Shown here: positions 1 through 64,000 of the stretch, piece by piece
Layout of the letters: every line of letters begins with the position of its first letter
Numbering within the stretch: the first letter of the stretch is position 1
DNA from: Adenophora triphylla var. japonica
Taxonomy: Eukaryota > Streptophyta > Magnoliopsida > Asterales > Campanulaceae
DNA length: 64,000 nucleotides
NCBI GenBank assembly: GCA_022495995.1
Contig: JAFEMH010007517.1
Span: forward strand, 1-64,000
Direction of reading: 5' to 3'
Program-made: the position numbers and the translations under genes
Notes under the pieces: model-generated
What the model was told of the DNA's origin: nothing
The model's database searches: none
What the model saw: only the letters and a program-made list of their open reading frames with translations

Positions 1-223
1 ATGTGACACTGCGTTGCATGCCACCTCCCTCTAGTCACCTTTCAATCACAAATCAAGCCGAAAAAGACCAAAATACCCCCGGATTTGCAAGCCAAAGTCC
101 GGCATTCAACTCCCTGGCGCAAATTTTCTCGATATTGCCAAAGAAGCCCCTCGTAATTCCAAAATATCCTTAAACTCCGAAAAATGCCCAAGTCCGTCCG
201 ACTCCCTACCGCCAATTTTCACC

Positions 224-231
224 TATAAATA
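224..231 (+). promoter_or_regulatory. TATA box of LTR A
   Basis: TATAAATA lies in the LTR at a position comparable to the TATA boxes of B and C. It is the likely U3 core promoter, with transcription starting about 30 bp downstream. Unlike B and C, no CpG palindrome is visible in the 40 bp upstream. Confidence 0.7.
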
Positions 232-689
232 GAAATGGTTGTCACAAAGCCAAAAGAAGGAACTTTTTCACCCAAAATCACCCTCACTCACGGCCCAAAC
301 CGATTTCACCCCTTCCCGCAGCTCCCGTTTGCCTCGATTCGCGTGAAACTTCCGTATTTCGATCAAATACGCCCTCTCATCACTTCGAAACACCCTTTCG
401 AACTAATTTTCATGTCCCGTACAACACCTTTCCGAGCCAAAGGAGTCGACCCTAGCCATAGGTATAACTCCCTCTCTCCTAAATCTCTCGCTTTCGTCTC
501 TGCTTACGCGCCATTCCGCTACAACCGTTTCGAACAACGTTATTCGAAATATAGAAGCCGCCTCCGCTTTCTAACGGGGTCCGATACGTTTAGCCCCTCG
601 ATCCTCTTCTCTTTCCGTAAGAGAAGTAATCACGGAGTTCAAAACGGCATTCCGACCCCGTTGCCCATTTACTTTTACTTAATTTACCA

Positions 690-860
690 ATTCCGGATCG
701 ATCGATCCGTTGATCGAATCATTTACTTTCGTCATTTACAATTCCGAGCCGATTGGCCTCGTTGATCGTCATTTACAATTCCAAAAAGCCGATTGGCCTC
801 TTGTTGATCGTCATTTACAATTCCGGATCGATTGGTTCCGTTGATACTCGACTTTAAATA
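690..860 (+). repeat. Tandem repeat in LTR A
   Basis: Three to four imperfect copies of a unit of about 50 bp, built around GTCATTTACAATTCC followed by a GATCGATTGG-like core. Not protein coding. Confidence 0.7.
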
Positions 861-957
861 CCGTCATTTTACAAAGTCCGACCTGTTTAGGATCGGTGAT
901 AGTATTTACTTCTTTTCTAGAAGTCCGAGTCACAGGTACCCCGATTCATTGATCGCA

Positions 958-1350
958 TGTCATTTAATACGCATTTATCCCGTAAAAATCGTTAACAATG
1001 TAATGCCCGGTTCAAAACCGGAGTTCGTCCGTCGAACTCTCTTTCAAAATGCGCGAAATGACGTTTGGCCTCCAAACGCTCATCTTCAAACTAAAAGCCG
1101 CCATTTGACACTTAAAATCATTTAATACGCATTTTTCCCGTAAAAATCGTTAACAATGACACGCCCGGTTCAAAAAACCGGAGTTCGACCTTCGAACTCC
1201 TTTTCAAACTCAAAATCGACGTTTGCCACGCAAACGCTCATTTCAAGCTATCGACGTTTGCCACGCAAACGCTCATTTCCGTCTCAAAACCGACGTTTGT
1301 CATTCAAACGCTCGCCTTTTCAAAGTCACCTAATCAACGTTTGACATTCA
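958..1350 (+). repeat. Hairpin-forming tandem repeats in LTR A
   Basis: Two kinds of repeated stem-loop alternate here. A block around GTAAAAATCGTTAACAATG followed by CCCGGTTC..ACCGG occurs twice (near 980 and 1140). A block CGTTTGCCACGCAAACG and diverged relatives occurs about five times between 1060 and 1350. Each can fold on itself (CGTTTG with CAAACG). Confidence 0.7.
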
Positions 1351-1768
1351 AACCAAGATTAAGCTTGTCATTCAAGCCCCCATTTCAAAAAAAAAAAAAA
1401 CACACACACACACACGTTTTAGAGAAAGGTAGAAAGACTCATCATACGAGGCGTTTCGGGTGATCTCGTAATACTCTTCCCGAAACGTAACGTGACCTCC
1501 GAACCTAACAATCTCTGGTACTAAAAAGCTTTTTACTCGTTTTTGCTACCAATAAAAATGATCCCCTGTTTTCAAAGCCTTTTCCTAAGTTTTTGCTACC
1601 AATAAAAACGACACCATTTTCAAAAGCCGTTTCTCAATGTTTGGGCTCAAAATACAAAAACCGCGTGGCGACTCCTCATTTTTTCCTTCCCATGAAGCGA
1701 GGTCTCAGACACCAACCTCCCGCGAAAGACAACCGCCTTTCGCGTCGCGCGAAATCCGGGTAATTTCA

Positions 1769-1788
1769 GCCGGTGACTCACTGGGACA
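1769..1788 (+). other. Primer-binding-site-like sequence of element A
   Basis: The stretch GGTGACTCACTGGGAC corresponds in place and sequence to TGGCGACTCCGCTGGGGAC of element C, directly after the LTR end. Several mismatches suggest decay. The tRNA partner cannot be settled from the sequence alone; tRNA-Arg is the one usually given for Ogre-type elements. Confidence 0.6.
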
Positions 1789-3072
1789 AAGATACTTTTT
1801 CAAAACTGTCATTGTTTTCAAAAAGCCTTCCGTGGGTCAAACTTTCGTTTACCCTTCCTCGTTTTCGTGTGTGTGAGTTCCTTTAAACCTCGAACGGTTT
1901 TTTGTTTCAAAAGGCATTACATTGTCAACTTTTCAAAATCTTACCATGTTTGTGCATCCCCATTCATGTTTGATTTTCATGCTATATTTTGAACTGTGCA
2001 TCATAAATTCTTTAAGACACATTCTGAAAAATCTCAGTTTTACTCAAAAAAAGAATTTTAGTGACCGCACACCACGCGCACTTGCTGCCTCGGAACACCG
2101 CACTCCACGTGCACTTGCTGCCTCGGAACACTGCACACTACAACCCCTAACCCGGGATGGCCTTATCAGTTGCACCCCGATTGGCCTGCCAGATGCCTTT
2201 CGGGGGCGCACGGGGTCATCCCAAACATCCCATCCTAGCCCATGCAAGCCATGCACTCTTTGTGTCACACTTTGTCCAAGACCCCGGTTGGTTTTTGGCT
2301 TAGCTCGTGTCATAAAGCCTAAGTGTATGTTTTTACGCGGCCCCGCTCCGAGTCAAGCTCGAGAGGTTGAGACCGAAGGTCGTTCCCGACCCGAAGTCTC
2401 GAGCTCTTCAGCCTTGACTTTGACGCGGAGCTCTGCCAAAAAATATACCTGAAGATTCAATGTGACACCGTGTCACCAAACCTCACCGTATGCATCGTGC
2501 CAGCCACAACTCGGCTAACGCCAAAAGCTAAGGTCCCTCGCACAAGCGAGTCAGAGAGGTCATGCCCAAAATTTTGGCACGATCCCCGCCTTAACTTAAG
2601 GACGTTGACTTCGACCGTGGCCCGCGCGTCACATACGTTGAAAGTTTGCGTGATCGCCTAGCCTTAAGTTCACTTTTCCTTTTGTCGGTGGAACTCGCTT
2701 GCCTTATCGTACCTCGCTCGGATAGTCCATCCCGAGAAAGATGATCTACAATGGAAACGAGGGGCTTATAATCGTAGTGACGAGATCCACCGATTAGAGC
2801 TCTAGGATTAGTTGCGAAAAGAAGACTCGCTCTTTTCCAACCGATTAGGACTCGAGAAAACGCGCTTTAAGTAAACATTAATCGGTAATCGCACATTGCA
2901 CAAGCCCGAAACCTTGAGCCAAATACCCTTTTCCGAAGCCTAAACCCTTCCTTTCGTTCCCTGCAATGAGCGTAAAGTGGTTCAAATTTCCGGCCGCCGC
3001 CGTACCAGATCACCGTTACGGCAGTCGTGACAGCTTCTTCGGTTCCCTCAGCTCCTCACTGTAATTTCCGAC
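1789..3072 (+). other. Untranslated leader of element A
   Basis: No coding domain is recognised in this 1.3 kb between primer site and gag. A unit of about 37 bp containing CGCACTTGCTGCCTCGGAACA is duplicated at 2061-2130. At 2684-2876 lies a block shared with the leaders of B (16966-17160) and C (36050-36254), with the same key words GAGGGGCTTATA, CTTTTCCAACC and TTTAAGTAAAC in the same order. Gag starts about 200 bp after this block. Confidence 0.65.
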
Positions 3073-4700
3073 ATGTCTAGCTCACCGAGAAATCGTGACG
3101 GGACGGACCCCGCCACCGGTAACAGATATGACTTTGGAAGAAGCCATCCCAAGCTTGTGAGGTTCACAAGAGGCGTAAAGAAGATCGCAGAATTTCGTGG
3201 TACAGCTTTCGAATGAGCGAGGTATAGCAGCCTATCCCCGCCGTACGGTACTTTTGTCCCTGGTCGAGGATGACGATTCCTCGAAACCAGCTTCACCAAG
3301 CCTTCAACCAGTTCCTCCCCCGCCAACTTACGGATGCCTTCCAACCAAGGAAACAAACGACCTAGGCTTCCACGTTGCCACCTCTCGTGGCAACCCCTGG
3401 CCATATTTCGCTTGTGCCGCTACTCCATCACTCAATACCACCAGCCGCACCACCTGACCATCTCAAATGCATGCCAATATCCTTCAATACCCTCTCTAAG
3501 GTTCATCCTGCCGCCTATACATGAATCCTAAAAACACCGGGGACAAACCCCGATACGCTCGTAAAAGGCTCCCATATATCCACATATATCAAGCCTTCCA
3601 CCTCCAATCACTACCGCTCACGTGGTAGCACCCGGCGCCGAGCCTCACAGTCCACCACCGGACCCAACCTTAGCCTCGGATGGTCGAACAGATGAAAGAC
3701 TCCGAAAGCCACCATGAGCAAACTCAAAGCATGAAACACTCAAATCCACGTATCCGGAATGGTCACGCCTCTCCCCGCCAAGTTCGAATGCCGGAGATGG
3801 ACCGATTCGACGGAACCGAATGTCCTCAAACGCACGTCGACACCTACGTTCTGCATGAGAGCGAAAGGAGCAACCTCCAAAGAAATGGCCGACCACTTCC
3901 AAGATACGCTCAAAAGTTCGCCGTTACGATGGTTTCGAGGGTCAAGCCTCGCGGATCGCCACACTGGGATCAGATTAGTAACATCTTCCCGGAACGGTAC
4001 CGATCCAACTTAGAGTGGGAAACAAGTCGTGAGGACTTAATCACCACCGAGCAGTAAAGCGGATGAAAGTGTTGGGGAATTCTACAAGCAGGTGGAGTTG
4101 AAACTCTCCGAGATCATGGAGCCACTCTCCAAGGATGAACAGATGCGGATCTTCAAGTCCCGCTTAAGACCGTCCATCGAACTCTCATCACCATCATTTC
4201 TTCCTGCATCTCCGGCCATGGTCAATGCCGGCTCACGCTTCGAGAAGGATCTCAAGGAAAAGTTGGCTACTGACACAACCCATACGTATACCGCTAGCCA
4301 GCTTGCATTCAATCCCGCACCGGCCCTCGACAAAGGGAAAGATACGTCTCGTCAACTACATCCATCGTGGGACAACTGCAATGTGCAACAAACCCGTGCC
4401 CCACAAAGCAACAATTCTACTCAGTGCGTACATGCCGTACACTTCGACAAGTTTGACATGCCACCGAGCAAGATGCCGGAAGGGTTAATCAAGGAAGGTC
4501 TCCTTAAACCCGTTGCAATTACAAACCCAAAAATCCCGTAGCCAATGCGGACAAGAGCAAATACTGCGCCTTCCATCGCATCACGGCCATACCACAGACA
4601 ACTGTTTGGGGTTACGATACGAAATCCAAAACTTGATAGAGGAAGGAAAATTGGAGCGTCCCCCGACCGTCACACAGCCGGAAATCCTTTCCGAACAATA
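3073..4700 (+). pseudogene. gag: gag of element A (broken)
   Basis: Capsid/nucleocapsid precursor of a Tat element. The start ATG at 3073 gives MSSSPRNRDGTDP, which matches the B start MSASPGNDGD. The frame closes after 47 codons. The capsid core is split over two frames between about 3780 and 3960 (MPEMDRFDGTECPQTH, then KEMADHFQDTLKSSPLRWF). It is followed by the retrotransposon-gag helices KADESVGEFYKQVELKLSE and RIFKSRLRPSIE near 4060-4180. A cysteine/histidine motif YCAFHRITGHTTDNC ends it at 4562-4608 and is typical of this lineage. Indels, not only stops, break the frame. Confidence 0.8.
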
Positions 4701-4959
4701 ACAAGCGTGAATTCCATTGAGTGGGTGCCCAAGAAGATTGCAAAAGAAGCGCTCCGCCTCTTCCACCGGGTCTCATCAAATGTCCACATCGCCTACGATG
4801 TTTGTGATCAAGCTCCGCCGCCCGGGAGTACGAGTCCCAAGATATGGTCCGAGCAATCCTCCGAGAAAACAGAAGAAGAAGTCCTCTCAACAAAGAATCG
4901 AGAGAAAGATACGAAGCCGGGGACACCAGCGTAGGTACACTCTGAGAGCCTTCCGAGAG

Positions 4960-5900
4960 GTTCGACTACTACGCATCGTACTCCACCAGTCCCTCTCTTC
5001 CTCCAGCCATGCCTTTAGAGCAAGCAAGGATGGGAAAGCCGAAAAGTCCCGCCGACAACGGAGCTCGCACTGGACACCGAATACCTCGCATCTTGGTAAT
5101 CTTATCGCCAGCCGAAGCCCTAACCCCCCGCGGGATCAGCCAAGATTCAATTTGTCCATCTTCCGAGCACGGACCGGCAAAGGAAGATCAAGGTCAGCTT
5201 GGCACTCGCACTCGATCAACGTGCTAACCAATGGCGGCAACCGCCACAAACAGCCTCTCAACACAATCCCGAGGCTCCAAAGCAAAGGCTTTACCTCGCA
5301 AGAGGAAGACAGGAAACGGATGGCTTGATGACTCTCCTTCTCCGGATAGAGACCAGATCTACGATTCCCGACCGTACGGCGCATGATCACGTTCGTGATG
5401 AAGACTTACCGAGAGATGCCTCGGGGCACAACGAAGCTCTGTACATCACTCTCAAGCTCAACACCATAACACTCCCCGGAGTATTGGTAGACAACGGGTC
5501 AGCCGTTAATGTTCTCCCTCTCAGAATGATGCGAGCCCTCCGTATCAACGAAAGCCATCTCGATTCCCGTCTACCGACTATCAAGGCCTACGACACTGCC
5601 GTCTCGTCCCCATCCCTGGGACTCAGAACTGGAACTCTGGTTCGAAACCCAAATGGTGCCAGCAAAATTCCACGTAATGGATATTCCATCTGAATTCACA
5701 GCTCTCTTGGGACGCCCTTGGCTACATCACATGAAAGACATAGCCTCCACTCTCCATCAGTGTGTTAAGTTCATTAACCGGCAGGGAGATCTCGAAGTCA
5801 TCCGAGGGGACAGTTTCCTCATAGGGAACGAAGCCGAGACAATAGCCAAGCGTGTCCGCACTGTGCACCGTGGTTACCTCCTTCGAATCAACCAAGGGAC
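4960..5900 (+). pseudogene. First retropepsin-like protease module of element A (PR1)
   Basis: The aspartic protease region reads VLVDNGSAVNVLP near 5484-5523, with D-N-G in place of the usual D-T/S-G; D-N-G and D-G-G forms are known in plant gypsy elements. It is preceded by HNEALYITLKL and followed by FHVMDIPSEFTALLGRPWLH, the conserved flap and C-terminal part, and by IASTLHQCVKFI. The stretch 4700-5380 links gag to it and has no recognisable domain. A homologous second module lies at 8640-9270, so this element carries two; B and C show only one. Confidence 0.75.
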
Positions 5901-8640
5901 TACCGGGCAAATCTCATCGAATCCTCGTAGTCCTGGAGATGCTAACTATGTAAACGTACTCGAGCAAAGTGCACTCATGCGTCCGATACATCAAGTTCAA
6001 CTGTCGTTTCCAACATTTGGAGGCGATTGGAAAGAAACACCGAACATCGCCATGATGCGGGCACATAAACCCCCAGCCTCCAATCGGAGATTCGCGCATT
6101 CTTCAAACCAACTCTCTGGCCCCGCCGGGCGAAGAGATCTTTGTGATAAAGGTCAACAAGCACCGTCATTCTCGTTTTGAATGCATGAAAGTCGTATGGG
6201 ATGTCCTCCACGAGGAACTACCCGCTGCACCCCTCTTCTCCAACGAAGGGCATGACGTTTTCCTAGCCGCTCCAAAGAACGCACCCCGACGCAATACGCC
6301 CCTACGTTTGGGTTGAGCCGTCTGATGACGACCGAATCGTGACTCTCCGGAGTCGAGGACGCGGCACCCGCAGCACCTCTCGCATTCACATGCTCGCCAG
6401 GACGGAACTCCTTCCGATCAGGTCACCTACGACCAAGGCTCCAATACCATGGAGATTGTCAAGCTCAACGTCCAAGATGTGCGCTATCCGACAATTGGAA
6501 GCAACTGTTCACACGACAAAGAATCCCTCTCGATCAAGTGGTCGACGACGACTTCGTCAACATCATCTATTCCGTATATCCCGATGATACCAAGGATCCG
6601 GTCCTTATCGTCGATTCTCGCAATGCCAAAGTTACCTCGACGACGCCCGCTCATGGTAAATGAGGCCCCGGCCAAGCGAGCTCGAGCTCATCACTACTTC
6701 CGACTACCAGCCCAGCGCAACCGGCCCGTGCCGTAGTCATGCTTATACCCTCAAGCACCGCCAAGGCCAAGGGCAACAGCCGAAGGAGACCAAGCTCCTC
6801 ACCCCGCTACGAGTCAGATCAACCTCGGGAACGCTTCCGGCAGCCTACCCCGAAACATCTGTGGAAAGTCTTCCCCGCAAGGCGTAGTCGCCTTCCGACA
6901 TAGGAAATGACCACCTCAAAGCATCAACATGCTCCAGCTCGATTTTGCTCCCAGCCGTCACGGCCCTGGATTCGCACATCCCGCCAGCCGACCGCTAGCT
7001 CGATAGACTCGCGATCGAGCGAGATCACGAGACCGTCAACATTGCAGAATTCAACACCCCCGTGGTCAATCAAGCGTATATGGGCAAATTTCTTGGTAAT
7101 CGAGATCAAGGAAGGCCGCATGGAATGTCCTCCCGACTTCCTTCGTCAACGTAATCCAAGTGTTTCCGCCATTCGGCGATTTGAATGTAATCACGGCTTC
7201 TGGACACTAGTCGATGACGCGCACCTACGGAGACTCGCTTAGCTCTCGCAAGGAAAGCCCTCATGGAACTAGCCGCTCAAGAAAGTCATCTTTGGGACGA
7301 AGACCAAGCTCGAAAGACCGACAGGACCGAGCCCTTAAAGTGTCACAAGCAGCTTCGCATTAAAGCTAGAGGCCACTCTAGACCAGCCGACTCTCAAGGG
7401 TTTTGCTCACGACAACTTCCTGACTACCGTCTCTGTTCTCATCCAACCCCTCTCGCCACACGAGGGTGGTCAACGGTCCCGATGACCTAGGAGATGGAAC
7501 GACACACAAGATAACGAATCCCGCCGCTTACCTCCCCGAGGAAAGCAAGTTCTCTCGTGAAAGCGACGACGAAGGCGATGAAACCATTCTCTTCCAAGTC
7601 GGGCATGAAGTCAACAAAACCGACTCCCAAGGGTCCTCGGGAGGATGGGAACGGATCATTTCCGCACTCAAATTGAAAGGCCAACTCAGAGAGGAAGGTC
7701 TATTTAAAAACAAGAGGAGGATGGAAATTGCCTCGAGCAACTACTCAGTGGAAATTCCATGCATCGAGGCATTCGCTTGGCGTAAACGATCAACCTGGGA
7801 CAAAGAACCTGGGCCACATGGGCAGATGTTCGGGAAGCCGTGTACTCACCTTCCGACATACCCGCCACTCGATAAAACAAAGGAGAAAACTCTCCCCGAC
7901 GGAGGTTTACCTAGACCGCCGCACGCAGCTTCAAAGAAGCACCGGCTATTCTCACATGGGAAGAAACGCAGCGCTAACTTCGACGCAGCTCCGCCGCAAG
8001 AAAGTTGGATCCGGGGCCAAGAGTGGAGGAAAATTAGCAAACCATACGAGTACGCTGCACTCCAACTCTGTAATGCCCCGAGTATGCTCAAGAAGAAGGA
8101 AAGGAACGCGATATACCGTGAAGAGATCAAGGAGACCGTTCGCTTGAGCCGAGAACTCTCCAACCTCCCTGAGGGTCAAAGAATGCACAGCTCCGCCTCA
8201 GCAACCACTGTTGTGCACCGACATTCGAACAAACAAGGCCAAACCGTAGGCTACCTCCCCGCCGAGGCACCTAAGCGCATCCCGGGACGAATCCGTCAAG
8301 CCGCCGAAGCTTCAGTGGAATACATCCACAATCAATGAGTTGAGGGAAGACATATGGCCCTATGCTACGAGGAATCCTCCTCTAACTATGGCTCAACTCG
8401 TAGCGGCCTGCTCGTAAGGGACCAAACCCGATGTCGCCGTTCTAACCCGATCGGGTCAAATTCATGCACTACCACCTAAGGCCACCAAAAAGCCGACGGA
8501 GCGTAACCGCAACCCGCGCCCGAAGACGCAAGTTCCCGAAAGAGGACCCGATCCTCACTACTCAAGCGCACTCGCGAACATTTCCCTTCGTCTCTCGCTC
8601 ACCTCTTCATATCCTCACAAGCTCAAGCTAGAGGAAAGCT
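5900..8640 (+). other. Unassigned pol-linker region of element A
   Basis: This 2.7 kb stretch between the two protease modules has no domain I recognise. Its GC content and CpG-rich codon style match the flanking element, so it looks like element sequence and not a foreign insert. A short motif EFNTP near 7050 is shared with the gag-pro linkers of B (near 20220, as LEFNTAY) and C (near 36980, LEFNTPY), so at least this part is the normal linker. The longest open frame in it is listed separately. Confidence 0.55.
7466..8338 (+). CDS. Hypothetical open frame in element A linker
   Basis: An uninterrupted frame of 290 codons, the second longest in element A. It begins in an acidic region (near codons 35-50, ESDDEGDE) and becomes lysine/arginine rich. 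I recognise no domain. It is probably a surviving stretch of the gag-pro linker of the polyprotein and not a separate gene; the ATG is simply the first one in the frame. Confidence 0.35.
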   Translation: MVNGPDDLGDGTTHKITNPAAYLPEESKFSRESDDEGDETILFQVGHEVNKTDSQGSSGGWERIISALKLKGQLREEGLFKNKRRMEIASSNYSVEIPCIEAFAWRKRSTWDKEPGPHGQMFGKPCTHLPTYPPLDKTKEKTLPDGGLPRPPHAASKKHRLFSHGKKRSANFDAAPPQESWIRGQEWRKISKPYEYAALQLCNAPSMLKKKERNAIYREEIKETVRLSRELSNLPEGQRMHSSASATTVVHRHSNKQGQTVGYLPAEAPKRIPGRIRQAAEASVEYIHNQ

Positions 8641-9270
8641 CGGCCCGTACCATGGTCCCCGTGGACGCAACCCCGCATGAAGTCATTCGATGATCGGCAA
8701 CATCCACTATGGCAACATTATCACCTTCACAGATTTGGACCTTCCAAAATTTGGGGCCGATCACAATGAGCCGCTCTACATCACCCCGCTGACGAGCGTC
8801 GCCTTCCCGCGTGTTGGTAGATGGAGGTTCCGGAATGAATGTCTTGCCCGCCAAGATGATGGACTCGCTTGACATCAAGCCCACAGATCTAAAGCCTTCA
8901 CCCACACCGTCAAGGCCTATGACTCTACTTCCCGTACATGCTTCTGGGTTGCTACTCTTAATATCTGGTTCGGCAAGCGGATGATCCCCACCGAATTCCA
9001 AGTATCGACATTCCAATCACTTTCACAGCCATCCTGGGCGTCCCCGGCCGCATCAAATCAATGGCGTGGCATCCACCCTTCACCAAGGCCTCAAGTTCAT
9101 GCAAGGCAACGAGCTAACCACAGCCACTACGGCGACAAAGGTCACCACCGAGGGGACCAGACCAACGACATTCCAAGGTTAGAAATCAAGCATAGTGACG
9201 ACATGCCATTAATTGGATTCACTCTGGAGACCTCCAAAATCCAAATATGCAACGTGGACCTTCCACTATC
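8640..9270 (+). pseudogene. Second retropepsin-like protease module of element A (PR2)
   Basis: This is the module found at the equivalent place in B and C. It opens with a conserved lead-in (IGNIHYGNIITFTDLDLPKF, then HNEPLYIT) at about 8692-8790. The active-site segment LVDGGSGMNVLPAKMMDSLD follows in another frame near 8815-8870 and has D-G-G. Remnants of the C-terminal part (IPTEFQV, then LHQGLKF-like words in a shifted frame) follow. At least three frameshifts break it. Confidence 0.75.
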
Positions 9271-9710
9271 TCACGACAGCATTCCTCCCGCCACGAGGAT
9301 GATGAAACTCATGAACTTCATCCCTGTGATCGGGGCTCGGCAAAAGGCTACAAGGCCAACACCAAGTTATTGAAGTCAAGGACCACACCACGGTCCAGGG
9401 GCTTGGCTACGTGCCAACACCGGCCGACATCAAGAAAGACAAAAGGCTCGCCCGCACCAAGGCGCAGCCCGCAAAAGGGGAACCTCCGACGGCACACCCA
9501 ACCTCCGACCTTACACTTTGACCTCGCTCATTACTTCACCAAGGGAACCGACAGAACCGAGGGGACCGACAAGGGAACCGACAGCGTAACCGAGGGACCG
9601 ACAAGGGAACCGACAAGAACCGAGGGACCGACAAATGAACCGACAGCAGAACCGAGGGGACCGACAATGGAACCGATGAAGATGAGAAAGAAGCAGGGAT
9701 AGTCAACACC
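9271..9710 (+). pseudogene. G-patch-like segment and Pro-Thr-Glu-Gly coding minisatellite of element A
   Basis: Near 9380-9420 the words TTVQGLGYVPTP form the glycine-rich G-patch-like motif seen after the protease in Tat elements (C has TTVYGLGYKPNG near 38960). It is followed at 9538-9675 by a tandem repeat of about 22-28 bp, with core GGGACCGACA, encoding repeated EGPT/EPT words. The repeat is absent from B and C, so it is a local expansion. Confidence 0.6.
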
Positions 9711-10583
9711 GAGACTACGTAAAGAATGGAACAGCCTAGCACGGGACCTCAAGCGTTTCAGAGGACTCAAAGCTAATCCGATAAGGGGAGCGTTCCTCGA
9801 CATCACAGCCTCTACCTGGACCAACCGCCACCACACCCAAAGACGAGTACACATTCAAGGGAATCCTGGACTTGGAGGAGCAACTCAAGGTACTCTCCAT
9901 GGGAAACAGATTGTTCGGATCACCACCGAGGCCACGTTCGAGACAAGAACTCCAAAGCGTAAGGAACCGTAATTCATAGAAGATGCTCTCAGCTGACCAG
10001 CTCTACAGAGTCTTTTTGAAGAAGCCATGGAGGTGCCAAACCCGATTGACTCTGGGCTCCGAAAACAGCATGATCGCCATGATTGGGACAGCAAGCCAAG
10101 CCTCTCGATCCCCGAACCCTCATCAAGCATCCAAAGAATGCCACCGAAGAATTGGGTAACCTTCACCGACCAAGGGCAAGCCAGTGTAATGGAAGACAAG
10201 CCGGGCCCGCACCCACATCTCCCTAAACCCGATCTCAAACCCTCCGAGTCGGTCCTGTCGAGTCCAGCCCCTTCTGAGTCATCCAATGGCCTTACGCCGG
10301 AGGACTATGATAATGTAGCCAATCATGTATTTCCGTTCTTGTTCAATGAAAAGTTTGACCTTTCGGAGTATCCTCTCATTGCCACTTTAACAACCGATAA
10401 GTTAACAAATAACTTAAAAGACGTTAATAACTCAATTGATAAAGAAGCATACATTAAACGAACAATACATTAAGGAAGTTCTCGAGCGTGTAGTTGACCA
10501 AGAGGACAACCGGGCCTAAGCCGCCGAAGAGGTTATGACCAAAGTGAACCCGGGGGTCAGTTCAAGAGCCTAAAGAGACACAA
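9711..10583 (+). pseudogene. Linker between protease and reverse transcriptase, element A
   Basis: No catalytic domain. A marker word GLTPEDYDNVANHVFPF near 10290-10340 recurs as GLTPEDYESVA in B (near 22575) and GLTPEDYQNVI in C (near 39670). It is followed by an AT-rich, asparagine/lysine-rich stretch (10370-10480) present in all three elements. The next words, NEQYIKE and NRAQAAEE, lead into the RT. Confidence 0.6.
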
Positions 10584-11510
10584 GTGGGCAGTTCTTCGCC
10601 GATGCGTAAAAGAAGCCCCGATAAGCCTCCTCCGGAGTATGTTGACGTGTTCGCACCGGTCATACCTGTGACATGCCAGACTCGATCCTCAATCGTGGAG
10701 CACAGTAATTCCCCGGATCCCGAATCCAAGCCTCAAACATGTAAGCCGCGCAAGATCAAGCCAGAGTGGTCCTTGCAAGTAAAAGAAGAGATTGAGAAAA
10801 TGCTCCGAGTTGGTTTCATCAGAGTGATTGAGTACCCGACTTGGCTCTCCAACATCGTGACGGTCACCAAGGCCAACGGAAAGGTCAGATGCTGTGTGGA
10901 TTTCCGGGATCTCAACAAGGCCAGCCCTAAAGATGATTTCCCACTGCCTAACATCGACATGCTGGTCGACACCACGACAAATTTTGAAGTAAAGTCCTTC
11001 GTGGACGGGTTCGCTGGATACAACCAGATCAAAATGTCCGAGGAGGATCAAGCCAAGACTGCCTTCACCACTCCGTGGGGGACATACTGTTACACGATCA
11101 TGCCGTTCGATCTGAAGAATGCTGGGGCTACTTACCAGCGGGCTGCAACAGCCCTCTTCCATGACATGATTCACAAAGAAATCAAAGTATATGTTGACGA
11201 CATGATCATCCACTCTAGAGGATCAGACATGCAACACATGACAGATCTGAGAAAGTTCTTCAACAGACTCAGAAAGCACTCCATGAGACTAAACCCCGCG
11301 AAGTGCACCTTCGGCGTCAAGCGCGGCAAGGTACTGGGGTACATGGTTACAGAAAGAGGTATCGAAGCCGATCCCAAGAAAATCAAGGCCATCATCGACA
11401 TGAAGCCGCCTCAAACCCTGACAGAAGTGAAGAGCTTCATGGGAAGACTTCAAGACATCGCCGCTTCATCAACCGCTGACATCTCTCTCGCGAGCCCATG
11501 TTCAAACTAA
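10584..11510 (+). CDS. pol: Reverse transcriptase domain of element A (intact fragment of broken pol)
   Basis: An open frame of 308 codons covering nearly the whole Ty3/gypsy RT. It reads EWSLQVKEEIEKMLRVGFI, VTKANGKVRCCVDFRDLNKA, SFVDGFAGYNQIKM (catalytic Asp), AFTTPWGTYCYTIMPFDLKN, and the second catalytic pair YVDDM at 11190-11204. It ends with KCTFGVKRGKVLGYMVTERG and the start of the RNase H connection. All three catalytic aspartates are present. It makes DNA from the element RNA in the virus-like particle. The frame is lost just after FMGRLQ, so no complete pol can be made. This is the best-preserved coding stretch in elements A to C. Confidence 0.9.
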   Translation: MGSSSPMRKRSPDKPPPEYVDVFAPVIPVTCQTRSSIVEHSNSPDPESKPQTCKPRKIKPEWSLQVKEEIEKMLRVGFIRVIEYPTWLSNIVTVTKANGKVRCCVDFRDLNKASPKDDFPLPNIDMLVDTTTNFEVKSFVDGFAGYNQIKMSEEDQAKTAFTTPWGTYCYTIMPFDLKNAGATYQRAATALFHDMIHKEIKVYVDDMIIHSRGSDMQHMTDLRKFFNRLRKHSMRLNPAKCTFGVKRGKVLGYMVTERGIEADPKKIKAIIDMKPPQTLTEVKSFMGRLQDIAASSTADISLASPCSN

Positions 11511-12330
11511 TGAAAAAGAATGCCGACATCAAATGGGACTCCGAGTTCCAAACAAAGCCTTTTGAGAAGATCAAGACCTACTTGGTGAATCCCCACCCCG
11601 TGCCCGCCACATGAAGACAAGCCACTACTCCTATATCTCGATAGTAAAAGACACGTCAATCGGAGCAATGCCGGCACAAGAACATAAAGATTCCAAGGTT
11701 GAGCATGCAATCTACTTCGTAAGTTTCCAAGCTTCAAGGAAGTGAACTCAGCCTACTCAAGATTCGAGAGAAAACTTGTACCGCCTTGGTATGGGTAGTC
11801 GGGAAACCGAAACACTACATGCAAACGCATTCTGCTCCCGGTCTCCAAAGTGGACCCCGTCCGATATCTCTTTGACAAGCCATCCCCGTCAATGCGGCTA
11901 GCCAAGTGGTCATTCTTCCCGGGCCGAGTTCGACATCAAGTACATGGTCGAAAATCAACAAAGGGTAGAGTCATGGCAGATCACCGGCCGACTTCCCGAG
12001 CAATAACCTAAGGGTCCCGATCCGCAATTTCCTGACGACGGAATCTTCTCACTCGACAACCGCAAACCGCCGGCAACTCTTCTTCGATGGGGCAGCCAAC
12101 AAGAAGGGGAATGGTATTGGAATGCTCCTTGTCGATCCCAAGGACGAGCATACTCCCATAGCCATCAAGCCGAATTTCGAAGCAACCAACAATGCAGCAG
12201 AATACGAAGCTTTGTGCAGCCCAGTGCACGGAAGCCGCCCTCGAGCGCAACATCTCGTAGCCGGATGTATATGGAGACTCAAAGATTGATCATCAATCAA
12301 GTGTCCAACAAATGGAAGACGGTAGATTTT
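11500..12330 (+). pseudogene. pol: RNase H plus archaeal-type RNase H of element A
   Basis: Pieces of the ordinary Ty3 RNase H are spread over frames at 11490-11950 (EPMFKLMKKNADIKWDSEF, then VDPVRYLFDKPSPSMRLAKW in shifted frames). A second RNase H follows at 12075-12330: FFDGAANKKGNGIGMLLVD, then ATNNAAEYEA. That pair is the archaeal-type RNase H added in the Tat lineage. Frames are interrupted at least four times. Confidence 0.8.
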
Positions 12331-12539
12331 GGCCTTCGTAAGTACCACGCGTACATGGAGGAGCTCATTGCTCGCCCAAGGACATCTCTTTTCATTATTT
12401 GCCAAGAGACAGGAACCGCTTCGCAGACGCCCGGCAACCTCGCCTCTCTTGTCAAAATTCCCGATGGGAAAGCAAGAAACCCTCGTAATAGGCAGACGGA
12501 AACACCCGCCTATTGCCGTGAGATCGAAAAAGAAAAAGA

Positions 12540-13826
12540 AATGATCGACGAACCCCGGTACAATCAAATTTACCAAGCATTCTCCAAAGCGGAGAAGCTT
12601 CCTTCACAAATGAAGATGGAAAATACAAAGAAGGGATCAAAGCCAAAAAACATGATGGCATTAAAACGCCTGGCATCCCATTTCGTCATTATGGGGGGTA
12701 TGTTGTACAAGAAGCACCACCAAGGGCCACTCCTTCGATGTGTAAACAAAGAAAAAGCCGCCGAGCTAATGAATGAAGTTCACAACGGAACCCGCGGTCC
12801 GCACATGAACGCCCGAGCATTGACACGTATCATTCTCCGTATGGGATACTACTCGATATCGATGGAAAGCATCGCATCCGGGCCGTCCAAAGCCGCGACA
12901 AATGTCAACGGTTCTCCAACCTCAATCACATTCCTCCTCATGAACTCTATTGCATGACTACGCCACGGCCTTTCGCCACATGGGGAATCGATGTCATCGG
13001 CAAGATCACTCCTCCTGGAGCAATGGTCACGAAGTTCATCTTAGTCGCAGCCGACTACTTCACCAAATGGGTAGAAGCCGATCGTACAAGGTACCGAATT
13101 CTAAGAAGGTGGCCGAGTTCATCCGAGAGAACATCATGTGCCGATATGGAGTGCCCAACGAGATCATATCCGACAATGGGACCCACTTCGAAGGAGATTG
13201 TGACCAACTACCGACCGAATTCGTAGTCACACGTCACAAATCTTCTCCTTACAGTACCACAAACCAATGGTGCAAGAGAGGCAAACAACAAGACTCTCGC
13301 CATGATAATCGAAAGATGACCACCGCAGGTCGGGACCGGCCCGAAAAGCTACATCTAGCCCTTCGGGGATACCGAACATCGCCGAACCGCCACAGGGGAG
13401 ACTCCGTTCGCACTTACCTACGGAATGGAAGCGATGTTGTCCGTGGAATTGGAAATTCCATCCCTCCGAGTCCTCTTGGAAAACGGGATCAATGAAGTCG
13501 AATGGCTACAGAGCCATCACGACGAACTTGCTCTACTCGACGAGCACAGATTGAAAGCCATGGAACATACTCGAGCCTACCAAAGCAGAATGGCACGAGC
13601 ATTCGACAAGAAAGTCAAGATCCGAGACATCAGGGAAGGCGACTTGGTGCTAAAGGAAAAGCCTCATACGCAAACCAATCCCCTCGGAAAGTGGGAGCCT
13701 ACCTGGATAGGACCGTTCGTGGTACAAAGAATCTTCTCCGGAGGAGCCATGAAGCTAGCAGACTTGGACGGAAACCCTTTCGTTAACCCCGTGAATGGAA
13801 GCAAGCTCCGCAGATACTTCGTTTGA
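12540..13826 (+). pseudogene. pol: Integrase of element A (broken)
   Basis: The zinc-binding domain begins near 12770 (EVHNGTRGPHMNARALTR, with its later cysteines lost to frameshift). The catalytic core opens with TTPRPFATWGIDVIGKI and VAADYFTKWVEA (12957-13080) and continues with EIISDNGTHFEG in another frame near 13160. The C-terminal part 13425-13826 is open: EVEWLQSHHDELALLDEHR, REGDLVLKEK, GPFVVQRIFSGGAMKLADLDG and KLRRYFV at the stop. There is no chromodomain, as expected for Tat. At least three frameshifts. Confidence 0.85.
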
Positions 13827-13900
13827 GGAAGAGCACGAGTCAACTCACCTTCCCCATACACCACCTCTCAGTAAAATTAAAGTGCTAAAAGAGTAATACC
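13827..13900 (+). other. Start of element A 3' region, cut off by element C
   Basis: Contains AGTGCTAAAAGAGTAATACC, the same post-integrase word found in B (23671-23689) and C (43200-43219). In B and C it continues with CCAA..TAGG; here element C begins directly after it. Confidence 0.8.
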
Positions 13901-14133
13901 TGTAAGTACCCAAATCTGGCTCATGCCTTCCGGTTAAATTTCCCGACAATTTCGGTAAGTTTCTCGGTAATTCCCCGGACCTTCCTAGTGTTCCGGAAAT
14001 ATTCCGAAATAGTTCCAAATTGAATAAAAGGCTGAAAAGGAGCCTTCCCAATTAAGAAACACGTTTTTCTTAATTGGGAGGAAGCTTCTAGATATTGCCA
14101 CCTTGCATAGTTCTAGAAATACTGAGTCACAAG
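13901..14133 (+). repeat. 5' LTR of element C, first part
   Basis: Begins TGTAAGTACCC and aligns along its length with 49624-49856 of the 3' LTR, with roughly 20 differences plus small indels. It ends with ACAAG, the target site duplicated by the insertion of B. Confidence 0.85.
14129..14133 (+). other. Target site duplication of element B, left copy (ACAAG)
   Basis: ACAAG directly before TGTAAGTGCTCC of the B LTR. The other copy is at 33267-33271. The undisturbed site occurs once in the 3' LTR of C, at 49852-49856. Confidence 0.95.
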
Positions 14134-15899
14134 TGTAAGTGCTCCAATTTGAGCTTGTTAGTATTTTCGTTAGAAAATTAACAAAAGTTATAAAATTTCT
14201 AACAATTCCTAAACAATCCTAACATTTCTAACAAAGTGAGGGTAAAATGGGCATTGTTATTTAAGGTTAAACCTCAAAAAGAATCTTAAAAAGCAAAACA
14301 AAGGAAGAAAACCAAAAATAGCAATGGCTGGAAACATAAAACTGGCTGTTAATTTGAATTTTCAAAAGAAATATTCCTCTTGTCCAAAGCCCGAAGCCGC
14401 ATTTAATGAACAAAGGCACGCCGAAGGGACCTATCCGCGCGGATGAGTTTGTCATTTCAGAGGGCTATAAATTGAGCCCTCCAAATACAAAAATAAGGAG
14501 CCACAACACCAATTGCACCGAACCTCGGCGAAATATAGAGAGAAAACAAAGGAGAATTCTTCAAGAATTGTCACCATTTTCTCTCCAATCTTTCCCAACT
14601 CACACTCATCCACTCACTCTCATATTTAAGCCTTAAACACTCATACACTCAAGCCAAAAACTCAAGAACACAAGGAAGATTGGTAAACCCTCCTTCTCCT
14701 TACCCTAAACTCCAACCATGCATGCATTTGCAAACTACAAAATGTAGTTCTTTCATCTTCTTGCTTTAGATCTAAGAAGATCACCATGGAAGACCATCTC
14801 CATGGATGATCTTCTACAAAGATCAAAATTATTTTCAAGTTCTCTTACTTTCTTGCAAAGAAAACTCATTTTCAAAACCCTAAAACCATTTTCAAGCATC
14901 AAATCTCATTTTCAAAGGATAAAAATCCCCTTCCCAAGCAAATGAAATGCTTAGTCCTAATGTACTCCAAGGATGGTTTGGTATAGTGGATTCACCACTA
15001 AAATGTCTAGTGATCACTAACCAAAACCTAGGGAAATGGGGACAAGCATGGAGGCAAAACCCCTTAAAATCATATTTTCTTTCTTGAGAAGTTGCTGTCC
15101 AGTAGCAATTTTCTCAGACCTCAGTCCATGGTCTAATTTTTTGGACACAGATAAATGTGGAATTTGGTGTTGACTACAAAACACTTTTTGTAGCCAACAT
15201 CCAGATCTTTCCATACATATTTTTACTTTATTTTTTGGGTGAGTAAAACTCCTCTTTTCAAATTTTCTTTCAGAGGCTAGTTCATCAGCTTCTGGGAATC
15301 CAGATCTCATATCTGAGGTTTCCAGAAGGTTTTGACCCCTCAAATCTTCTCCAAAATGGAAAATTCCTTCGCACAAATCTTATTTAAGGTGTCTGGAACA
15401 ACTTTCATTCTCTGAGTTTATCCAGATTATGAAGTTTTAAGACCCTTGAATCCATTTCAAAATCAAAGGTCCACTGCCTTTTTCATTCTGGCAGAAATGG
15501 CTCTCAACTTCAAAAGGTCTTTTGAGTACCAAATCTCAATCCAAAAATCTTCCAAAAAATCATGGGATCAGTTTAAAGTCTTAAAAAGATATCCCAATTT
15601 TTACTTTTCTGAGTTTCAACTTATTTTGGCCAAAACACACACACACACACACACACAAATGATTTTCAGCTTGGAAGACTCGTTTACGAGGCATTCCGGT
15701 GCACACTAACGTCCTTCCCGGCGTGTAACATGACCTCCGAACCCAAATTTCTGATCTCGGGCTTTTTTCAAAGTTTTGGCCCTTAAAACTAAAATGGCGT
15801 GGCGACTCCGTTCTTTTTCCCGGGTCTTATTTGATTTTTTTCAAAGAAACGCGAAAAATCGAATTTCATTCCCGCGAGAAATGGCGACACATCATCACA
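14134..15899 (+). repeat. 5' LTR of element B
   Basis: 1766 bp, starting TGTAAGTGCTCC and ending CATCATCACA. Compared with 31494-33266, differences cluster in the first 350 bp and are rare after that. It contains a promoter near 14433-14473, a CA microsatellite at 15637-15656 and the U5 box TGGCGACTCCG at 15800-15810. Confidence 0.93.
14433..14473 (+). promoter_or_regulatory. LTR promoter of element B: CpG palindrome plus TATA box
   Basis: Perfect palindrome ATCCGCGCGGAT at 14433-14444, the word TTGTCATTTCAG after it, and TATAAATT at 14466-14473, 21 bp beyond the palindrome. The same palindrome occurs before both antisense genes of this element. Probable U3 core promoter with an upstream operator-like site. 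Confidence 0.75.
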
Positions 15900-15900
15900 A

Positions 15901-15918
15901 AGGGCGACTCCCTGGGAC
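15901..15918 (+). other. Primer binding site of element B
   Basis: AGGGCGACTCCCTGGGAC follows the LTR end by one base and corresponds to TGGCGACTCCGCTGGGGAC in C, with a weakened 5' end. The better match to the C primer site is the U5 box at 15800-15810. Confidence 0.75.
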
Positions 15919-17361
15919 TAAGCTTTTTTTTTAAAAAATGGTATTTGGTATATTGGTGGAAACCATTAAACTTCCCGTTACCGCCTCCTAACACGAGTCG
16001 GAGATAAATTGTGGTCTAACAATCCCACGTATCGGTATCACCGTTTTCAAAAAAAAAAAAAAAGCTTTTGAGGGTCAAGCTTCCGTCCCGGCTTTGAAAA
16101 TCATTTTTGTGTGTGTGTTGATTTTTGCACGCTTTCGTGTTGTTTTGGCCGCCTCGGAGAAAGTCAAAATTTTGACCGTCGGAATAATGTCCCTAACTGT
16201 TGGAATTTTCGTGCTTACGTGCTTATGTGCTCATTAAATTTCAAAAAAAAAATTTCAAAAAAAGGATTTTCAAAAAAAAAGAAAATTTTCAAAAAAATCA
16301 TGCATCATATTTTTAAGACACATAAAAAATCTCTATTTTACTCGTAAAAAGAATATAGATCGCTTGCACACTACGCGCACGTGACCGTACACCGCACACT
16401 ACGTCCCTAACCCGGGAAATCCTTGTCGCGGTCCGTTTGGTCTTATTACGCCTCTCGGATGAGCACAGACTACCCAAACATCCCATGGAGCCTCGTGTCG
16501 ACTACGCACTTGTCCGTGACACACTTTGTCCGAGACCCGGTTGGTTTTTAGTCCGGTCCGTGTCATGCCCCGTCTCGTGTATAGACCTTTCCTTTCAAGC
16601 CTTTGTCGGCATACCGACTCAATATCTTTCTGGGACCCTAATCGCCGAAGTTCCGCCGGTTTTCCGCCGCAGACTTTGACCAAGATATTGACCGGCGCCT
16701 TGACTTCGGCTCGACCGGCACAAATTATACACCGACTCCCAAAGATTGACACCGAGTCATCAAGGATTAATGATTATTCCATGCCTAATTACGGCTTAAC
16801 CGACGACAAGTCAAGATCAATCGTGGACATTTATCGCCCAAATCATGCCGACTTTTCGTCGAGCTCCTGACATGATCTTGACTTTTGACGTCGCCTTGTC
16901 CGTAATTTACATCGAATGCTCGTTAAGACTCGATTACCCGCCGACTTTTAGGATCGTTTTTCTTTCGGCCGGTGGGACCCGCTTGCCCTATAGGACCTCG
17001 CCCGGGCCGCCCACCCCGGGAGGTCGAAATACAGGTGGAATACGAGGGGCTTATAGACGTAGTGACGGGGGCCCACCGATCCAGATCCCAGAGTAGTTTG
17101 CGAAAAGAAGAGCAATCTTTTCCAACCGATTAGGTTAATAAAGCATGTTTTAAGTAAACGTGAACAAATAATCGCATGTCGCATGAGCCAAAAGCCCAAA
17201 CACCTACCCTCCTTCCATTCCTGCACATCTCGAACCTTCGTGTCCTTTCCCCCGCAGCCTCCGCACAAAGCTTGGTTTCGGCACCGGTCACCGTTTGATC
17301 GGGCTGGGAAGAGTCAAGCGCATCGTCGCCTTCACCGTTTGTTCCGACTCCGGGTTTCGTA
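15919..17361 (+). other. Untranslated leader of element B
   Basis: 1.4 kb without a recognisable protein. It shares with C the inverted-repeat block ending CAATCCCACGTA (16019-16032; C 34830-34843). It also has the block GCACACTACGCGCAC (16365-16379; C 35293-35307) and the conserved pre-gag block 16966-17160. A-rich runs occur at 16048-16062 and 16240-16300. A regulatory or packaging role is possible but not shown. Confidence 0.65.
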
Positions 17362-19350
17362 ATGTCCGCATCGCCCGGTAATGATGGGGATAACGTCACT
17401 CCGCCTCCCGGACCCCTCGCAGAGCAACAAAGGGAATCGCCAGCGTAACGTATGAGGTTACGACAGAAGCACAAACTAAATGTACTTTACGGAGGCTATT
17501 AAGAGTCACGGTCCGGCCGCCGCCTCAATCCGGATGGCACCTTCACCGTGGAAGAAGACGAGGATGCCAACCCCACTCTCGCCGCCCGATTACACCAGAT
17601 GCCGCCACCCACCTCCTATGGTGCCACTACCGTAACCCATGCTCCTCGATTTTCGGGTCACCAGCCTCCCCAACCACGTACCACCGGATCCATGCAGCCC
17701 GACGGCACAAATCAGCTGGGGCAAAATCGCACGGAATGTCTTCTCATGGTTGGGGCTATCTCTAATGCCACAAATAATCGGGATCCCGCCTCGCCCGGAA
17801 CCGATCAATCCGACCTTCACAAAGAATGTGCCACAGCTCGAATGCCGCCACAACTTGGTTCTCGGGGCCACGCCAGAGCCCCTCCTCGTAACAGCACTAG
17901 TTCACCAAGCTCCTCACACAAATCCATTCCTCACTCGCACTTCTATGGGTTACCAAGCCTCCATCCCGGTGTCATCCGAATCACCAGACCGCAGCATTCT
18001 GTGTTACACACCTTCACCACAGTGCACCATGCAATTCAACAATCCGGACATGCAGCCCCGCACTCAAGCCTACTTACGGGCCCCACTGAAATCCAAGTTA
18101 TCCGGCCACATCGGGCTGCCTCCACCTACTTTGCCGCTTGAAAATCAACAAAGAAGCCGCAAGGTTCTATCCTTTTGCTCGTGCTCCTACTCATGCTCCC
18201 TGTGGTAACTCACCCCAGACAAGTTTTCACCTACGTCCCCGGATCGGCCGTTCCTCCACCCGCCCGCTCCGCTGGTAGCTCCTCTCTAGCTCACCCACTA
18301 GCTTGAATGCCATGGTTCCACCACAAGACCCTCATCTCGGCCCGGTTCATGGAACAACACAAGGAAATGAAAGCGCAGATCGCCGAACCGATCGCCAAGA
18401 AGTCCGCCTTCCGCCTACTGCACCCGACTCCATTGTTCCTCTCGCCCCACAAATTCGTGATGCCTAATCTCGGATCTCTTTGATGGGACCGCATGCCCGA
18501 AAACCCATTTGGACACATATACCTTGGCGATGAAAGCCAAAGGATGTACCAATCGCCAGCTGGCCGACTATTTCGCCTATCCTCAAGTCCAGGCCTTAAA
18601 GTGGTTCTTCCGTTTGAAACCCGGGCCGTGGCCACATGGGACCAGATTACCAATGCCTTCACGTAAAAATATAAGGCCAACTTGGAATGGGAAACAAATA
18701 GAGTTGACCTACAAACAACAAAGCAGTCCCGATGAGAATGTTGGGACTTTTACAAGCGGTGGAATCTCGAAACTCGGAAATGGCCATCCCTCCTTCCGAA
18801 GAGGAACAACCGGACATCTTCCAACATGCTTGAAACCACATCTCGAGAGCCTCCTCGCCACTTCCCATACTCGTACTTACTGCCACGGTTAACTCTCGCA
18901 GCCTAAGTTTGAAAAGGCCTACAATCGCAACCGGCCGCCGCACTCGCCACGTATATCGGGCTCCTCCCGCAAACACCGCCCTCGCTTCCCGCTAAAGGCA
19001 AAGAGATGATTCACTATGCGGGACAGAATGTAACAACACGACTCCTTTTGCTCCCGTAAAACCAGCCGAGCCTGCACCACGGGTCATGAATCTCGAAAAC
19101 TTTGGAATGCCTCGAATGACATCTTTAGGGACTCGGTGAAAGAAGGCTTGCTGCGGCCTTTGGAGAATTTCCAACCCAGTAAATCCGAATGCTCCCGTGG
19201 ATACTACAAAGTATTGTGCTTTTCATCAAGCTCACTGACATCCGATCGACAACCGCTTTACTCGAAAAAGGCAATCCAGGCTAATAGAGCAAGGAAAGTT
19301 GGAAGGCCCCGGGGGCCTAACACGCCAAAAATCCGCCGCCAAGGAACCAT
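17362..19350 (+). pseudogene. gag: gag of element B (broken)
   Basis: Starts MSASPGNDGDNVTPPPGPLA at 17362, about 200 bp after the conserved leader block. A proline-rich N-terminal region follows (17550-18300 in several frames). The capsid core is at about 18470-18680 (HLDTYTLAMKAKGCTNRQLADYF split between frames, then QALKWFFRL). Further capsid helices follow to 18900. The C-terminal Cys/His motif is degraded near 19215 (YCAFHQ). The frame is lost many times, so no full Gag can be made. Gag normally forms the particle that packages the element RNA. Confidence 0.75.
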
Positions 19351-21080
19351 AATCGTGTGAATATGATTGAATGCGGAGAATCTTCGCATGCCCATGAAGA
19401 TGCCGATGAAGGTCCCCAAATACCCGTGGCCAACCTCGTCGAGGATCCCGACTCCGGATTCCCTCACTTGAGGATATCGAACGAATCAACCCATCTTGGT
19501 CTCATGTCGAGACTCCTTGCAAGAATACGAGGCCCGCTATTTTTCGGATGAAGGGAAGGCCAATACCGAAGAGCCGGGGCCGTTCCTGGCCAAAATATGA
19601 GAGGACCATTTACACAAGATGGTTAGAACAATCGAGAAGAATCGAACAAGAAAGCTTCCGCGAGCGCTCAGACGGGGCTTATCAAGAAAGAGGCCGAAGA
19701 GCATCTCGGAGCTAGTACACTTCCACAACCGGCTATTGGAGAAGTCAAATACGACCCCGAAGGCAAAGTGAAACCGAAGAATCGTAGGAGGAAGAACCCT
19801 TCTACATTCTACCCGGTGTTAAATACGTGCCACCCTCTCACTCTTCCCCCGCAATTTCGGGAGGAGAAGCCGAGTCACAATTGCCACTTCCGGAATGGGA
19901 ACATATGACAATTTTGCGGCCGCACGCACCCATATTCCCCAACGGGTTTGATCGGCGTTCCTCTCCGCCGAAATCCCGTAGTATGGGAAGAAGATTCCGA
20001 TGACAGCGATGATGATGATGATGACGAGAGTGAAGAGTCAACCGAGGCCCCGATCCGGAAACAACTGGAACAATCATGCCGTAAATGAGCCCATGGGAGC
20101 CAGTGCACAATGGTCGGTTATCGCAAGAAGCGACGACGAAGAAACTTCGGAAGACGAATATGAGACCGAGGACATGAAGGCCATGAAGTTTCATGGATCT
20201 CGAGCACGTGGATGTCTTAGAATTCAACACCGCCTACCATGCTTGGGAAAGGGTTTTCAGTGTCCGATCCAGCCGATAGTCGAAGATCCGATCGAAAGAG
20301 GAAAATTAACTCCCATCCGCCCAAATGAGAAAATAACCATGGTTAGATCAAATCCACCCTTAACAAAGTAACACTCCTTGTCGTGGTTACCCAAGAAGAG
20401 GTCACCTTCCCCGAATGTATGTCGCCTTTCGTAGAAGTCCTAGAAACCGGCATGATACCGGATGCGCCTCCCACACGTAACGCTATAATCATCTCCAACT
20501 CGAGTATTACGTAAGGGAATCGTAATGGCCGCACTATACCGGGATGAGATCGAAAAGCCGCCGAGTCCCGACAATAGCGACTCTTGTTGCATGATAACTA
20601 TGAGCAAGGCCGGCCATGAGAGTGAATCGGAGGACGCCCTAGCTCAGGCCATCCAAGGGGCAACAACACAACCCCAAACCCAAAAGCTCGTGACTTGGGA
20701 AGCGCTATAAGGGCCGCCAGAAGGAGCCAAGATACCACCTCACCGTCACTAGACTCCGTCGTAACCAAAGGGCCAATAGCCAAAAGGGCTCCCCCGTCGA
20801 CCTTAGCAAAGATTGAAGAAATCCAACCAAGAGACGACGATGAGGAAGTTAATCTGTTGACCCGATCCGGCGCATCTTCCAAGGAAATCCCAAGGCGTAT
20901 AAGAAGGCCACGTATCAAGCACCGAAAGAAGATCGCCGCCCCTACGCTAAGACAAACAAACCTGCACTCGAAAAGAGGATCCCGTGCTCACCCAATGAAG
21001 CAAACACAGCCAACATTTCCTCTCGGTCTCTACTCACCTCGTCCTATCCCCATAAGTCCGAAGCCGGAAGAAAGCCCGGC
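19351..21080 (+). pseudogene. gag-pro linker of element B
   Basis: No catalytic domain. Recognisable features are an acidic run (DSDDSDDDDDDESEES near 20000) and the LEFNTAYHAW word near 20215-20245, shared with A and C. RGKLTPIRP follows near 20307-20333 and a VTLLVVVTQEEVT-like word near 20370. Similar words occur in C at 36980-37170. Function unknown; probably a spacer of the polyprotein. Confidence 0.5.
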
Positions 21081-21720
21081 TCGCACTCGTGCCTATTGAT
21101 GCTACTCCCGATGATGTGGTACAACTAATTGGAAACATCCATTACGGGAATATAATCACTTTCACGTATCTCGACCTCCCTCAATTTGGGGCCGATCATA
21201 ACGAGCCTCTCTTCATCACACCCACTGATGAACGACGCCTCCTCGGGTCCCGGTTGATAATGGGTCCGAATGAACATTCTTCCGCGCAAAGATCATGAGC
21301 TTGCTTGATATCAAGACTACGTACTTGAAGCCTTCCTCCCTCACAGCCAAAGCTTACGACTCAACATCTCGAGCGCCCTGAGTCGCTACTTTAGACCTCT
21401 CGGTTTGGACAGTAAATTGATACCTGTGGAATTCCATGTTATTGACATCCCAATCACTTTTAATGCCTTATTGGGAAGACCTTGGCTGCACCAGTCAAGG
21501 GGGTCGCCTCAAGCCTCCACCAAAGGTGTGAAATTCGCCTCGAATGGGGATCCGACAACCATTTACGGGGATTTAGTCACTTTGGAGGGCACAGATACGG
21601 CGGAATACCTATTCTCGAAATCAAACATGACGAGGAAGGTCTCATGCTAACGGGCTTCACTGGCCGAGCCTCCCAAGGCCCAAGTGTGCAACATAGATTT
21701 GACAATCACTCGGGATAAAA
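21080..21720 (+). pseudogene. Retropepsin-like protease of element B (broken)
   Basis: PIDATPDDVVQLIGNIHYGN (from about 21092), then FGADHNEPLFIT, then an active-site stretch RVPVDNGSE with D-N-G in a shifted frame near 21245-21275, closed by a stop. The C-terminal half IPVEFHVIDIPITFNALLGR leads into PWLH at 21420-21490. It corresponds to PR2 of A. Confidence 0.75.
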
Positions 21721-22911
21721 TCCCACCGGTCTTGAAAATGATGAGAAAGATGAGCTATCTACCCGGCCTCTGGCCCTGGGAAGCACCAACAAGGAACTCA
21801 CAAACTCATCGAGGTGAAAGGACAATACTCGCCACGGCCCGGGATATGAGGCCTCCTCAATGACACCGCAAAAGGAAAAAGATTTGAAGCCGCCACAGAA
21901 AGGTCCCTGGCCGACAACCCTAAATCTCTCCCCTTCGCCCTAATTTGGCCGACTACTTTGTAAAGGGTCCCACACAACCAGAAACATCACAGAGCCCACT
22001 CCTACGGCAGATGGCTAAAGCTACAGTGGATAGCCTCAACAAGTTTAGAGGAACCAAGGCTAACCCGGTCCGTAGAATGTTCCCGGACCTACCCAAGATA
22101 CCCGGGGCTACCACTACCACGAAGAGCGAGTATACCTTCGTAGGCGTGCCTCGACTCCGGTGGAACAGCCGAGAAGCTCACAACCACTATTCCTACCGCC
22201 CAGAAGATCCGAAACCCGAATTCGAACCGACAAAGGCCAAAAGCTAAGGCCACGGAATTTCCTCGATGATTGGGATGGTCTCGGTTATGCAAAGAATTGT
22301 TCGAAGAAGAAGTCCAGTGCCGACCCGATTGATCTCGGCTCGGTCCAAGAGATGATAGCAGAATTGAGAAAGGAAAACAAAACAAAGACAGCTTCCCGAG
22401 TCATGAGGCCACCAACAAAGAAAGCCGCTAAAAATTGGGAAAACCTCTCGTGCCCGTCCGCGACCAAGGAGGAAATGATCACCAAGCTTGGATTGGTCCC
22501 CCGTCCTCAGTGTCAATCTAGGACAAGTCCTCCCAGCCTCTCTTTGTTAAGATCGAGTCTCTAGGGTCGTCCGACGGCCTTACGCCCGAAGACTACGAGT
22601 CCGTAGCAAGCACCGTATTCCCTTTCGTTTTCAATGAAATGACGAACCTTTCGAGTATCCCTCGATTGCCACTTTAACTAATGATGAATTAATTAATAAA
22701 AACTTAATAATAATTCATTAGATAAAGAAGCGTACATTAAACGAAAAAAATCAAACAACAAAAAAATCTTTAAGCAAAGTTGTCCTAAAGAGGAAAATCG
22801 AGCCCAAGCCGCCGAAGAGATTTTGACGAGTGTGAATTTGGGAACCGCGGAAGAGCCTAAAGAGACGCAGATTGGTGATTTCTTCGAAGGAATCGGAAAG
22901 GATGCTCGCAA
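21721..22911 (+). pseudogene. Protease-RT linker of element B up to the deletion point
   Basis: Degraded G-patch region near 21800. The frame 22160-22564 contains ENLSCPSATKEEMITKLGLV. The marker GLTPEDYESVA is near 22575, followed by an AT-rich stretch 22665-22770 and then NRAQAAEEILTSVNLGTAEE and TQIGDFFEGIGKD (22800-22905). In A and C this last word is followed by the RT; here it is not. Confidence 0.65.
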
Positions 22912-23645
22912 AGTCCTACAAAATCCTCAATTCAAAGAAAGTTGCCCTCTTCATCAAAGAGAACATCATATGCAGATACGGTTGCCACCGAAATCATTTC
23001 GTATAATGGATCCCACTTCGAAGGGGAATGTGAAAACCGGCGTAATTCCGAATAACCCGTCACAAGTCATCTCCTTACAGCCCCAAACCAACGGAGCCGT
23101 TGAGGCAAAGAAACAAGACTCGAAAATATCATCCGGAAAATGGCCGCCCAAGGCGTAGATTGGCCCGAGAAGTTACACTGCACTCGGGGCTACGTAACAT
23201 CGCCGAACGGCAACCGGGGAAACACCGTTTGCTCCTCACATACGGAATGGAAGCCGTACTCCCAATCGAGCCGGAAATACCCTCGCTCCGTATACCGCCG
23301 GAAAGCCGATCAACGAGGTCGAATGGCTCCGCAGTCGCCATGACGAATTGGCCCTACTAGATGAACGCCGACCGAAGGCCATGGAACACATCCGAGCCTA
23401 CCAAGGAAGAATGGCCAGCAGCCTTCGACAAGAAAGTAAAGCATCGGGAGATCCGAGAAGGTGATCTCGTTTTGAAAGAAAAGCCCCTGGCCCGTATCAA
23501 CCCCTCGGCAAATGGGAGCCCGTATGGGTCGGGCCATATGTCGTCCGTAAGATCTTCTCCTGAGGAGCCATGCAACTTGCACCTCGACGGAATCCCTTTG
23601 TACACCCAAAGGAATGGTGACAAGCCGCGCGTATACTACGCGTAA
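22912..23645 (+). pseudogene. Truncated integrase fused to the pre-RT linker, element B
   Basis: Directly after GDFFEGIGKD the sequence becomes integrase core (SYKILNSKK, VALFIKENIICRYG in shifting frames, 22912-22985). It continues with a degraded SDNGSHFEGE-like stretch, PKPNGAVEA near 23090, WPEKLHCTRGYVTSPN near 23160, the C-terminal KVKHREIREGDLVLKEKPLA (23433-23492) and a stop at 23643-23645. RT, both RNases H and the zinc-binding half of integrase are missing, about 2.4 kb relative to C. Clear internal deletion. Confidence 0.85.
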
Positions 23646-23740
23646 AAAAAAAAAAAAAGAAAAAAAAAGAGTGCTAAAAGAGTAATACCCAACTAGGTTG
23701 AAAACCCGAAAAGGGCGGCCTAGGTAAAAACAGGTTGCAC

Positions 23741-23776
<36 letters not shown>

Positions 23777-23815
23777 AAAAAAAAAACAACAAAAAAAAAA
23801 AAAAAAAAAAAATCA
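23646..23815. repeat. A-rich tract between convergent genes, element B
   Basis: Runs of A at 23644-23669 and 23739-23811 flank the word AGTGCTAAAAGAGTAATACCC and GGGCGGCCTAGG. It lies between the plus-strand pol stop and the end of the minus-strand aORF2. C has the same arrangement with shorter runs. Confidence 0.8.
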
Positions 23816-23820
23816 AAGTT

Positions 23821-23873
23821 GAACTACGAAGACCCGAGCTCCTCAAAATGAGGGGAACGTAGGCAAATGAAAC
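23821..23873 (+). other. Conserved stem-loop, copy 1 of element B
   Basis: GAACTACG..AACGTAGG can pair (CTACG with CGTAG), with an inner stem CCTC/GAGG. Related stem-loops lie at 30625-30670 and 31343-31385 in B and at three matching places in C. Confidence 0.65.
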
Positions 23874-24001
23874 GGTTCGGTCTAAAACACAAATAAAAGC
23901 CATACTTTGACATCAATACAATTGATCGTACCATGAAAGCGTCTCGAAAAACTCTAAAGCAATTCAAATATTCATTACAAGTTAAAAGCTCTTTGATGAG
24001 T

Positions 24002-25604
24002 CTAAGCCCGATTCATTCCTACAACCGGCAACCTCGCTAAAAGAAAACTAAGATACATAATCAAACTAATGTGTCTCGCCATGACAAGAAAGGGATACTG
24101 AAACCTCGTAGTCACTCCAAGCCACTCGTATCGGCCTCTCCCCTCTTCTTCCCCTTCGAGTCTTCTTTTTCCGAACCGGAAAATGTCGTTTCCTCCTACC
24201 AAGCTCGGTATAGGAACAGGATCTATCAAACCAGCCTCCGCTGTGGCCTTAGTAGCCCTAGCGTCATCTCTCATCTCCCGTAGCCTAGCCGGTAGCATAG
24301 GAGCCCTCCTCTCCCGTCTCTTGACGTAAGCCTCATAGTCGGCCGCGCGTCTCCGCTCCTATCATGAGGGTTGGCCCTCGCCTCGGCCCTCCTCCTCTCG
24401 TAAACAACAGTCCTCCGCACCCACAATGGCCTCACGCCGTCTCAAAATAGCCACCTCGAGTCTCTCCTGCATGCCTCTCATACCAATCCAGTACCAAGTG
24501 GTCAAGAACACCGGTCTGACGCCCGAGAATAACCCGAGGAGGAAAGGCATCATACCTCCATGCTCGGGAAAGAAATGGAAACACCGAGGGATCATCCATA
24601 GAAACAGGAGCCACCACCCCGGTGGCTATATCATCAAAGTCCCTCCAAAGGAACTCTCGCTTCCAAGCCAAACTGTCTCGTAACTAAAGCCGGAATATAG
24701 AAGCCGGACCGAGAAAGCCCCTAAGCATGACCACACGAGACCCATCCTCAAGCACTCGCGAGTCTCCACCCGCCAACAAGGCACCGACCATCTCGATATC
24801 TTCTCGTCCGGAGACCAGCCATCCAACGCTCCCATGAGCCCCGATCATCAAAATCCACAAGAACCCCCTCCCGGCAAATGTCCAAGGCTTCGATCATGTC
24901 GGGAGTTTCCCGAAGAATCCCCAAACGCTCCATCGCCCACATGGTCAAGAGGAACGGGCCGCCCCCGCGCATATACCGTCTTCCGGTAGCGCCTATCAAG
25001 AGCATGAAAAGTCTCCCCAAAATCAAAGGAACGACATCTCTCGCCTGTGCGACAAAGCGAACGACAACATCTAGCAAAGATCGATGGCAAATCCCAAAGG
25101 AATAGACCATGAACAGGTGCCAAACATACAAAGTGCAAAGGCATCCCAATAGGCATCATCCACCAAGCCTAGGCCCCTAAACCTATCGGGAAGACCGGAA
25201 ATATCGAAATGATCGGGACCGCGGATCATACCTTGCGCTTCCTCCGGAAAGATGAAGGAGGACGCACAATCCGTCAACAAAAGAAGCCCCTCCGGCAAAG
25301 GAACCGCTATCTCTTCCACCTCCGACCTCCAAGCAAGGCCCGAAATTCTTCGACAATGGAACAATCTCGTTGAAGGAAAGGCAAAAGACATGCCTTCTAG
25401 TGTCCCAAAATGAGGAAGAAGCCCTCAAAAGCTCATAATCCGAATCAATTCCTTGAGAGACCATAAGCACTTCACCTTGTACCTTTCTTCAAAGAAGGAC
25501 CTCCTCTCATGCATAATCTCCCTAGACCAATCCTTGAACTTGTTGAAGAATGACATTTGGGATTCTTGGGACAATTTTGATGGAGCTTTTCTAAAGTTTT
25601 CCAT
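24002..25604 (-). pseudogene. aORF2 of element B: antisense gene, DUF7745/PMD-like
   Basis: Read on the minus strand from ATG at 25604 (MENFRKAPSKLSQ) to about 24002. Early on it reads FKDWSREIMHERRSFFEERY and KVKCLWSLKEL. An FWD..HVF word (LLRASSSFWDTRRHVFC, near 25390) follows, then IVPL, then AYWDAFALCMFG (near 25140). Next comes VVPLILGRLFMLL with GGGPFLLTMWAMERLG (near 24920-25030), then FLSRAWRYDAFPP and a Lys/Arg/Glu-rich tail. This order (hydrophobic helix, FWDP-like word, I-P-LILAET-like word, W-ERLG) recalls the DUF7745 / plant mobile domain relatives; I infer the family from motifs alone. Several frameshifts. Molecular function unknown. C has a homologous gene at the same place. 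Confidence 0.55.
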
Positions 25605-25696
25605 GGTTTTTCTCTCTTTCTCCCGAAAATGGTCCGTTTGACTCGGAGGTTGAAGAGGATATTTGAATTTGAAATAAAGTGAGACCAGATCCAAGC

Positions 25697-25739
25697 AAAA
25701 TTAAAGGACAATGTCGATGCAGACCCCATCCGCGCGGAC
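25697..25739 (-). promoter_or_regulatory. Putative aORF2 promoter of element B: CpG palindrome and TATA-like box
   Basis: ATCCGCGCGGAC (25728-25739), followed on the plus strand by ATTGTCATTTCC, is nearly identical to the LTR promoter site. On the minus strand a weak TATA-like CCTTTAATTTT (25697-25707) lies 20 bp beyond the palindrome, and the ATG at 25604 about 95 bp further. Confidence 0.6.
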
Positions 25740-25924
25740 ATGATTGTCATTTCCATCGTAAAATCTCGCAAACCCAAGCCGCTACACCAAAAGAGGAATA
25801 TTCCGTCCCGTTGCTCGAAACCCGTGCAAAAACCTCCCCAAACCACCCATATACCAAACACTAACACCCTTGCCAAAAAAACAAGGCTCATGCAACACCG
25901 CATTCATACCGCATTGCATTCATA

Positions 25925-26100
25925 AAATAAAATCCTAAATTATTACATTCCAAAAAAAAAAAGAGTATGCAAAAAAAAACAAACAAACATCAATAAAATC
26001 CTAAATTATTACATCCAAAAAAAAAAAAAAAAAAAAAAATGTGCATAAGCTGCACAAATCTCAATCCTACCATAAATCTCAAAATCTCGAAAATCGCCTA
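25925..26100. other. Spacer between the two antisense genes, element B
   Basis: AT-rich with long A runs (25952-25978, 26016-26039). The word AAAATCCTAAATTATTACAT occurs twice (25927 and 25996). No gene is seen. Confidence 0.6.
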
Positions 26101-26130
26101 AAAAAATCGTGGGGGTAATCAATCGAATCC

Positions 26131-29005
26131 CTAGCGCCCGATGCCGCCCCGCCTCTTGCGACTCGGGCCCGCTCTCCTCAGAGCCCCGAAAATCTCGGGC
26201 TCGTAATCGTCCTCGTCTCCGCAAAGAGGCTCGTCAGACCAACCGGCACGCTCCGATAGGGCAAGCCGAGATCTCGCGAAAAATCGTATCCAAAGGTGAA
26301 GGCGTCGGACTCCCGGACGTACGAAGACGACCCACCATGCCGCCAAACGTGTCCCCGCCCGTGTGGATCCCCGAGAATGACGTGATCCGAAGGCGCACCG
26401 CGCTGGGATCAAGGAGAGGAGACAGAGGAGTCTCTCGAAGAAGTCTCGAGCGAATAGGGGAAGCCTCCCGTCCGACAGCGCCGCCGTGGTCGCTCGCTCT
26501 AGCTCGAGGAGCCCCGCAAGCGACCATCCTCCCGATGAATCTCTTAGCTCCGATCACTTGCTTCGTCGCCTTCGACGACCACCTCCGAAAACCGCACAAA
26601 AGCAAAAGCGTCAAAAAGGAAGTGATGCTAAAGATGATGAAACAAAAGAAAGAAAGGAAGAGGCGTAAGCGTAAAAGCCATACCTTCATACTCCTGACGA
26701 GGCCGGAAAGCTCGTGGAAGCCGCTCAGCCGAGGGATCTGCACCCTCAATCGGACCCCATCCTCGGGATATATGAAAATCCGTCCGAGGGTACCGCGGAT
26801 CCCAAGCCCTCTCTATCCGTAACCCGAGGCATCCTCGCCTCCTCAAGACGAATGTCGCATATGGCTCGCCGCCACGAAATGCCGAGAAGTGCCGGCCGCT
26901 CGTAATCATCCTGTGTCACGGACCGATCACTGGGTGCATCATATCGGCGGGAGGCTCCACCGGTGTCCTCAAAGGCGAGTTCACGCCATGCCGGCGCGTC
27001 ACCCTCTCTCCTGCATAATATGCATCGCAGTCGACCTCTCGTAATCCTCCGCCGCACACCCAAATCTCGCCGCCTTCACCGCGCCACCTCGAAGCGATCC
27101 TGTGGGAAGAATATCATCCCCTCATCCGTCTCGGCCTCCGTCAAAGGAAGGCAATCCGCGTACTCGAGAGTCGTACGCCCCGGAGCTTATCTTCTCCCGG
27201 CATGCTTGGACCAAGAATGCATGGCCGGATACGCCCGACGTACTCCGCCGGCCGCCGCCACATCGTGACGTGGAAAAACTCCAACGCCCATACCGCGAAA
27301 GGTAAAAATCAAATCAATCCAAAGGCAAAGAAAAGTGTGTGCTCAAAAAAAAGAAAGAGGGAAAGCAAAAAGAGAGCTTATACCTCCAGTGGCAAACTCA
27401 AAGCAAGACAAGGAGCTCACAGCCTTCCTGGCCGTACCTATCGAGAGCAAAGTAAAGCTCGCGCCCGGCCTCTCCCCACGAGACATCTCCGACCGTCTCC
27501 ATGTCCTCCAAGGACCTCAACAAGGCAAAGACCGCCGTCCTCAAAGCATGTCCAAAGAGGGTGCTCGAAAAGGCAAACCACAAGAAGGCCCTAGCAACTG
27601 ATCGGCGCCTATCCTCTCCTCCCCACCTCGTAACTCACGATGGTCTCCACAATCTTCCCGTAGACCACCGCATACTCCATCCCCATCCCCTTTTGGGAAT
27701 AGGGAAAATCCCGTAAGAGCTCAGATCCGCATCGCCGTAGCCATCCCGCCACTCAATGCTGCGTCCATTAAAGGACAAACCCGTGATCGCAGCAGATAAT
27801 CGGAGGGCGTAACCGTAGCCTCGCCCCGTAAGAAGTGAAAGGTGTGGGTCGCATCCCACCAATGCCGCGCCAAAGCAAACATCGTGCCCTTGCTCTTAGG
27901 GAACTTGACCAGTCCCCTCAAGCACTCAACGAACTCCCAAAGCCCCGTCTCAACAACAATCTGTCTCGGACTCGGCAAAGCTCCTCGGCCCACATCCGGA
28001 AGCCGATCCCCCAGGTCAACTACGGACTCCACCGATCCTCGAGTCTTCATTTTGTTCACCGCCCGTCACAAAACGGTTTCCGCCCCGCAAAAAAAAAAAA
28101 AAAAAAAGAAGAGAGAAAATGTCAAAAAAAAAAATTTGCATTTGCATTTACACAAAAAAAAAAAAAGCATACACATGCATTAAAAAAAAAAATTTCAGCA
28201 TGACAGCATACAATAGACATAGCCCCATTTTTCTCGCATAAAAGACAAGCCAAAGAAATCCCATTCAACAATTTTCAATAAAAAAAAAATGCATACATGC
28301 ATATCCTACAAGAAGTTGACGGAAATAAAACTCCGTCCCATTTTCAAAAAAAAAATGCATACATGCATATCATCCATCTTACATGCAACGGGAGGAAAAA
28401 TCCGTCCCACTTTTCAAAAAAAAATCCTAAACATACATACATCTCATATTGGCAAAATGCCCATTCTTTCCAAACAAAATGCATGCATTGCATCATTCAT
28501 CAATATCAATATTCAATTTCAAAAAAAAAAAATCATCATCACAATTTTCGAATTTTCAACATGCAATATTCAAATTTCAAAAAAAAAAAATCAAAGTCAC
28601 AATTCATAATTTTCGAATTTACAAAAAAAAATGGCGAAAAGGCCAATTCTTTCTCCAAGCAAAATGCATATTTTGGGATACCCACATAATCATTGCAACA
28701 TGCAAAGCATCAAAATCAAGATTCAAAGCCAAGAACATCAATCATTCGAATTTTCAAAAAAAAAAATTCAAAAATCACCCAAAATTCAAATTTCAAACAA
28801 GAAATCAACAAAGGGAATGAAAAGATTCGAAGTATACCGTTCGGAGACTCGGATCAGAAGCCCAATGTTGCCAAGCATCGGGGTAGGGCTCTTCCGCAAT
28901 CGATTGCGAAAAAGTATAATGCCTCCTCATCCGGACGAGCTCCAATCGTCTCTCCGCCACCGGGCCACGTCCTTGGCCTTGAAAAGCGCCTTCCCCGTGT
29001 TCCAT
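26131..29005 (-). pseudogene. aORF1 of element B: antisense plant mobile domain (PMD) gene
   Basis: Minus strand. Exon 1 (29005-28838) opens MEHGEGAFQGQGRGPVAERR and continues LELVRMRRHYTF. It ends at a GT donor. Intron 1 is the A/T-rich stretch 28080-28837. Exon 2 carries the PMD signature: FALARHWWDATHTFHFLRGE then ATVTPSDYLL (near 27860), and VSWGEAGRELYFALDR (near 27450). It ends at a second GT donor (27383). The last part (27290-26131) reads LAFEDTGGASRRYD and ends in an acidic then basic tail (GDEDDYEPE..KRRGG) before the stop. PMD occurs in host MAIN/MAIL1 proteins and is known from plant transposable elements; its biochemical role is unclear. There is a frameshift near 27815, and I see no clear AG acceptors in B. 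Confidence 0.7.
28080..28837 (-). other. Probable intron 1 of aORF1, element B
   Basis: Low-complexity DNA with many A runs and repeated ATGCATACATGCATATC-like words. It lies exactly where C has a 576 bp intron with GT and AG ends. The donor GGTATAC is at 28832-28838 (minus). The expected acceptor after the long T run near 28085 reads TTTGCGGGG where TTTGCAG would be expected, so it may be mutated. Confidence 0.55.
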
Positions 29006-29138
29006 TGCTCAAAAATCGAAGAAAATCGGAAGATTTCGAAGCTTTTTTGCCCAACAATGGCGGTTTTTTCTGAGTTTTCTCTCTTCCTCTCTCGTAATTT
29101 TCGTAAAAACAGACTGGGAAGGAGAAAGGGGCGGCCCT

Positions 29139-29177
29139 CATTTAAAAACCCCGGAACACGCTCCTATCCGCGCGGAT
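29139..29177 (-). promoter_or_regulatory. Putative aORF1 promoter of element B: CpG palindrome and TATA-like box
   Basis: Perfect ATCCGCGCGGAT at 29166-29177, followed on the plus strand by ATTGTCGTGG. On the minus strand TTTTTAAATG (29139-29148) lies 17 bp beyond the palindrome, and the ATG at 29005 lies about 135 bp beyond that. Same layout as the LTR promoter of this element. Confidence 0.65.
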
Positions 29178-29280
29178 AGGGATTGTCGTGGTCAAAATGA
29201 CCCTTTTGCCCCTTAAAATTCCGTGACTCGCAATTCTCCCCAACTTGACAGAGTTAACCAAAGTTAACCAAAGTCAGCTC

Positions 29281-30530
29281 CTTGTCAAGAAAATCCTTCC
29301 CTAAAGAAACGTAAGACCGAGTGCCCCGAGAAAGATAACGGATCCCGTATCTTTCATCAAAATCCTTCCCTAAGCAGAAACGTAAGACCGAGTCTCCCGA
29401 GAAAGATAACGAAATCCCGTATCTTTCATCAAAATCCTTCCCGGCAAGAAACGTAAGACCGAGTGCCCCGAGAAAGATAACGAAATCCCGTATCTTTCAT
29501 CAAAATCCTTCCCTAGCAAACGTAAGACCGATCTCCCGAGAAAGATAACGAGATCCCGTATCTTTCATCAAAATCCTTCCCCAATAAACGTAAGACCGAT
29601 CTCCCCGAGAAAGATAACGAGATCCCGTATCTTTCATCAAAATCCTTCCTAGCAAAGAAACGTAAGACCGAGTGCCCCGAGAAAGATAACGAGATCCCGT
29701 ATCTTTCATCAAAATCCTTCCCTAGCAAGAAACGTAAGACCGATCTCCCCGAGAAAGATAACGAGATCCCGTATCTTTCATCAAAATCCTTCCCTAAAGA
29801 AACGTAAGACCGATCTCCCGAGAAAGATAACGAGATCCCGTATCTTTCATCAAAATCCTTCCTAGCCAAACGTAAGACCGAGTGCCCCGAGAAAGATAAC
29901 GAGATCCCGTATCTTTCATCAAAATCCTTCCGGCAAGAAACGTAAGACCGAGTGCCCCGAGAAAGATAACGAGATCCCGTATCTTTCATCAAAATCATTC
30001 CCGGCAGCCAAACGTAAGACCGATTTCCCCGAGAAAGATAACGAGATCCCGTATCTTTCATCAAAATCCTTCCCTAAGCCAAACGTAAGACCGATCTCCC
30101 GAGAAAGATAACGAGATCCCGTATCTTTCATCAAAATCCTTCCCTAAGCCAAACGTAAGACCGATTTCCCCGAGAAAGATAACGAGATCCCGTATCTTTC
30201 ATCAAAATCCTTCCCTAGCCAAACGTAAGACCGATTTCCCGAGAAAGATAACGAGATCCCGTATCTTTCATCAAAATCCTTCCCTAAGCAGCCAAACGTA
30301 AGACCGATTTCCCCGAGAAAGATAACGAGATCCCGTATCTTTCATCAAAATCATCCCGGCAGCCAAACGTAAGACCGATCTTCCCGAGAAAGATAACGAG
30401 ATCCCGTATCTTTCATCAAAATCATTCCCTGCAAGCCAAACGTAAGACCGATTTCCCGAGAAAGATAACGAGATCCCGTATCTTTCATCAAAATCTTCCC
30501 CAGCCAAACGTAAGACCGATTTCCTGCACG
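29281..30530. repeat. Minisatellite B1, about 18 copies of a 66-72 bp unit
   Basis: Each unit contains CGTAAGACCG, CCGAGAAAGATAACGA, ATCCCGTATCTTTCATC and AAAATCCTTCCC. Copies vary mostly at the joint between CCTTCC and CGTAAG. Long open frames across it on the minus strand are a by-product of the repeat. It lies between aORF1 and the 3' LTR, the hypervariable 3' region known in Tat elements. Confidence 0.95.
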
Positions 30531-30624
30531 AATACGTCCAATTTTTTCCCCAAAGAAAGGCTAACAAAATCCCCAAAGAAAGTTAACGGAATCCCAAAAG
30601 CCAACGGAATCTCGAGTAGTACTC

Positions 30625-30670
30625 GAACTACGAAAGGGCTTCGATTCCCACTAGGGATACGTAGGTAGCC
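30625..30670 (+). other. Conserved stem-loop, copy 2 of element B
   Basis: GAACTACG ... TTCGATTCCC, a short loop, GGGATACGTAGGTAGCC. The outer stem is CTACG/CGTAG and the inner stem TCCC/GGGA. Sits between minisatellites B1 and B2. Confidence 0.7.
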
Positions 30671-30739
30671 TATCATTAGGTCCACCTCGACCAAAACGGT
30701 CACCCTCTCCTTCTAAGCAGCAGACGAAGTCCACCGAAA

Positions 30740-31095
30740 GGCCATTTCAAATTAAGGTCCGAGGCACCTAAAAGCCATCATCATCAAGGTTCGAGGCACC
30801 TAAAACGCCATCTCCAAGGTTCGAGGCACCTAAAATGCCATCATCAAGGTTCGAGGCACCTAAAATGCCATCATCCAGGTTCGAGGCACCTAAAACGCCA
30901 TCTCCAAGGTCCGAGGCACCTAAAAAGCCATCATCATCAAAGTTCGAGGCACCTAAAACGCCATCATCATCAAGGTCCGAGGCACCTAAAAAGCCATCTT
31001 CAAGGTTCGAGGCACCTAAAACGCCATCTCCAAGGTTCGAGGCACCTAAAACGCCATCTCCAAGGTTCGAGGCACCTAAGACGCTATCACTAGGA
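30740..31095. repeat. Minisatellite B2, about 12 copies of a 27-33 bp unit
   Basis: The core GTTCGAGGCACCTAAAA is followed by GCCATC with a variable CATCA/TCCAA joint. An isolated copy recurs at 31297-31324. Open frames on both strands are a by-product of the repeat. Confidence 0.95.
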
Positions 31096-31109
31096 AAACG
31101 ATAAATCAC

Positions 31110-31250
31110 AAAAATCCCCACAGAGCGGATAGCCATCGACCGAAAATGGTCATTCCTATCCCCAAAGCGGATAGCCATCGACCGAAAATGGTCATTCCTA
31201 TCCCCACAGAGCGGATAGCCATCGACCGAAAATGGTCATCTCTTATCCCC
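31110..31250. repeat. Minisatellite B3, three copies of a 42-46 bp unit
   Basis: The unit GCGGATAGCCATCGACCG, then AAAATGGTCAT, then CCTATCCCCA is repeated three times with small indels. Confidence 0.9.
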
Positions 31251-31342
31251 AAAGCAGAAGTTTCTTTCCAAAGCAACCGACCGTAGAACTCGCTCATCGT
31301 TCGAGGCACCTAAAACGCCATCATCTCCGTGGTCAAAGACCC

Positions 31343-31385
31343 GAACTACGATCGGCTTGATTCCCATTCGGGATACGTAGGTAGC
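31343..31385 (+). other. Conserved stem-loop, copy 3 of element B
   Basis: GAACTACG ... TTGATTCCC, ATTC, GGGATACGTAGGTAGC. Lies about 110 bp before the 3' LTR and close to the purine-rich GCCGAGGGGCT (31481-31491) that probably primes plus-strand DNA. Confidence 0.7.
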
Positions 31386-31493
31386 CTATCGCTAGGTTCA
31401 CCCACCCGATCACTCGATCATCCCGCCAAATATGGAGCCTTACTCTTATCGACGACCCCGCTTCCTTCGAAAGCGCCGTCGCCGAGGGGCTAC

Positions 31494-33266
31494 CGTAAGT
31501 GCTCCAATTTGAGCTTGTTAGAATTTTCGTTAGAAAATTAACGAAAGTTATAACATTTCTAACAATTCCTAACAATTCTAACTTTTCTAACAAAGTGAGG
31601 GTAAAATGGGCATTGTTATTTAAGGTTAAACCTCAAAAAGAATCTTAAAAAGCAAAACAAAAGGAAGAAAACCAAAAATAGAAATGGTCAGAAACATAAA
31701 CTGGCCGTTAATTTGAATTTTCAAAAGAAATATTCCTCTTGTCCAAAGCCCGAAGCCGCATTTAATGAACAAAGGCACGCCGAAGGATCCCATCCGCGCG
31801 GATGAGTTTGTCATTTTCAGAGGGCTATAAATTGAGCCCTCCAAATACAAAAATAAGGAGCCACAACACCAATTGCACCGAACCTCTGGCGAAATATAGA
31901 GAGAAAACAAAGTGAGAATTCTTCAAGAATTGTCACCATTTTCTCTCCAATCTTTCCCAACTCACACTCATCCACTCACTCTCATATTTAAGCCTTAAAC
32001 ACTCATACACTCAAGCCAAAAACTCAAGAACACAAGGAAGATTGGTAAACCCTCCTTCTCCTTACCCTAAACTCCAACCATGCATGCATTTGCAAACTAC
32101 AAAATGTAGTTCTTTCATCTTCTTGCTTTAGATCTAAGAAGATCACCATGGAAGACCATCTTCCATGGATGATCTTCTACAAAGATCAAAATTATTTTCA
32201 AGTTCTCTTACTTTCTTGCAAAGAAAACTCATTTTCAAAACCCTAAAAACCATTTTCAAGCATCAAATCTCATTTTCAAAGGATAAAAATCCCCTTCCCA
32301 AGCAAATGAAATGCTTAGTCCTAATGTACTTAAGGATGGTTTGGTATAGTTGATTCACCACTAAAATGTCAAGTGATCACTAACCAAAACCTAGGGAAAT
32401 GGGGACAAGCATGGATGCAAAACCCCTTAAAATCATATTTTCTTTCTTGAGAAGTTGCTGTCCAGTAGCAATTTTCTCAGACCTCAGTCCATGGTCTAAT
32501 TTTTTGGACACAGATAAATGTGGAATTTGGTGTTGACTACAAAACACTTTTTGTAGCCAACATCCAGATCTTTCCATACATATTTTTACTTTATTTTTTG
32601 GGTGAGTAAAACTCCTCTTTTCAAATTTTCTTTCAGAGGCTAGTTCATCAGCTTCTGGGAATCCAGATCTCATATCTGAGGTTTCCAGAAGGTTTTGACC
32701 CCTCAAATCTTCTCCAAAATGGAAAATTCCTTCGCACAAATCTTATTTAAGGTGTCTGGAACAACTTTCATTCTCTGAGTTTATCCAGATTATGAAGTTT
32801 TAAGACCCTTGAATCCATTTCAAAATCAAAGGTCCACTGCCTTTTTCATTCTGGCAGAAATGGCTCTCAACTTCAAAAGGTCTTTTGAGTACCAAATCTC
32901 AATCCAAAAATCTTCCAAAAATTCATGGGATCAGTTTAAAGTCTTGAAAAGATATCCCAATTTTTACTTTTCTGAGTTTCAAATTATTTTGGCCAAAACA
33001 CATACACACACACACACACAAATGATTTTCAGCTTGGAAGACTCGTTTTACGAGGCATTCCGGGTGCACACTAACGTCCTTCCCGGCGTGTAACATGACC
33101 TCCGAACCCAAATTTCTGATCCCGGGCTTTTTTCAAAGTTTTGTCCCTTAAAACAAAAATGGCGTGGCGACTCCGTTCTTTTTTCCCGGGTCTTATTTGG
33201 TTTTTTTCAAAGAAACGCGAAAAAATCGAATTTCATTCCCGCGAGAAATGGCGACACATCATCACA
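31494..33266 (+). repeat. 3' LTR of element B
   Basis: Homologous to 14134-15899 throughout. The first two bases read CG where the 5' copy has TG. Promoter palindrome at 31792-31803 and TATA at 31826-31833; U5 box at 33165-33175; ends CATCATCACA followed by the target duplication. Confidence 0.93.
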
Positions 33267-33271
33267 ACAAG
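33267..33271 (+). other. Target site duplication of element B, right copy (ACAAG)
   Basis: Identical to 14129-14133. Joining the two sides rebuilds the sequence found uninterrupted at 49847-49862 in the other LTR of C. Confidence 0.95.
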
Positions 33272-34686
33272 GGATAATGCCGCACGGCTGCATTAGCTCG
33301 AGGTCCCTAGCCGCACGGCTTCATTGGCAATTTCCAGACTGCCTATAAATAGAGCCCTCCTCTACCCATTTTAAAACAACAAAACCAACCCAAAAACACT
33401 CATAATACGTGAAGAAACCTCCCAAGAACAGCTGGAAGTTCAAGAAGGTGAAGAAGAAGCTCAAGAAGTCATCTCCCTCCTCCTTGAAGGCTCAAGATCA
33501 ATCCTCTCCTCCTAGCTTCATCCAAAGAAGAAAAGGAAGCCATTGGTAACCTCACACGCCCTAACCTTGCATCTTAATTGCTCTATAATTGCTCATTGCA
33601 TTGCTTTTATCTTGCTTGGGACTTGGTAGATTAAAGATCATATCTTTATATTCCCCCTTCCCCTTTGCATGCATTAGGCACCATTTGCCATTAAAAATGT
33701 AGTCTTTATCCATAAAGGTGCATCCTTTGCACCTAAAACCCCTATTTTCCAATAAAAATGTCATCTTTATGCATCCTTTGCATATAAAAATCAAATCTTT
33801 TCAATAAAAATGCATCCTTTGCATTCAAAATCCCTTTTTCAAGCATCATTTGCTTTAAAGATCATGTCTTTACCATAAACTAGCATCTTATGCTTTTCAA
33901 AATGCAATCTTTATGCATCCTTTGCATATTGAATTCCAAAAATGCATCATTTGCATAAAAATTGTGTCTTTATGCATCATTTGCAATAAAGAACATTTCT
34001 TTAAATCAAAATGCATCCTTTGCAACCCAAAAATGTCATCTTTTCATTAAAAATGTCATTTTTACATGCATTCCCCCATTCCCCATTAATAACCTCGGAA
34101 CGGACCGGTGTAAAAGATCCTATCTTTACATTGTTCCTTCCATAAAGGTTTCATAATCTCTTTAAAAAGGGACACCTTTGAACCCTATATCTCCGATTAT
34201 CACTTAAGATGAGTATGAAGCATCTATATGAGCTCGACCATCTTAAAGTGTAGGATTGATGGGCTAAGGACCCTCCTTTTCTAAAGAACCTCATCTTTGA
34301 CTATAAAGAGAGTCATTCTCTCGATCACACAAGCCCCGAGGTCTAAAAAATGCGATGATCACAAGTCTAAGATGAGGATGGGATCATAATCCCAAATACA
34401 TAAAATCCAAGAAATCCCGAGCGACAACCAACAAATGGTTTGTACGTCCGGAAGACGACTTGGGACATTCCCTCCTTATTTTCAAACACATGCACACAAG
34501 AAAGCACGCAAGCAAGCACGATTAATGGGATCTTGGGAGACTTGCTTCGGCAAGGCACCTTGGGTGAACGACGATCCGTTCTTCCCAAGGGGCGTGGCGA
34601 CTCCGTTTTTCAAATTAAACCGGATGTCTTCAAACTCGCGTGAATCCAACAAACAAACAAAAAAAAAATTTGGGCACACATTCACA
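33272..34686 (+). repeat. 5' LTR of element C, second part
   Basis: Aligns with 49857-51380 of the 3' LTR and ends TTCACA before the primer site. It holds the promoter, then at 33600-34080 many degenerate copies of ATGCATCCTTTGCAT separated by short A/T words. Relative to the 3' LTR it lacks about 65 bp before GGCGTGGCGACTCC (34601). Confidence 0.9.
33279..33352 (+). promoter_or_regulatory. LTR promoter of element C: two GCCGCACGGC sites and TATA box
   Basis: GCCGCACGGC at 33279-33288 (followed by TGCATTAG) and 33310-33319 (followed by TTCATTGG). TATAAATAG at 33344-33352 starts 24 bp after the second site. The same pair recurs before aORF2 and, diverged, before aORF1. The 3' LTR has it at 49864-49873, 49895-49904 and 49927-49934. 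Confidence 0.75.
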
Positions 34687-34689
34687 GTT

Positions 34690-34708
34690 TGGCGACTCCG
34701 CTGGGGAC
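34690..34708 (+). other. Primer binding site of element C
   Basis: TGGCGACTCCGCTGGGGAC starts 3 bp after the LTR end. This is the usual form for Tat-lineage elements, generally assigned to a tRNA-Arg primer. Confidence 0.85.
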
Positions 34709-36479
34709 AATTCCCAAAGGAGAAAAGCTTTATTTTCAAAACAAAAAATCGGTATTCGGTATATAGGTGGAAACCACTTGCCTTTCCTGTACACTCCCTG
34801 TTGTGGGAGTTGGGATAACCGGTGGTTTAACAATCCCACGTACCAGTATCCCTTTTCGAATTTTTTTTTTTGAAAAATTAAAGAAAGCTTTTCCCTTTGA
34901 GTGGGTTAGACTCCCGTCACCGATTTCATTAATTATGCTTGCTTTCTTTACCTTGCATTGCATCATTTGCATCTTGGAATCTGTGCATACTTTGAACGGG
35001 AAACAACCCGAAAAAATAGCAAAAGGAGTGGAACTTGGAAAATTGATCCATGCAGTCGTACGGCTCAATCCTCATTGGATTCTCACCGCGACCTCGGTGG
35101 CAATTCCACCAGAAAAAATCATGGTTAATTTGGCAGCCCTAGCACTTGGGGCTACTCGGCTCCATGACCGATCTCGGCTCCTTAAAATTTACGTGCTTAC
35201 GTGTTGCATTTTCCCTGTCCCGAAAATCATTCCTTTAAAACACATTTATGAAAATCTCTGTTTTAACTCAAAAAGGAACATTTTTAGGAGACCGCACACT
35301 ACGCGCACTCCGATATATCCCGTACACTTTGCACGCATGTCCTTCAAACCCGAGGGTGGTTCCAAATGCTAGCCACGGACAGCCTTACGATGCTCCCGGG
35401 CGCGCACGGAATCATCCCAACCTCCCCATGGCAGCCAGTGTCGACCAATGCACAGTCCGTGTCACACATTTCAAAAAACCGCGACTTTTGGTTGGTTTTT
35501 GGTCTAGTCCGTGTCATATAGCCCAGTTGCATACCCTCATGAAGGTCAAGCCTTAGTTCATAACGGAAGCCAAGATTTTTGCTCAAGCGGAACTCTGCCA
35601 AAATTCCGACAAGGAAAAATTGGCGAGATCTCGACTCCGACATTGACTATTGACCTTGACCTGCACGGAATGCGTAAGAGTCAAGACCGAGTCTTTGCCA
35701 ACAAATCAAAACATCTTTCGCTCAAGCGAAGCTCTGCTAAAATTCCTACAAGGAAAAATTGGTAAGATCTTGACCCGGCATTGACTTCGATTCTAACTCA
35801 CGCCCGGCGTATACAACGAAGTTCAATGTGACACTGTGTCATCCGGCTTTTGCCGCCCGACCCATGCCTATTATCTTCTCGAACATTACCGAAAGTCAAA
35901 ATGTCATTCGCTCAAGCGAATTTCTGCCAAAATTCTATCTAGGCAGAAAGACGAGACTTTCCTGGTATTGCCTTGACTATAATCCCCATCGCTCGTGCGT
36001 TTAAAGTTCCTATGACCCGCTAGACCCGTTAGGAGCGTTATTTACTCTCGGTCGGTGGGATCCGCGTGCCCTATAGGACCCTCGCCCGGGGCTGTCCACC
36101 CTGGGAGGTCGAAATACAGGTGGAATACGAGGGGCTTATAGACGTAGTGACGGAACCCACTGATCCAGGATCTAGAGTAGTTACGAAAAAAGAAGGGCAA
36201 ACCCCCTTTTCCAACCAAATAGATATTAATAAAAGACACCGTTTTAAGTAAACCGGAAGATTCTAATTTGCATATTGCCCGAGCCTTCAGCCTAAACACC
36301 TACCCCGAGTCTAAACCTTTCCTATCCCTTTCCCGCAGCCGAGAAAGAAGTGGGTGAGAACACCGGGTCAGCCGACTTGTTAACGCAGTAATTCTCCCAC
36401 GCTCACCGTAATCCCGAGTTTGGTCACCTGAGAGTCGAATGTCCGATTCGACAGAGAACAACACCGGTTTGGGTAACCA
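34709..36479 (+). other. Untranslated leader of element C
   Basis: About 1.8 kb without a recognised protein domain. It contains three imperfect copies of a block with TTCGCTCAAGCGAA and CTCTGCCAAAATTC (starting near 35579, 35717 and 35907). The first two also share ACAAGGAAAAATTGG. TTCGCTCAAGCGAA is itself a hairpin. The block conserved with A and B is at 36050-36254. The gag start could not be fixed. Confidence 0.65.
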
Positions 36480-36746
36480 GTGACTAGGGAAGAAGAGCTA
36501 GCCTATAGCCAATCCCCTCCTCCATCCACATATAATCCATCGCCAAAGACTGCCCCTTTTCGCCTTCCCCAACATCCCGAAGCCGTCGTGGTCCCGACAC
36601 CCTCACAATTTGCATCCCCCGTGGGACTCTTTCCCTCCTTTCAGCCTAATCCAAATCTCCTTACCTTGGAATCCCAAGACCACCCCGACCTCTCTAATTT
36701 CGTCAACGCCCGTGAATTTGCCTATCTCCCGGACAGTAAAGGGTAG
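36480..36746 (+). pseudogene. gag: gag N-terminal remnant of element C
   Basis: Proline-rich frame (REEELAYSQSPPPSTYNPSP) matching in style and position the region VEEDEDANPT..PPPTSYG of B gag (17550-17640). No capsid core (FDGT..H..Y) and no Cys/His motif could be found downstream. Confidence 0.5.
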
Positions 36747-38019
36747 TGAAGAATCGTCGGAAATGAGAATAGGAATGGATGGATTTACAAAGTGATGATG
36801 ACAGGTTCGCAGAAGGAATGGACTTGGAGTCGTAGAAGTGAAACCTAAAGGGCAAGATGAGGTAGAAAACCACGCACTGGAATAGGGATGAAATCACATC
36901 AAAGTGTATTTGCCTCGTGTGAAGGCTCGGAAAAGGAAAAGGATGCTAGCTTAGATGAGGCAAGATATGAGTCCTACATCTTAGAGTTCAATACTCCATA
37001 CAAAGACTTGGCTCGGTGAATGGAGGGATTTAATTGAAGCCCTAGCCGAAAGAGGAAAGTGGGCTCCACCCGCCGATCCGGAAAATGTAAGCATCGTGGA
37101 AGCCAAACTCTCATCGTGAGAGTAGACTCGTTACGGTGTTAGTAGTCACTCCCGAGACCTTGTCCGAAGAAGAGTGTATGGATGCCCCGGAAAGAGTCTT
37201 AAGTCTCGAGGCGACCCTGGGCCCCTTTATGTCCCGTGACGACAACGATGTTTTCTTGGTAATTCCCAAGTCGAGGAGGAGTCCAAGATACCTCTTATAT
37301 GGCGTCAAGTATCACGACCTCGCTTTGCCCTCATTGGTCATCGCAGTCAAGACGAAAGTTCCCGCGAGAGTTACTGCAGTGATACGGATGAAGACACAAT
37401 GGGCGCCGGAAGGAACAAAGAGAAGAGTGGTTAGCCCAAAAGCCAAAAAGCCTTAAAACCTTCCCGACAGTGAAGAACAAAAACCCGCCATGAGGTTTGA
37501 CCCCGCGTAAATCCTTATTGATGATGGAATTTCTCACTTCGTAAAATGTTTGGCCAATGTCAAAGATGCCGTCGAAGGCCGACCCCTAGAGAAAGAAGGG
37601 ACATGCTTGATGCTGATGAGGAATGTGATCCCACTCGTTGAAAAATTGTTGGACCTGGATGAGAAAGCCATTCGCCGCACTCCAAACCCCGAAGGTGATA
37701 ACTCCCGTTGCATGTTGACTTTGAAAAGTTTGAATGAGACTCGTGAAGGCTCTAAACGGAGAAGGAAAAGCCGAAACCAGCCAACCGCTAAGCCAATCGT
37801 AGAGTCGAATCCCGAGAAGGTCGAAAGCCGTTAACATGGGATCGATTCGAGAAGCGGCCTACGCCTCCAAGAATGCCATTAATCGATTAATCGCCAACTG
37901 GCCATACGCCGCAAAGAGCCCGCCTCGACTTTGAAAGAGCTAACGTAATCCTCCAAGAGGGAATAATGACCCGGAAAATCTAATGTCTATGTGATGACTC
38001 GGTCCGGACAGCATGAGTA
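36747..38019 (+). pseudogene. gag-pro linker of element C
   Basis: The word YILEFNTPYKDLAR near 36970-37010 corresponds to B 20215. VTVLVVTPETLSEEECMDAP near 37130-37190 corresponds to B near 20370. A frame at 37550-37834 is rich in Lys/Glu/Arg without a known domain. By these anchors C lacks the sequence equivalent to about 17900-20100 of B, that is, the capsid core. Confidence 0.5.
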
Positions 38020-38760
38020 TTGAGCACTAAGGGTGACAAAAGGAATGCCGTCTCGGAGCCAAAGACAGATAAGAGGCCTTATAAACCGGAAGTAGAAAAA
38101 CCAGACTCGACAAAGAGGATCCAAGTGTTGACTCAGCTGAAGTGTACCCAAGCCAATATCTCCTTGTGGTCCCCGTTAACCTCTTCATACCCTCATAAGT
38201 TGAAGCTAGAAGAAAGTTTGGCCAAGACCATGGTGCCCATAGATGTCACCCCAGACGAGGTCGTCCAAATGATTGGAAGTATCCATTACGGAAACATCAT
38301 TACCTTCACCGACTTGGACCTCGCCAAAGTATGGGGCTAGTCATAACGAACCTCTTTACATCACAAACCCAGTTAGAAGAGCGTCGATTGCCACGGGTAT
38401 TAGTCGATGGAGGGTCTGCAATGAATGTCTTGCCGCCCAAGATGATGGACTTATTGGACTTGAAGCCAACCGTATTTGAAGCCTTCTAGTCGACTATTAA
38501 AGCCTATGACTCCACCGCACGGCCGCTTGGGGATTGCTACTCTCAAGCCGTGGTTCGGAAAAAGGTCATGGACGTTGATTTTCAAGTGATTGATATTCCG
38601 ATTTCATTTATCGCTCTACTGGGACGGCCCCTGGATCCATCGATAAATGGGGTAGCCTCTACTTTGCACCAAGGCCAAATTTCGCCGAATGATGGTACTA
38701 TCACCACCATTTATGGAGACAAAGTGTCACGGTAGAAGGAACCAAGACTGGAGACATCCC
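38020..38760 (+). pseudogene. Retropepsin-like protease of element C (broken)
   Basis: Lead-in VPIDVTPDEVVQMIGSIHYG then NIITFTDLDL (38235-38320), HNEPLYIT (near 38345), active-site segment LVDGGSAMNVLPPKMMDLLD in a shifted frame (38400-38460, D-G-G), and VDFQVIDIPISFIALLGR with GVASTLHQG (38570-38675). Two to three frameshifts. Confidence 0.8.
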
Positions 38761-40153
38761 GATATTGGAAATCAAACATGATGACGAAGGGTTGGCATTG
38801 ACAGGATTCTCTCGTAGCTCCTTCCAAAGCACAAGTGTGTTGCACCGACCTCACCACTACTTCCGATAAAATCCCTCCCGCCATGAGAATGATGAGAAAA
38901 ATGGGTTATCTTCCTGGGACTTGGATTGGGTAGAAGACTTCAGTGGTCGCAATACCATCATCGATGTAAAGGAACAGACTACCGTATACGGCTTGGGGTA
39001 CAAACCGAATGGCGTAAAAGCTAAAGGGGCCAAACTTCATCCCTACGCTTATCCTCGACCCATTACTTTACAAAAGGCGGGACACAATACGATAAAAGTG
39101 ATCACCGATCTCCTTGCGTAAAACCCTTCCGGAAAATCTTGAGAAAATGAGGGGAAAGCCACCAATCCTATTCGAAGAATGTTCCTTGACTTGCCGTACA
39201 TTCCCGGGGCTACCACTACCGTCGTAACGAGTATGTCTTCAAAGGGAACTCAGACAGCCAAAGAGTCAAAGATCCGTGGTAATGGACTTCTCTCGCCTTC
39301 GAGTTAGCTCTTCCGAAGATCAGCCCAGATAGAAGCCGCCAATAGTGAAGACAAGTGAGTGGGGCTTGCTACGCTTGTTTGATGAAGAAGCACGCATCCC
39401 GCATTTGATCGACTTCACTCGATGATGAGATAGTTGCCGTAATTGGAGACGGTGGTGAAAATCCTTTGATCCCCGCACTTTGGTAACTAAGACAGAGATG
39501 CCGTTGAAGAATTGGGAGACGTTCTCAGACCGATAGCCAACCGACAAAGAATGATAGCGGAGCTTGGATTGGTACTCGTCCTTCTCAACCTGGGCCGTGT
39601 CAAACACCCCGTATTGCCGATACAATGAGTCAGAATCTTTGAATTCCCCTTCCTTCGAGTCATCCGAAGGCCTCACGCCCGAGGACTATCAAAATGTAAT
39701 CGATGTCATCTTTCCCCTTATTTTGAATGAAATGACAGATCTTTCGAGTATCCTCTTATTGCCAACTTAACAAATGATAAATTAACTCAAAACTTAACAA
39801 CAGCTTAATAATGAATCATTTGAACAAGATGCAAACACACTAAATGAACAATACATTAAAGAAATCTTTAAGCAGGTTTCGTAAAAGAGGAAAACCGGGC
39901 CCAAGCCGCCGAGGAGGTTTTGACAAGTGTGAACTTGGGTACCGTCGAGGAACCTAAAGAGACACAGATCGGAAACTTCTTCCAGGGGGTTGAACGGGAC
40001 AGACCGATCGATCTCGCTCAGTGGAATACGTCGACGTGTTTGCATGGTCATACAGGGATATGCCGGGGCTAGACAGCTCGATAGTAGAGCACAGAATCCC
40101 TCTAGCACCAGATGCTAAGCCAAGAAATGTAAACCGAGGAAGATCAAGCCGTA
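38761..40153 (+). pseudogene. Protease-RT linker of element C
   Basis: G-patch-like TTVYGLGYKPNGVKAKGAK at 38960-39030; SSEGLTPEDYQNVIDVIFPL at 39658-39720; an AT-rich, Asn-rich stretch 39770-39860; NEQYIKEIFKQV and NRAQAAEEVLTSVNLGTVEE (39845-39955); TQIGNFFQGV (39965). A degraded EYVDVF..DMPGLDSSIVEHR in several frames to 40100 is the RT entry. Confidence 0.6.
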
Positions 40154-40870
40154 ATGGTCTCTACAGTCAAAGAAGAGATTGAGAAGCTACTGCGGGTAGG
40201 ATTCATCGTAGTCATCGAATATCCGACATGGTTATCCAATATTGTGACCGTCACCAAGGCCAATGGGAAGGTGCGCCGCCGTGTGGATTTCCGAGATCCG
40301 AACAAGGCCAGCCCCAAGGACGATTACCCTTGCCAAACATAGACATCCCGGTGGACTCAACCGCCAACTACGAAGTCAAATCCTTCGTTGATGGCTTTGT
40401 GCTACAACCGCATCAAGATGGCCGAGGAAGACCAAGAAAAGACAGCCTTCACCACACCGTGGGGAACTTACTGTTATACAAAGTGATGCCATTTGGGCTT
40501 AAGAACGCCGGATACTTACCAAAGGGCAGCGACCGCGCTTTTTCATGACATGATCCACAAGGAGATTGAGGTCTACGTAGACGACATGATAATCCACTCC
40601 AAAGGCAAGGACGGGCAGACTTTGTTGACCCGCGGAAGTTCTTTGAGAGGCCGAGACAACATTCCATGAGACTAAACCCCGCCAAATGCACCTTCGGAGT
40701 GACAAGGGGAAAAGTGCTTGGGTATATGGTCACTGAGCGAGGTATCGTTGACCCCCAAAAGATCAAAGCCATTATGGATACGAGGCCACCTCGACCTGCA
40801 TGTAAGTCAAGAGCTTTATGGGAAAACTGCAAAGACATCAGCCGCTTTCACAATCGCTGACCACTATGTG
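40154..40870 (+). pseudogene. pol: Reverse transcriptase of element C (broken)
   Basis: VKEEIEKLLRVGFIVVIEYP then TWLSNIVTVTKANGKVRR (40168-40280), FRDPNKASPKDDYP, VDSTANYEVKSFVDGF (40352-40395), AFTTPWGTYCY and a shifted MPFGLKNAG, then YVDD at 40574-40585 and SMRLNPAKCTFGVTRGKVLG with YMVTERG (40664-40745). Catalytic residues can be seen, but the frame shifts at least four times over 700 bp. Confidence 0.85.
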
Positions 40871-41640
40871 CGAGCCCATCTTCAAGCTCATGAAGAAGAA
40901 CGTAGACACGTAATGGACCGAAGAATGCCAGATGCTTTTGACCGCATCAAGGCATACTTGGTACATCCTCCTGCTATGCCCCCACATAGACGTAAACCTC
41001 TTCGCTCTATCTCACTATCACCGATACGGCAATGGGGCTATGCTTGCTCAGAGAAGAAAGACTCTCGGTAGAGAATGCCATTTACTTTGTCACCGGAAGC
41101 CGCAGGAAGTGAGCTCAATTACTCAAAGATGTGAAAAGACTCCGTGCAGATCGGTCCGGGTAGTCGGCAAGTTGAAGCATTATATGCAAGCCCACCCCGT
41201 GAATTTGGTCTCAAAAATGGACCCCATCAAGTACATCTTTGATAAGCCTTCCCTCTCGATGCGTCTAGCAAAGTGGTCCTTCTTCTTAGCGTAGTACGAC
41301 ATCAACTATGTGACCGTAAAGGCCATCAAGGGTCAAGCGTTGTCGACCACCCGGCAAACTTCCCCAAGAATGAAGACAGAGGGCCCGAACCCCAATTCCT
41401 GCATTAAAGGGATCTTTGCAGCCGAGCTCGAAACCGATGGCAATTATTCTTTGACTGAGCCGCTAACAAAAGAGGAAACGGTACGGATGCTACTGGTCGA
41501 TCCGAAAGATGAGCATACACCCATAGCCCTCAAGTTGAACTTCCCCGCCACGAACAATGTTGCCGAGTACGAAGCCTGCATTGCCGGTTTGGAAGCCGCC
41601 TTAGAAAGGAATGTCAAGGAGCTAGAAGTTTACTGAGACT
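40871..41640 (+). pseudogene. pol: RNase H and archaeal-type RNase H of element C
   Basis: RNase H remnants include EPIFKLMKKNVDT.WTEEC in shifted frames near 40872-40930 and MDPIKYIFDKPSLSMRLAKW at 41218-41277. The second RNase H is at 41390-41640, with LLVDPKDEHTPIALKLNF, then ATNNVAEYEACIAGLEAALE and RNVKELEVY; its FDGA start is lost. Confidence 0.8.
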
Positions 41641-41699
41641 CACCCGATCATCAACCAGGTTTCCAACAAATGGAAGACTCATGACCCTAACCCGCAGCG

Positions 41700-43176
41700 G
41701 TATCATGCCCATATGGAGGAGTTGGATCTGACAGCTTCAGAGAAGTGACCTTCCACTACTTGCCAAGGGAAAAGAACAGATTCGCAGATGCCTTAGCTAC
41801 TCTAGCCTCATTGGTAGAGATCCCCGAGGGAAAAGCCATAAAACCCTTCCGAGTGGGTAGAAGAGAAGCCCCACTCTTCGTTGTGAAGTAGACCTGGGAC
41901 CCGAGCCTATAAAGGAACCCCTGTACAATCAAATTTACCAGCTCCTCAAAGATGGAGAGTCGCCTTTCAAAGACAAAGAAGGTAGAACAAAAGAAGGTGT
42001 CAGAGCCAAGATCTTACAAGCCCTGAAAAGGTTGGCCTCCCATTATGTCATTCTAGGAGGCAACCTATACAAGAAGTCGTACCAAGGACCACTCCTCTTG
42101 TGCGTCACTCGAGAAAAGGCCAAAGAGTTGATGACTGAAGTCCACAATGGTCCTCGCGGTCCTCATATGAATGCCAGCAGCCCCGATGCAAGTGATCCTC
42201 GTAATGGGTTACTACCGGATTTCCATGGAAACAGATCGTGTCCAAGACGTCCGAGCATGCGACAAGTGCCGCCGGCTTGCCAACCTCAACCATCTCCCGC
42301 CTCATGACCCGTATTGCATGACGACTCCTCGCCGTTTGCAACTTGGGGTATTGACGTGATAGGGAAAATAGCCCCCAGAAGCAATGGGCATGAATTTGTG
42401 CTAGTAGCCATCGACTACTTCACCAAGTGGGTAGAGGCCAAGTCCTACAAGGTCCTCACTTCCAAGAAGGTTGCCCAATTCATCAAAGAAAACATAATGT
42501 GCGTATATGGGTGCCCAACGAGATCATTTCCGATAATGGGTCGCACTTTGAAGGGGACCGCGATAGGTTGCCGTCGAATTCCGTAATCACTCGCCACAAG
42601 TCGTCTCCGTACGCACTCGACTAATGGAGCCGTGGAAGCCGCTAATAAGACGCTCGAACGGATCATCCGGAAAATGGCCACCCGTGGTCGCGATTGGCCC
42701 GAAAAGCCGCACTTGGCACTCGGGGCTACGTAACGTCTGTCGAATGCCACAGAGAAACTCCTTTTGCCCTAACCTACTGGATGGAAGCAGGTTACCAGCT
42801 GAGTTGGAAATCCCGCCATTAAGGGTCCTCCCGGAAAACAGGTCAATGAAGTAGAATGGTTGCGCACCGCATGATGAGTTAGCCCCGCTTGATGAGAGAA
42901 GGCTAAAAGCCATGGAACACACCCGAGCCTACCGTAGGCGAATGGCTAGAGCGTTTGACAAAAAGGTTAAGGCCGAGACATCAAAGAGGGTGACTTAGTG
43001 TTGGAAAGTGAAGCCCCTACCGTAGACAACCCCCGGGAAAATGGGAACCCGTTTGATCGGCCCTTATGTGGTGCGTAAGGATACTATCTGGAGGAGCCAT
43101 GAAGCTTGCAGACTGGACGGCAATCCCTTTGTCCACCCAAATAATCGGTGATAAGCTCAAAAGATACTATGTCTAA
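41700..43176 (+). pseudogene. pol: Integrase of element C (broken)
   Basis: The stretch 41740-41850 encodes YLPREKNRFADALATLASLV-like words in one frame. Zinc domain: LMTEVHNGPRGPHMNA (42128-42175), then VRACDKCRRLANLNHLPPHD in another frame. Core: TTPRRLQLGVLT / FATWGIDVIGKIAPRSNGHE and LVAIDYFTKWVEAKSYKVLT (42320-42460), EIISDNGSHFEGDRDRL (42518-42570), NGAVEAANKTLER (about 42625). C-terminal words run to the stop at 43174-43176. At least five frameshifts. Confidence 0.85.
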
Positions 43177-43385
43177 AAAAAAATATAATAAAAAAAAAAA
43201 GTGCAAAAAGAGTAATACCCAAATTAGGCCGAAACCCCAAAAAGGGCGGTCTAGGCAAAAGACAGGTTGCACATAAAAAAAGAAAAATCTTAGTGCAAAA
43301 AGAGTAATGCCCACTAGGCCGAAACCCCAAAAAGGGCGGTCTAGGCAAAAACAGTGGTCACATAAAAAAAAAAAAAAAAAAGTTC
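43177..43385. repeat. Duplicated post-integrase block and A runs, element C
   Basis: The block GTGCAAAAAGAGTAAT(A/G)CCC, GGCCGAAACCCCAAAAAGGG and CGGTCTAGGCAAAA occurs twice in tandem (43201 and 43293). A runs separate the copies. The single-copy form in B is at 23671-23735. Confidence 0.85.
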
Positions 43386-43393
43386 ACTGTAAT

Positions 43394-43450
43394 GAACTAC
43401 GAAGACCCGAGCCCCTTAGTCTTTCTTGTAAAAGGGGAACGTAGGCAGCC
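43394..43450 (+). other. Conserved stem-loop, copy 1 of element C
   Basis: GAACTACGAAGACCCGAG, an inner stem CCCCTT/AAGGGG, then AACGTAGGCAGCC. Matches B 23821-23873 in position and design. Confidence 0.65.
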
Positions 43451-43639
43451 ATATATGGTTCGGTCTAAACAATAAAAAGGACAATCAAGCTTCCATGAAG
43501 TGCGTCCTAAATAATAAAGGGTATTTAAGCTTTCATAAAACGGGTCCCAATCAATAAGACATTTGAATTTCCATGAAATGTGTCTTGATTAATTTCTAAG
43601 ATAATATTTCTTGTTCATTACAAGTTAAAAACTTCTTGA

Positions 43640-45244
43640 TGAGTTCAAGCACGGCTCTACTCTTGACTCTCGCTAACCTCGCTACAAAGATCTAAAATAC
43701 AAAAAAATGCCTAAATAAACTAATGTGTTTGCAAAATGGCAATAAGGGAATCCTAAGAAAAGATCCGTCGCCGTCATTCGCCGAGTCTTCTTTGGTCTTC
43801 TTCCCTTTACCTCGACCCCGTCGAGTTTTCTTTCTCTTCTTTTCTATAAGGTCGGTATCCCTTATCCCGATCTCCGTATCCTCACCGGAGCCTCTACCAA
43901 ACCCGTGTCAATAAGTGCCTCTCTACACGAGCACGAGTCCGCACTTCCTCCCTCTCGAGCCTCGCCAAAGGAGCGACCTCGGACAATCTCTTGTATCGAG
44001 CCTCCATATCCCCGATCAGTCACTCCGACCGGTTATGGCGACTCGCCTTAGCCTCGCCTCCTCGTAGTCCTACTCGAGTCGCAGCCGCCTCCCAATAAAG
44101 CCCGACGCCTCCCCGTAATGACCCGAGTCGCTCCCATTTCCCTCTCGTACTACCCAAGTAGACAGTGGTCAAGATGGTGCTCTTCCCGCTCCCGAAGATA
44201 GCCCCGGGTGGGAAAGCAAGATATGTCCAAGCCCTCGAGAAGAATGAGAAGTCGGCCGGATCTCTCATATCCAATGGCACCACCTCCATGGTCCTGATGT
44301 CCTCCCAATCACTCAATGGCTCCCGTAATGCCCCAAACCGCCCGGATACCAAGGTGGAATGTGAAGGATGACCAGCGTAACCCCGGAACCCTCACAAAGA
44401 TAAGACTCCCGAAATATCCTCCCGGGTCCGCAACCTCCAATGAGGTATCCACCAACGAATGTCCGAAGTGGATAGCCTAGCCATCGTCGCCTCCCAGCCT
44501 ACCCCCGGTCCCGTTGCCTCTGCACCTCTCCGAGAAATCACCCAAGGGCACCGAGTCGGCAAAGCCCCCGGCAAAGCCCCGAGCCTCTCCTCGCAGCCCA
44601 CAAAGTCGCACACTGACTCCTGCACCTCATGAAATGGTCTCCCTAGCCATCCCGTCGATGCCATGCAATGTCTCTCCCAAAACCAATGGGACAATATCCT
44701 TCCCACTCAGCCTCTCACCATGTCCAAGAGACCACCATGACAGATCCCCACGGACTCGCCGGTGAACAAAGCGTAAAATATGCAGAGAATGAAAGCATCC
44801 ATAGCCACCGTGGTCGCAGCCATAGCCGGAGACCCAAACCCGCCCGGATATCGTAAAGGTCAATCCTATCCGTGGCTATCATCATCCCCTCGCCTCTTCC
44901 AAAGAAATCGCGTAAAAGATGCAAGCTTTACCGCCACCGGCACGTCTCCGATCAGCGGAATAGATATAGCCTCAATCTCGGGACCCCCAATCAAGGCTCA
45001 AGTCTTCATGCGTTGGGACAATCTCGTTGTAGGAAAAGCAAGAACATGTCTCCTGACGTCCCAAAACCTTGTCCGCTTCTCAAAAGGTCCCAATCGCGGG
45101 AGATCCCTCAAATGCCATAAAGACTTGATCTTGAAGGAAGAATCAAGCAGCCCTTGTGAGATTGGAAGTTGTGCTTCACCCAAGATTGAAGATCGGACAG
45201 TAAAACGGTCTCGCTTCCCTTTGCAATCTGACGGGCTTCTCCAT
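43640..45244 (-). pseudogene. aORF2 of element C: antisense gene, DUF7745/PMD-like
   Basis: Minus strand, probable ATG at 45244 (MEKPVRLQREARPFYC). The order of motifs matches aORF2 of B. KIKSLWHLRDLP and TRFWDVRRHVLAFP lie near 45030-45110; AFILCIFYALFTGE near 44780; DIVPLVLGETLHGIDG near 44670; and a GGPFHEVQESVCD / EERLG region near 44590-44640. FFSRAWTYLAFPPG follows near 44220. The tail is Lys/Arg-rich (KKTRRG-like, near 43800). Broken by frameshifts. Shared motifs at matching positions in two diverged elements argue for past selection on the protein. Function not known. Confidence 0.55.
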
Positions 45245-45344
45245 CGCAAGATGACCAAAGATGGTGTCTTTAAGTCCAAAATGTGCTCGGGAACAATTGG
45301 GACAAGTCTAAGAGTGAAAATGAAATGAAATGGCCAAGCCTTGC

Positions 45345-45424
45345 TTTTATTCAGTAAAATAACCAGCTTCAGACAGAATCGTAAGCCGCACGGCTTCATT
45401 TGCCCTCGGACAAAACCGCACGGC
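45345..45424 (-). promoter_or_regulatory. Putative aORF2 promoter of element C: paired CpG palindromes and TATA-like box
   Basis: GCCGCACGGC (45385-45394, then TTCATTTGCC) and ACCGCACGGC (45415-45424, then CACATTAGCC) repeat the LTR pair and its trailing words. On the minus strand TATTTTA/GAATAAAA (45345-45362) lies 23-33 bp beyond the nearer site and about 100 bp before the ATG. Confidence 0.65.
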
Positions 45425-46860
45425 CACATTAGCCATCTCGCAGAAAATTCTGCAAAGAACCAAGTTGCTGCCCAAGGGAGTTTTCACCCCACTTTTTCAA
45501 CCAAAACCTGTACAAAAACATATCCGTAAGCCATTCAAGCATTTATATACCATTATAAATCATTTTGGCCCGCCACCCCAATTCCAAGCAAAAACTGCCC
45601 CGAGGCTCGAGTAATATGCAAATTTAAAAGCATAAATTAGGAAAAGTAAATAAAGCATTAATACAATGTCTTCGCCCCATCGGCGCCCAAATAAAGAATA
45701 AAATAAACAAAGTGTGCATCAAATGTGTTCATTGTTTGTTTTGTTCCTAAATCCACTCTAGAGACCTCCTAGGCCTCCGATTCTTCTTCTTCTTCATCAC
45801 TGCTCAGCTCATAGACGCTAGCCTCCCTCATCAAGTCCTCCTGGTCGCTCACATCGACAAATGGACATTATCGTGCCCGTACTCACCCACCGCTCCGTAA
45901 TGTCGCATGGGTCCCCGCCCCGAGGCATGGCACCGGGAAGAGTACTCCGAGGCCGATGAGGTAGACGCCGTGCCCCGACATGCCGTCTCTTGCGCCCGGC
46001 TCCCGTGCATCCGCCGCCGCCTAAGCGCAGCGCCTTCCTCGAAGAGACCGCACATGTCCTTCCAACCCCTATTCTCGCCCGACCAACCTATCATAAGTGC
46101 GAGCCGAACTCCGAGAAAAAGAAGAGAAAAATCTCGAAAATCTCGTAAAATCTAAAATCTCGTAATTGCAAAAAGCAAAGAAAGCCGAAAAAGGGAAAGA
46201 CCCTAAAAGTATACTTACAAAGGTTGTCAAAGCGGCAGGTATACCGGGGCTCCCTAGTGTCTGGGACAGAATCCTCATCCTCCTCTAACTCCATGGACCA
46301 CATAGGACAGATGCGCAGGAGGGATCGCGGGTCAAGCAGGCTCATCCTCCCCATATCCCCGAGTGACCGCCACCTTCACTAGCTTCGTGGCGTCCTCGCC
46401 GCCGCTCCACAAACACAACAGAGGGGGTATCCATGTCAGTACTCCTCGGCGGCCACGCCCGCCCGGTACCTAGCAATCTCATCCTCTCGGCTAATCCCCG
46501 GGCGCAAAGATCTCGTGGCCGGAGGATCCCGAGGAGTAATGGCGTCCAATGGAGGGACATGGCCATGCCGCTCGAGAAACGGTCCCCAAATATATGACAT
46601 CACATGTCGCCCGCAGCCATCTCCTCTCGCCTCGTCGCCTCAATGGCCTCTCCCAAAGAAGATCTCCTGATACCGCCCCAAGGGTAGAAGTCCACTCCGT
46701 CGTGCCCATCCCCGTTGATGACCGGCCTCACCATCTTATAATCAAAAGTGATCCGGTCTTTCCCGTGAACTTATCCTCGCATCTCCTCCAATGACCATAG
46801 CAGGGAAGATGGTGATATCGCTCCGTTGGTTCCACTAAAGAACCCGATCACCTCACGTAA

Positions 46861-46955
46861 CTGCACTCCGCATGTTCAAAACATCAAAAGGGTCATTTCT
46901 CTTTCATAAAAGTCTCAAAGACAAGAAAAGAAAGAGAAAAGAAAGAGGAGACTAC
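46861..46955 (-). other. Intron 2 of aORF1, element C
   Basis: 95 bp on the minus strand. The donor GAGGTAGT and acceptor GTGCAG give GT..AG ends, with a pyrimidine-rich middle. B has the same donor context (CCACTGGAGGTATAAGC) at 27376-27392. Confidence 0.6.
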
Positions 46956-47613
46956 CTCAAGTGGCAAATGAAAAGCAATCCATGGAAGCAAATCTTGTTC
47001 CGCCGTACATGCATCCAAAGAGAAGTATATCTCCGCCAATCCGGCCTCTCCCCAAGAGACCGTCCCTATCCCATCCACATTCTCCGCAGAGTCGAGGAGG
47101 CAAGTCATGGCCGTGTCCTGCACTAGCAAAAATGGTGACCGATAGCATCAACCACACAAAGGCTCTAGCCACTCAAGGGCCACATCGCTAACGGCAAAGT
47201 CCCGTATGCGCTTCGGGATCGCCACCTCGACATTCCGCGTCTCCATACCTGCCCTTGGGAATCAGCTCAAACCCGACCAAAGCTCCGAACTCCTCCGCCG
47301 TGATATGGTCTCTCCAAGTCACGGGCCTCCCAGCTGAACCGTAGACCAAGATAGCCGTGAAATCGCCGGGAGTCACCGTCGCCTCTCCCACTCGTATGGA
47401 AGCTATGAGTGCTATCCCACCAAAACTCGATAGGGCCTCGGACCAAGCCCTCGCTCTTCGAGGTGATGTGGATCCCCGCCGATAGCCTCGATGAATAAAT
47501 CTAGGACGGTAGCCCGCACCACCGCTTGGGATTTACCCCATTCTTCTCGAAATCCTGCATCCTCTCGCCAAAGTCCCGACCGCTATCTCGTATGGTCCTC
47601 TAGACTTGTTCTC

Positions 47614-48189
47614 CTATAGACAAGCACAACAAAGAAGTGTGTCAATCATTCATCATTTTCAAAAGCATGCATATATTCAAAAAGTGCACATGTTTTCAAA
47701 AGAAAAGCATTCACAAAAGTTTTTCTAGCATCATTTGCATCAAAAAAGCGTCTTTCATCACTTGAAACACGTCATGTCAAGTCCCATTGCTTTCCTAAAG
47801 CACAAAATCACAATTTTCACAATTCTTTGCACATAAGCATTATTCTTTCAAAAATGGCATGCATGAATCCTTTTCATCTTCCAAAAATCTTGTTTCTCAT
47901 TAATAATCAAAAATTTTTGACTTAGTTCTAGCACATGCAAGAACTCCGTCTCACTTTAGACAATTATCATTCTTACTTTATTTTCGAGAAAAAAGTGGGT
48001 CATTCCCATTATTTTTGTCAAAATAAATTGCACATGCATGTTCTTAGCCTCATAGGTTAATCGTCAATGTCTCAAAATCATTCAAAAACCCTAGGAAAAT
48101 CCTAGAAAATTCCTAAAATTCGGGTCAAGCCCTAAATCAATGAAAATTCAATCAAAATTGACGAAATCGAGCCAAATAAGAACGCTTAC
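47614..48189 (-). other. Intron 1 of aORF1, element C
   Basis: 576 bp, AT-rich. Donor GGTAAGCG at its right end and TTGTCTATAG acceptor at its left end (minus strand). It separates the conserved exon 1 from the PMD exon, as the A-rich stretch does in B. Confidence 0.65.
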
Positions 48190-48474
48190 CCCAACCGGAC
48201 GCGGTTCGTTGATTTATGCTCCCTTCTCCTGGTAAAGCTCCGACGGAGGCGTAAGAAAGTCATACTTTCTTTCCGTTCGAACGAGCTCTTTCCTCCTCCT
48301 CCGAGCCGCGGAGATGTTTCTTCTTGCTTGCCTCGGTATAGGATTGCCCTCCGGATCCATTCTAATCGATAGAAGCAAAGGAAATTGAAGAATTTTGCAG
48401 AAATTCTCTCCCTCTTCTCTCTCTTCCTCGGCAGCTCTTGGGCGGCAATAATGCCCAATGCCCGTTCAAATCTG

Positions 48475-48553
48475 TTTTAAATAATCTGGAAAAATCAAGC
48501 TTCTAGCCGTACGGCTTCTTTTTCTCCATCTCATGCCAGGCGGCCTCATTCGC
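48475..48553 (-). promoter_or_regulatory. Putative aORF1 promoter of element C: CpG palindrome and TATA-like box
   Basis: GCCGTACGGC (48506-48515, then TTCTTT) and a diverged second site GCCAGGCGGCCTCATTCGCC (48534-48553). On the minus strand ATTATTTAAAA (48475-48485) lies 20 bp beyond the nearer site and about 115 bp before the ATG at 48360. Confidence 0.6.
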
Positions 48554-48734
48554 CCGAGCGTAAAATTACAATTTTGCCCGGACTTTCCACTTGGGCCTCC
48601 AATTCTCGTTATCCTTTAACTAAGATAACACCCTTTTCGTAAGATGTCCTCATCTCCTAAGCAATTAATCTTTTTTCCCGCCGCCTCCGTTAATTCCGTT
48701 ATAACGGGATAACACTAGGTGACAACCTCCGAAT

Positions 48735-49030
48735 TGTCAAAACTCTAAAATTAGCTTACCTTTATCCCGGATAACGACGTATGCTAAGTTCTCTAAACTT
48801 AAGCTACCTCTATCCCGAATAGTGACGTATGCTAAGTTCTCTAAACTTAAGCTACCTCTATCCCGAATAGTGACGTATGCTCGAGTTCCTCTTAACTTAA
48901 GCTACCTCTATCCCGAATAGTGACGTATGCTAAGTTCTCTAAACTTAAGCTACCTCTATCCCGGATAGTGACGTACGCTCAAGTTTCTCTCAACTTTAGC
49001 TACCTCTATCTCCTCGATAGTGATGTAAGC
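48735..49030. repeat. Minisatellite C1, about 6 copies of a 48-60 bp unit
   Basis: Unit TAAGTTCTCTAAACTTAAGC, then TACCTCTATCCCGAATAGTG, then ACGTATGC. The left and right copies are more diverged. Position equals that of B1 but the sequence is unrelated. Confidence 0.93.
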
Positions 49031-49152
49031 TCTAGTTTCCTCAGGTGACAACCTCCATTAATTGTCAATCAGGTGACAACCTCCATTTATTGTCAATCGT
49101 GTGACAACCTCCATTAATTGTCAATCGTGTGACAACCTCCATTAATTGTCAA
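49031..49152. repeat. Minisatellite C2, 4-5 copies of a 29-31 bp unit
   Basis: Core GTGACAACCTCCATTAATTG then TCAATC. A single related unit also occurs at 48719-48742 (GTGACAACCTCCGAATTGTC). Confidence 0.92.
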
Positions 49153-49200
49153 AACCTTCAAGGATCCTAGACATCGTTCCTAACCTATCTAGTGATGCTT

Positions 49201-49243
49201 GAACTACGATCAAGGCTTGATTCCTCCGGATACGTAGGTAGCC
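49201..49243 (+). other. Conserved stem-loop, copy 2 of element C
   Basis: GAACTACG ... TTGATTCCTCCGGATACG followed by TAGGTAGCC; outer stem CTACG/CGTAG. Confidence 0.7.
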
Positions 49244-49460
49244 TTTTATAAAAGGTCCAGCCATCCGACCACTTTGGTCACCCCCGTTCCTTCGCCACTC
49301 ATCGTTGATGAAGTAACCCTCATAGAGGTTCGATATCCGACCACATCGGTCACTCCTAGCATATCCCCGTAGGATCAATTGCTTGACCTCTTAGGTCATT
49401 TTCTTTTACTTCCCCAAAGAAGAGACCAGCTTTCTCTTCTCCATTCCTCGGATCTATTCC

Positions 49461-49502
49461 GAACTACGGCTGGCTTGATTCCCACTGGATACGTAGGTAG
49501 CC
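49461..49502 (+). other. Conserved stem-loop, copy 3 of element C
   Basis: GAACTACG ... TTGATTCCCACTGGATACG followed by TAGGTAGCC, about 120 bp before the 3' LTR and the purine-rich GCCGAGGGGCT (49612-49622). Confidence 0.7.
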
Positions 49503-49623
49503 TTCCAGAGGTTCAACCACTCGACCACCTCGGTGCCTCTCAATCCGTCTCGGCATTCGCCGCATCGGATCCTTTTCTATCGACAACCCCACTCGCCTTG
49601 CAAGTGACATTGCCGAGGGGCTT

Positions 49624-51380
49624 CGTAAGTACCCAAATCTGCTCATGCCTTCCTAAGCAAATTTCCCAGCAATTTCGGTAAGTTTCCCGTAATTCCCTGC
49701 ACCTTTTCCTAGTGTTCCGAAATACTCCGGAACAGTTCCAAATTGAATAAAAGGCTGAAAGGGAGCCTTCCCAATTAAGAAACACGTTTTTCTTAATTGG
49801 GAGGAGGCTTCTAGAATTTGCCACCTTGCATGGTTCTAGAAATGCTGAGTCACAAGGGATAATGCCGCACGGCTGCATTAGCTCGAGGTCCCTAGCCGCA
49901 CGGCCATTGGCGATTTCCGCATCGCCTATAAATAGAGCCCTCCTCTACCCATTTTAAAAACAACAAAAATCAACCCACAAATACTCATAATACGTGAAGA
50001 AACCTCCCAAGAACAGCTGGAAGTTCAAGAAGGTGAAGAAGAAGCTCAAGAAGTCATCTCCCTCCTCCTTGAAGGCCCAAGATCAATCCTCTCCTCCTAG
50101 CTTCATCCAAAGAAGAAAAGGAAGCCATTGGTAACCTCGCACGCCCTAACCTTGCATCTTAATTGCTCTATAATTGCTCATTGCATTGCTTTTATCTTGC
50201 TTGGGACTTGGTAGATTAAAGATCATATCTTTATATTCCCCCTTCCCCTTTTGCATGCATTAGGCACCATTTGCCATTAAAATGTAGTCTTTATCCATAA
50301 AGGTGCATCCTTTGCACCTAAAACCCCATTTTTTCCATAAAAAAGTCATCTTTATGCATCCTTTGCATATAAAAATCAAATCTTTTCAATAAAAAATGCA
50401 TCCTTTGCATTCAAAATCCCTTTTCCAAGCATCATTTGCTTTAAAGATCCTATCTTTACCATGAACTAGCATCCTATGCTTTTCAAAATGCAATCTTTAT
50501 GCATCCTTTGCATATTGAATTCCAATTTCTTCATAAAAATGCATCATTTGCACCAAAAATTGTGTCTTTATGCATCCTTTGCAATAAAGATCATTTCTTT
50601 AAATCAAAATGCATCCTTTGCAAATTAAAGAACATTTCTTTAAATCAAAATGCATCCTTTGCAACCCAAAAATGTCATCTTTTCATTAAAAATGTCATTT
50701 TTACATACATTCCCCCATGTCCCCATTAGTAACCTCGGAACGGACCGGTGTAAAAGATCCTATCGTTACATCGTTCCTTCCATAAAGGTTTCATAATCTC
50801 TTTAGAAAGAGACACCTTTGAACCCTATATCTCCGATTATCACTTAAGACGAGTATGAAGCATCTATACGAGCTCGACCATCTTAAAGTGTAGGATTGAT
50901 GGGCTAAGGACCCTCCTTTTCTAAAGAACCTCATCTTTGACTATAAAGAGAGTCATTCTCTCGATCACGCAAGCCCCGAGGTCTAAAAAAAAAGCGATGA
51001 TCACAAGTCCAAGATGAGGACGGGATCATAATCCCGAATACATAAAATCCAAGAAATCCCGAGCGACAACCAACAAATGGTTTGTACGTCCGAAAGACGA
51101 CTTGGGACATTCCCTCCTTATTTTCAAACACATGCACACAAGAAAGCACGCAAGCAAGCACGATTAATGGAATCTTGGGAGACTTGCTCCGGCAAGGCAC
51201 CTTAGGTGAACGACGATCCGTTCTTCCCAAGGGGTAACTTAACCTCCGAACCCATAAAAATCCTTTTTTCAAAGTTTTGAGGAAATCAAAATGGCGTGGC
51301 GACTCCGTTTTTCAAATTAAACCGGATGTCTTCAAACTCGCGTGAATCCAACAAACAAAAAATTTGGGCACACATTCACA
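49624..51380 (+). repeat. 3' LTR of element C
   Basis: 1757 bp and uninterrupted, aligning with both parts of the split 5' LTR. It begins CGTAAGTACCC (TG in the 5' copy) and ends CACATTCACA. Promoter at 49864-49934, ATGCATCCTTTGCAT-type degenerate repeats at 50200-50710, U5 box at 51297-51307. Confidence 0.92.
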
Positions 51381-51514
51381 ATAGCCGGTCTTGAGGCTGC
51401 CCTAGAGCGACATGTGGATGAGTTGGAAGTGTTTGGTGATTCCCAACTGATAATAAATCAAGCTGCCAACAGATGGAAAACCTCATATCCGTGTCTCCAG
51501 AGGTATCACGCTTA
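51381..51514 (+). pseudogene. Element D fragment 1: archaeal-type RNase H end
   Basis: Encodes AGLEAALERHVDELEVFGDS then QLIINQAANRWKTSYP, the end of the second RNase H of a Tat element. It is less CpG-rich than A to C, so it belongs to another family. It is cut on the left by the C LTR and on the right by copia F. It continues at 59581. Confidence 0.85.
51510..51514 (+). other. Target site duplication of element F, left copy (GCTTA)
   Basis: GCTTA before TGTTGGG; identical to 59576-59580. Confidence 0.95.
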
Positions 51515-52965
51515 TGTTGGGTTTTATGGATCCATGCGCAGCGGAATTAAGCATAAAATTAACACAAAACCCAAGCCCTAAGATCCGTTCTATACGATTA
51601 AATTGAATTGCTATGAGATAGAATTTACCAACCTAAATTGCTTTCCGGTCTTGAGCTATCGAACGGATAATTATGTGATTCATAATCACAAACTTTTGAT
51701 CTTCAAATCTTCGAATCTTCAACTCCTTTGGATCTTCAGATTTGAACTCTAGGTCTTTGATTTGTTTGAACAAAACTAAGACCCTCTTTTGGTAATCCAC
51801 ACAAATATGAATGTCGAGAACAATTCTCGGGTTGGGAATTGCTAGATTCCTAAAACTTATGGAAGAATATTGAGAGTATTTTGTTATGATTTTCCCTTGA
51901 AAATTTCGGCTAGACAATTAGGTCTCGACGACCTCTCATATTTATACTACTTTAGTATGAATATGTTTCCTAATCGAATTAGGAGATCAGCTGTCAAAAC
52001 GCGCGTGGCTAGTTATGTCGCGTGAGTATTAGCCAGCTTGGCTTAATATGTCGCGTGACATAATTAGCCGATACGTAAAACTTTCAATCATTCTTCCTTT
52101 TGTTCAACCAATTCATTCTATTTGTGTGTGACCCAATAGGATTGTATTATGTTGGCAATGAGTCCGATCATATCGATCCTCATAAGACATAAGCGGACTC
52201 TAGCAAGCCATTATGTCTACCCAAATAACACAACGTAAGAGTTCACGCTTTCCAATGGTACACTTCCATTTTCCCTTTGTCTCACGATGTTATATTGAAC
52301 ACAAGTCATGGTCCACGTCAACTTGTATTTGTTCAATGCTTTCTCGATCTTGAGTATAATGATAGTCCAATCATATTGGGGTGTGGCCACACGCTTTCAT
52401 CATTATCACTCATCGAGGGCCCAAGCAAAACATCTCTTTCGAGGGACAAATTCCATCTTGACTTATCATCCTTCCCATCATGAATCCGATCATGCCAAAG
52501 ATAGCCTTTATAGATATCGTGTTAAGATACCGTTTGACTAAAATCAAACATAACTTTTCATCATATGTAAGGTCATGATAATCTCGTGTCTAAGGACTAA
52601 ATGAAGTGACCATATGAGATTTAATTATGACATTTGACCATGACATAAATCTCATACGGGTCAAGTCCAAATACTTGTTCTCTAACAAGTACTCATAATT
52701 TCAATGTGCATTCTATGCATATAATCATCATATGATTATCCATTGACAATTATACTAGTTATTTACAAGTTTGTAATGTGCATCTTTACGCATATGATCA
52801 TCTCTATGATCATCCATTACCAACTTATACTAAATAACTAGGGACACAGATTATTACAATAAATATGCAAACTATATAATAATCAAATAATAAACATTAA
52901 CGATAAAGATGATACATAACGGTTTTCGCTAAACATAACTAAAGCCTAGTGGCATTACACCAACA
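51515..52965 (-). repeat. 3' LTR of element F (left on the plus strand)
   Basis: 1451 bp, highly similar to 58186-59575. It contains one full TATGTCGCGTGACATA (52047-52062) and one broken copy near 52013. About 60 bp near 52745-52850 is not in the other LTR. The purine-rich AGTGGGAAGGC of the minus strand abuts it at 52966-52980. Confidence 0.93.
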
Positions 52966-53308
52966 AAGCCTTCCCACTTGCACTAGGCTCCATTTATGTA
53001 TCGAATACTCATGGATCTAACATGCCCATCATGCTTCTGCCTATGCGAGGGTCTTTGTAAGTGAATCCCTTATGTCATCATCGGTTGATACTTTGTATAT
53101 TTTAACGTCTTCTCATTCTTCATGAATTTCTCAAAGAACGTCTAAGTGAGTGTTTGGATCGTTGTTGTGACCTTGATTCCATTGTTTGCACAAGTGGCAC
53201 CACTATTTGTCATAACAAAAGTTTCACCGATTAGTGATACTTGGAACATTTCCAAAACACTAATGAACTTTTGATCCAAACTGCCTCTTTTAGCCTCATC
53301 ATATGTTG

Positions 53309-53540
53309 CTAAAATTCGGCCTTAGTAGTAGAATAGGCTACAATTTCTGCTTGGAACTCTTCCAACAAAATTGCACCTCTAATAAGCACAAACACAAATC
53401 CTAATTGCGATTTTAAAATAACTTTGTCGGGCTTGGAAGATAGCATCTTTGTAACCCTTACAACAAGATTAACTTCCAATCTTTCAAATTCCAAGAACGT
53501 ATCCTTAGTTCTTCTTAAGTACTTAAGGATCATCTTGACT
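53309..53540 (-). pseudogene. pol: Copia RNase H of element F
   Basis: MILKYLRRTKDTFLEFE at its start and EIVAYSTTKAEF at its end are the usual copia words (KRILRYLKGT.., VA.STTEAEY). Remnant, broken beyond this frame. Confidence 0.75.
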
Positions 53541-54600
53541 CGCCATCCAATGGTTTATATCAGATCGTATTGGTATCGACTCATCATGCTCAAAGCATAT
53601 GAGACGTCGGGTCTAGTACAAATTATGGCATACATGACAGCATCCAAATGCCGAAGCATATGGAACTTCATTCATTTTCCCTTTTGCTTATCAATTGTCA
53701 TAAGACAATGAGTATTGCTTAAGAGAAAATACCATGACCCATCGACAAGCCACTCTTCTTAGACTCTTCTAAGAATCTTGTCAATGTGAACACTTTGACT
53801 CAAACCAATTTATCCTTCTAGATCTATCTCTATAGATCTTGATGCCAAGGATGTAAGCGGCTTCACCCATATCTTTCATTGAGAAAACATTCCTTGACCA
53901 AGACTTAACAGCCTTAAGTGTCGAAACTTTGTTTTCCAATGAGTAAGATATCATTGTAATAAAACAATAGAAATAATACCATGCTCCCACCGAATTTCAT
54001 GCATACACAAGATTCATCTTCGTTCTTGATAAAGTCAAACTCTTTGACCAATTCATCAAAACGAAGATTCCAATTCCTTTAAGCTTGCTTCAACCCATCT
54101 CATGGATTTTTGCAACATGCATACTTTATTAGAGTTTCTTGGATCGACAAACTATTCGGTTGTGTACTATACACATCCTTAATAATCTTTCCATTTAAAG
54201 AAAGTCGTTTGACATCCATTTGTCATATCACATAGTCACAATATGTGATAATAGCAATTGAAATTCTAATGTACTTCGACATTGTAATCGCGAAAAAGGT
54301 TTCAACATAGTCAATACTATGAATTTGCCTAAATCCCTTTGTTACAATCCTTAGTCATGAAAGTATACACCTTCACATCCATGTCGGTCTTTGAAGACCT
54401 ACTTGCACCCTTTAGTTTTTACACTTTTAGGTAGCCCAATCAAGTTCCAAACTTGATTGTTAAACATGGATTGTAATTTGGATTCCATGGTTCCTAACCA
54501 TTTATCCAAATTAGGAGAGGACATCGCTTCTTGATAGCAAGTAGGATCGTCATTCTCAATGACTTCCACTTCATCACTTTCCGCAACGAGAAATCACTAT
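53541..54600 (-). pseudogene. pol: Copia reverse transcriptase of element F
   Basis: The best word is SRNVFSMKDMGEAAYILGIK then IYRDRSRR (53810-53915), which is the stretch after the catalytic YVDD of copia RT. Other parts are scattered over frames with stops. Not functional. Confidence 0.7.
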
Positions 54601-54775
54601 TTCTTGAGTTCGGATCGTAACCTATCCAATCTACGATGGACTTGTGCATCTTGAACCGGTTTCACAACTCCTTTGTGAACTTGGTTCTGTCTCTACTCTT
54701 GGTTCCATATTATTTTCGGGTTCTTGAACTTCTTTCAAGATTAATTTTACTCCCACTAGATTCTTTATTGAGAAA

Positions 54776-55790
54776 CTATTTCTCAAGAAACAAATCGTAT
54801 AGAGCAAACAAACATTTTGTTCTCTTTGTGATTGTAAAATCAATATCCGAAAATAACCTTGTCATATTTGGTGCTAACTTATAAGAGACAAGTCTCTTTA
54901 CATAAGATTCGCAACCCCAAATCTTCATGAAAGACAAACTAAGTTTTCTTCCATGCCACATCTCATGTGGAGCCTTAGGAACCGATTTAGTAGGGACTCG
55001 ATTCAGTGTAACCGCATTATTTCTAATGCATATCCTCAAAAGGAAATAGGAAATAGGAAAGTCTGATTGACACATCATCGAACGAACCATGTCCTACAAT
55101 GTTCAATTCCTCCTTTCAGACACACCATTCATAGTGGTGTTCAGTGTGGAGTCAACTCTTGAAACAATTTCATAGTTTTGAGATGATTGTCAAACTCTTG
55201 GCTCAAATATTCATCACCTCGATCTAATCGAAGTACTTAACAGTTTTGCCAGGTTGTTTTGTACTTCATCTTTGAAATGTTCAAAACATCTCAAACGATT
55301 CACCTTCGGATTTCTTCAGATAGACATAGTCATATCTAGATAAGTCTTTAGTGAAATGTGATGAAATACCGAAGTCTTCCCCTAGCAATGCTACTTAATG
55401 GTCCACATACATCTCATGTATAATGACCAAAAAGTCACTAGCCCTCCCACTACTTTAGTGTAGGGTGGTTTGGTCGATAATCCCAATAAATAAGATCCAA
55501 ATTCCTCAAATGATTCATGGTCATATGAGTCTAAAAGTCCATGTTAATGGAGTTTAGATATATGTTTCTTATTTATTTGACCAAGCCGGCAATGCCATAT
55601 GAACGCTTTGTTCATATTGTTCGGTTTAGATTTCCCATTTATATTATAGATATCTTCAATATTATTTTGTTTCTCATCATCAAGGATATGAAGACCATTT
55701 AATGACATATGCATTACAATAAGGCATATTATTAAATAAATATAAAACTTCTTATTGAAAATAAGAAAATTATATCCTTCATCATCCATT
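54776..55790 (-). pseudogene. pol: Copia integrase region of element F
   Basis: A gag-pre-integrase segment near 55545-55640 (NKAFIWHCRLGQINKKHISK, the H..H pair of the zinc domain) and the end of integrase near 54880-55030 (LNRVPTKSVPKAPHEMWHGR then KLSLSFMKIWGCESYVK). The catalytic core between them is broken. Confidence 0.75.
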
Positions 55791-55959
55791 TATGAAACGG
55801 AAATAATACTCCTACTCAAATCCGGAACGTAGTCATACTTGTTCAAAACAAGTACTACTTCACAAGGCAAAGTGACTTCATAAGTCCCTTATGGCTAATG
55901 TTGCAACTCTTGCTCCATTCCCATGCTTAGGTTTAATTTACCTTATTTGAGTAGCTTTC

Positions 55960-56200
55960 TATTCTTTGTTCCTTGCACATTTAAACAAATGTGGGATCCA
56001 ATCCTGTATCATATACCCAAGAACAAGAAGTCGAAAGGAAAATATCTATCATATGGATACTTGAAGTAGTAGCAATCATATTGCCCTTCTTCACCTTTTA
56101 GGCCTTCCTAATAAGCCTTGCAACTTTGCTTCCAATGACAATCTTATTGCAATGATAGCAAAATGCATCCTTTTGAGACACTTTGGGTTTAGCCTCTTCG
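55960..56200 (-). pseudogene. Copia protease and zinc-knuckle remnant of element F
   Basis: SWVYDTGLDPTF near 55985-56020 holds the D-T-G active-site triplet of copia protease. Upstream, KDAFCYHCNK near 56130-56170 is what remains of the nucleocapsid knuckle. Confidence 0.55.
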
Positions 56201-56833
56201 GCTATGACAACATTTGTCCTAGGTTTAGCAATTTTTTGCTTTTCCTTCTTTTCCTTCCTTTATGAACCCTTTTCTTGTGTCAACCATTAACACAATTTGC
56301 GGATTGCTCCTTCTTTCATCTCATGAATTAAGAGCCTTCACCACAACATATATCTTTTGCCTAGCATGCACTTGGAACATTTCCCCTTTTGCGTTATGCT
56401 AGAACGGAAGAATAGTTGTCATGTACTCAAGGTTCTTCACAAGAGCCTTTAAACATGATGGCAATTACAAGGCAAGCAATATTGTCAGAATCATCAATAT
56501 GTTTCTAATGTTGCTTCCTTATTTGCCCTTTGCAACATTTGCAGTGGGTTCAGTAGGAACGGATTCGTCAAGAACGTACACATTTACCCAAGAACCATTC
56601 TTTAGGCTTCTGATCCAATCAAAATTAAATGTATCGTTCCTTTCGAACTTCGTCCTTCATAAGGACGAATCGCAATTATCATTATGTAATGCTACTTCTA
56701 CAACAAAATATACAAATTATATGAACACATATCAATATCAACACATTTATCATTTAAGAGAAAATAATGTATTTTACAAATACTCCCACTAAATCATACA
56801 CCTTCTAATGCTAATGTATCATATGCATTTAAT

Positions 56834-57041
56834 GGGCTAAGATCCAACTTTAATTTAATCTCAAGTACGCTATGGCGCACCGCTCAAGATTAAACTAATT
56901 AGGTAGAAAACATCAATCATATCGTATATGACTCTTAGGGCTAAGATCCAACTTTAATTTAATCTCAAGTACGCTATGGCGCACCGCTCAAGATTAAACT
57001 AATTAGGTAGAAAACATCAATCATATCGTATATGACTCTTA
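56834..57041. repeat. 104 bp tandem duplication in element F
   Basis: Two consecutive, apparently identical copies starting GGGCTAAGATCCAACTTTAA and ending GTATATGACTCTTA (56834-56937 and 56938-57041). Confidence 0.95.
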
Positions 57042-57846
57042 TGAGATTTATTTAAGACATCATATGTCTAAGCATATTTTAATCTCATCTTATGCCTTGG
57101 GTCCAAAACCATTTTGATAACCCAATTAAGTTCATCCACTTTAAACGTATAGGAACCACCATTTCCTCATCTTGCTCGCAAACGGAATAGAATCAAAGCA
57201 CCTTGCTATGGCAAGCCCACCCAAAACTATCCGAGTGGTCTCAAGTGTTTAAATCATGGATTGGCATAAAGAACTTAAAAGTTAAATGAAGGTTCTTTAA
57301 GGTAGATTATAAGCATATCAACAAAGATAGTCATAATCGTGCACCAGTTAAGTTCCCAGGAAGATAGGTGAGCCACAAGGACTACTTAAGTACCAACTCT
57401 TCCTTAGACAGAACTCTCCTAGTCATGCACAATTAGAAATCAACTCTGATTTGGCAACATAACCACTACCTTTTATAAACAATTAGTTTCCTTTTAAAAT
57501 TTCGCGTAATTATGACTTGTTTCCATAAACAATCATAAAATCCAAAATTTACAATGTCTAAATCTAAACATATTAGGAAACTATAAATCAATGTTTCAAC
57601 TAAACATTTAATAAAATTCTTAACACTTAAGAACAATTAATTCATGCATCGCAACAATTAATAAAACACATTTGAATTAATTAAGCATGCATCATAAACA
57701 ATGAATTAATCTAGCATAGCCCTATAAATTTTATTTCCGTAAATTTATAGCATCCAGATTAAGACATAAAACATCTCAGTATTGCAAACACAATCATAGA
57801 TTAGCGTAAAAATTAAACAAACCGATTCTCGCCAGATTTGGCTTAT

Positions 57847-57942
57847 TATGTCGCGTGACATAACTAGGGCTAGTTATGTCGCGTGACATAACTGGCCGAT
57901 TACTAGATTTCCTCCTCGTGGCCTACTATGTCGCACGACATA
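57847..57942. repeat. Three palindromic CpG motifs in the leader of element F
   Basis: TATGTCGCGTGACATA at 57847-57862 and 57875-57890 and TATGTCGCACGACATA at 57927-57942. The same motif occurs in both LTRs. Confidence 0.9.
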
Positions 57943-58170
57943 GGTAGCCGTCTTGCAGGATTTTCCGTATTTCAATCAATTCAGATTACATGCAATTAAA
58001 TCATATAAAACAGCCCTTTTACAGATTTAATTCATCATAATTCGAAAACGATTTTCATATTGTTTCACATAAACAATCAAACTTCTATCGCATACAAAAA
58101 CATGCAACGAACATATAAACAATTTATATAATCATTCTAGCATGTTAATTCAAACTTAACCATACGAACG

Positions 58171-58185
58171 GGGCTCTGATACCAC
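58171..58185 (-). other. Primer binding site of element F
   Basis: The minus strand reads GTGGTATCAGAGCCC next to the LTR. TGGTATCAGAGC is the initiator-Met tRNA site typical of plant copia elements. Confidence 0.95.
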
Positions 58186-59575
58186 TGTTGGGTTTTATGG
58201 ATCCATGCGCAGCGGAATTAAGCATAAAATTAACACAAAACCCAAGCCCTAAGATCCGTTCTATACGATTAAATTGAATTGCTATGAGATAGAATTTACC
58301 AACCTAAATTGCTTTCCGATCTTGAGCTATCGAACGGATAATTATGTGATTCGTAATCACAAACTTTTGATCTTCAAATCTTCGAATCTTCAACTCCTTT
58401 GGATCTTCATATTTGAACTCTAGGTCTTTGATTTGTTTGAACAAAACTAAGACCCTCTTTTGTAATCCACACAAATATGAATGTCGAGAACAATTCTCGG
58501 GTTGGGAATTGCTAGATTCCTAAAACTTATGGAAGAATATTGAGAGTATTTTGTTATGATTTTCCTTGAAAATTTCGGCTAGACCATTAGGGTTTAATGC
58601 ACCTCTCATATTTATACTACTTTAGTATGAATATGTTTCCTAATCGAATTAGGAGATCAGCCGTCAAAACGCGTACGGTGGCTAGTTATGTCGCGTGACA
58701 TAAGTAGCCGTGGCTAGTTATGTCGCGTGACATAATTAGCCGCATACGTAACTTTCAATCATTCTTCCTTTTGTTCAACCAATTCATTCTATTTGTGTGT
58801 GACCCAATAGGATTGTATTATGTTGGCAATGAGTCCGATCATATCGATCCTCATAAGACATAAGCGGACTCTAGCAAGCCATTATGTCTACCCAAATAAC
58901 ACAACGTAAGAGTTCACGTTTCCAATGGTACACTTCCATTTTTCCCTTTGTCTCACGATGTTATATTGAACACAAGTCATGGTCCACGTCAACTTGTATT
59001 TGTTCAATGCTTTCTCGATCTTGAGTATAATGATAGTCCAATCATATTGGGGTGTGGCCACACGCTTTCATCATTATCACTCAACGAGGGGCCCAAGCAA
59101 AACATCTCTCTTTCGAGGGACAAATTCCATCTTGACTTATCATCCTTCCCATCATGAATCCGATCATGCCAAAGATAGCCTTTATAGATATCGTGTTAAG
59201 ATATCGTTTGACTAAAATCAAACATAACTTTTCATCATATGTAAGGTCATGATAATCTCAGGTCTAGGGACTAAATGAAGTGACCATATGAGATTTAATT
59301 ATGACATTTGACCATGACATAAATCTCATACTGTCAAGTCCAACCACTTGTTCTCTAACAAGTACTCATAATTTCAATGTGCATCTCTATGCATATAATC
59401 ATCATATGATTATCCATTGACAATTATACTAATTATTCTCTTAATAATCAGGGACGGAGATTATTACAATAAATATGCAAACTATATAATAATCAAATAA
59501 TAAACATAAACGATAAAGATGATACATAACGGTTTTCAGTTAAACATAACTAAAGCCTAGGGCATTACACCAACA
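58186..59575 (-). repeat. 5' LTR of element F (right on the plus strand)
   Basis: 1390 bp. On the minus strand TATAAATA is at 58609-58616. Upstream of it are two copies of TATGTCGCGTGACATA (58687-58702, 58719-58734), each inside a longer inverted repeat with GGCTA and TAGCC arms. Confidence 0.93.
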
Positions 59576-59580
59576 GCTTA
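59576..59580 (+). other. Target site duplication of element F, right copy (GCTTA)
   Basis: Identical to 51510-51514. Confidence 0.95.
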
Positions 59581-61040
<1,460 letters not shown>

Positions 61041-61206
61041 CACATTTTCAAGTCTTCACCGTACAGACCACAGACGAATGGTGATGTTGAGGCTGCCAAT
61101 AAGAACTTGGAAAGGATCATAAAGAAGATAGCCGAGCAAGGGAGATATTGGCCAGAGAAGCTACATTTAGCACTGTGGGGCTACCGCACTTCAATTCGGA
61201 CCGCTA
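61041..61206 (+). pseudogene. pol: Element D fragment 3: integrase continued
   Basis: HIFKSSPYRPQTNGDVEAAN then KNLERIIKKIAEQGRYWPEK and LHLALWGYRTSIRTA. It includes the third catalytic acid (E of DVEAANKNL). It is cut by the LTR of copia E after CGCTA. Confidence 0.88.
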
Positions 61207-61780
61207 TGTTGGGATGTGGAGTCAAAACCATGGATAAAGGAATTTGAACCGCGGTCGGAGGAGTTGGTGAGATCAAGGGAGTTCAAATCGTCGGAGCAGT
61301 TTCTGGTCAGGAGGGCGGCCGCGCTAGGGCTCAGAGCGGGCGCGCTAAAGTGTTGAACAAGGGCGCTGGTGGTTCTGGACATTAGCGCGGACGCGCACTT
61401 AGTGAGGGCGGCCGCGCTGGTCACGATTCTGGGCAGATTTGTTTCCTATTTTGATTAGATCTCCTCTTGCTTTGGTGATTCCTTTTGATAGTAATATTTG
61501 GAGAAGAAAGAAGATTACTTTCTTGAGTAGGAATTCGAATATTACTATGATTTGATTTATTGTTCCCTATAAATACATGTGATAGCCTAGAAACAAATTG
61601 TAACATCTGAAAATATTAGAGAGAATATTTTGGTTTGGTAGCGCCCCCGGACGTAGTTGTTGTTGCAACGAACCGGGTTAACAATTCTTGTGTGTTCCTT
61701 TGTGTGTGATTTACTTTTCGTGTGTGTTGCTCTTATTATTACTCTAAGCTTGGGCCATTCCGCTGCGTGAATTCACAACA
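61207..61780 (+). repeat. First LTR of element E
   Basis: TATA box TATAAATA at 61568-61575. In U3 (61311-61425) it has four GC-rich words of the type GCGGCCGCGC, GCGGGCGCGC and GCGCGGACGCGC. Very similar to 63415-63984. Confidence 0.95.
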
Positions 61781-61782
61781 AC

Positions 61783-61794
61783 TGGTATCAGAGC
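61783..61794 (+). other. Primer binding site of element E
   Basis: TGGTATCAGAGC, initiator-Met tRNA type, two bases after the LTR. Confidence 0.95.
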
Positions 61795-61834
61795 TTTTGG
61801 TTTTGTCGAATCATTGCTTGGGTTATCTTTTTCC

Positions 61835-62563
61835 ATGGATTTAAAGGGAGATTTGGAGGATGGTAATAAGGTGTTGATCGAAAAGTTTGATGGGACGGAT
61901 TTCAATTTTTGGAAGACACAAATCGAGGATGTTCTGTGGAACAAGGATTTGTATCTACCATTAAAAGAAAAGCCGGCGGACATAGAGGAAGCAAAATTCG
62001 AAATCTTGGTTCGGAAAGCTTTAGGGCTTGTTAGGCAAACGTTGACCAAGGATGTGGCGAAGATTTTTTTGGAGGCGAAGACTACCATGGAGATGTTAGA
62101 GATGTTGGCGAGCATGTACGAGGCACCATCGACGGCGAATAAAGCTCATCTAATGAGGAAGCTGTTGAACATAAGGATGGTGGAAGGCATGTCGGCAACA
62201 AAGCATATAAGTGAATTCAAATCTACTGCTACCCAACTATCTTCTGTGGCTGTTACTCTTGATGATGAGGTACTAGCGTTGATTTTACTTTATTCTTTAC
62301 CGGAAAGTTGGGATACGACTGCGATAGCAGTTAACGTTTCAATAGGAAAAATGAAGTTGAAGTTTTCGGATGTCGTTGATGTGATTCTTGGCGAAGAAAT
62401 TCGTAGGAAGAGCAAGGTTGAGACATCGGGGCTAGCACTAAATGTCGGTGAAATGAGTAAGGGTGGCAAGAAGGTGATTACTTGCTATGATTGTGGGGAG
62501 AAGGGGCACTTTAGGAGAAGTTGTCTGGCGGTCGAGCGGAGCGAAGGAATTGAATGTTGCTGA
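61835..62563 (+). CDS. gag: Copia Gag of element E
   Basis: 242 codons from the ATG at 61835 (MDLKGDLEDG); an earlier in-frame ATG at 61814 is possible but lacks the usual start. Contains KFDGTDFNFWKTQIEDVLWN (conserved N-terminal gag word), the UBN2-like middle MLEMLASMYEAPSTANKAHL and RKLLNIRMVEGMSATKHISE, LLYSLPESWD near codon 155-165, and the zinc knuckle CYDCGEKGHFRRSC (62483-62524). This would bind the element RNA in the particle. It is the only intact gag in the window. It runs out in a short different tail (ERSEGIECC), probably after a 1-base change, since protease follows in another frame. Confidence 0.9.
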   Translation: MDLKGDLEDGNKVLIEKFDGTDFNFWKTQIEDVLWNKDLYLPLKEKPADIEEAKFEILVRKALGLVRQTLTKDVAKIFLEAKTTMEMLEMLASMYEAPSTANKAHLMRKLLNIRMVEGMSATKHISEFKSTATQLSSVAVTLDDEVLALILLYSLPESWDTTAIAVNVSIGKMKLKFSDVVDVILGEEIRRKSKVETSGLALNVGEMSKGGKKVITCYDCGEKGHFRRSCLAVERSEGIECC

Positions 62564-62945
62564 GGAGATAGCGGATGCATTAATCTTGGGTGTGAGCAGT
62601 TCAACAGATTCGTGGGTTTTGGATTCGGGCTCGACGTTTCATTCATGCACCAGTGCAAAAAGAATGGAGCAGTACATTTCGGGTGATTTTGGGGTTGTTC
62701 GTTTGGGAAACAATAATCCTGTCAAAGTCATTGGAAAGGGGGTTGTTCGGGTCAAAGCAACGAATGGGACTGTTTTGCGGCTATGTGATGTGCGACATAT
62801 TCCGGATTTGAAGAGGAACTTAATTTCCATAAGGCAACTTGATAAGGAGGGTTGTGTGGTGACCTTCGGTTGTGGGACATGGAAGGCAAACCGCGGAGCT
62901 AGCTTGGTGGCTCGTGGCGGCGTGGAAAATATGTTGTATACCACA
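62530..62945 (+). pseudogene. pol: Copia protease and gag-pre-integrase start of element E
   Basis: In the frame shifted relative to gag: SWVLDSGSTFHSCTSAKRM with the active-site D-S-G at 62622-62630, then RVKATNGTVLRLCDVRHIPD and LKRNLISIRQLDKEGC. It is followed by the first strand of the gag-pre-integrase domain (FGCGTWKANRGASLVARGG, VENMLYTT). It stops being recognisable at about 62945; its frame runs to 63323. Confidence 0.85.
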
Positions 62946-63414
62946 TGCAACATGAGTCGTTGGGGGAAACGAAGGCGCATCCCAATGATGAATGGTGGTG
63001 GCCGAGATCGCCATGGTGGGAGAAATTTCACTAAACGGTATGTTGGTAGAAAATTGGGCAATGAAGTCGGTCGACGCGGAGCCAATTTGGCCAACATGGG
63101 AGCGGGATCTAGAACAGTGATGCGATGGGTTGCAAAGAACACACAAAGGTTCCAAGCTTGTGATTGTGTGGGGTACATGGATTCGCGCTGTTCAGGATCG
63201 ATAGTTAGCAAGCAAGTGAGCGGGGATGTGCAGGGAGGATCATTCGGAATGAAGACTCGGAGCATGGTAGAACCGACAGTTATGTTGAAGCGTAGCTCAG
63301 CTTCAACTCACTTGGATAACTAGACAAGAGGCCGGGCGCTACCAACGCAATAGCTGGCCACTGAAATTTGTTTCAAGAGAGGTATCATGGATGGTTTGTC
63401 TCCAGGTGGGAGAT
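62946..63414 (+). other. Remnant between protease and second LTR, element E
   Basis: The protease frame continues to 63323 but the protein (rich in Arg, Gly, Met) matches nothing I know. No integrase, RT or RNase H words are found in any frame. Most of pol, about 3 kb, is missing. The last bases hold the polypurine tract. Confidence 0.7.
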
Positions 63415-63984
63415 TGTTGGGATGTGGAGTCAAAACCATGGATAAAGGAATTTGAACCGCGGTCGGAGGAGTTGGTGAGATCAAGGGAGTACAAATCGTC
63501 GGAGCAGTTTCTGGTCAGGAGGGCGGCCGCGCTAGGGCTCGGGCGGGCGCGCCGGTGTTGAACAAGGGCGCTCGGTGGTTGGACATTAGCGCGGACGCGC
63601 ACTTAGTGAGGGCGGCCGCGCTGGTCACGATTCTGGGCAGATTTGTTTCCTATTTTGATTAGATCTCCTCTTGCTTTGGTGATTACTTTTGATAGTAATA
63701 TTTGGAGAAGAAAGAAGATTACTTTCTTGAGTAGGAATTCGAATATTACTATGATTTGATTTATTGTTCCCTATAAATACATGTGATAGCCTAGAAACAA
63801 ATTGTAACATCTAAAAATATTAGAGAGAATATTTTGGCTTGGTAGCTCCCCCGGACGTAGTTGTTGTTGCAACGAACCGGGTTAACAATTCTTGTGTGTT
63901 CCTTTGTGTGTGATTTACTTTTCGTGTGTGTTGCTCTTATTATTACTCTAAGCTTGGGCCATTCCGCTGTGTGAATTCACAACA
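63415..63984 (+). repeat. Second LTR of element E
   Basis: 570 bp with TATA at 63772-63779. It differs from the first LTR mainly by small indels in the GC-rich U3 block. Confidence 0.95.
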
Positions 63985-63986
63985 AC

Positions 63987-63998
63987 TGGTATCAGAGC
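63987..63998 (+). other. Primer binding site after the second LTR
   Basis: TGGTATCAGAGC again, followed by TT, exactly as at 61783-61796. Start of another copia E unit beyond the window. Confidence 0.9.
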
Positions 63999-64000
63999 TT

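What the first reader, a model, noticed from the sequence alone, without database searches (positions are those of the whole stretch)
14433..29177. One CpG palindrome marks the LTR promoter and both antisense promoters of element B
ATCCGCGCGGAT (one terminal mismatch in one copy) occurs at 14433, 25728, 29166 and 31792. I saw no other copy. In the LTR it lies 21 bp upstream of the TATA box. At 25728 and 29166 it lies 20 and 17 bp upstream of TATA-like boxes on the minus strand, before aORF2 and aORF1. All copies are followed on the plus strand by (A/T)TTGTC(A/G)T. A shared operator would let one factor control gag-pol and the two antisense genes together.
Basis: partly seen in the sequence, partly recalled or inferred. 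Interest (0 to 1): 0.88.

Follow-up and report, generated by a model that had tools for sequence, protein, structure and literature searches.

The report
Palindromic switch shared by three promoters
A giant jumping element, likely from a plant, carries the same short DNA palindrome at a nearly fixed distance from the TATA box of its main promoter and from TATA-like boxes of two predicted backward-running promoters, and a related element carries an altered palindrome at all the same places, so one protein, likely made by the element itself, would switch all three on or off together.

Summary
Confirmed and extended. ATCCGCGCGGAT lies at 14433, 25728 (one terminal mismatch), 29166 and 31792 and nowhere else in the window (0.09 expected). 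The window's own 2.48 Gb genome holds 12,110 copies against 316 of the reversed string; of 40 copies read, 33 are at LTR or antisense promoters of this family, 5 inside related LTRs, and 2 at a C-like LTR promoter. The core recurs at the LTR promoter and at both antisense promoters (aORF1 = PMD, aORF2 = DUF7745) in copies not chosen for it, 21-22 bp from the LTR TATA and 19-24 bp from antisense TATA-like boxes. Strongest new point: the related element C, into whose LTR element B is inserted, has the same three-promoter layout with a different palindrome, AGCCG(C/T)ACGGCT, at its LTR and at both antisense promoters. The half-site thus differs (TCCG/GCCG) at all three promoters together, as expected if one co-evolving factor reads them. 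Likely that factor is an antisense-gene product, working like foamy-virus Tas or Arabidopsis VANC. Binding, transcription starts and direction of regulation are untested, and only two families were compared. TTGTC is conserved only as (A/T)TTG. No such operator appeared in the paper searches made.

The parts
14134..15899 (+). 5' LTR of element B (target-site duplication ACAAG at 14129-14133)
   Evidence: self-BLAST; ends checked
31494..33266 (+). 3' LTR of element B (target-site duplication ACAAG at 33267-33271)
14433..14444 (.). palindrome ATCCGCGCGGAT of the 5' LTR promoter
   Evidence: TATA at 14466
31792..31803 (.). palindrome ATCCGCGCGGAT of the 3' LTR
   Evidence: TATA at 31826
29166..29177 (.). 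palindrome ATCCGCGCGGAT of the predicted aORF1 (PMD) antisense promoter
   Evidence: conserved in other copies
29140..29146 (-). TATA-like TTTAAAT of the predicted aORF1 promoter
25728..25739 (.). palindrome ATCCGCGCGGAC of the predicted aORF2 (DUF7745) antisense promoter
   Evidence: conserved in other copies
25699..25705 (-). TATA-like TTTAATT of the predicted aORF2 promoter
24115..25605 (-). aORF2, homologue of the DUF7745 (PF24924) protein open in L017; frame broken in this copy
   Evidence: tblastn; Pfam of L017 and L019
26134..29008 (-). aORF1, plant mobile domain (PF10536) in pieces; probably spliced (inference); frame broken in this copy
33309..33320 (.). element C 5' LTR palindrome AGCCGCACGGCT; second copy GCCGCACGGC at 33279-33288; TATA at 33344
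49894..49905 (.). element C 3' LTR palindrome AGCCGCACGGCC; second copy GCCGCACGGC at 49864-49873; TATA at 49927
45384..45395 (.). element C palindrome AGCCGCACGGCT of the predicted aORF2 antisense promoter; second, imperfect copy ACCGCACGGC at 45415-45424
48505..48516 (.). element C palindrome AGCCGTACGGCT of the predicted aORF1 antisense promoter
43912..45156 (-). element C aORF2 homologue (32% identity to the L017 protein, E 1.5e-40)
   Evidence: tblastn; no Pfam hit for the single pieces
46953..47566 (-). element C aORF1 homologue (26-45% identity in three pieces, best E 5.2e-16)
   Evidence: tblastn; no Pfam hit for the single pieces

Best explanation
The palindrome is a conserved, family-specific DNA site, likely an operator, at the predicted LTR promoter and at two predicted antisense promoters of these retrotransposons, and one dimeric factor, likely encoded by the element's own antisense genes (aORF2 DUF7745 or aORF1 PMD), is predicted to bind it and so to control gag-pol and the antisense genes together. 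Shown: its place, near-fixed spacing to TATA or TATA-like boxes, retention of its core in copies not chosen for it, and a matched difference of half-site (TCCG in family B, GCCG in family C) at all three promoters. Inferred: the dimer is read from the dyad symmetry. The likely action is activation or anti-silencing, with feedback on the factor's own gene, because the sites lie just upstream of TATA rather than over it; repression is not excluded. The three CpGs would make the B-type site sensitive to methylation.
For: Window: 4 sites, 0.09 expected. Genome: 12,110 places against 316 reversed; followed by N4-TTGTC 1,815 against 0. Of 40 places read (40 of the 43 not already held among the first 50 listed), 16 are family-B LTR promoters, 11 aORF2, 6 aORF1, 5 lie inside LTRs of B relatives, 2 at a C-like LTR promoter by a short match. 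aORF1 promoters, found in 13 of the 14 loci taken by their LTR pair: core CCGCGCGG exact in 10 of 13 (9 of 12 without L017, whose site was already visible), the other three differing only by C-to-T or G-to-A at CpGs; aORF2: exact in 9 of 11. LTR promoters chosen by TATA context: 12 of 35 exact 12-mer by coordinates; of 20 others read, TCCGCGCGGA in 16, one core change in 4, C-type in 0. Spacing: LTR 22 bp in 40 of 43, 21 bp in 3; aORF1 19-21 bp in 21 of 21; aORF2 20-24 bp in 14 of 14 (see full report for an offset of one). CpGs of the palindrome kept in 85-100% of copies; of 14 other CpGs nearby, 10 kept in 31% or less. Family C: 54 of 100 context-chosen LTR promoters have exact AGCCGYACGGCT; of the first 20 of the other 46, core GCCGNNCGGC intact in 13, one change in 5, two in 2, B-type in 0. 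C aORF1 5 of 5 and aORF2 5 of 5 with aligned flanks carry C-type; 2 of 12 stretches had no promoter flank. B and C proteins are homologues at 26-45% identity. Without the palindrome, LTR and aORF1 promoter flanks of B are not alike (z 0.25).
Against: No binding, transcript or methylation data. No known DNA-binding domain was recognised in either protein; the structure prediction of aORF2 failed (mean pLDDT 35.7) and the solved-structure search gave nothing for aORF2 and only chance-level hits for aORF1. Some flank stretches are as conserved as the core (15 and 11 of 135 windows), and CpG retention was scored against the window copy, so CpGs private to the window count as lost elsewhere. A C-like family (L075, L076) has B-type half-sites, and its antisense promoters could not be read. 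Second sites in C aORF2 promoters are sometimes hybrids (ATCCGCACGGCT in L038 and L039). Only two families were compared, so the co-variation rests on one split. Antisense flanks of B and C align only weakly (z 1.1 for aORF1, 2.9 for aORF2), so change in place is firm only for the LTR (z 6.2, one C LTR used). The planned search for C-type palindromes in B promoter context did not complete.
Confidence: 0.5

Rival explanations
1. A host transcription factor reads the palindrome; the element carries its site at every promoter to be expressed in the same cells, and B and C use related host factors (for example paralogues) with different half-site preference.
For: Multi-copy sites, near-fixed spacing to TATA and CpG retention would look the same. 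Many plant LTRs use host factors (general knowledge).
Against: 0 of 40 copies read lie outside sequence assigned to these elements, although a host site should also occur at host genes; the sample is small, comes from the first contigs, and host genes were not annotated. A clean split of two types between families at all three promoters needs two host factors.
Confidence: 0.3
2. The palindrome is a core-promoter element of these promoters, read by general initiation machinery, not a regulatory operator.
For: Near-fixed distance of 19-24 bp to TATA or TATA-like boxes in both directions; the LTR also has a conserved CATTTAATGAAC on the far side of the site.
Against: Two alternative half-sites, and tandem pairs mostly 29-33 bp apart, suit a sequence-specific dimer better than general machinery; the 40 copies read all lie in sequence assigned to these elements.
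Confidence: 0.1
3. The aORF products are repressors: the site is a feedback brake, like a phage repressor operator, that holds copy number down.
For: The PMD proteins MAIN and MAIL1 are needed for TE silencing in Arabidopsis (PMC7156037, passages). The site sits at the factor's own predicted promoters.
Against: The site lies 19-24 bp upstream of TATA rather than over it; MAIN and MAIL1 are also needed for expression of a set of genes, and the motif linked to them (CATGCAGTTT at MORC1, PMC9899485, passages) is unlike this palindrome.
Confidence: 0.07
4. Shared ancestry without function: three promoters descend from one module and the palindrome is a relic.
For: Weak flank similarity of B LTR to B aORF2 (z 2.2) and C aORF1 to C aORF2 (z 2.7).
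Against: Neighbouring bases decay while the core stays; LTR and aORF1 flanks of B share nothing (z 0.25); 12,110 against 316 places.
Confidence: 0.03

Closest known systems
Foamy virus Tas (Bel-1) with the 5' LTR and the internal promoter
   Same: A DNA-binding protein encoded by the element binds both the LTR and the internal promoter that drives its own gene; nuclear localization needed (prototype foamy virus); BTas forms dimers (PMC4929722, passages).
   Different: There the internal promoter runs in sense (recalled); here two antisense promoters, a 10-12 bp CpG palindrome common to all three, and proteins of other families. No binding shown here.
VANC anti-silencing proteins of Arabidopsis VANDAL transposons
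   Same: Element-encoded protein; short family-specific target motifs in non-coding regions that changed together with the protein; motifs as tandem repeats (PMC5735166, abstract and passages; VANC21 YAGTATTAY, VANC6 AGTTGTCC or AGTTGTAC).
   Different: VANDALs are DNA transposons (recalled); VANC has DUF1985 and DUF287, here PMD and DUF7745; VANC motifs as given are not palindromes.
Antisense ORFs of Retand/Tat-lineage Ty3/gypsy elements (Grande gene23, RIRE2, Retand; TRP28 domain)
   Same: Long pol-3' LTR region with antisense ORFs and tandem repeats; gene23 has its own promoter and a nuclear product; a regulatory DNA-binding role is proposed (PMC11963269, parts 1-3 of 5; PMC7264820, passages).
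   Different: Pfam found PMD and DUF7745, not TRP28 (PF04195), in the antisense pieces scanned; no shared operator is described in the text that I read.
MAIN/MAIL1 plant mobile domain proteins and the DOWN motif
   Same: Same domain family (PF10536) as aORF1; linked to a promoter motif (PMC7156037, PMC9899485, passages).
   Different: The instance given, CATGCAGTTT at MORC1, is not this palindrome; whether the MAIN/MAIL1 complex contacts chromatin is stated as unknown there.

Membership tests
LTR retrotransposon | two LTRs and a short target-site duplication | tested here: met
   LTRs 97.9% identical; ACAAG on both sides
Ty3/gypsy, Tat/Retand-like lineage | reverse transcriptase phylogeny | not tested
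   No match to the neighbouring element's RT in this copy of B; that RT, at 10602-11510, is RVT_1; no tree was built
Ty3/gypsy, Tat/Retand-like lineage | antisense ORFs between pol and 3' LTR | tested here: met
   PMD and DUF7745 antisense coding
Ty3/gypsy, Tat/Retand-like lineage | TRP28 (PF04195) antisense domain, in 97% of Retand clusters (PMC11963269) | tested here: not met
   Not found among the 20 antisense pieces scanned, many of them from broken frames
Foamy-virus-type transactivator system | one element-encoded protein binds LTR and internal promoter | not testable with these tools
   Shared site shown; binding not
Foamy-virus-type transactivator system | same site at LTR and at the promoters of the regulator genes | tested here: met
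   the antisense promoters are predicted, not mapped
VANC-type anti-silencing | family-specific target motifs that co-diverge with the encoded protein | tested here: inconclusive
   B TCCG against C GCCG at three promoters, proteins 26-45% identical; one family split only, and L075/L076 are unresolved
VANC-type anti-silencing | VANC domains DUF1985 and DUF287 | tested here: not met
   Pfam gives DUF7745 and PMD instead
VANC-type anti-silencing | loss of DNA methylation at targets | not testable with these tools
   no methylation data
MAIN/MAIL1 DOWN motif | DOWN motif, given as CATGCAGTTT at MORC1 | tested here: not met
   The palindrome is unlike that instance (passage)

The most novel reading that the evidence does not exclude
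Giant plant retrotransposons of this kind carry their own gene-regulatory circuit: an antisense-encoded, dimeric, sequence-specific regulator and a cognate palindrome at every promoter of the element. Lineages have separated into mutually insulated specificities (TCCG and GCCG half-sites) by changing protein and all operators together, so that each family commands only its own copies.
Probability: 0.42. Interest if true: 0.87.

Novelty: new variant of a known kind. Interest (0 to 1): 0.76.

Why it matters
The role of the antisense genes of these elements is an open question stated in print (PMC11963269, PMC7264820). A specific predicted DNA target, with a natural specificity pair (B and C sites), turns it into a simple binding and reporter test. 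If true, LTR retrotransposons of plants would have evolved self-encoded, family-specific transcriptional circuits comparable to VANC and foamy-virus Tas, and would offer orthogonal operator and regulator pairs.

Tried and rejected
Structure prediction of aORF2 from 7 sequences gave mean pLDDT 35.7; not used, and no fold search was made. Search of solved structures by sequence: nothing for aORF2, three chance-level hits for the aORF1 PMD piece. A protein search for aORF2 gave 4 relatives, too few for a tree. Link to the MAIN/MAIL1 DOWN motif rejected (CATGCAGTTT at MORC1). Palindromes with A or C in place of T or G at half-site position 2, 14-40 bp from GGCTCWATTTATAG (the TATA context read in reverse): none in the genome. 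L081, meant to show the antisense promoters of the L075 family, held nested pieces and was uninformative. Single C pieces gave no Pfam hit; homology was shown by tblastn instead. Nine of ten sense pieces scanned, eight of them from B, gave no Pfam hit. Paper searches made; bear on the question whether such an operator is in print, and none of their listings showed one (listings only, except for the papers named in the full report).
Full report
OBSERVATION. The 12-mer ATCCGCGCGGAT, with at most one mismatch, occurs at 14433, 25728, 29166 and 31792 only (4 found, 0.09 expected; nine with up to two mismatches, 2.13 expected). 14433 and 31792 are one site in two LTRs (14134-15899 and 31494-33266, 97.9% identical, TSD ACAAG). 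Element B is inserted in the 5' LTR of element C.

THE GENES. In this copy the antisense frames are broken. In other copies they are better kept: aORF2 is open in L017 from an ATG for 501 residues and, with its upstream frame, matches DUF7745 (PF24924, E 2.2e-10); aORF1 pieces match the plant mobile domain (PF10536, E 1.5e-22 in L013). aORF1 looks spliced (inference from separate pieces in order). Both have basic stretches near the C-terminal end (KKKTRRGKKRG in aORF2, SRKRDRG in aORF1 pieces), which suggest nuclear import (inference).

CONSERVATION AT THE THREE PLACES. The window's genome is held (2.48 Gb, unnamed; probably a flowering plant, an inference from the PMD/DUF7745 families). ATCCGCGCGGAT followed by N4-TTGTC has 1,815 matches and 0 for the reversed pattern. 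The 12-mer alone has 12,110 places against 316 reversed. From the list I fetched 20 stretches of 9-10 kb. Fourteen of them (L009-L022) were taken for their pair of LTR sites, so their antisense sites were in general not selected, though their LTR sites were; the aORF1 site of L017 was already visible. aORF1 flanks were found in 13 of 14: CCGCGCGG is exact in 10 (9 of 12 without L017), and L013, L014 and L018 differ by C-to-T or G-to-A changes at CpGs. aORF2 flanks were found in 10 of 14 by the flank test, and L018 was added from a direct palindrome scan: the core is exact in 9 of 11, L011 has a 2-bp deletion and L018 has CCGCACGG. In these alignments the three palindrome CpGs are kept in 85-92% (aORF1) and 91-100% (aORF2) of copies. 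The other eight CpGs of the aORF1 window are kept in 0, 0, 0, 8, 8, 8, 31 and 92%, and the other six of the aORF2 window in 18, 27, 27, 73, 73 and 73%. These CpGs are those of the window copy, so CpGs private to it count as lost. Identity of the core is 96-97%; the 15 bp on either side average 53-67%. Some flank windows are equally conserved (15 and 11 of 135 windows), so the core is not the only conserved block.

LTR PROMOTERS CHOSEN BY TATA CONTEXT. GAGGGCTATAAATTGAGCC occurs 9,121 times. Of the 35 on contigs C1-C4, 12 have an exact 12-mer in place, by matching coordinates, whose list is complete for these contigs (recounted; my working note said 11). I read 18 of the other 23, plus one each on C5 and C6: TCCGCGCGGA in 16 of 20, one change in the core in 4 of 20, none of C-type. 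The outermost pair varies, so the conserved unit is the 10-mer.

SPACING. Palindrome end to TATA start in the LTR: 22 bp in 20 of 23 and 21 bp in 3 of 23 sites of the fetched loci (most of these found by the palindrome), and 22 bp in the 20 of 20 just described (one search printed 21 for these because the script counted from one base too early; GAGGGC is six bases). Antisense TATA-like box: 19-21 bp in 21 of 21 aORF1 sites, 20-24 bp in 14 of 14 aORF2 sites (sought 8-40 bp away with several spellings chosen by me, so the range is partly by construction). After the palindrome only (A/T)TTG is kept at +4 to +7 (19 of 20), not TTGTC(A/G)T.

WHERE ELSE. Of the first 50 listed exact places (contigs C1-C5), 7 were already held and 40 of the other 43 were read: 16 family-B LTR promoters, 11 aORF2, 6 aORF1, 2 that match a C LTR over only 37-47 bp but have a TATA layout (L075, L076), 5 without a promoter match. 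These five lie inside LTRs of B relatives, between stretches matching about 14.9-15.1 and 15.6-15.7 kb of the window. No place outside such elements was seen among the 40; host genes were not annotated.

ELEMENT C. Element C has the same anatomy with another palindrome: AGCCGCACGGCT upstream of its LTR TATA (33309), AGCCGCACGGCT before its DUF7745-like antisense gene (45384) and AGCCGTACGGCT before its PMD-like one (48505). Its proteins are remote homologues of B's (32% for aORF2; 26-45% for three aORF1 pieces). In other C copies, 5 of 5 aORF1 and 5 of 5 aORF2 promoters with aligned flanks have the C-type palindrome; two of the twelve stretches fetched (L034, L040) had no promoter flank match. 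At the LTR, 3,679 genome matches against 0 reversed. Of 100 listed C promoters chosen by TATA context (5,928 in all), 54 have an exact AGCCGYACGGCT; of the first 20 of the other 46, the core GCCGNNCGGC is intact in 13, one change in 5, two in 2, and none is B-type. No promoter with A or C at that half-site position was found in the GGCTCWATTTATAG context. The planned search for C-type palindromes in B context did not complete.

TANDEM SITES. Twenty-one of 22 close pairs of core-like sites lie 29-33 bp apart, ten of them 31, that is about three helical turns: in C promoters, in the C-like LTR, in one aORF2 promoter of a B relative (L048, read) and inside LTRs of B relatives. Many of these pairs are copies of one another.

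ORIGIN. With the palindrome removed, B and C LTR promoters are clearly related (median z 6.2, one C LTR), B LTR and B aORF1 are not (0.25), and the other comparisons between classes are weak (-0.7 to 2.9). So at the LTR the half-site changed in place, and B LTR and aORF1 promoters share little but the palindrome and a TATA-like box.

MECHANISM. An inverted repeat of two 5-bp half-sites suggests a dimer (inference). One difference of half-site type shared by three promoters within each family suggests one reader per family that changed with its sites (inference, from one split). The element's antisense proteins are the obvious candidates because the genes lie under the same site; no DNA-binding domain is recognised and nothing here shows binding. 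The position upstream of TATA favours activation or anti-silencing; PMD proteins of Arabidopsis are tied to both gene expression and silencing (PMC7156037, PMC9899485, passages). Rivals are listed with probabilities.

LITERATURE. Seen: PMC11963269 (parts 1-3 of 5 and a term search), PMC7264820, PMC7156037, PMC9899485, PMC5735166 and PMC4929722 (passages), PMC10398659 (outline and abstract). Retand antisense ORFs and a suspected regulatory role are known; a shared family-specific operator was not seen in the listings. Subscription papers (for example on Grande gene23) were not seen.

CHECK.

Noticed in passing
window 22886-22908: Element B lacks about 2.4 kb of pol relative to element C (39982-42437), and the neighbouring element's RT finds no match in B: this copy looks non-autonomous.
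   Followed up: partly
window 14134-33266: Element B sits inside the 5' LTR of element C, just upstream of C's palindromes and TATA, with TSD ACAAG.
   Followed up: yes
window 29290-30524 and 30740-31090: Two tandem arrays (about 72 bp and 30 bp units) between the aORF1 promoter and the 3' LTR; no palindrome match with at most one mismatch lies in them.
   Followed up: no
L041, L051, L052, L053, L077: B-related families carry the palindrome deep inside the LTR as well, with a second, often degenerate copy 31-32 bp away in the four where it was measured (not L041); role unknown.
   Followed up: partly
L027 about 4101 and L028 4001: In L027 the LTR palindrome is flanked by TTGTC on both sides, and in L028 nearly so, making a longer dyad.
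   Followed up: no
L075, L076: A C-like LTR family with tandem B-type half-sites 33 bp apart: half-site type and LTR lineage may come apart.
   Followed up: partly
window 15168-15199: Imperfect inverted repeat TGTTGACTACAAAA...TTTTGTAGCCAACA in the LTR.
   Followed up: no
window 29190-29202 and homologous loci: Conserved GGTCAAAATGACC inverted repeat beside the aORF1 palindrome.
   Followed up: no
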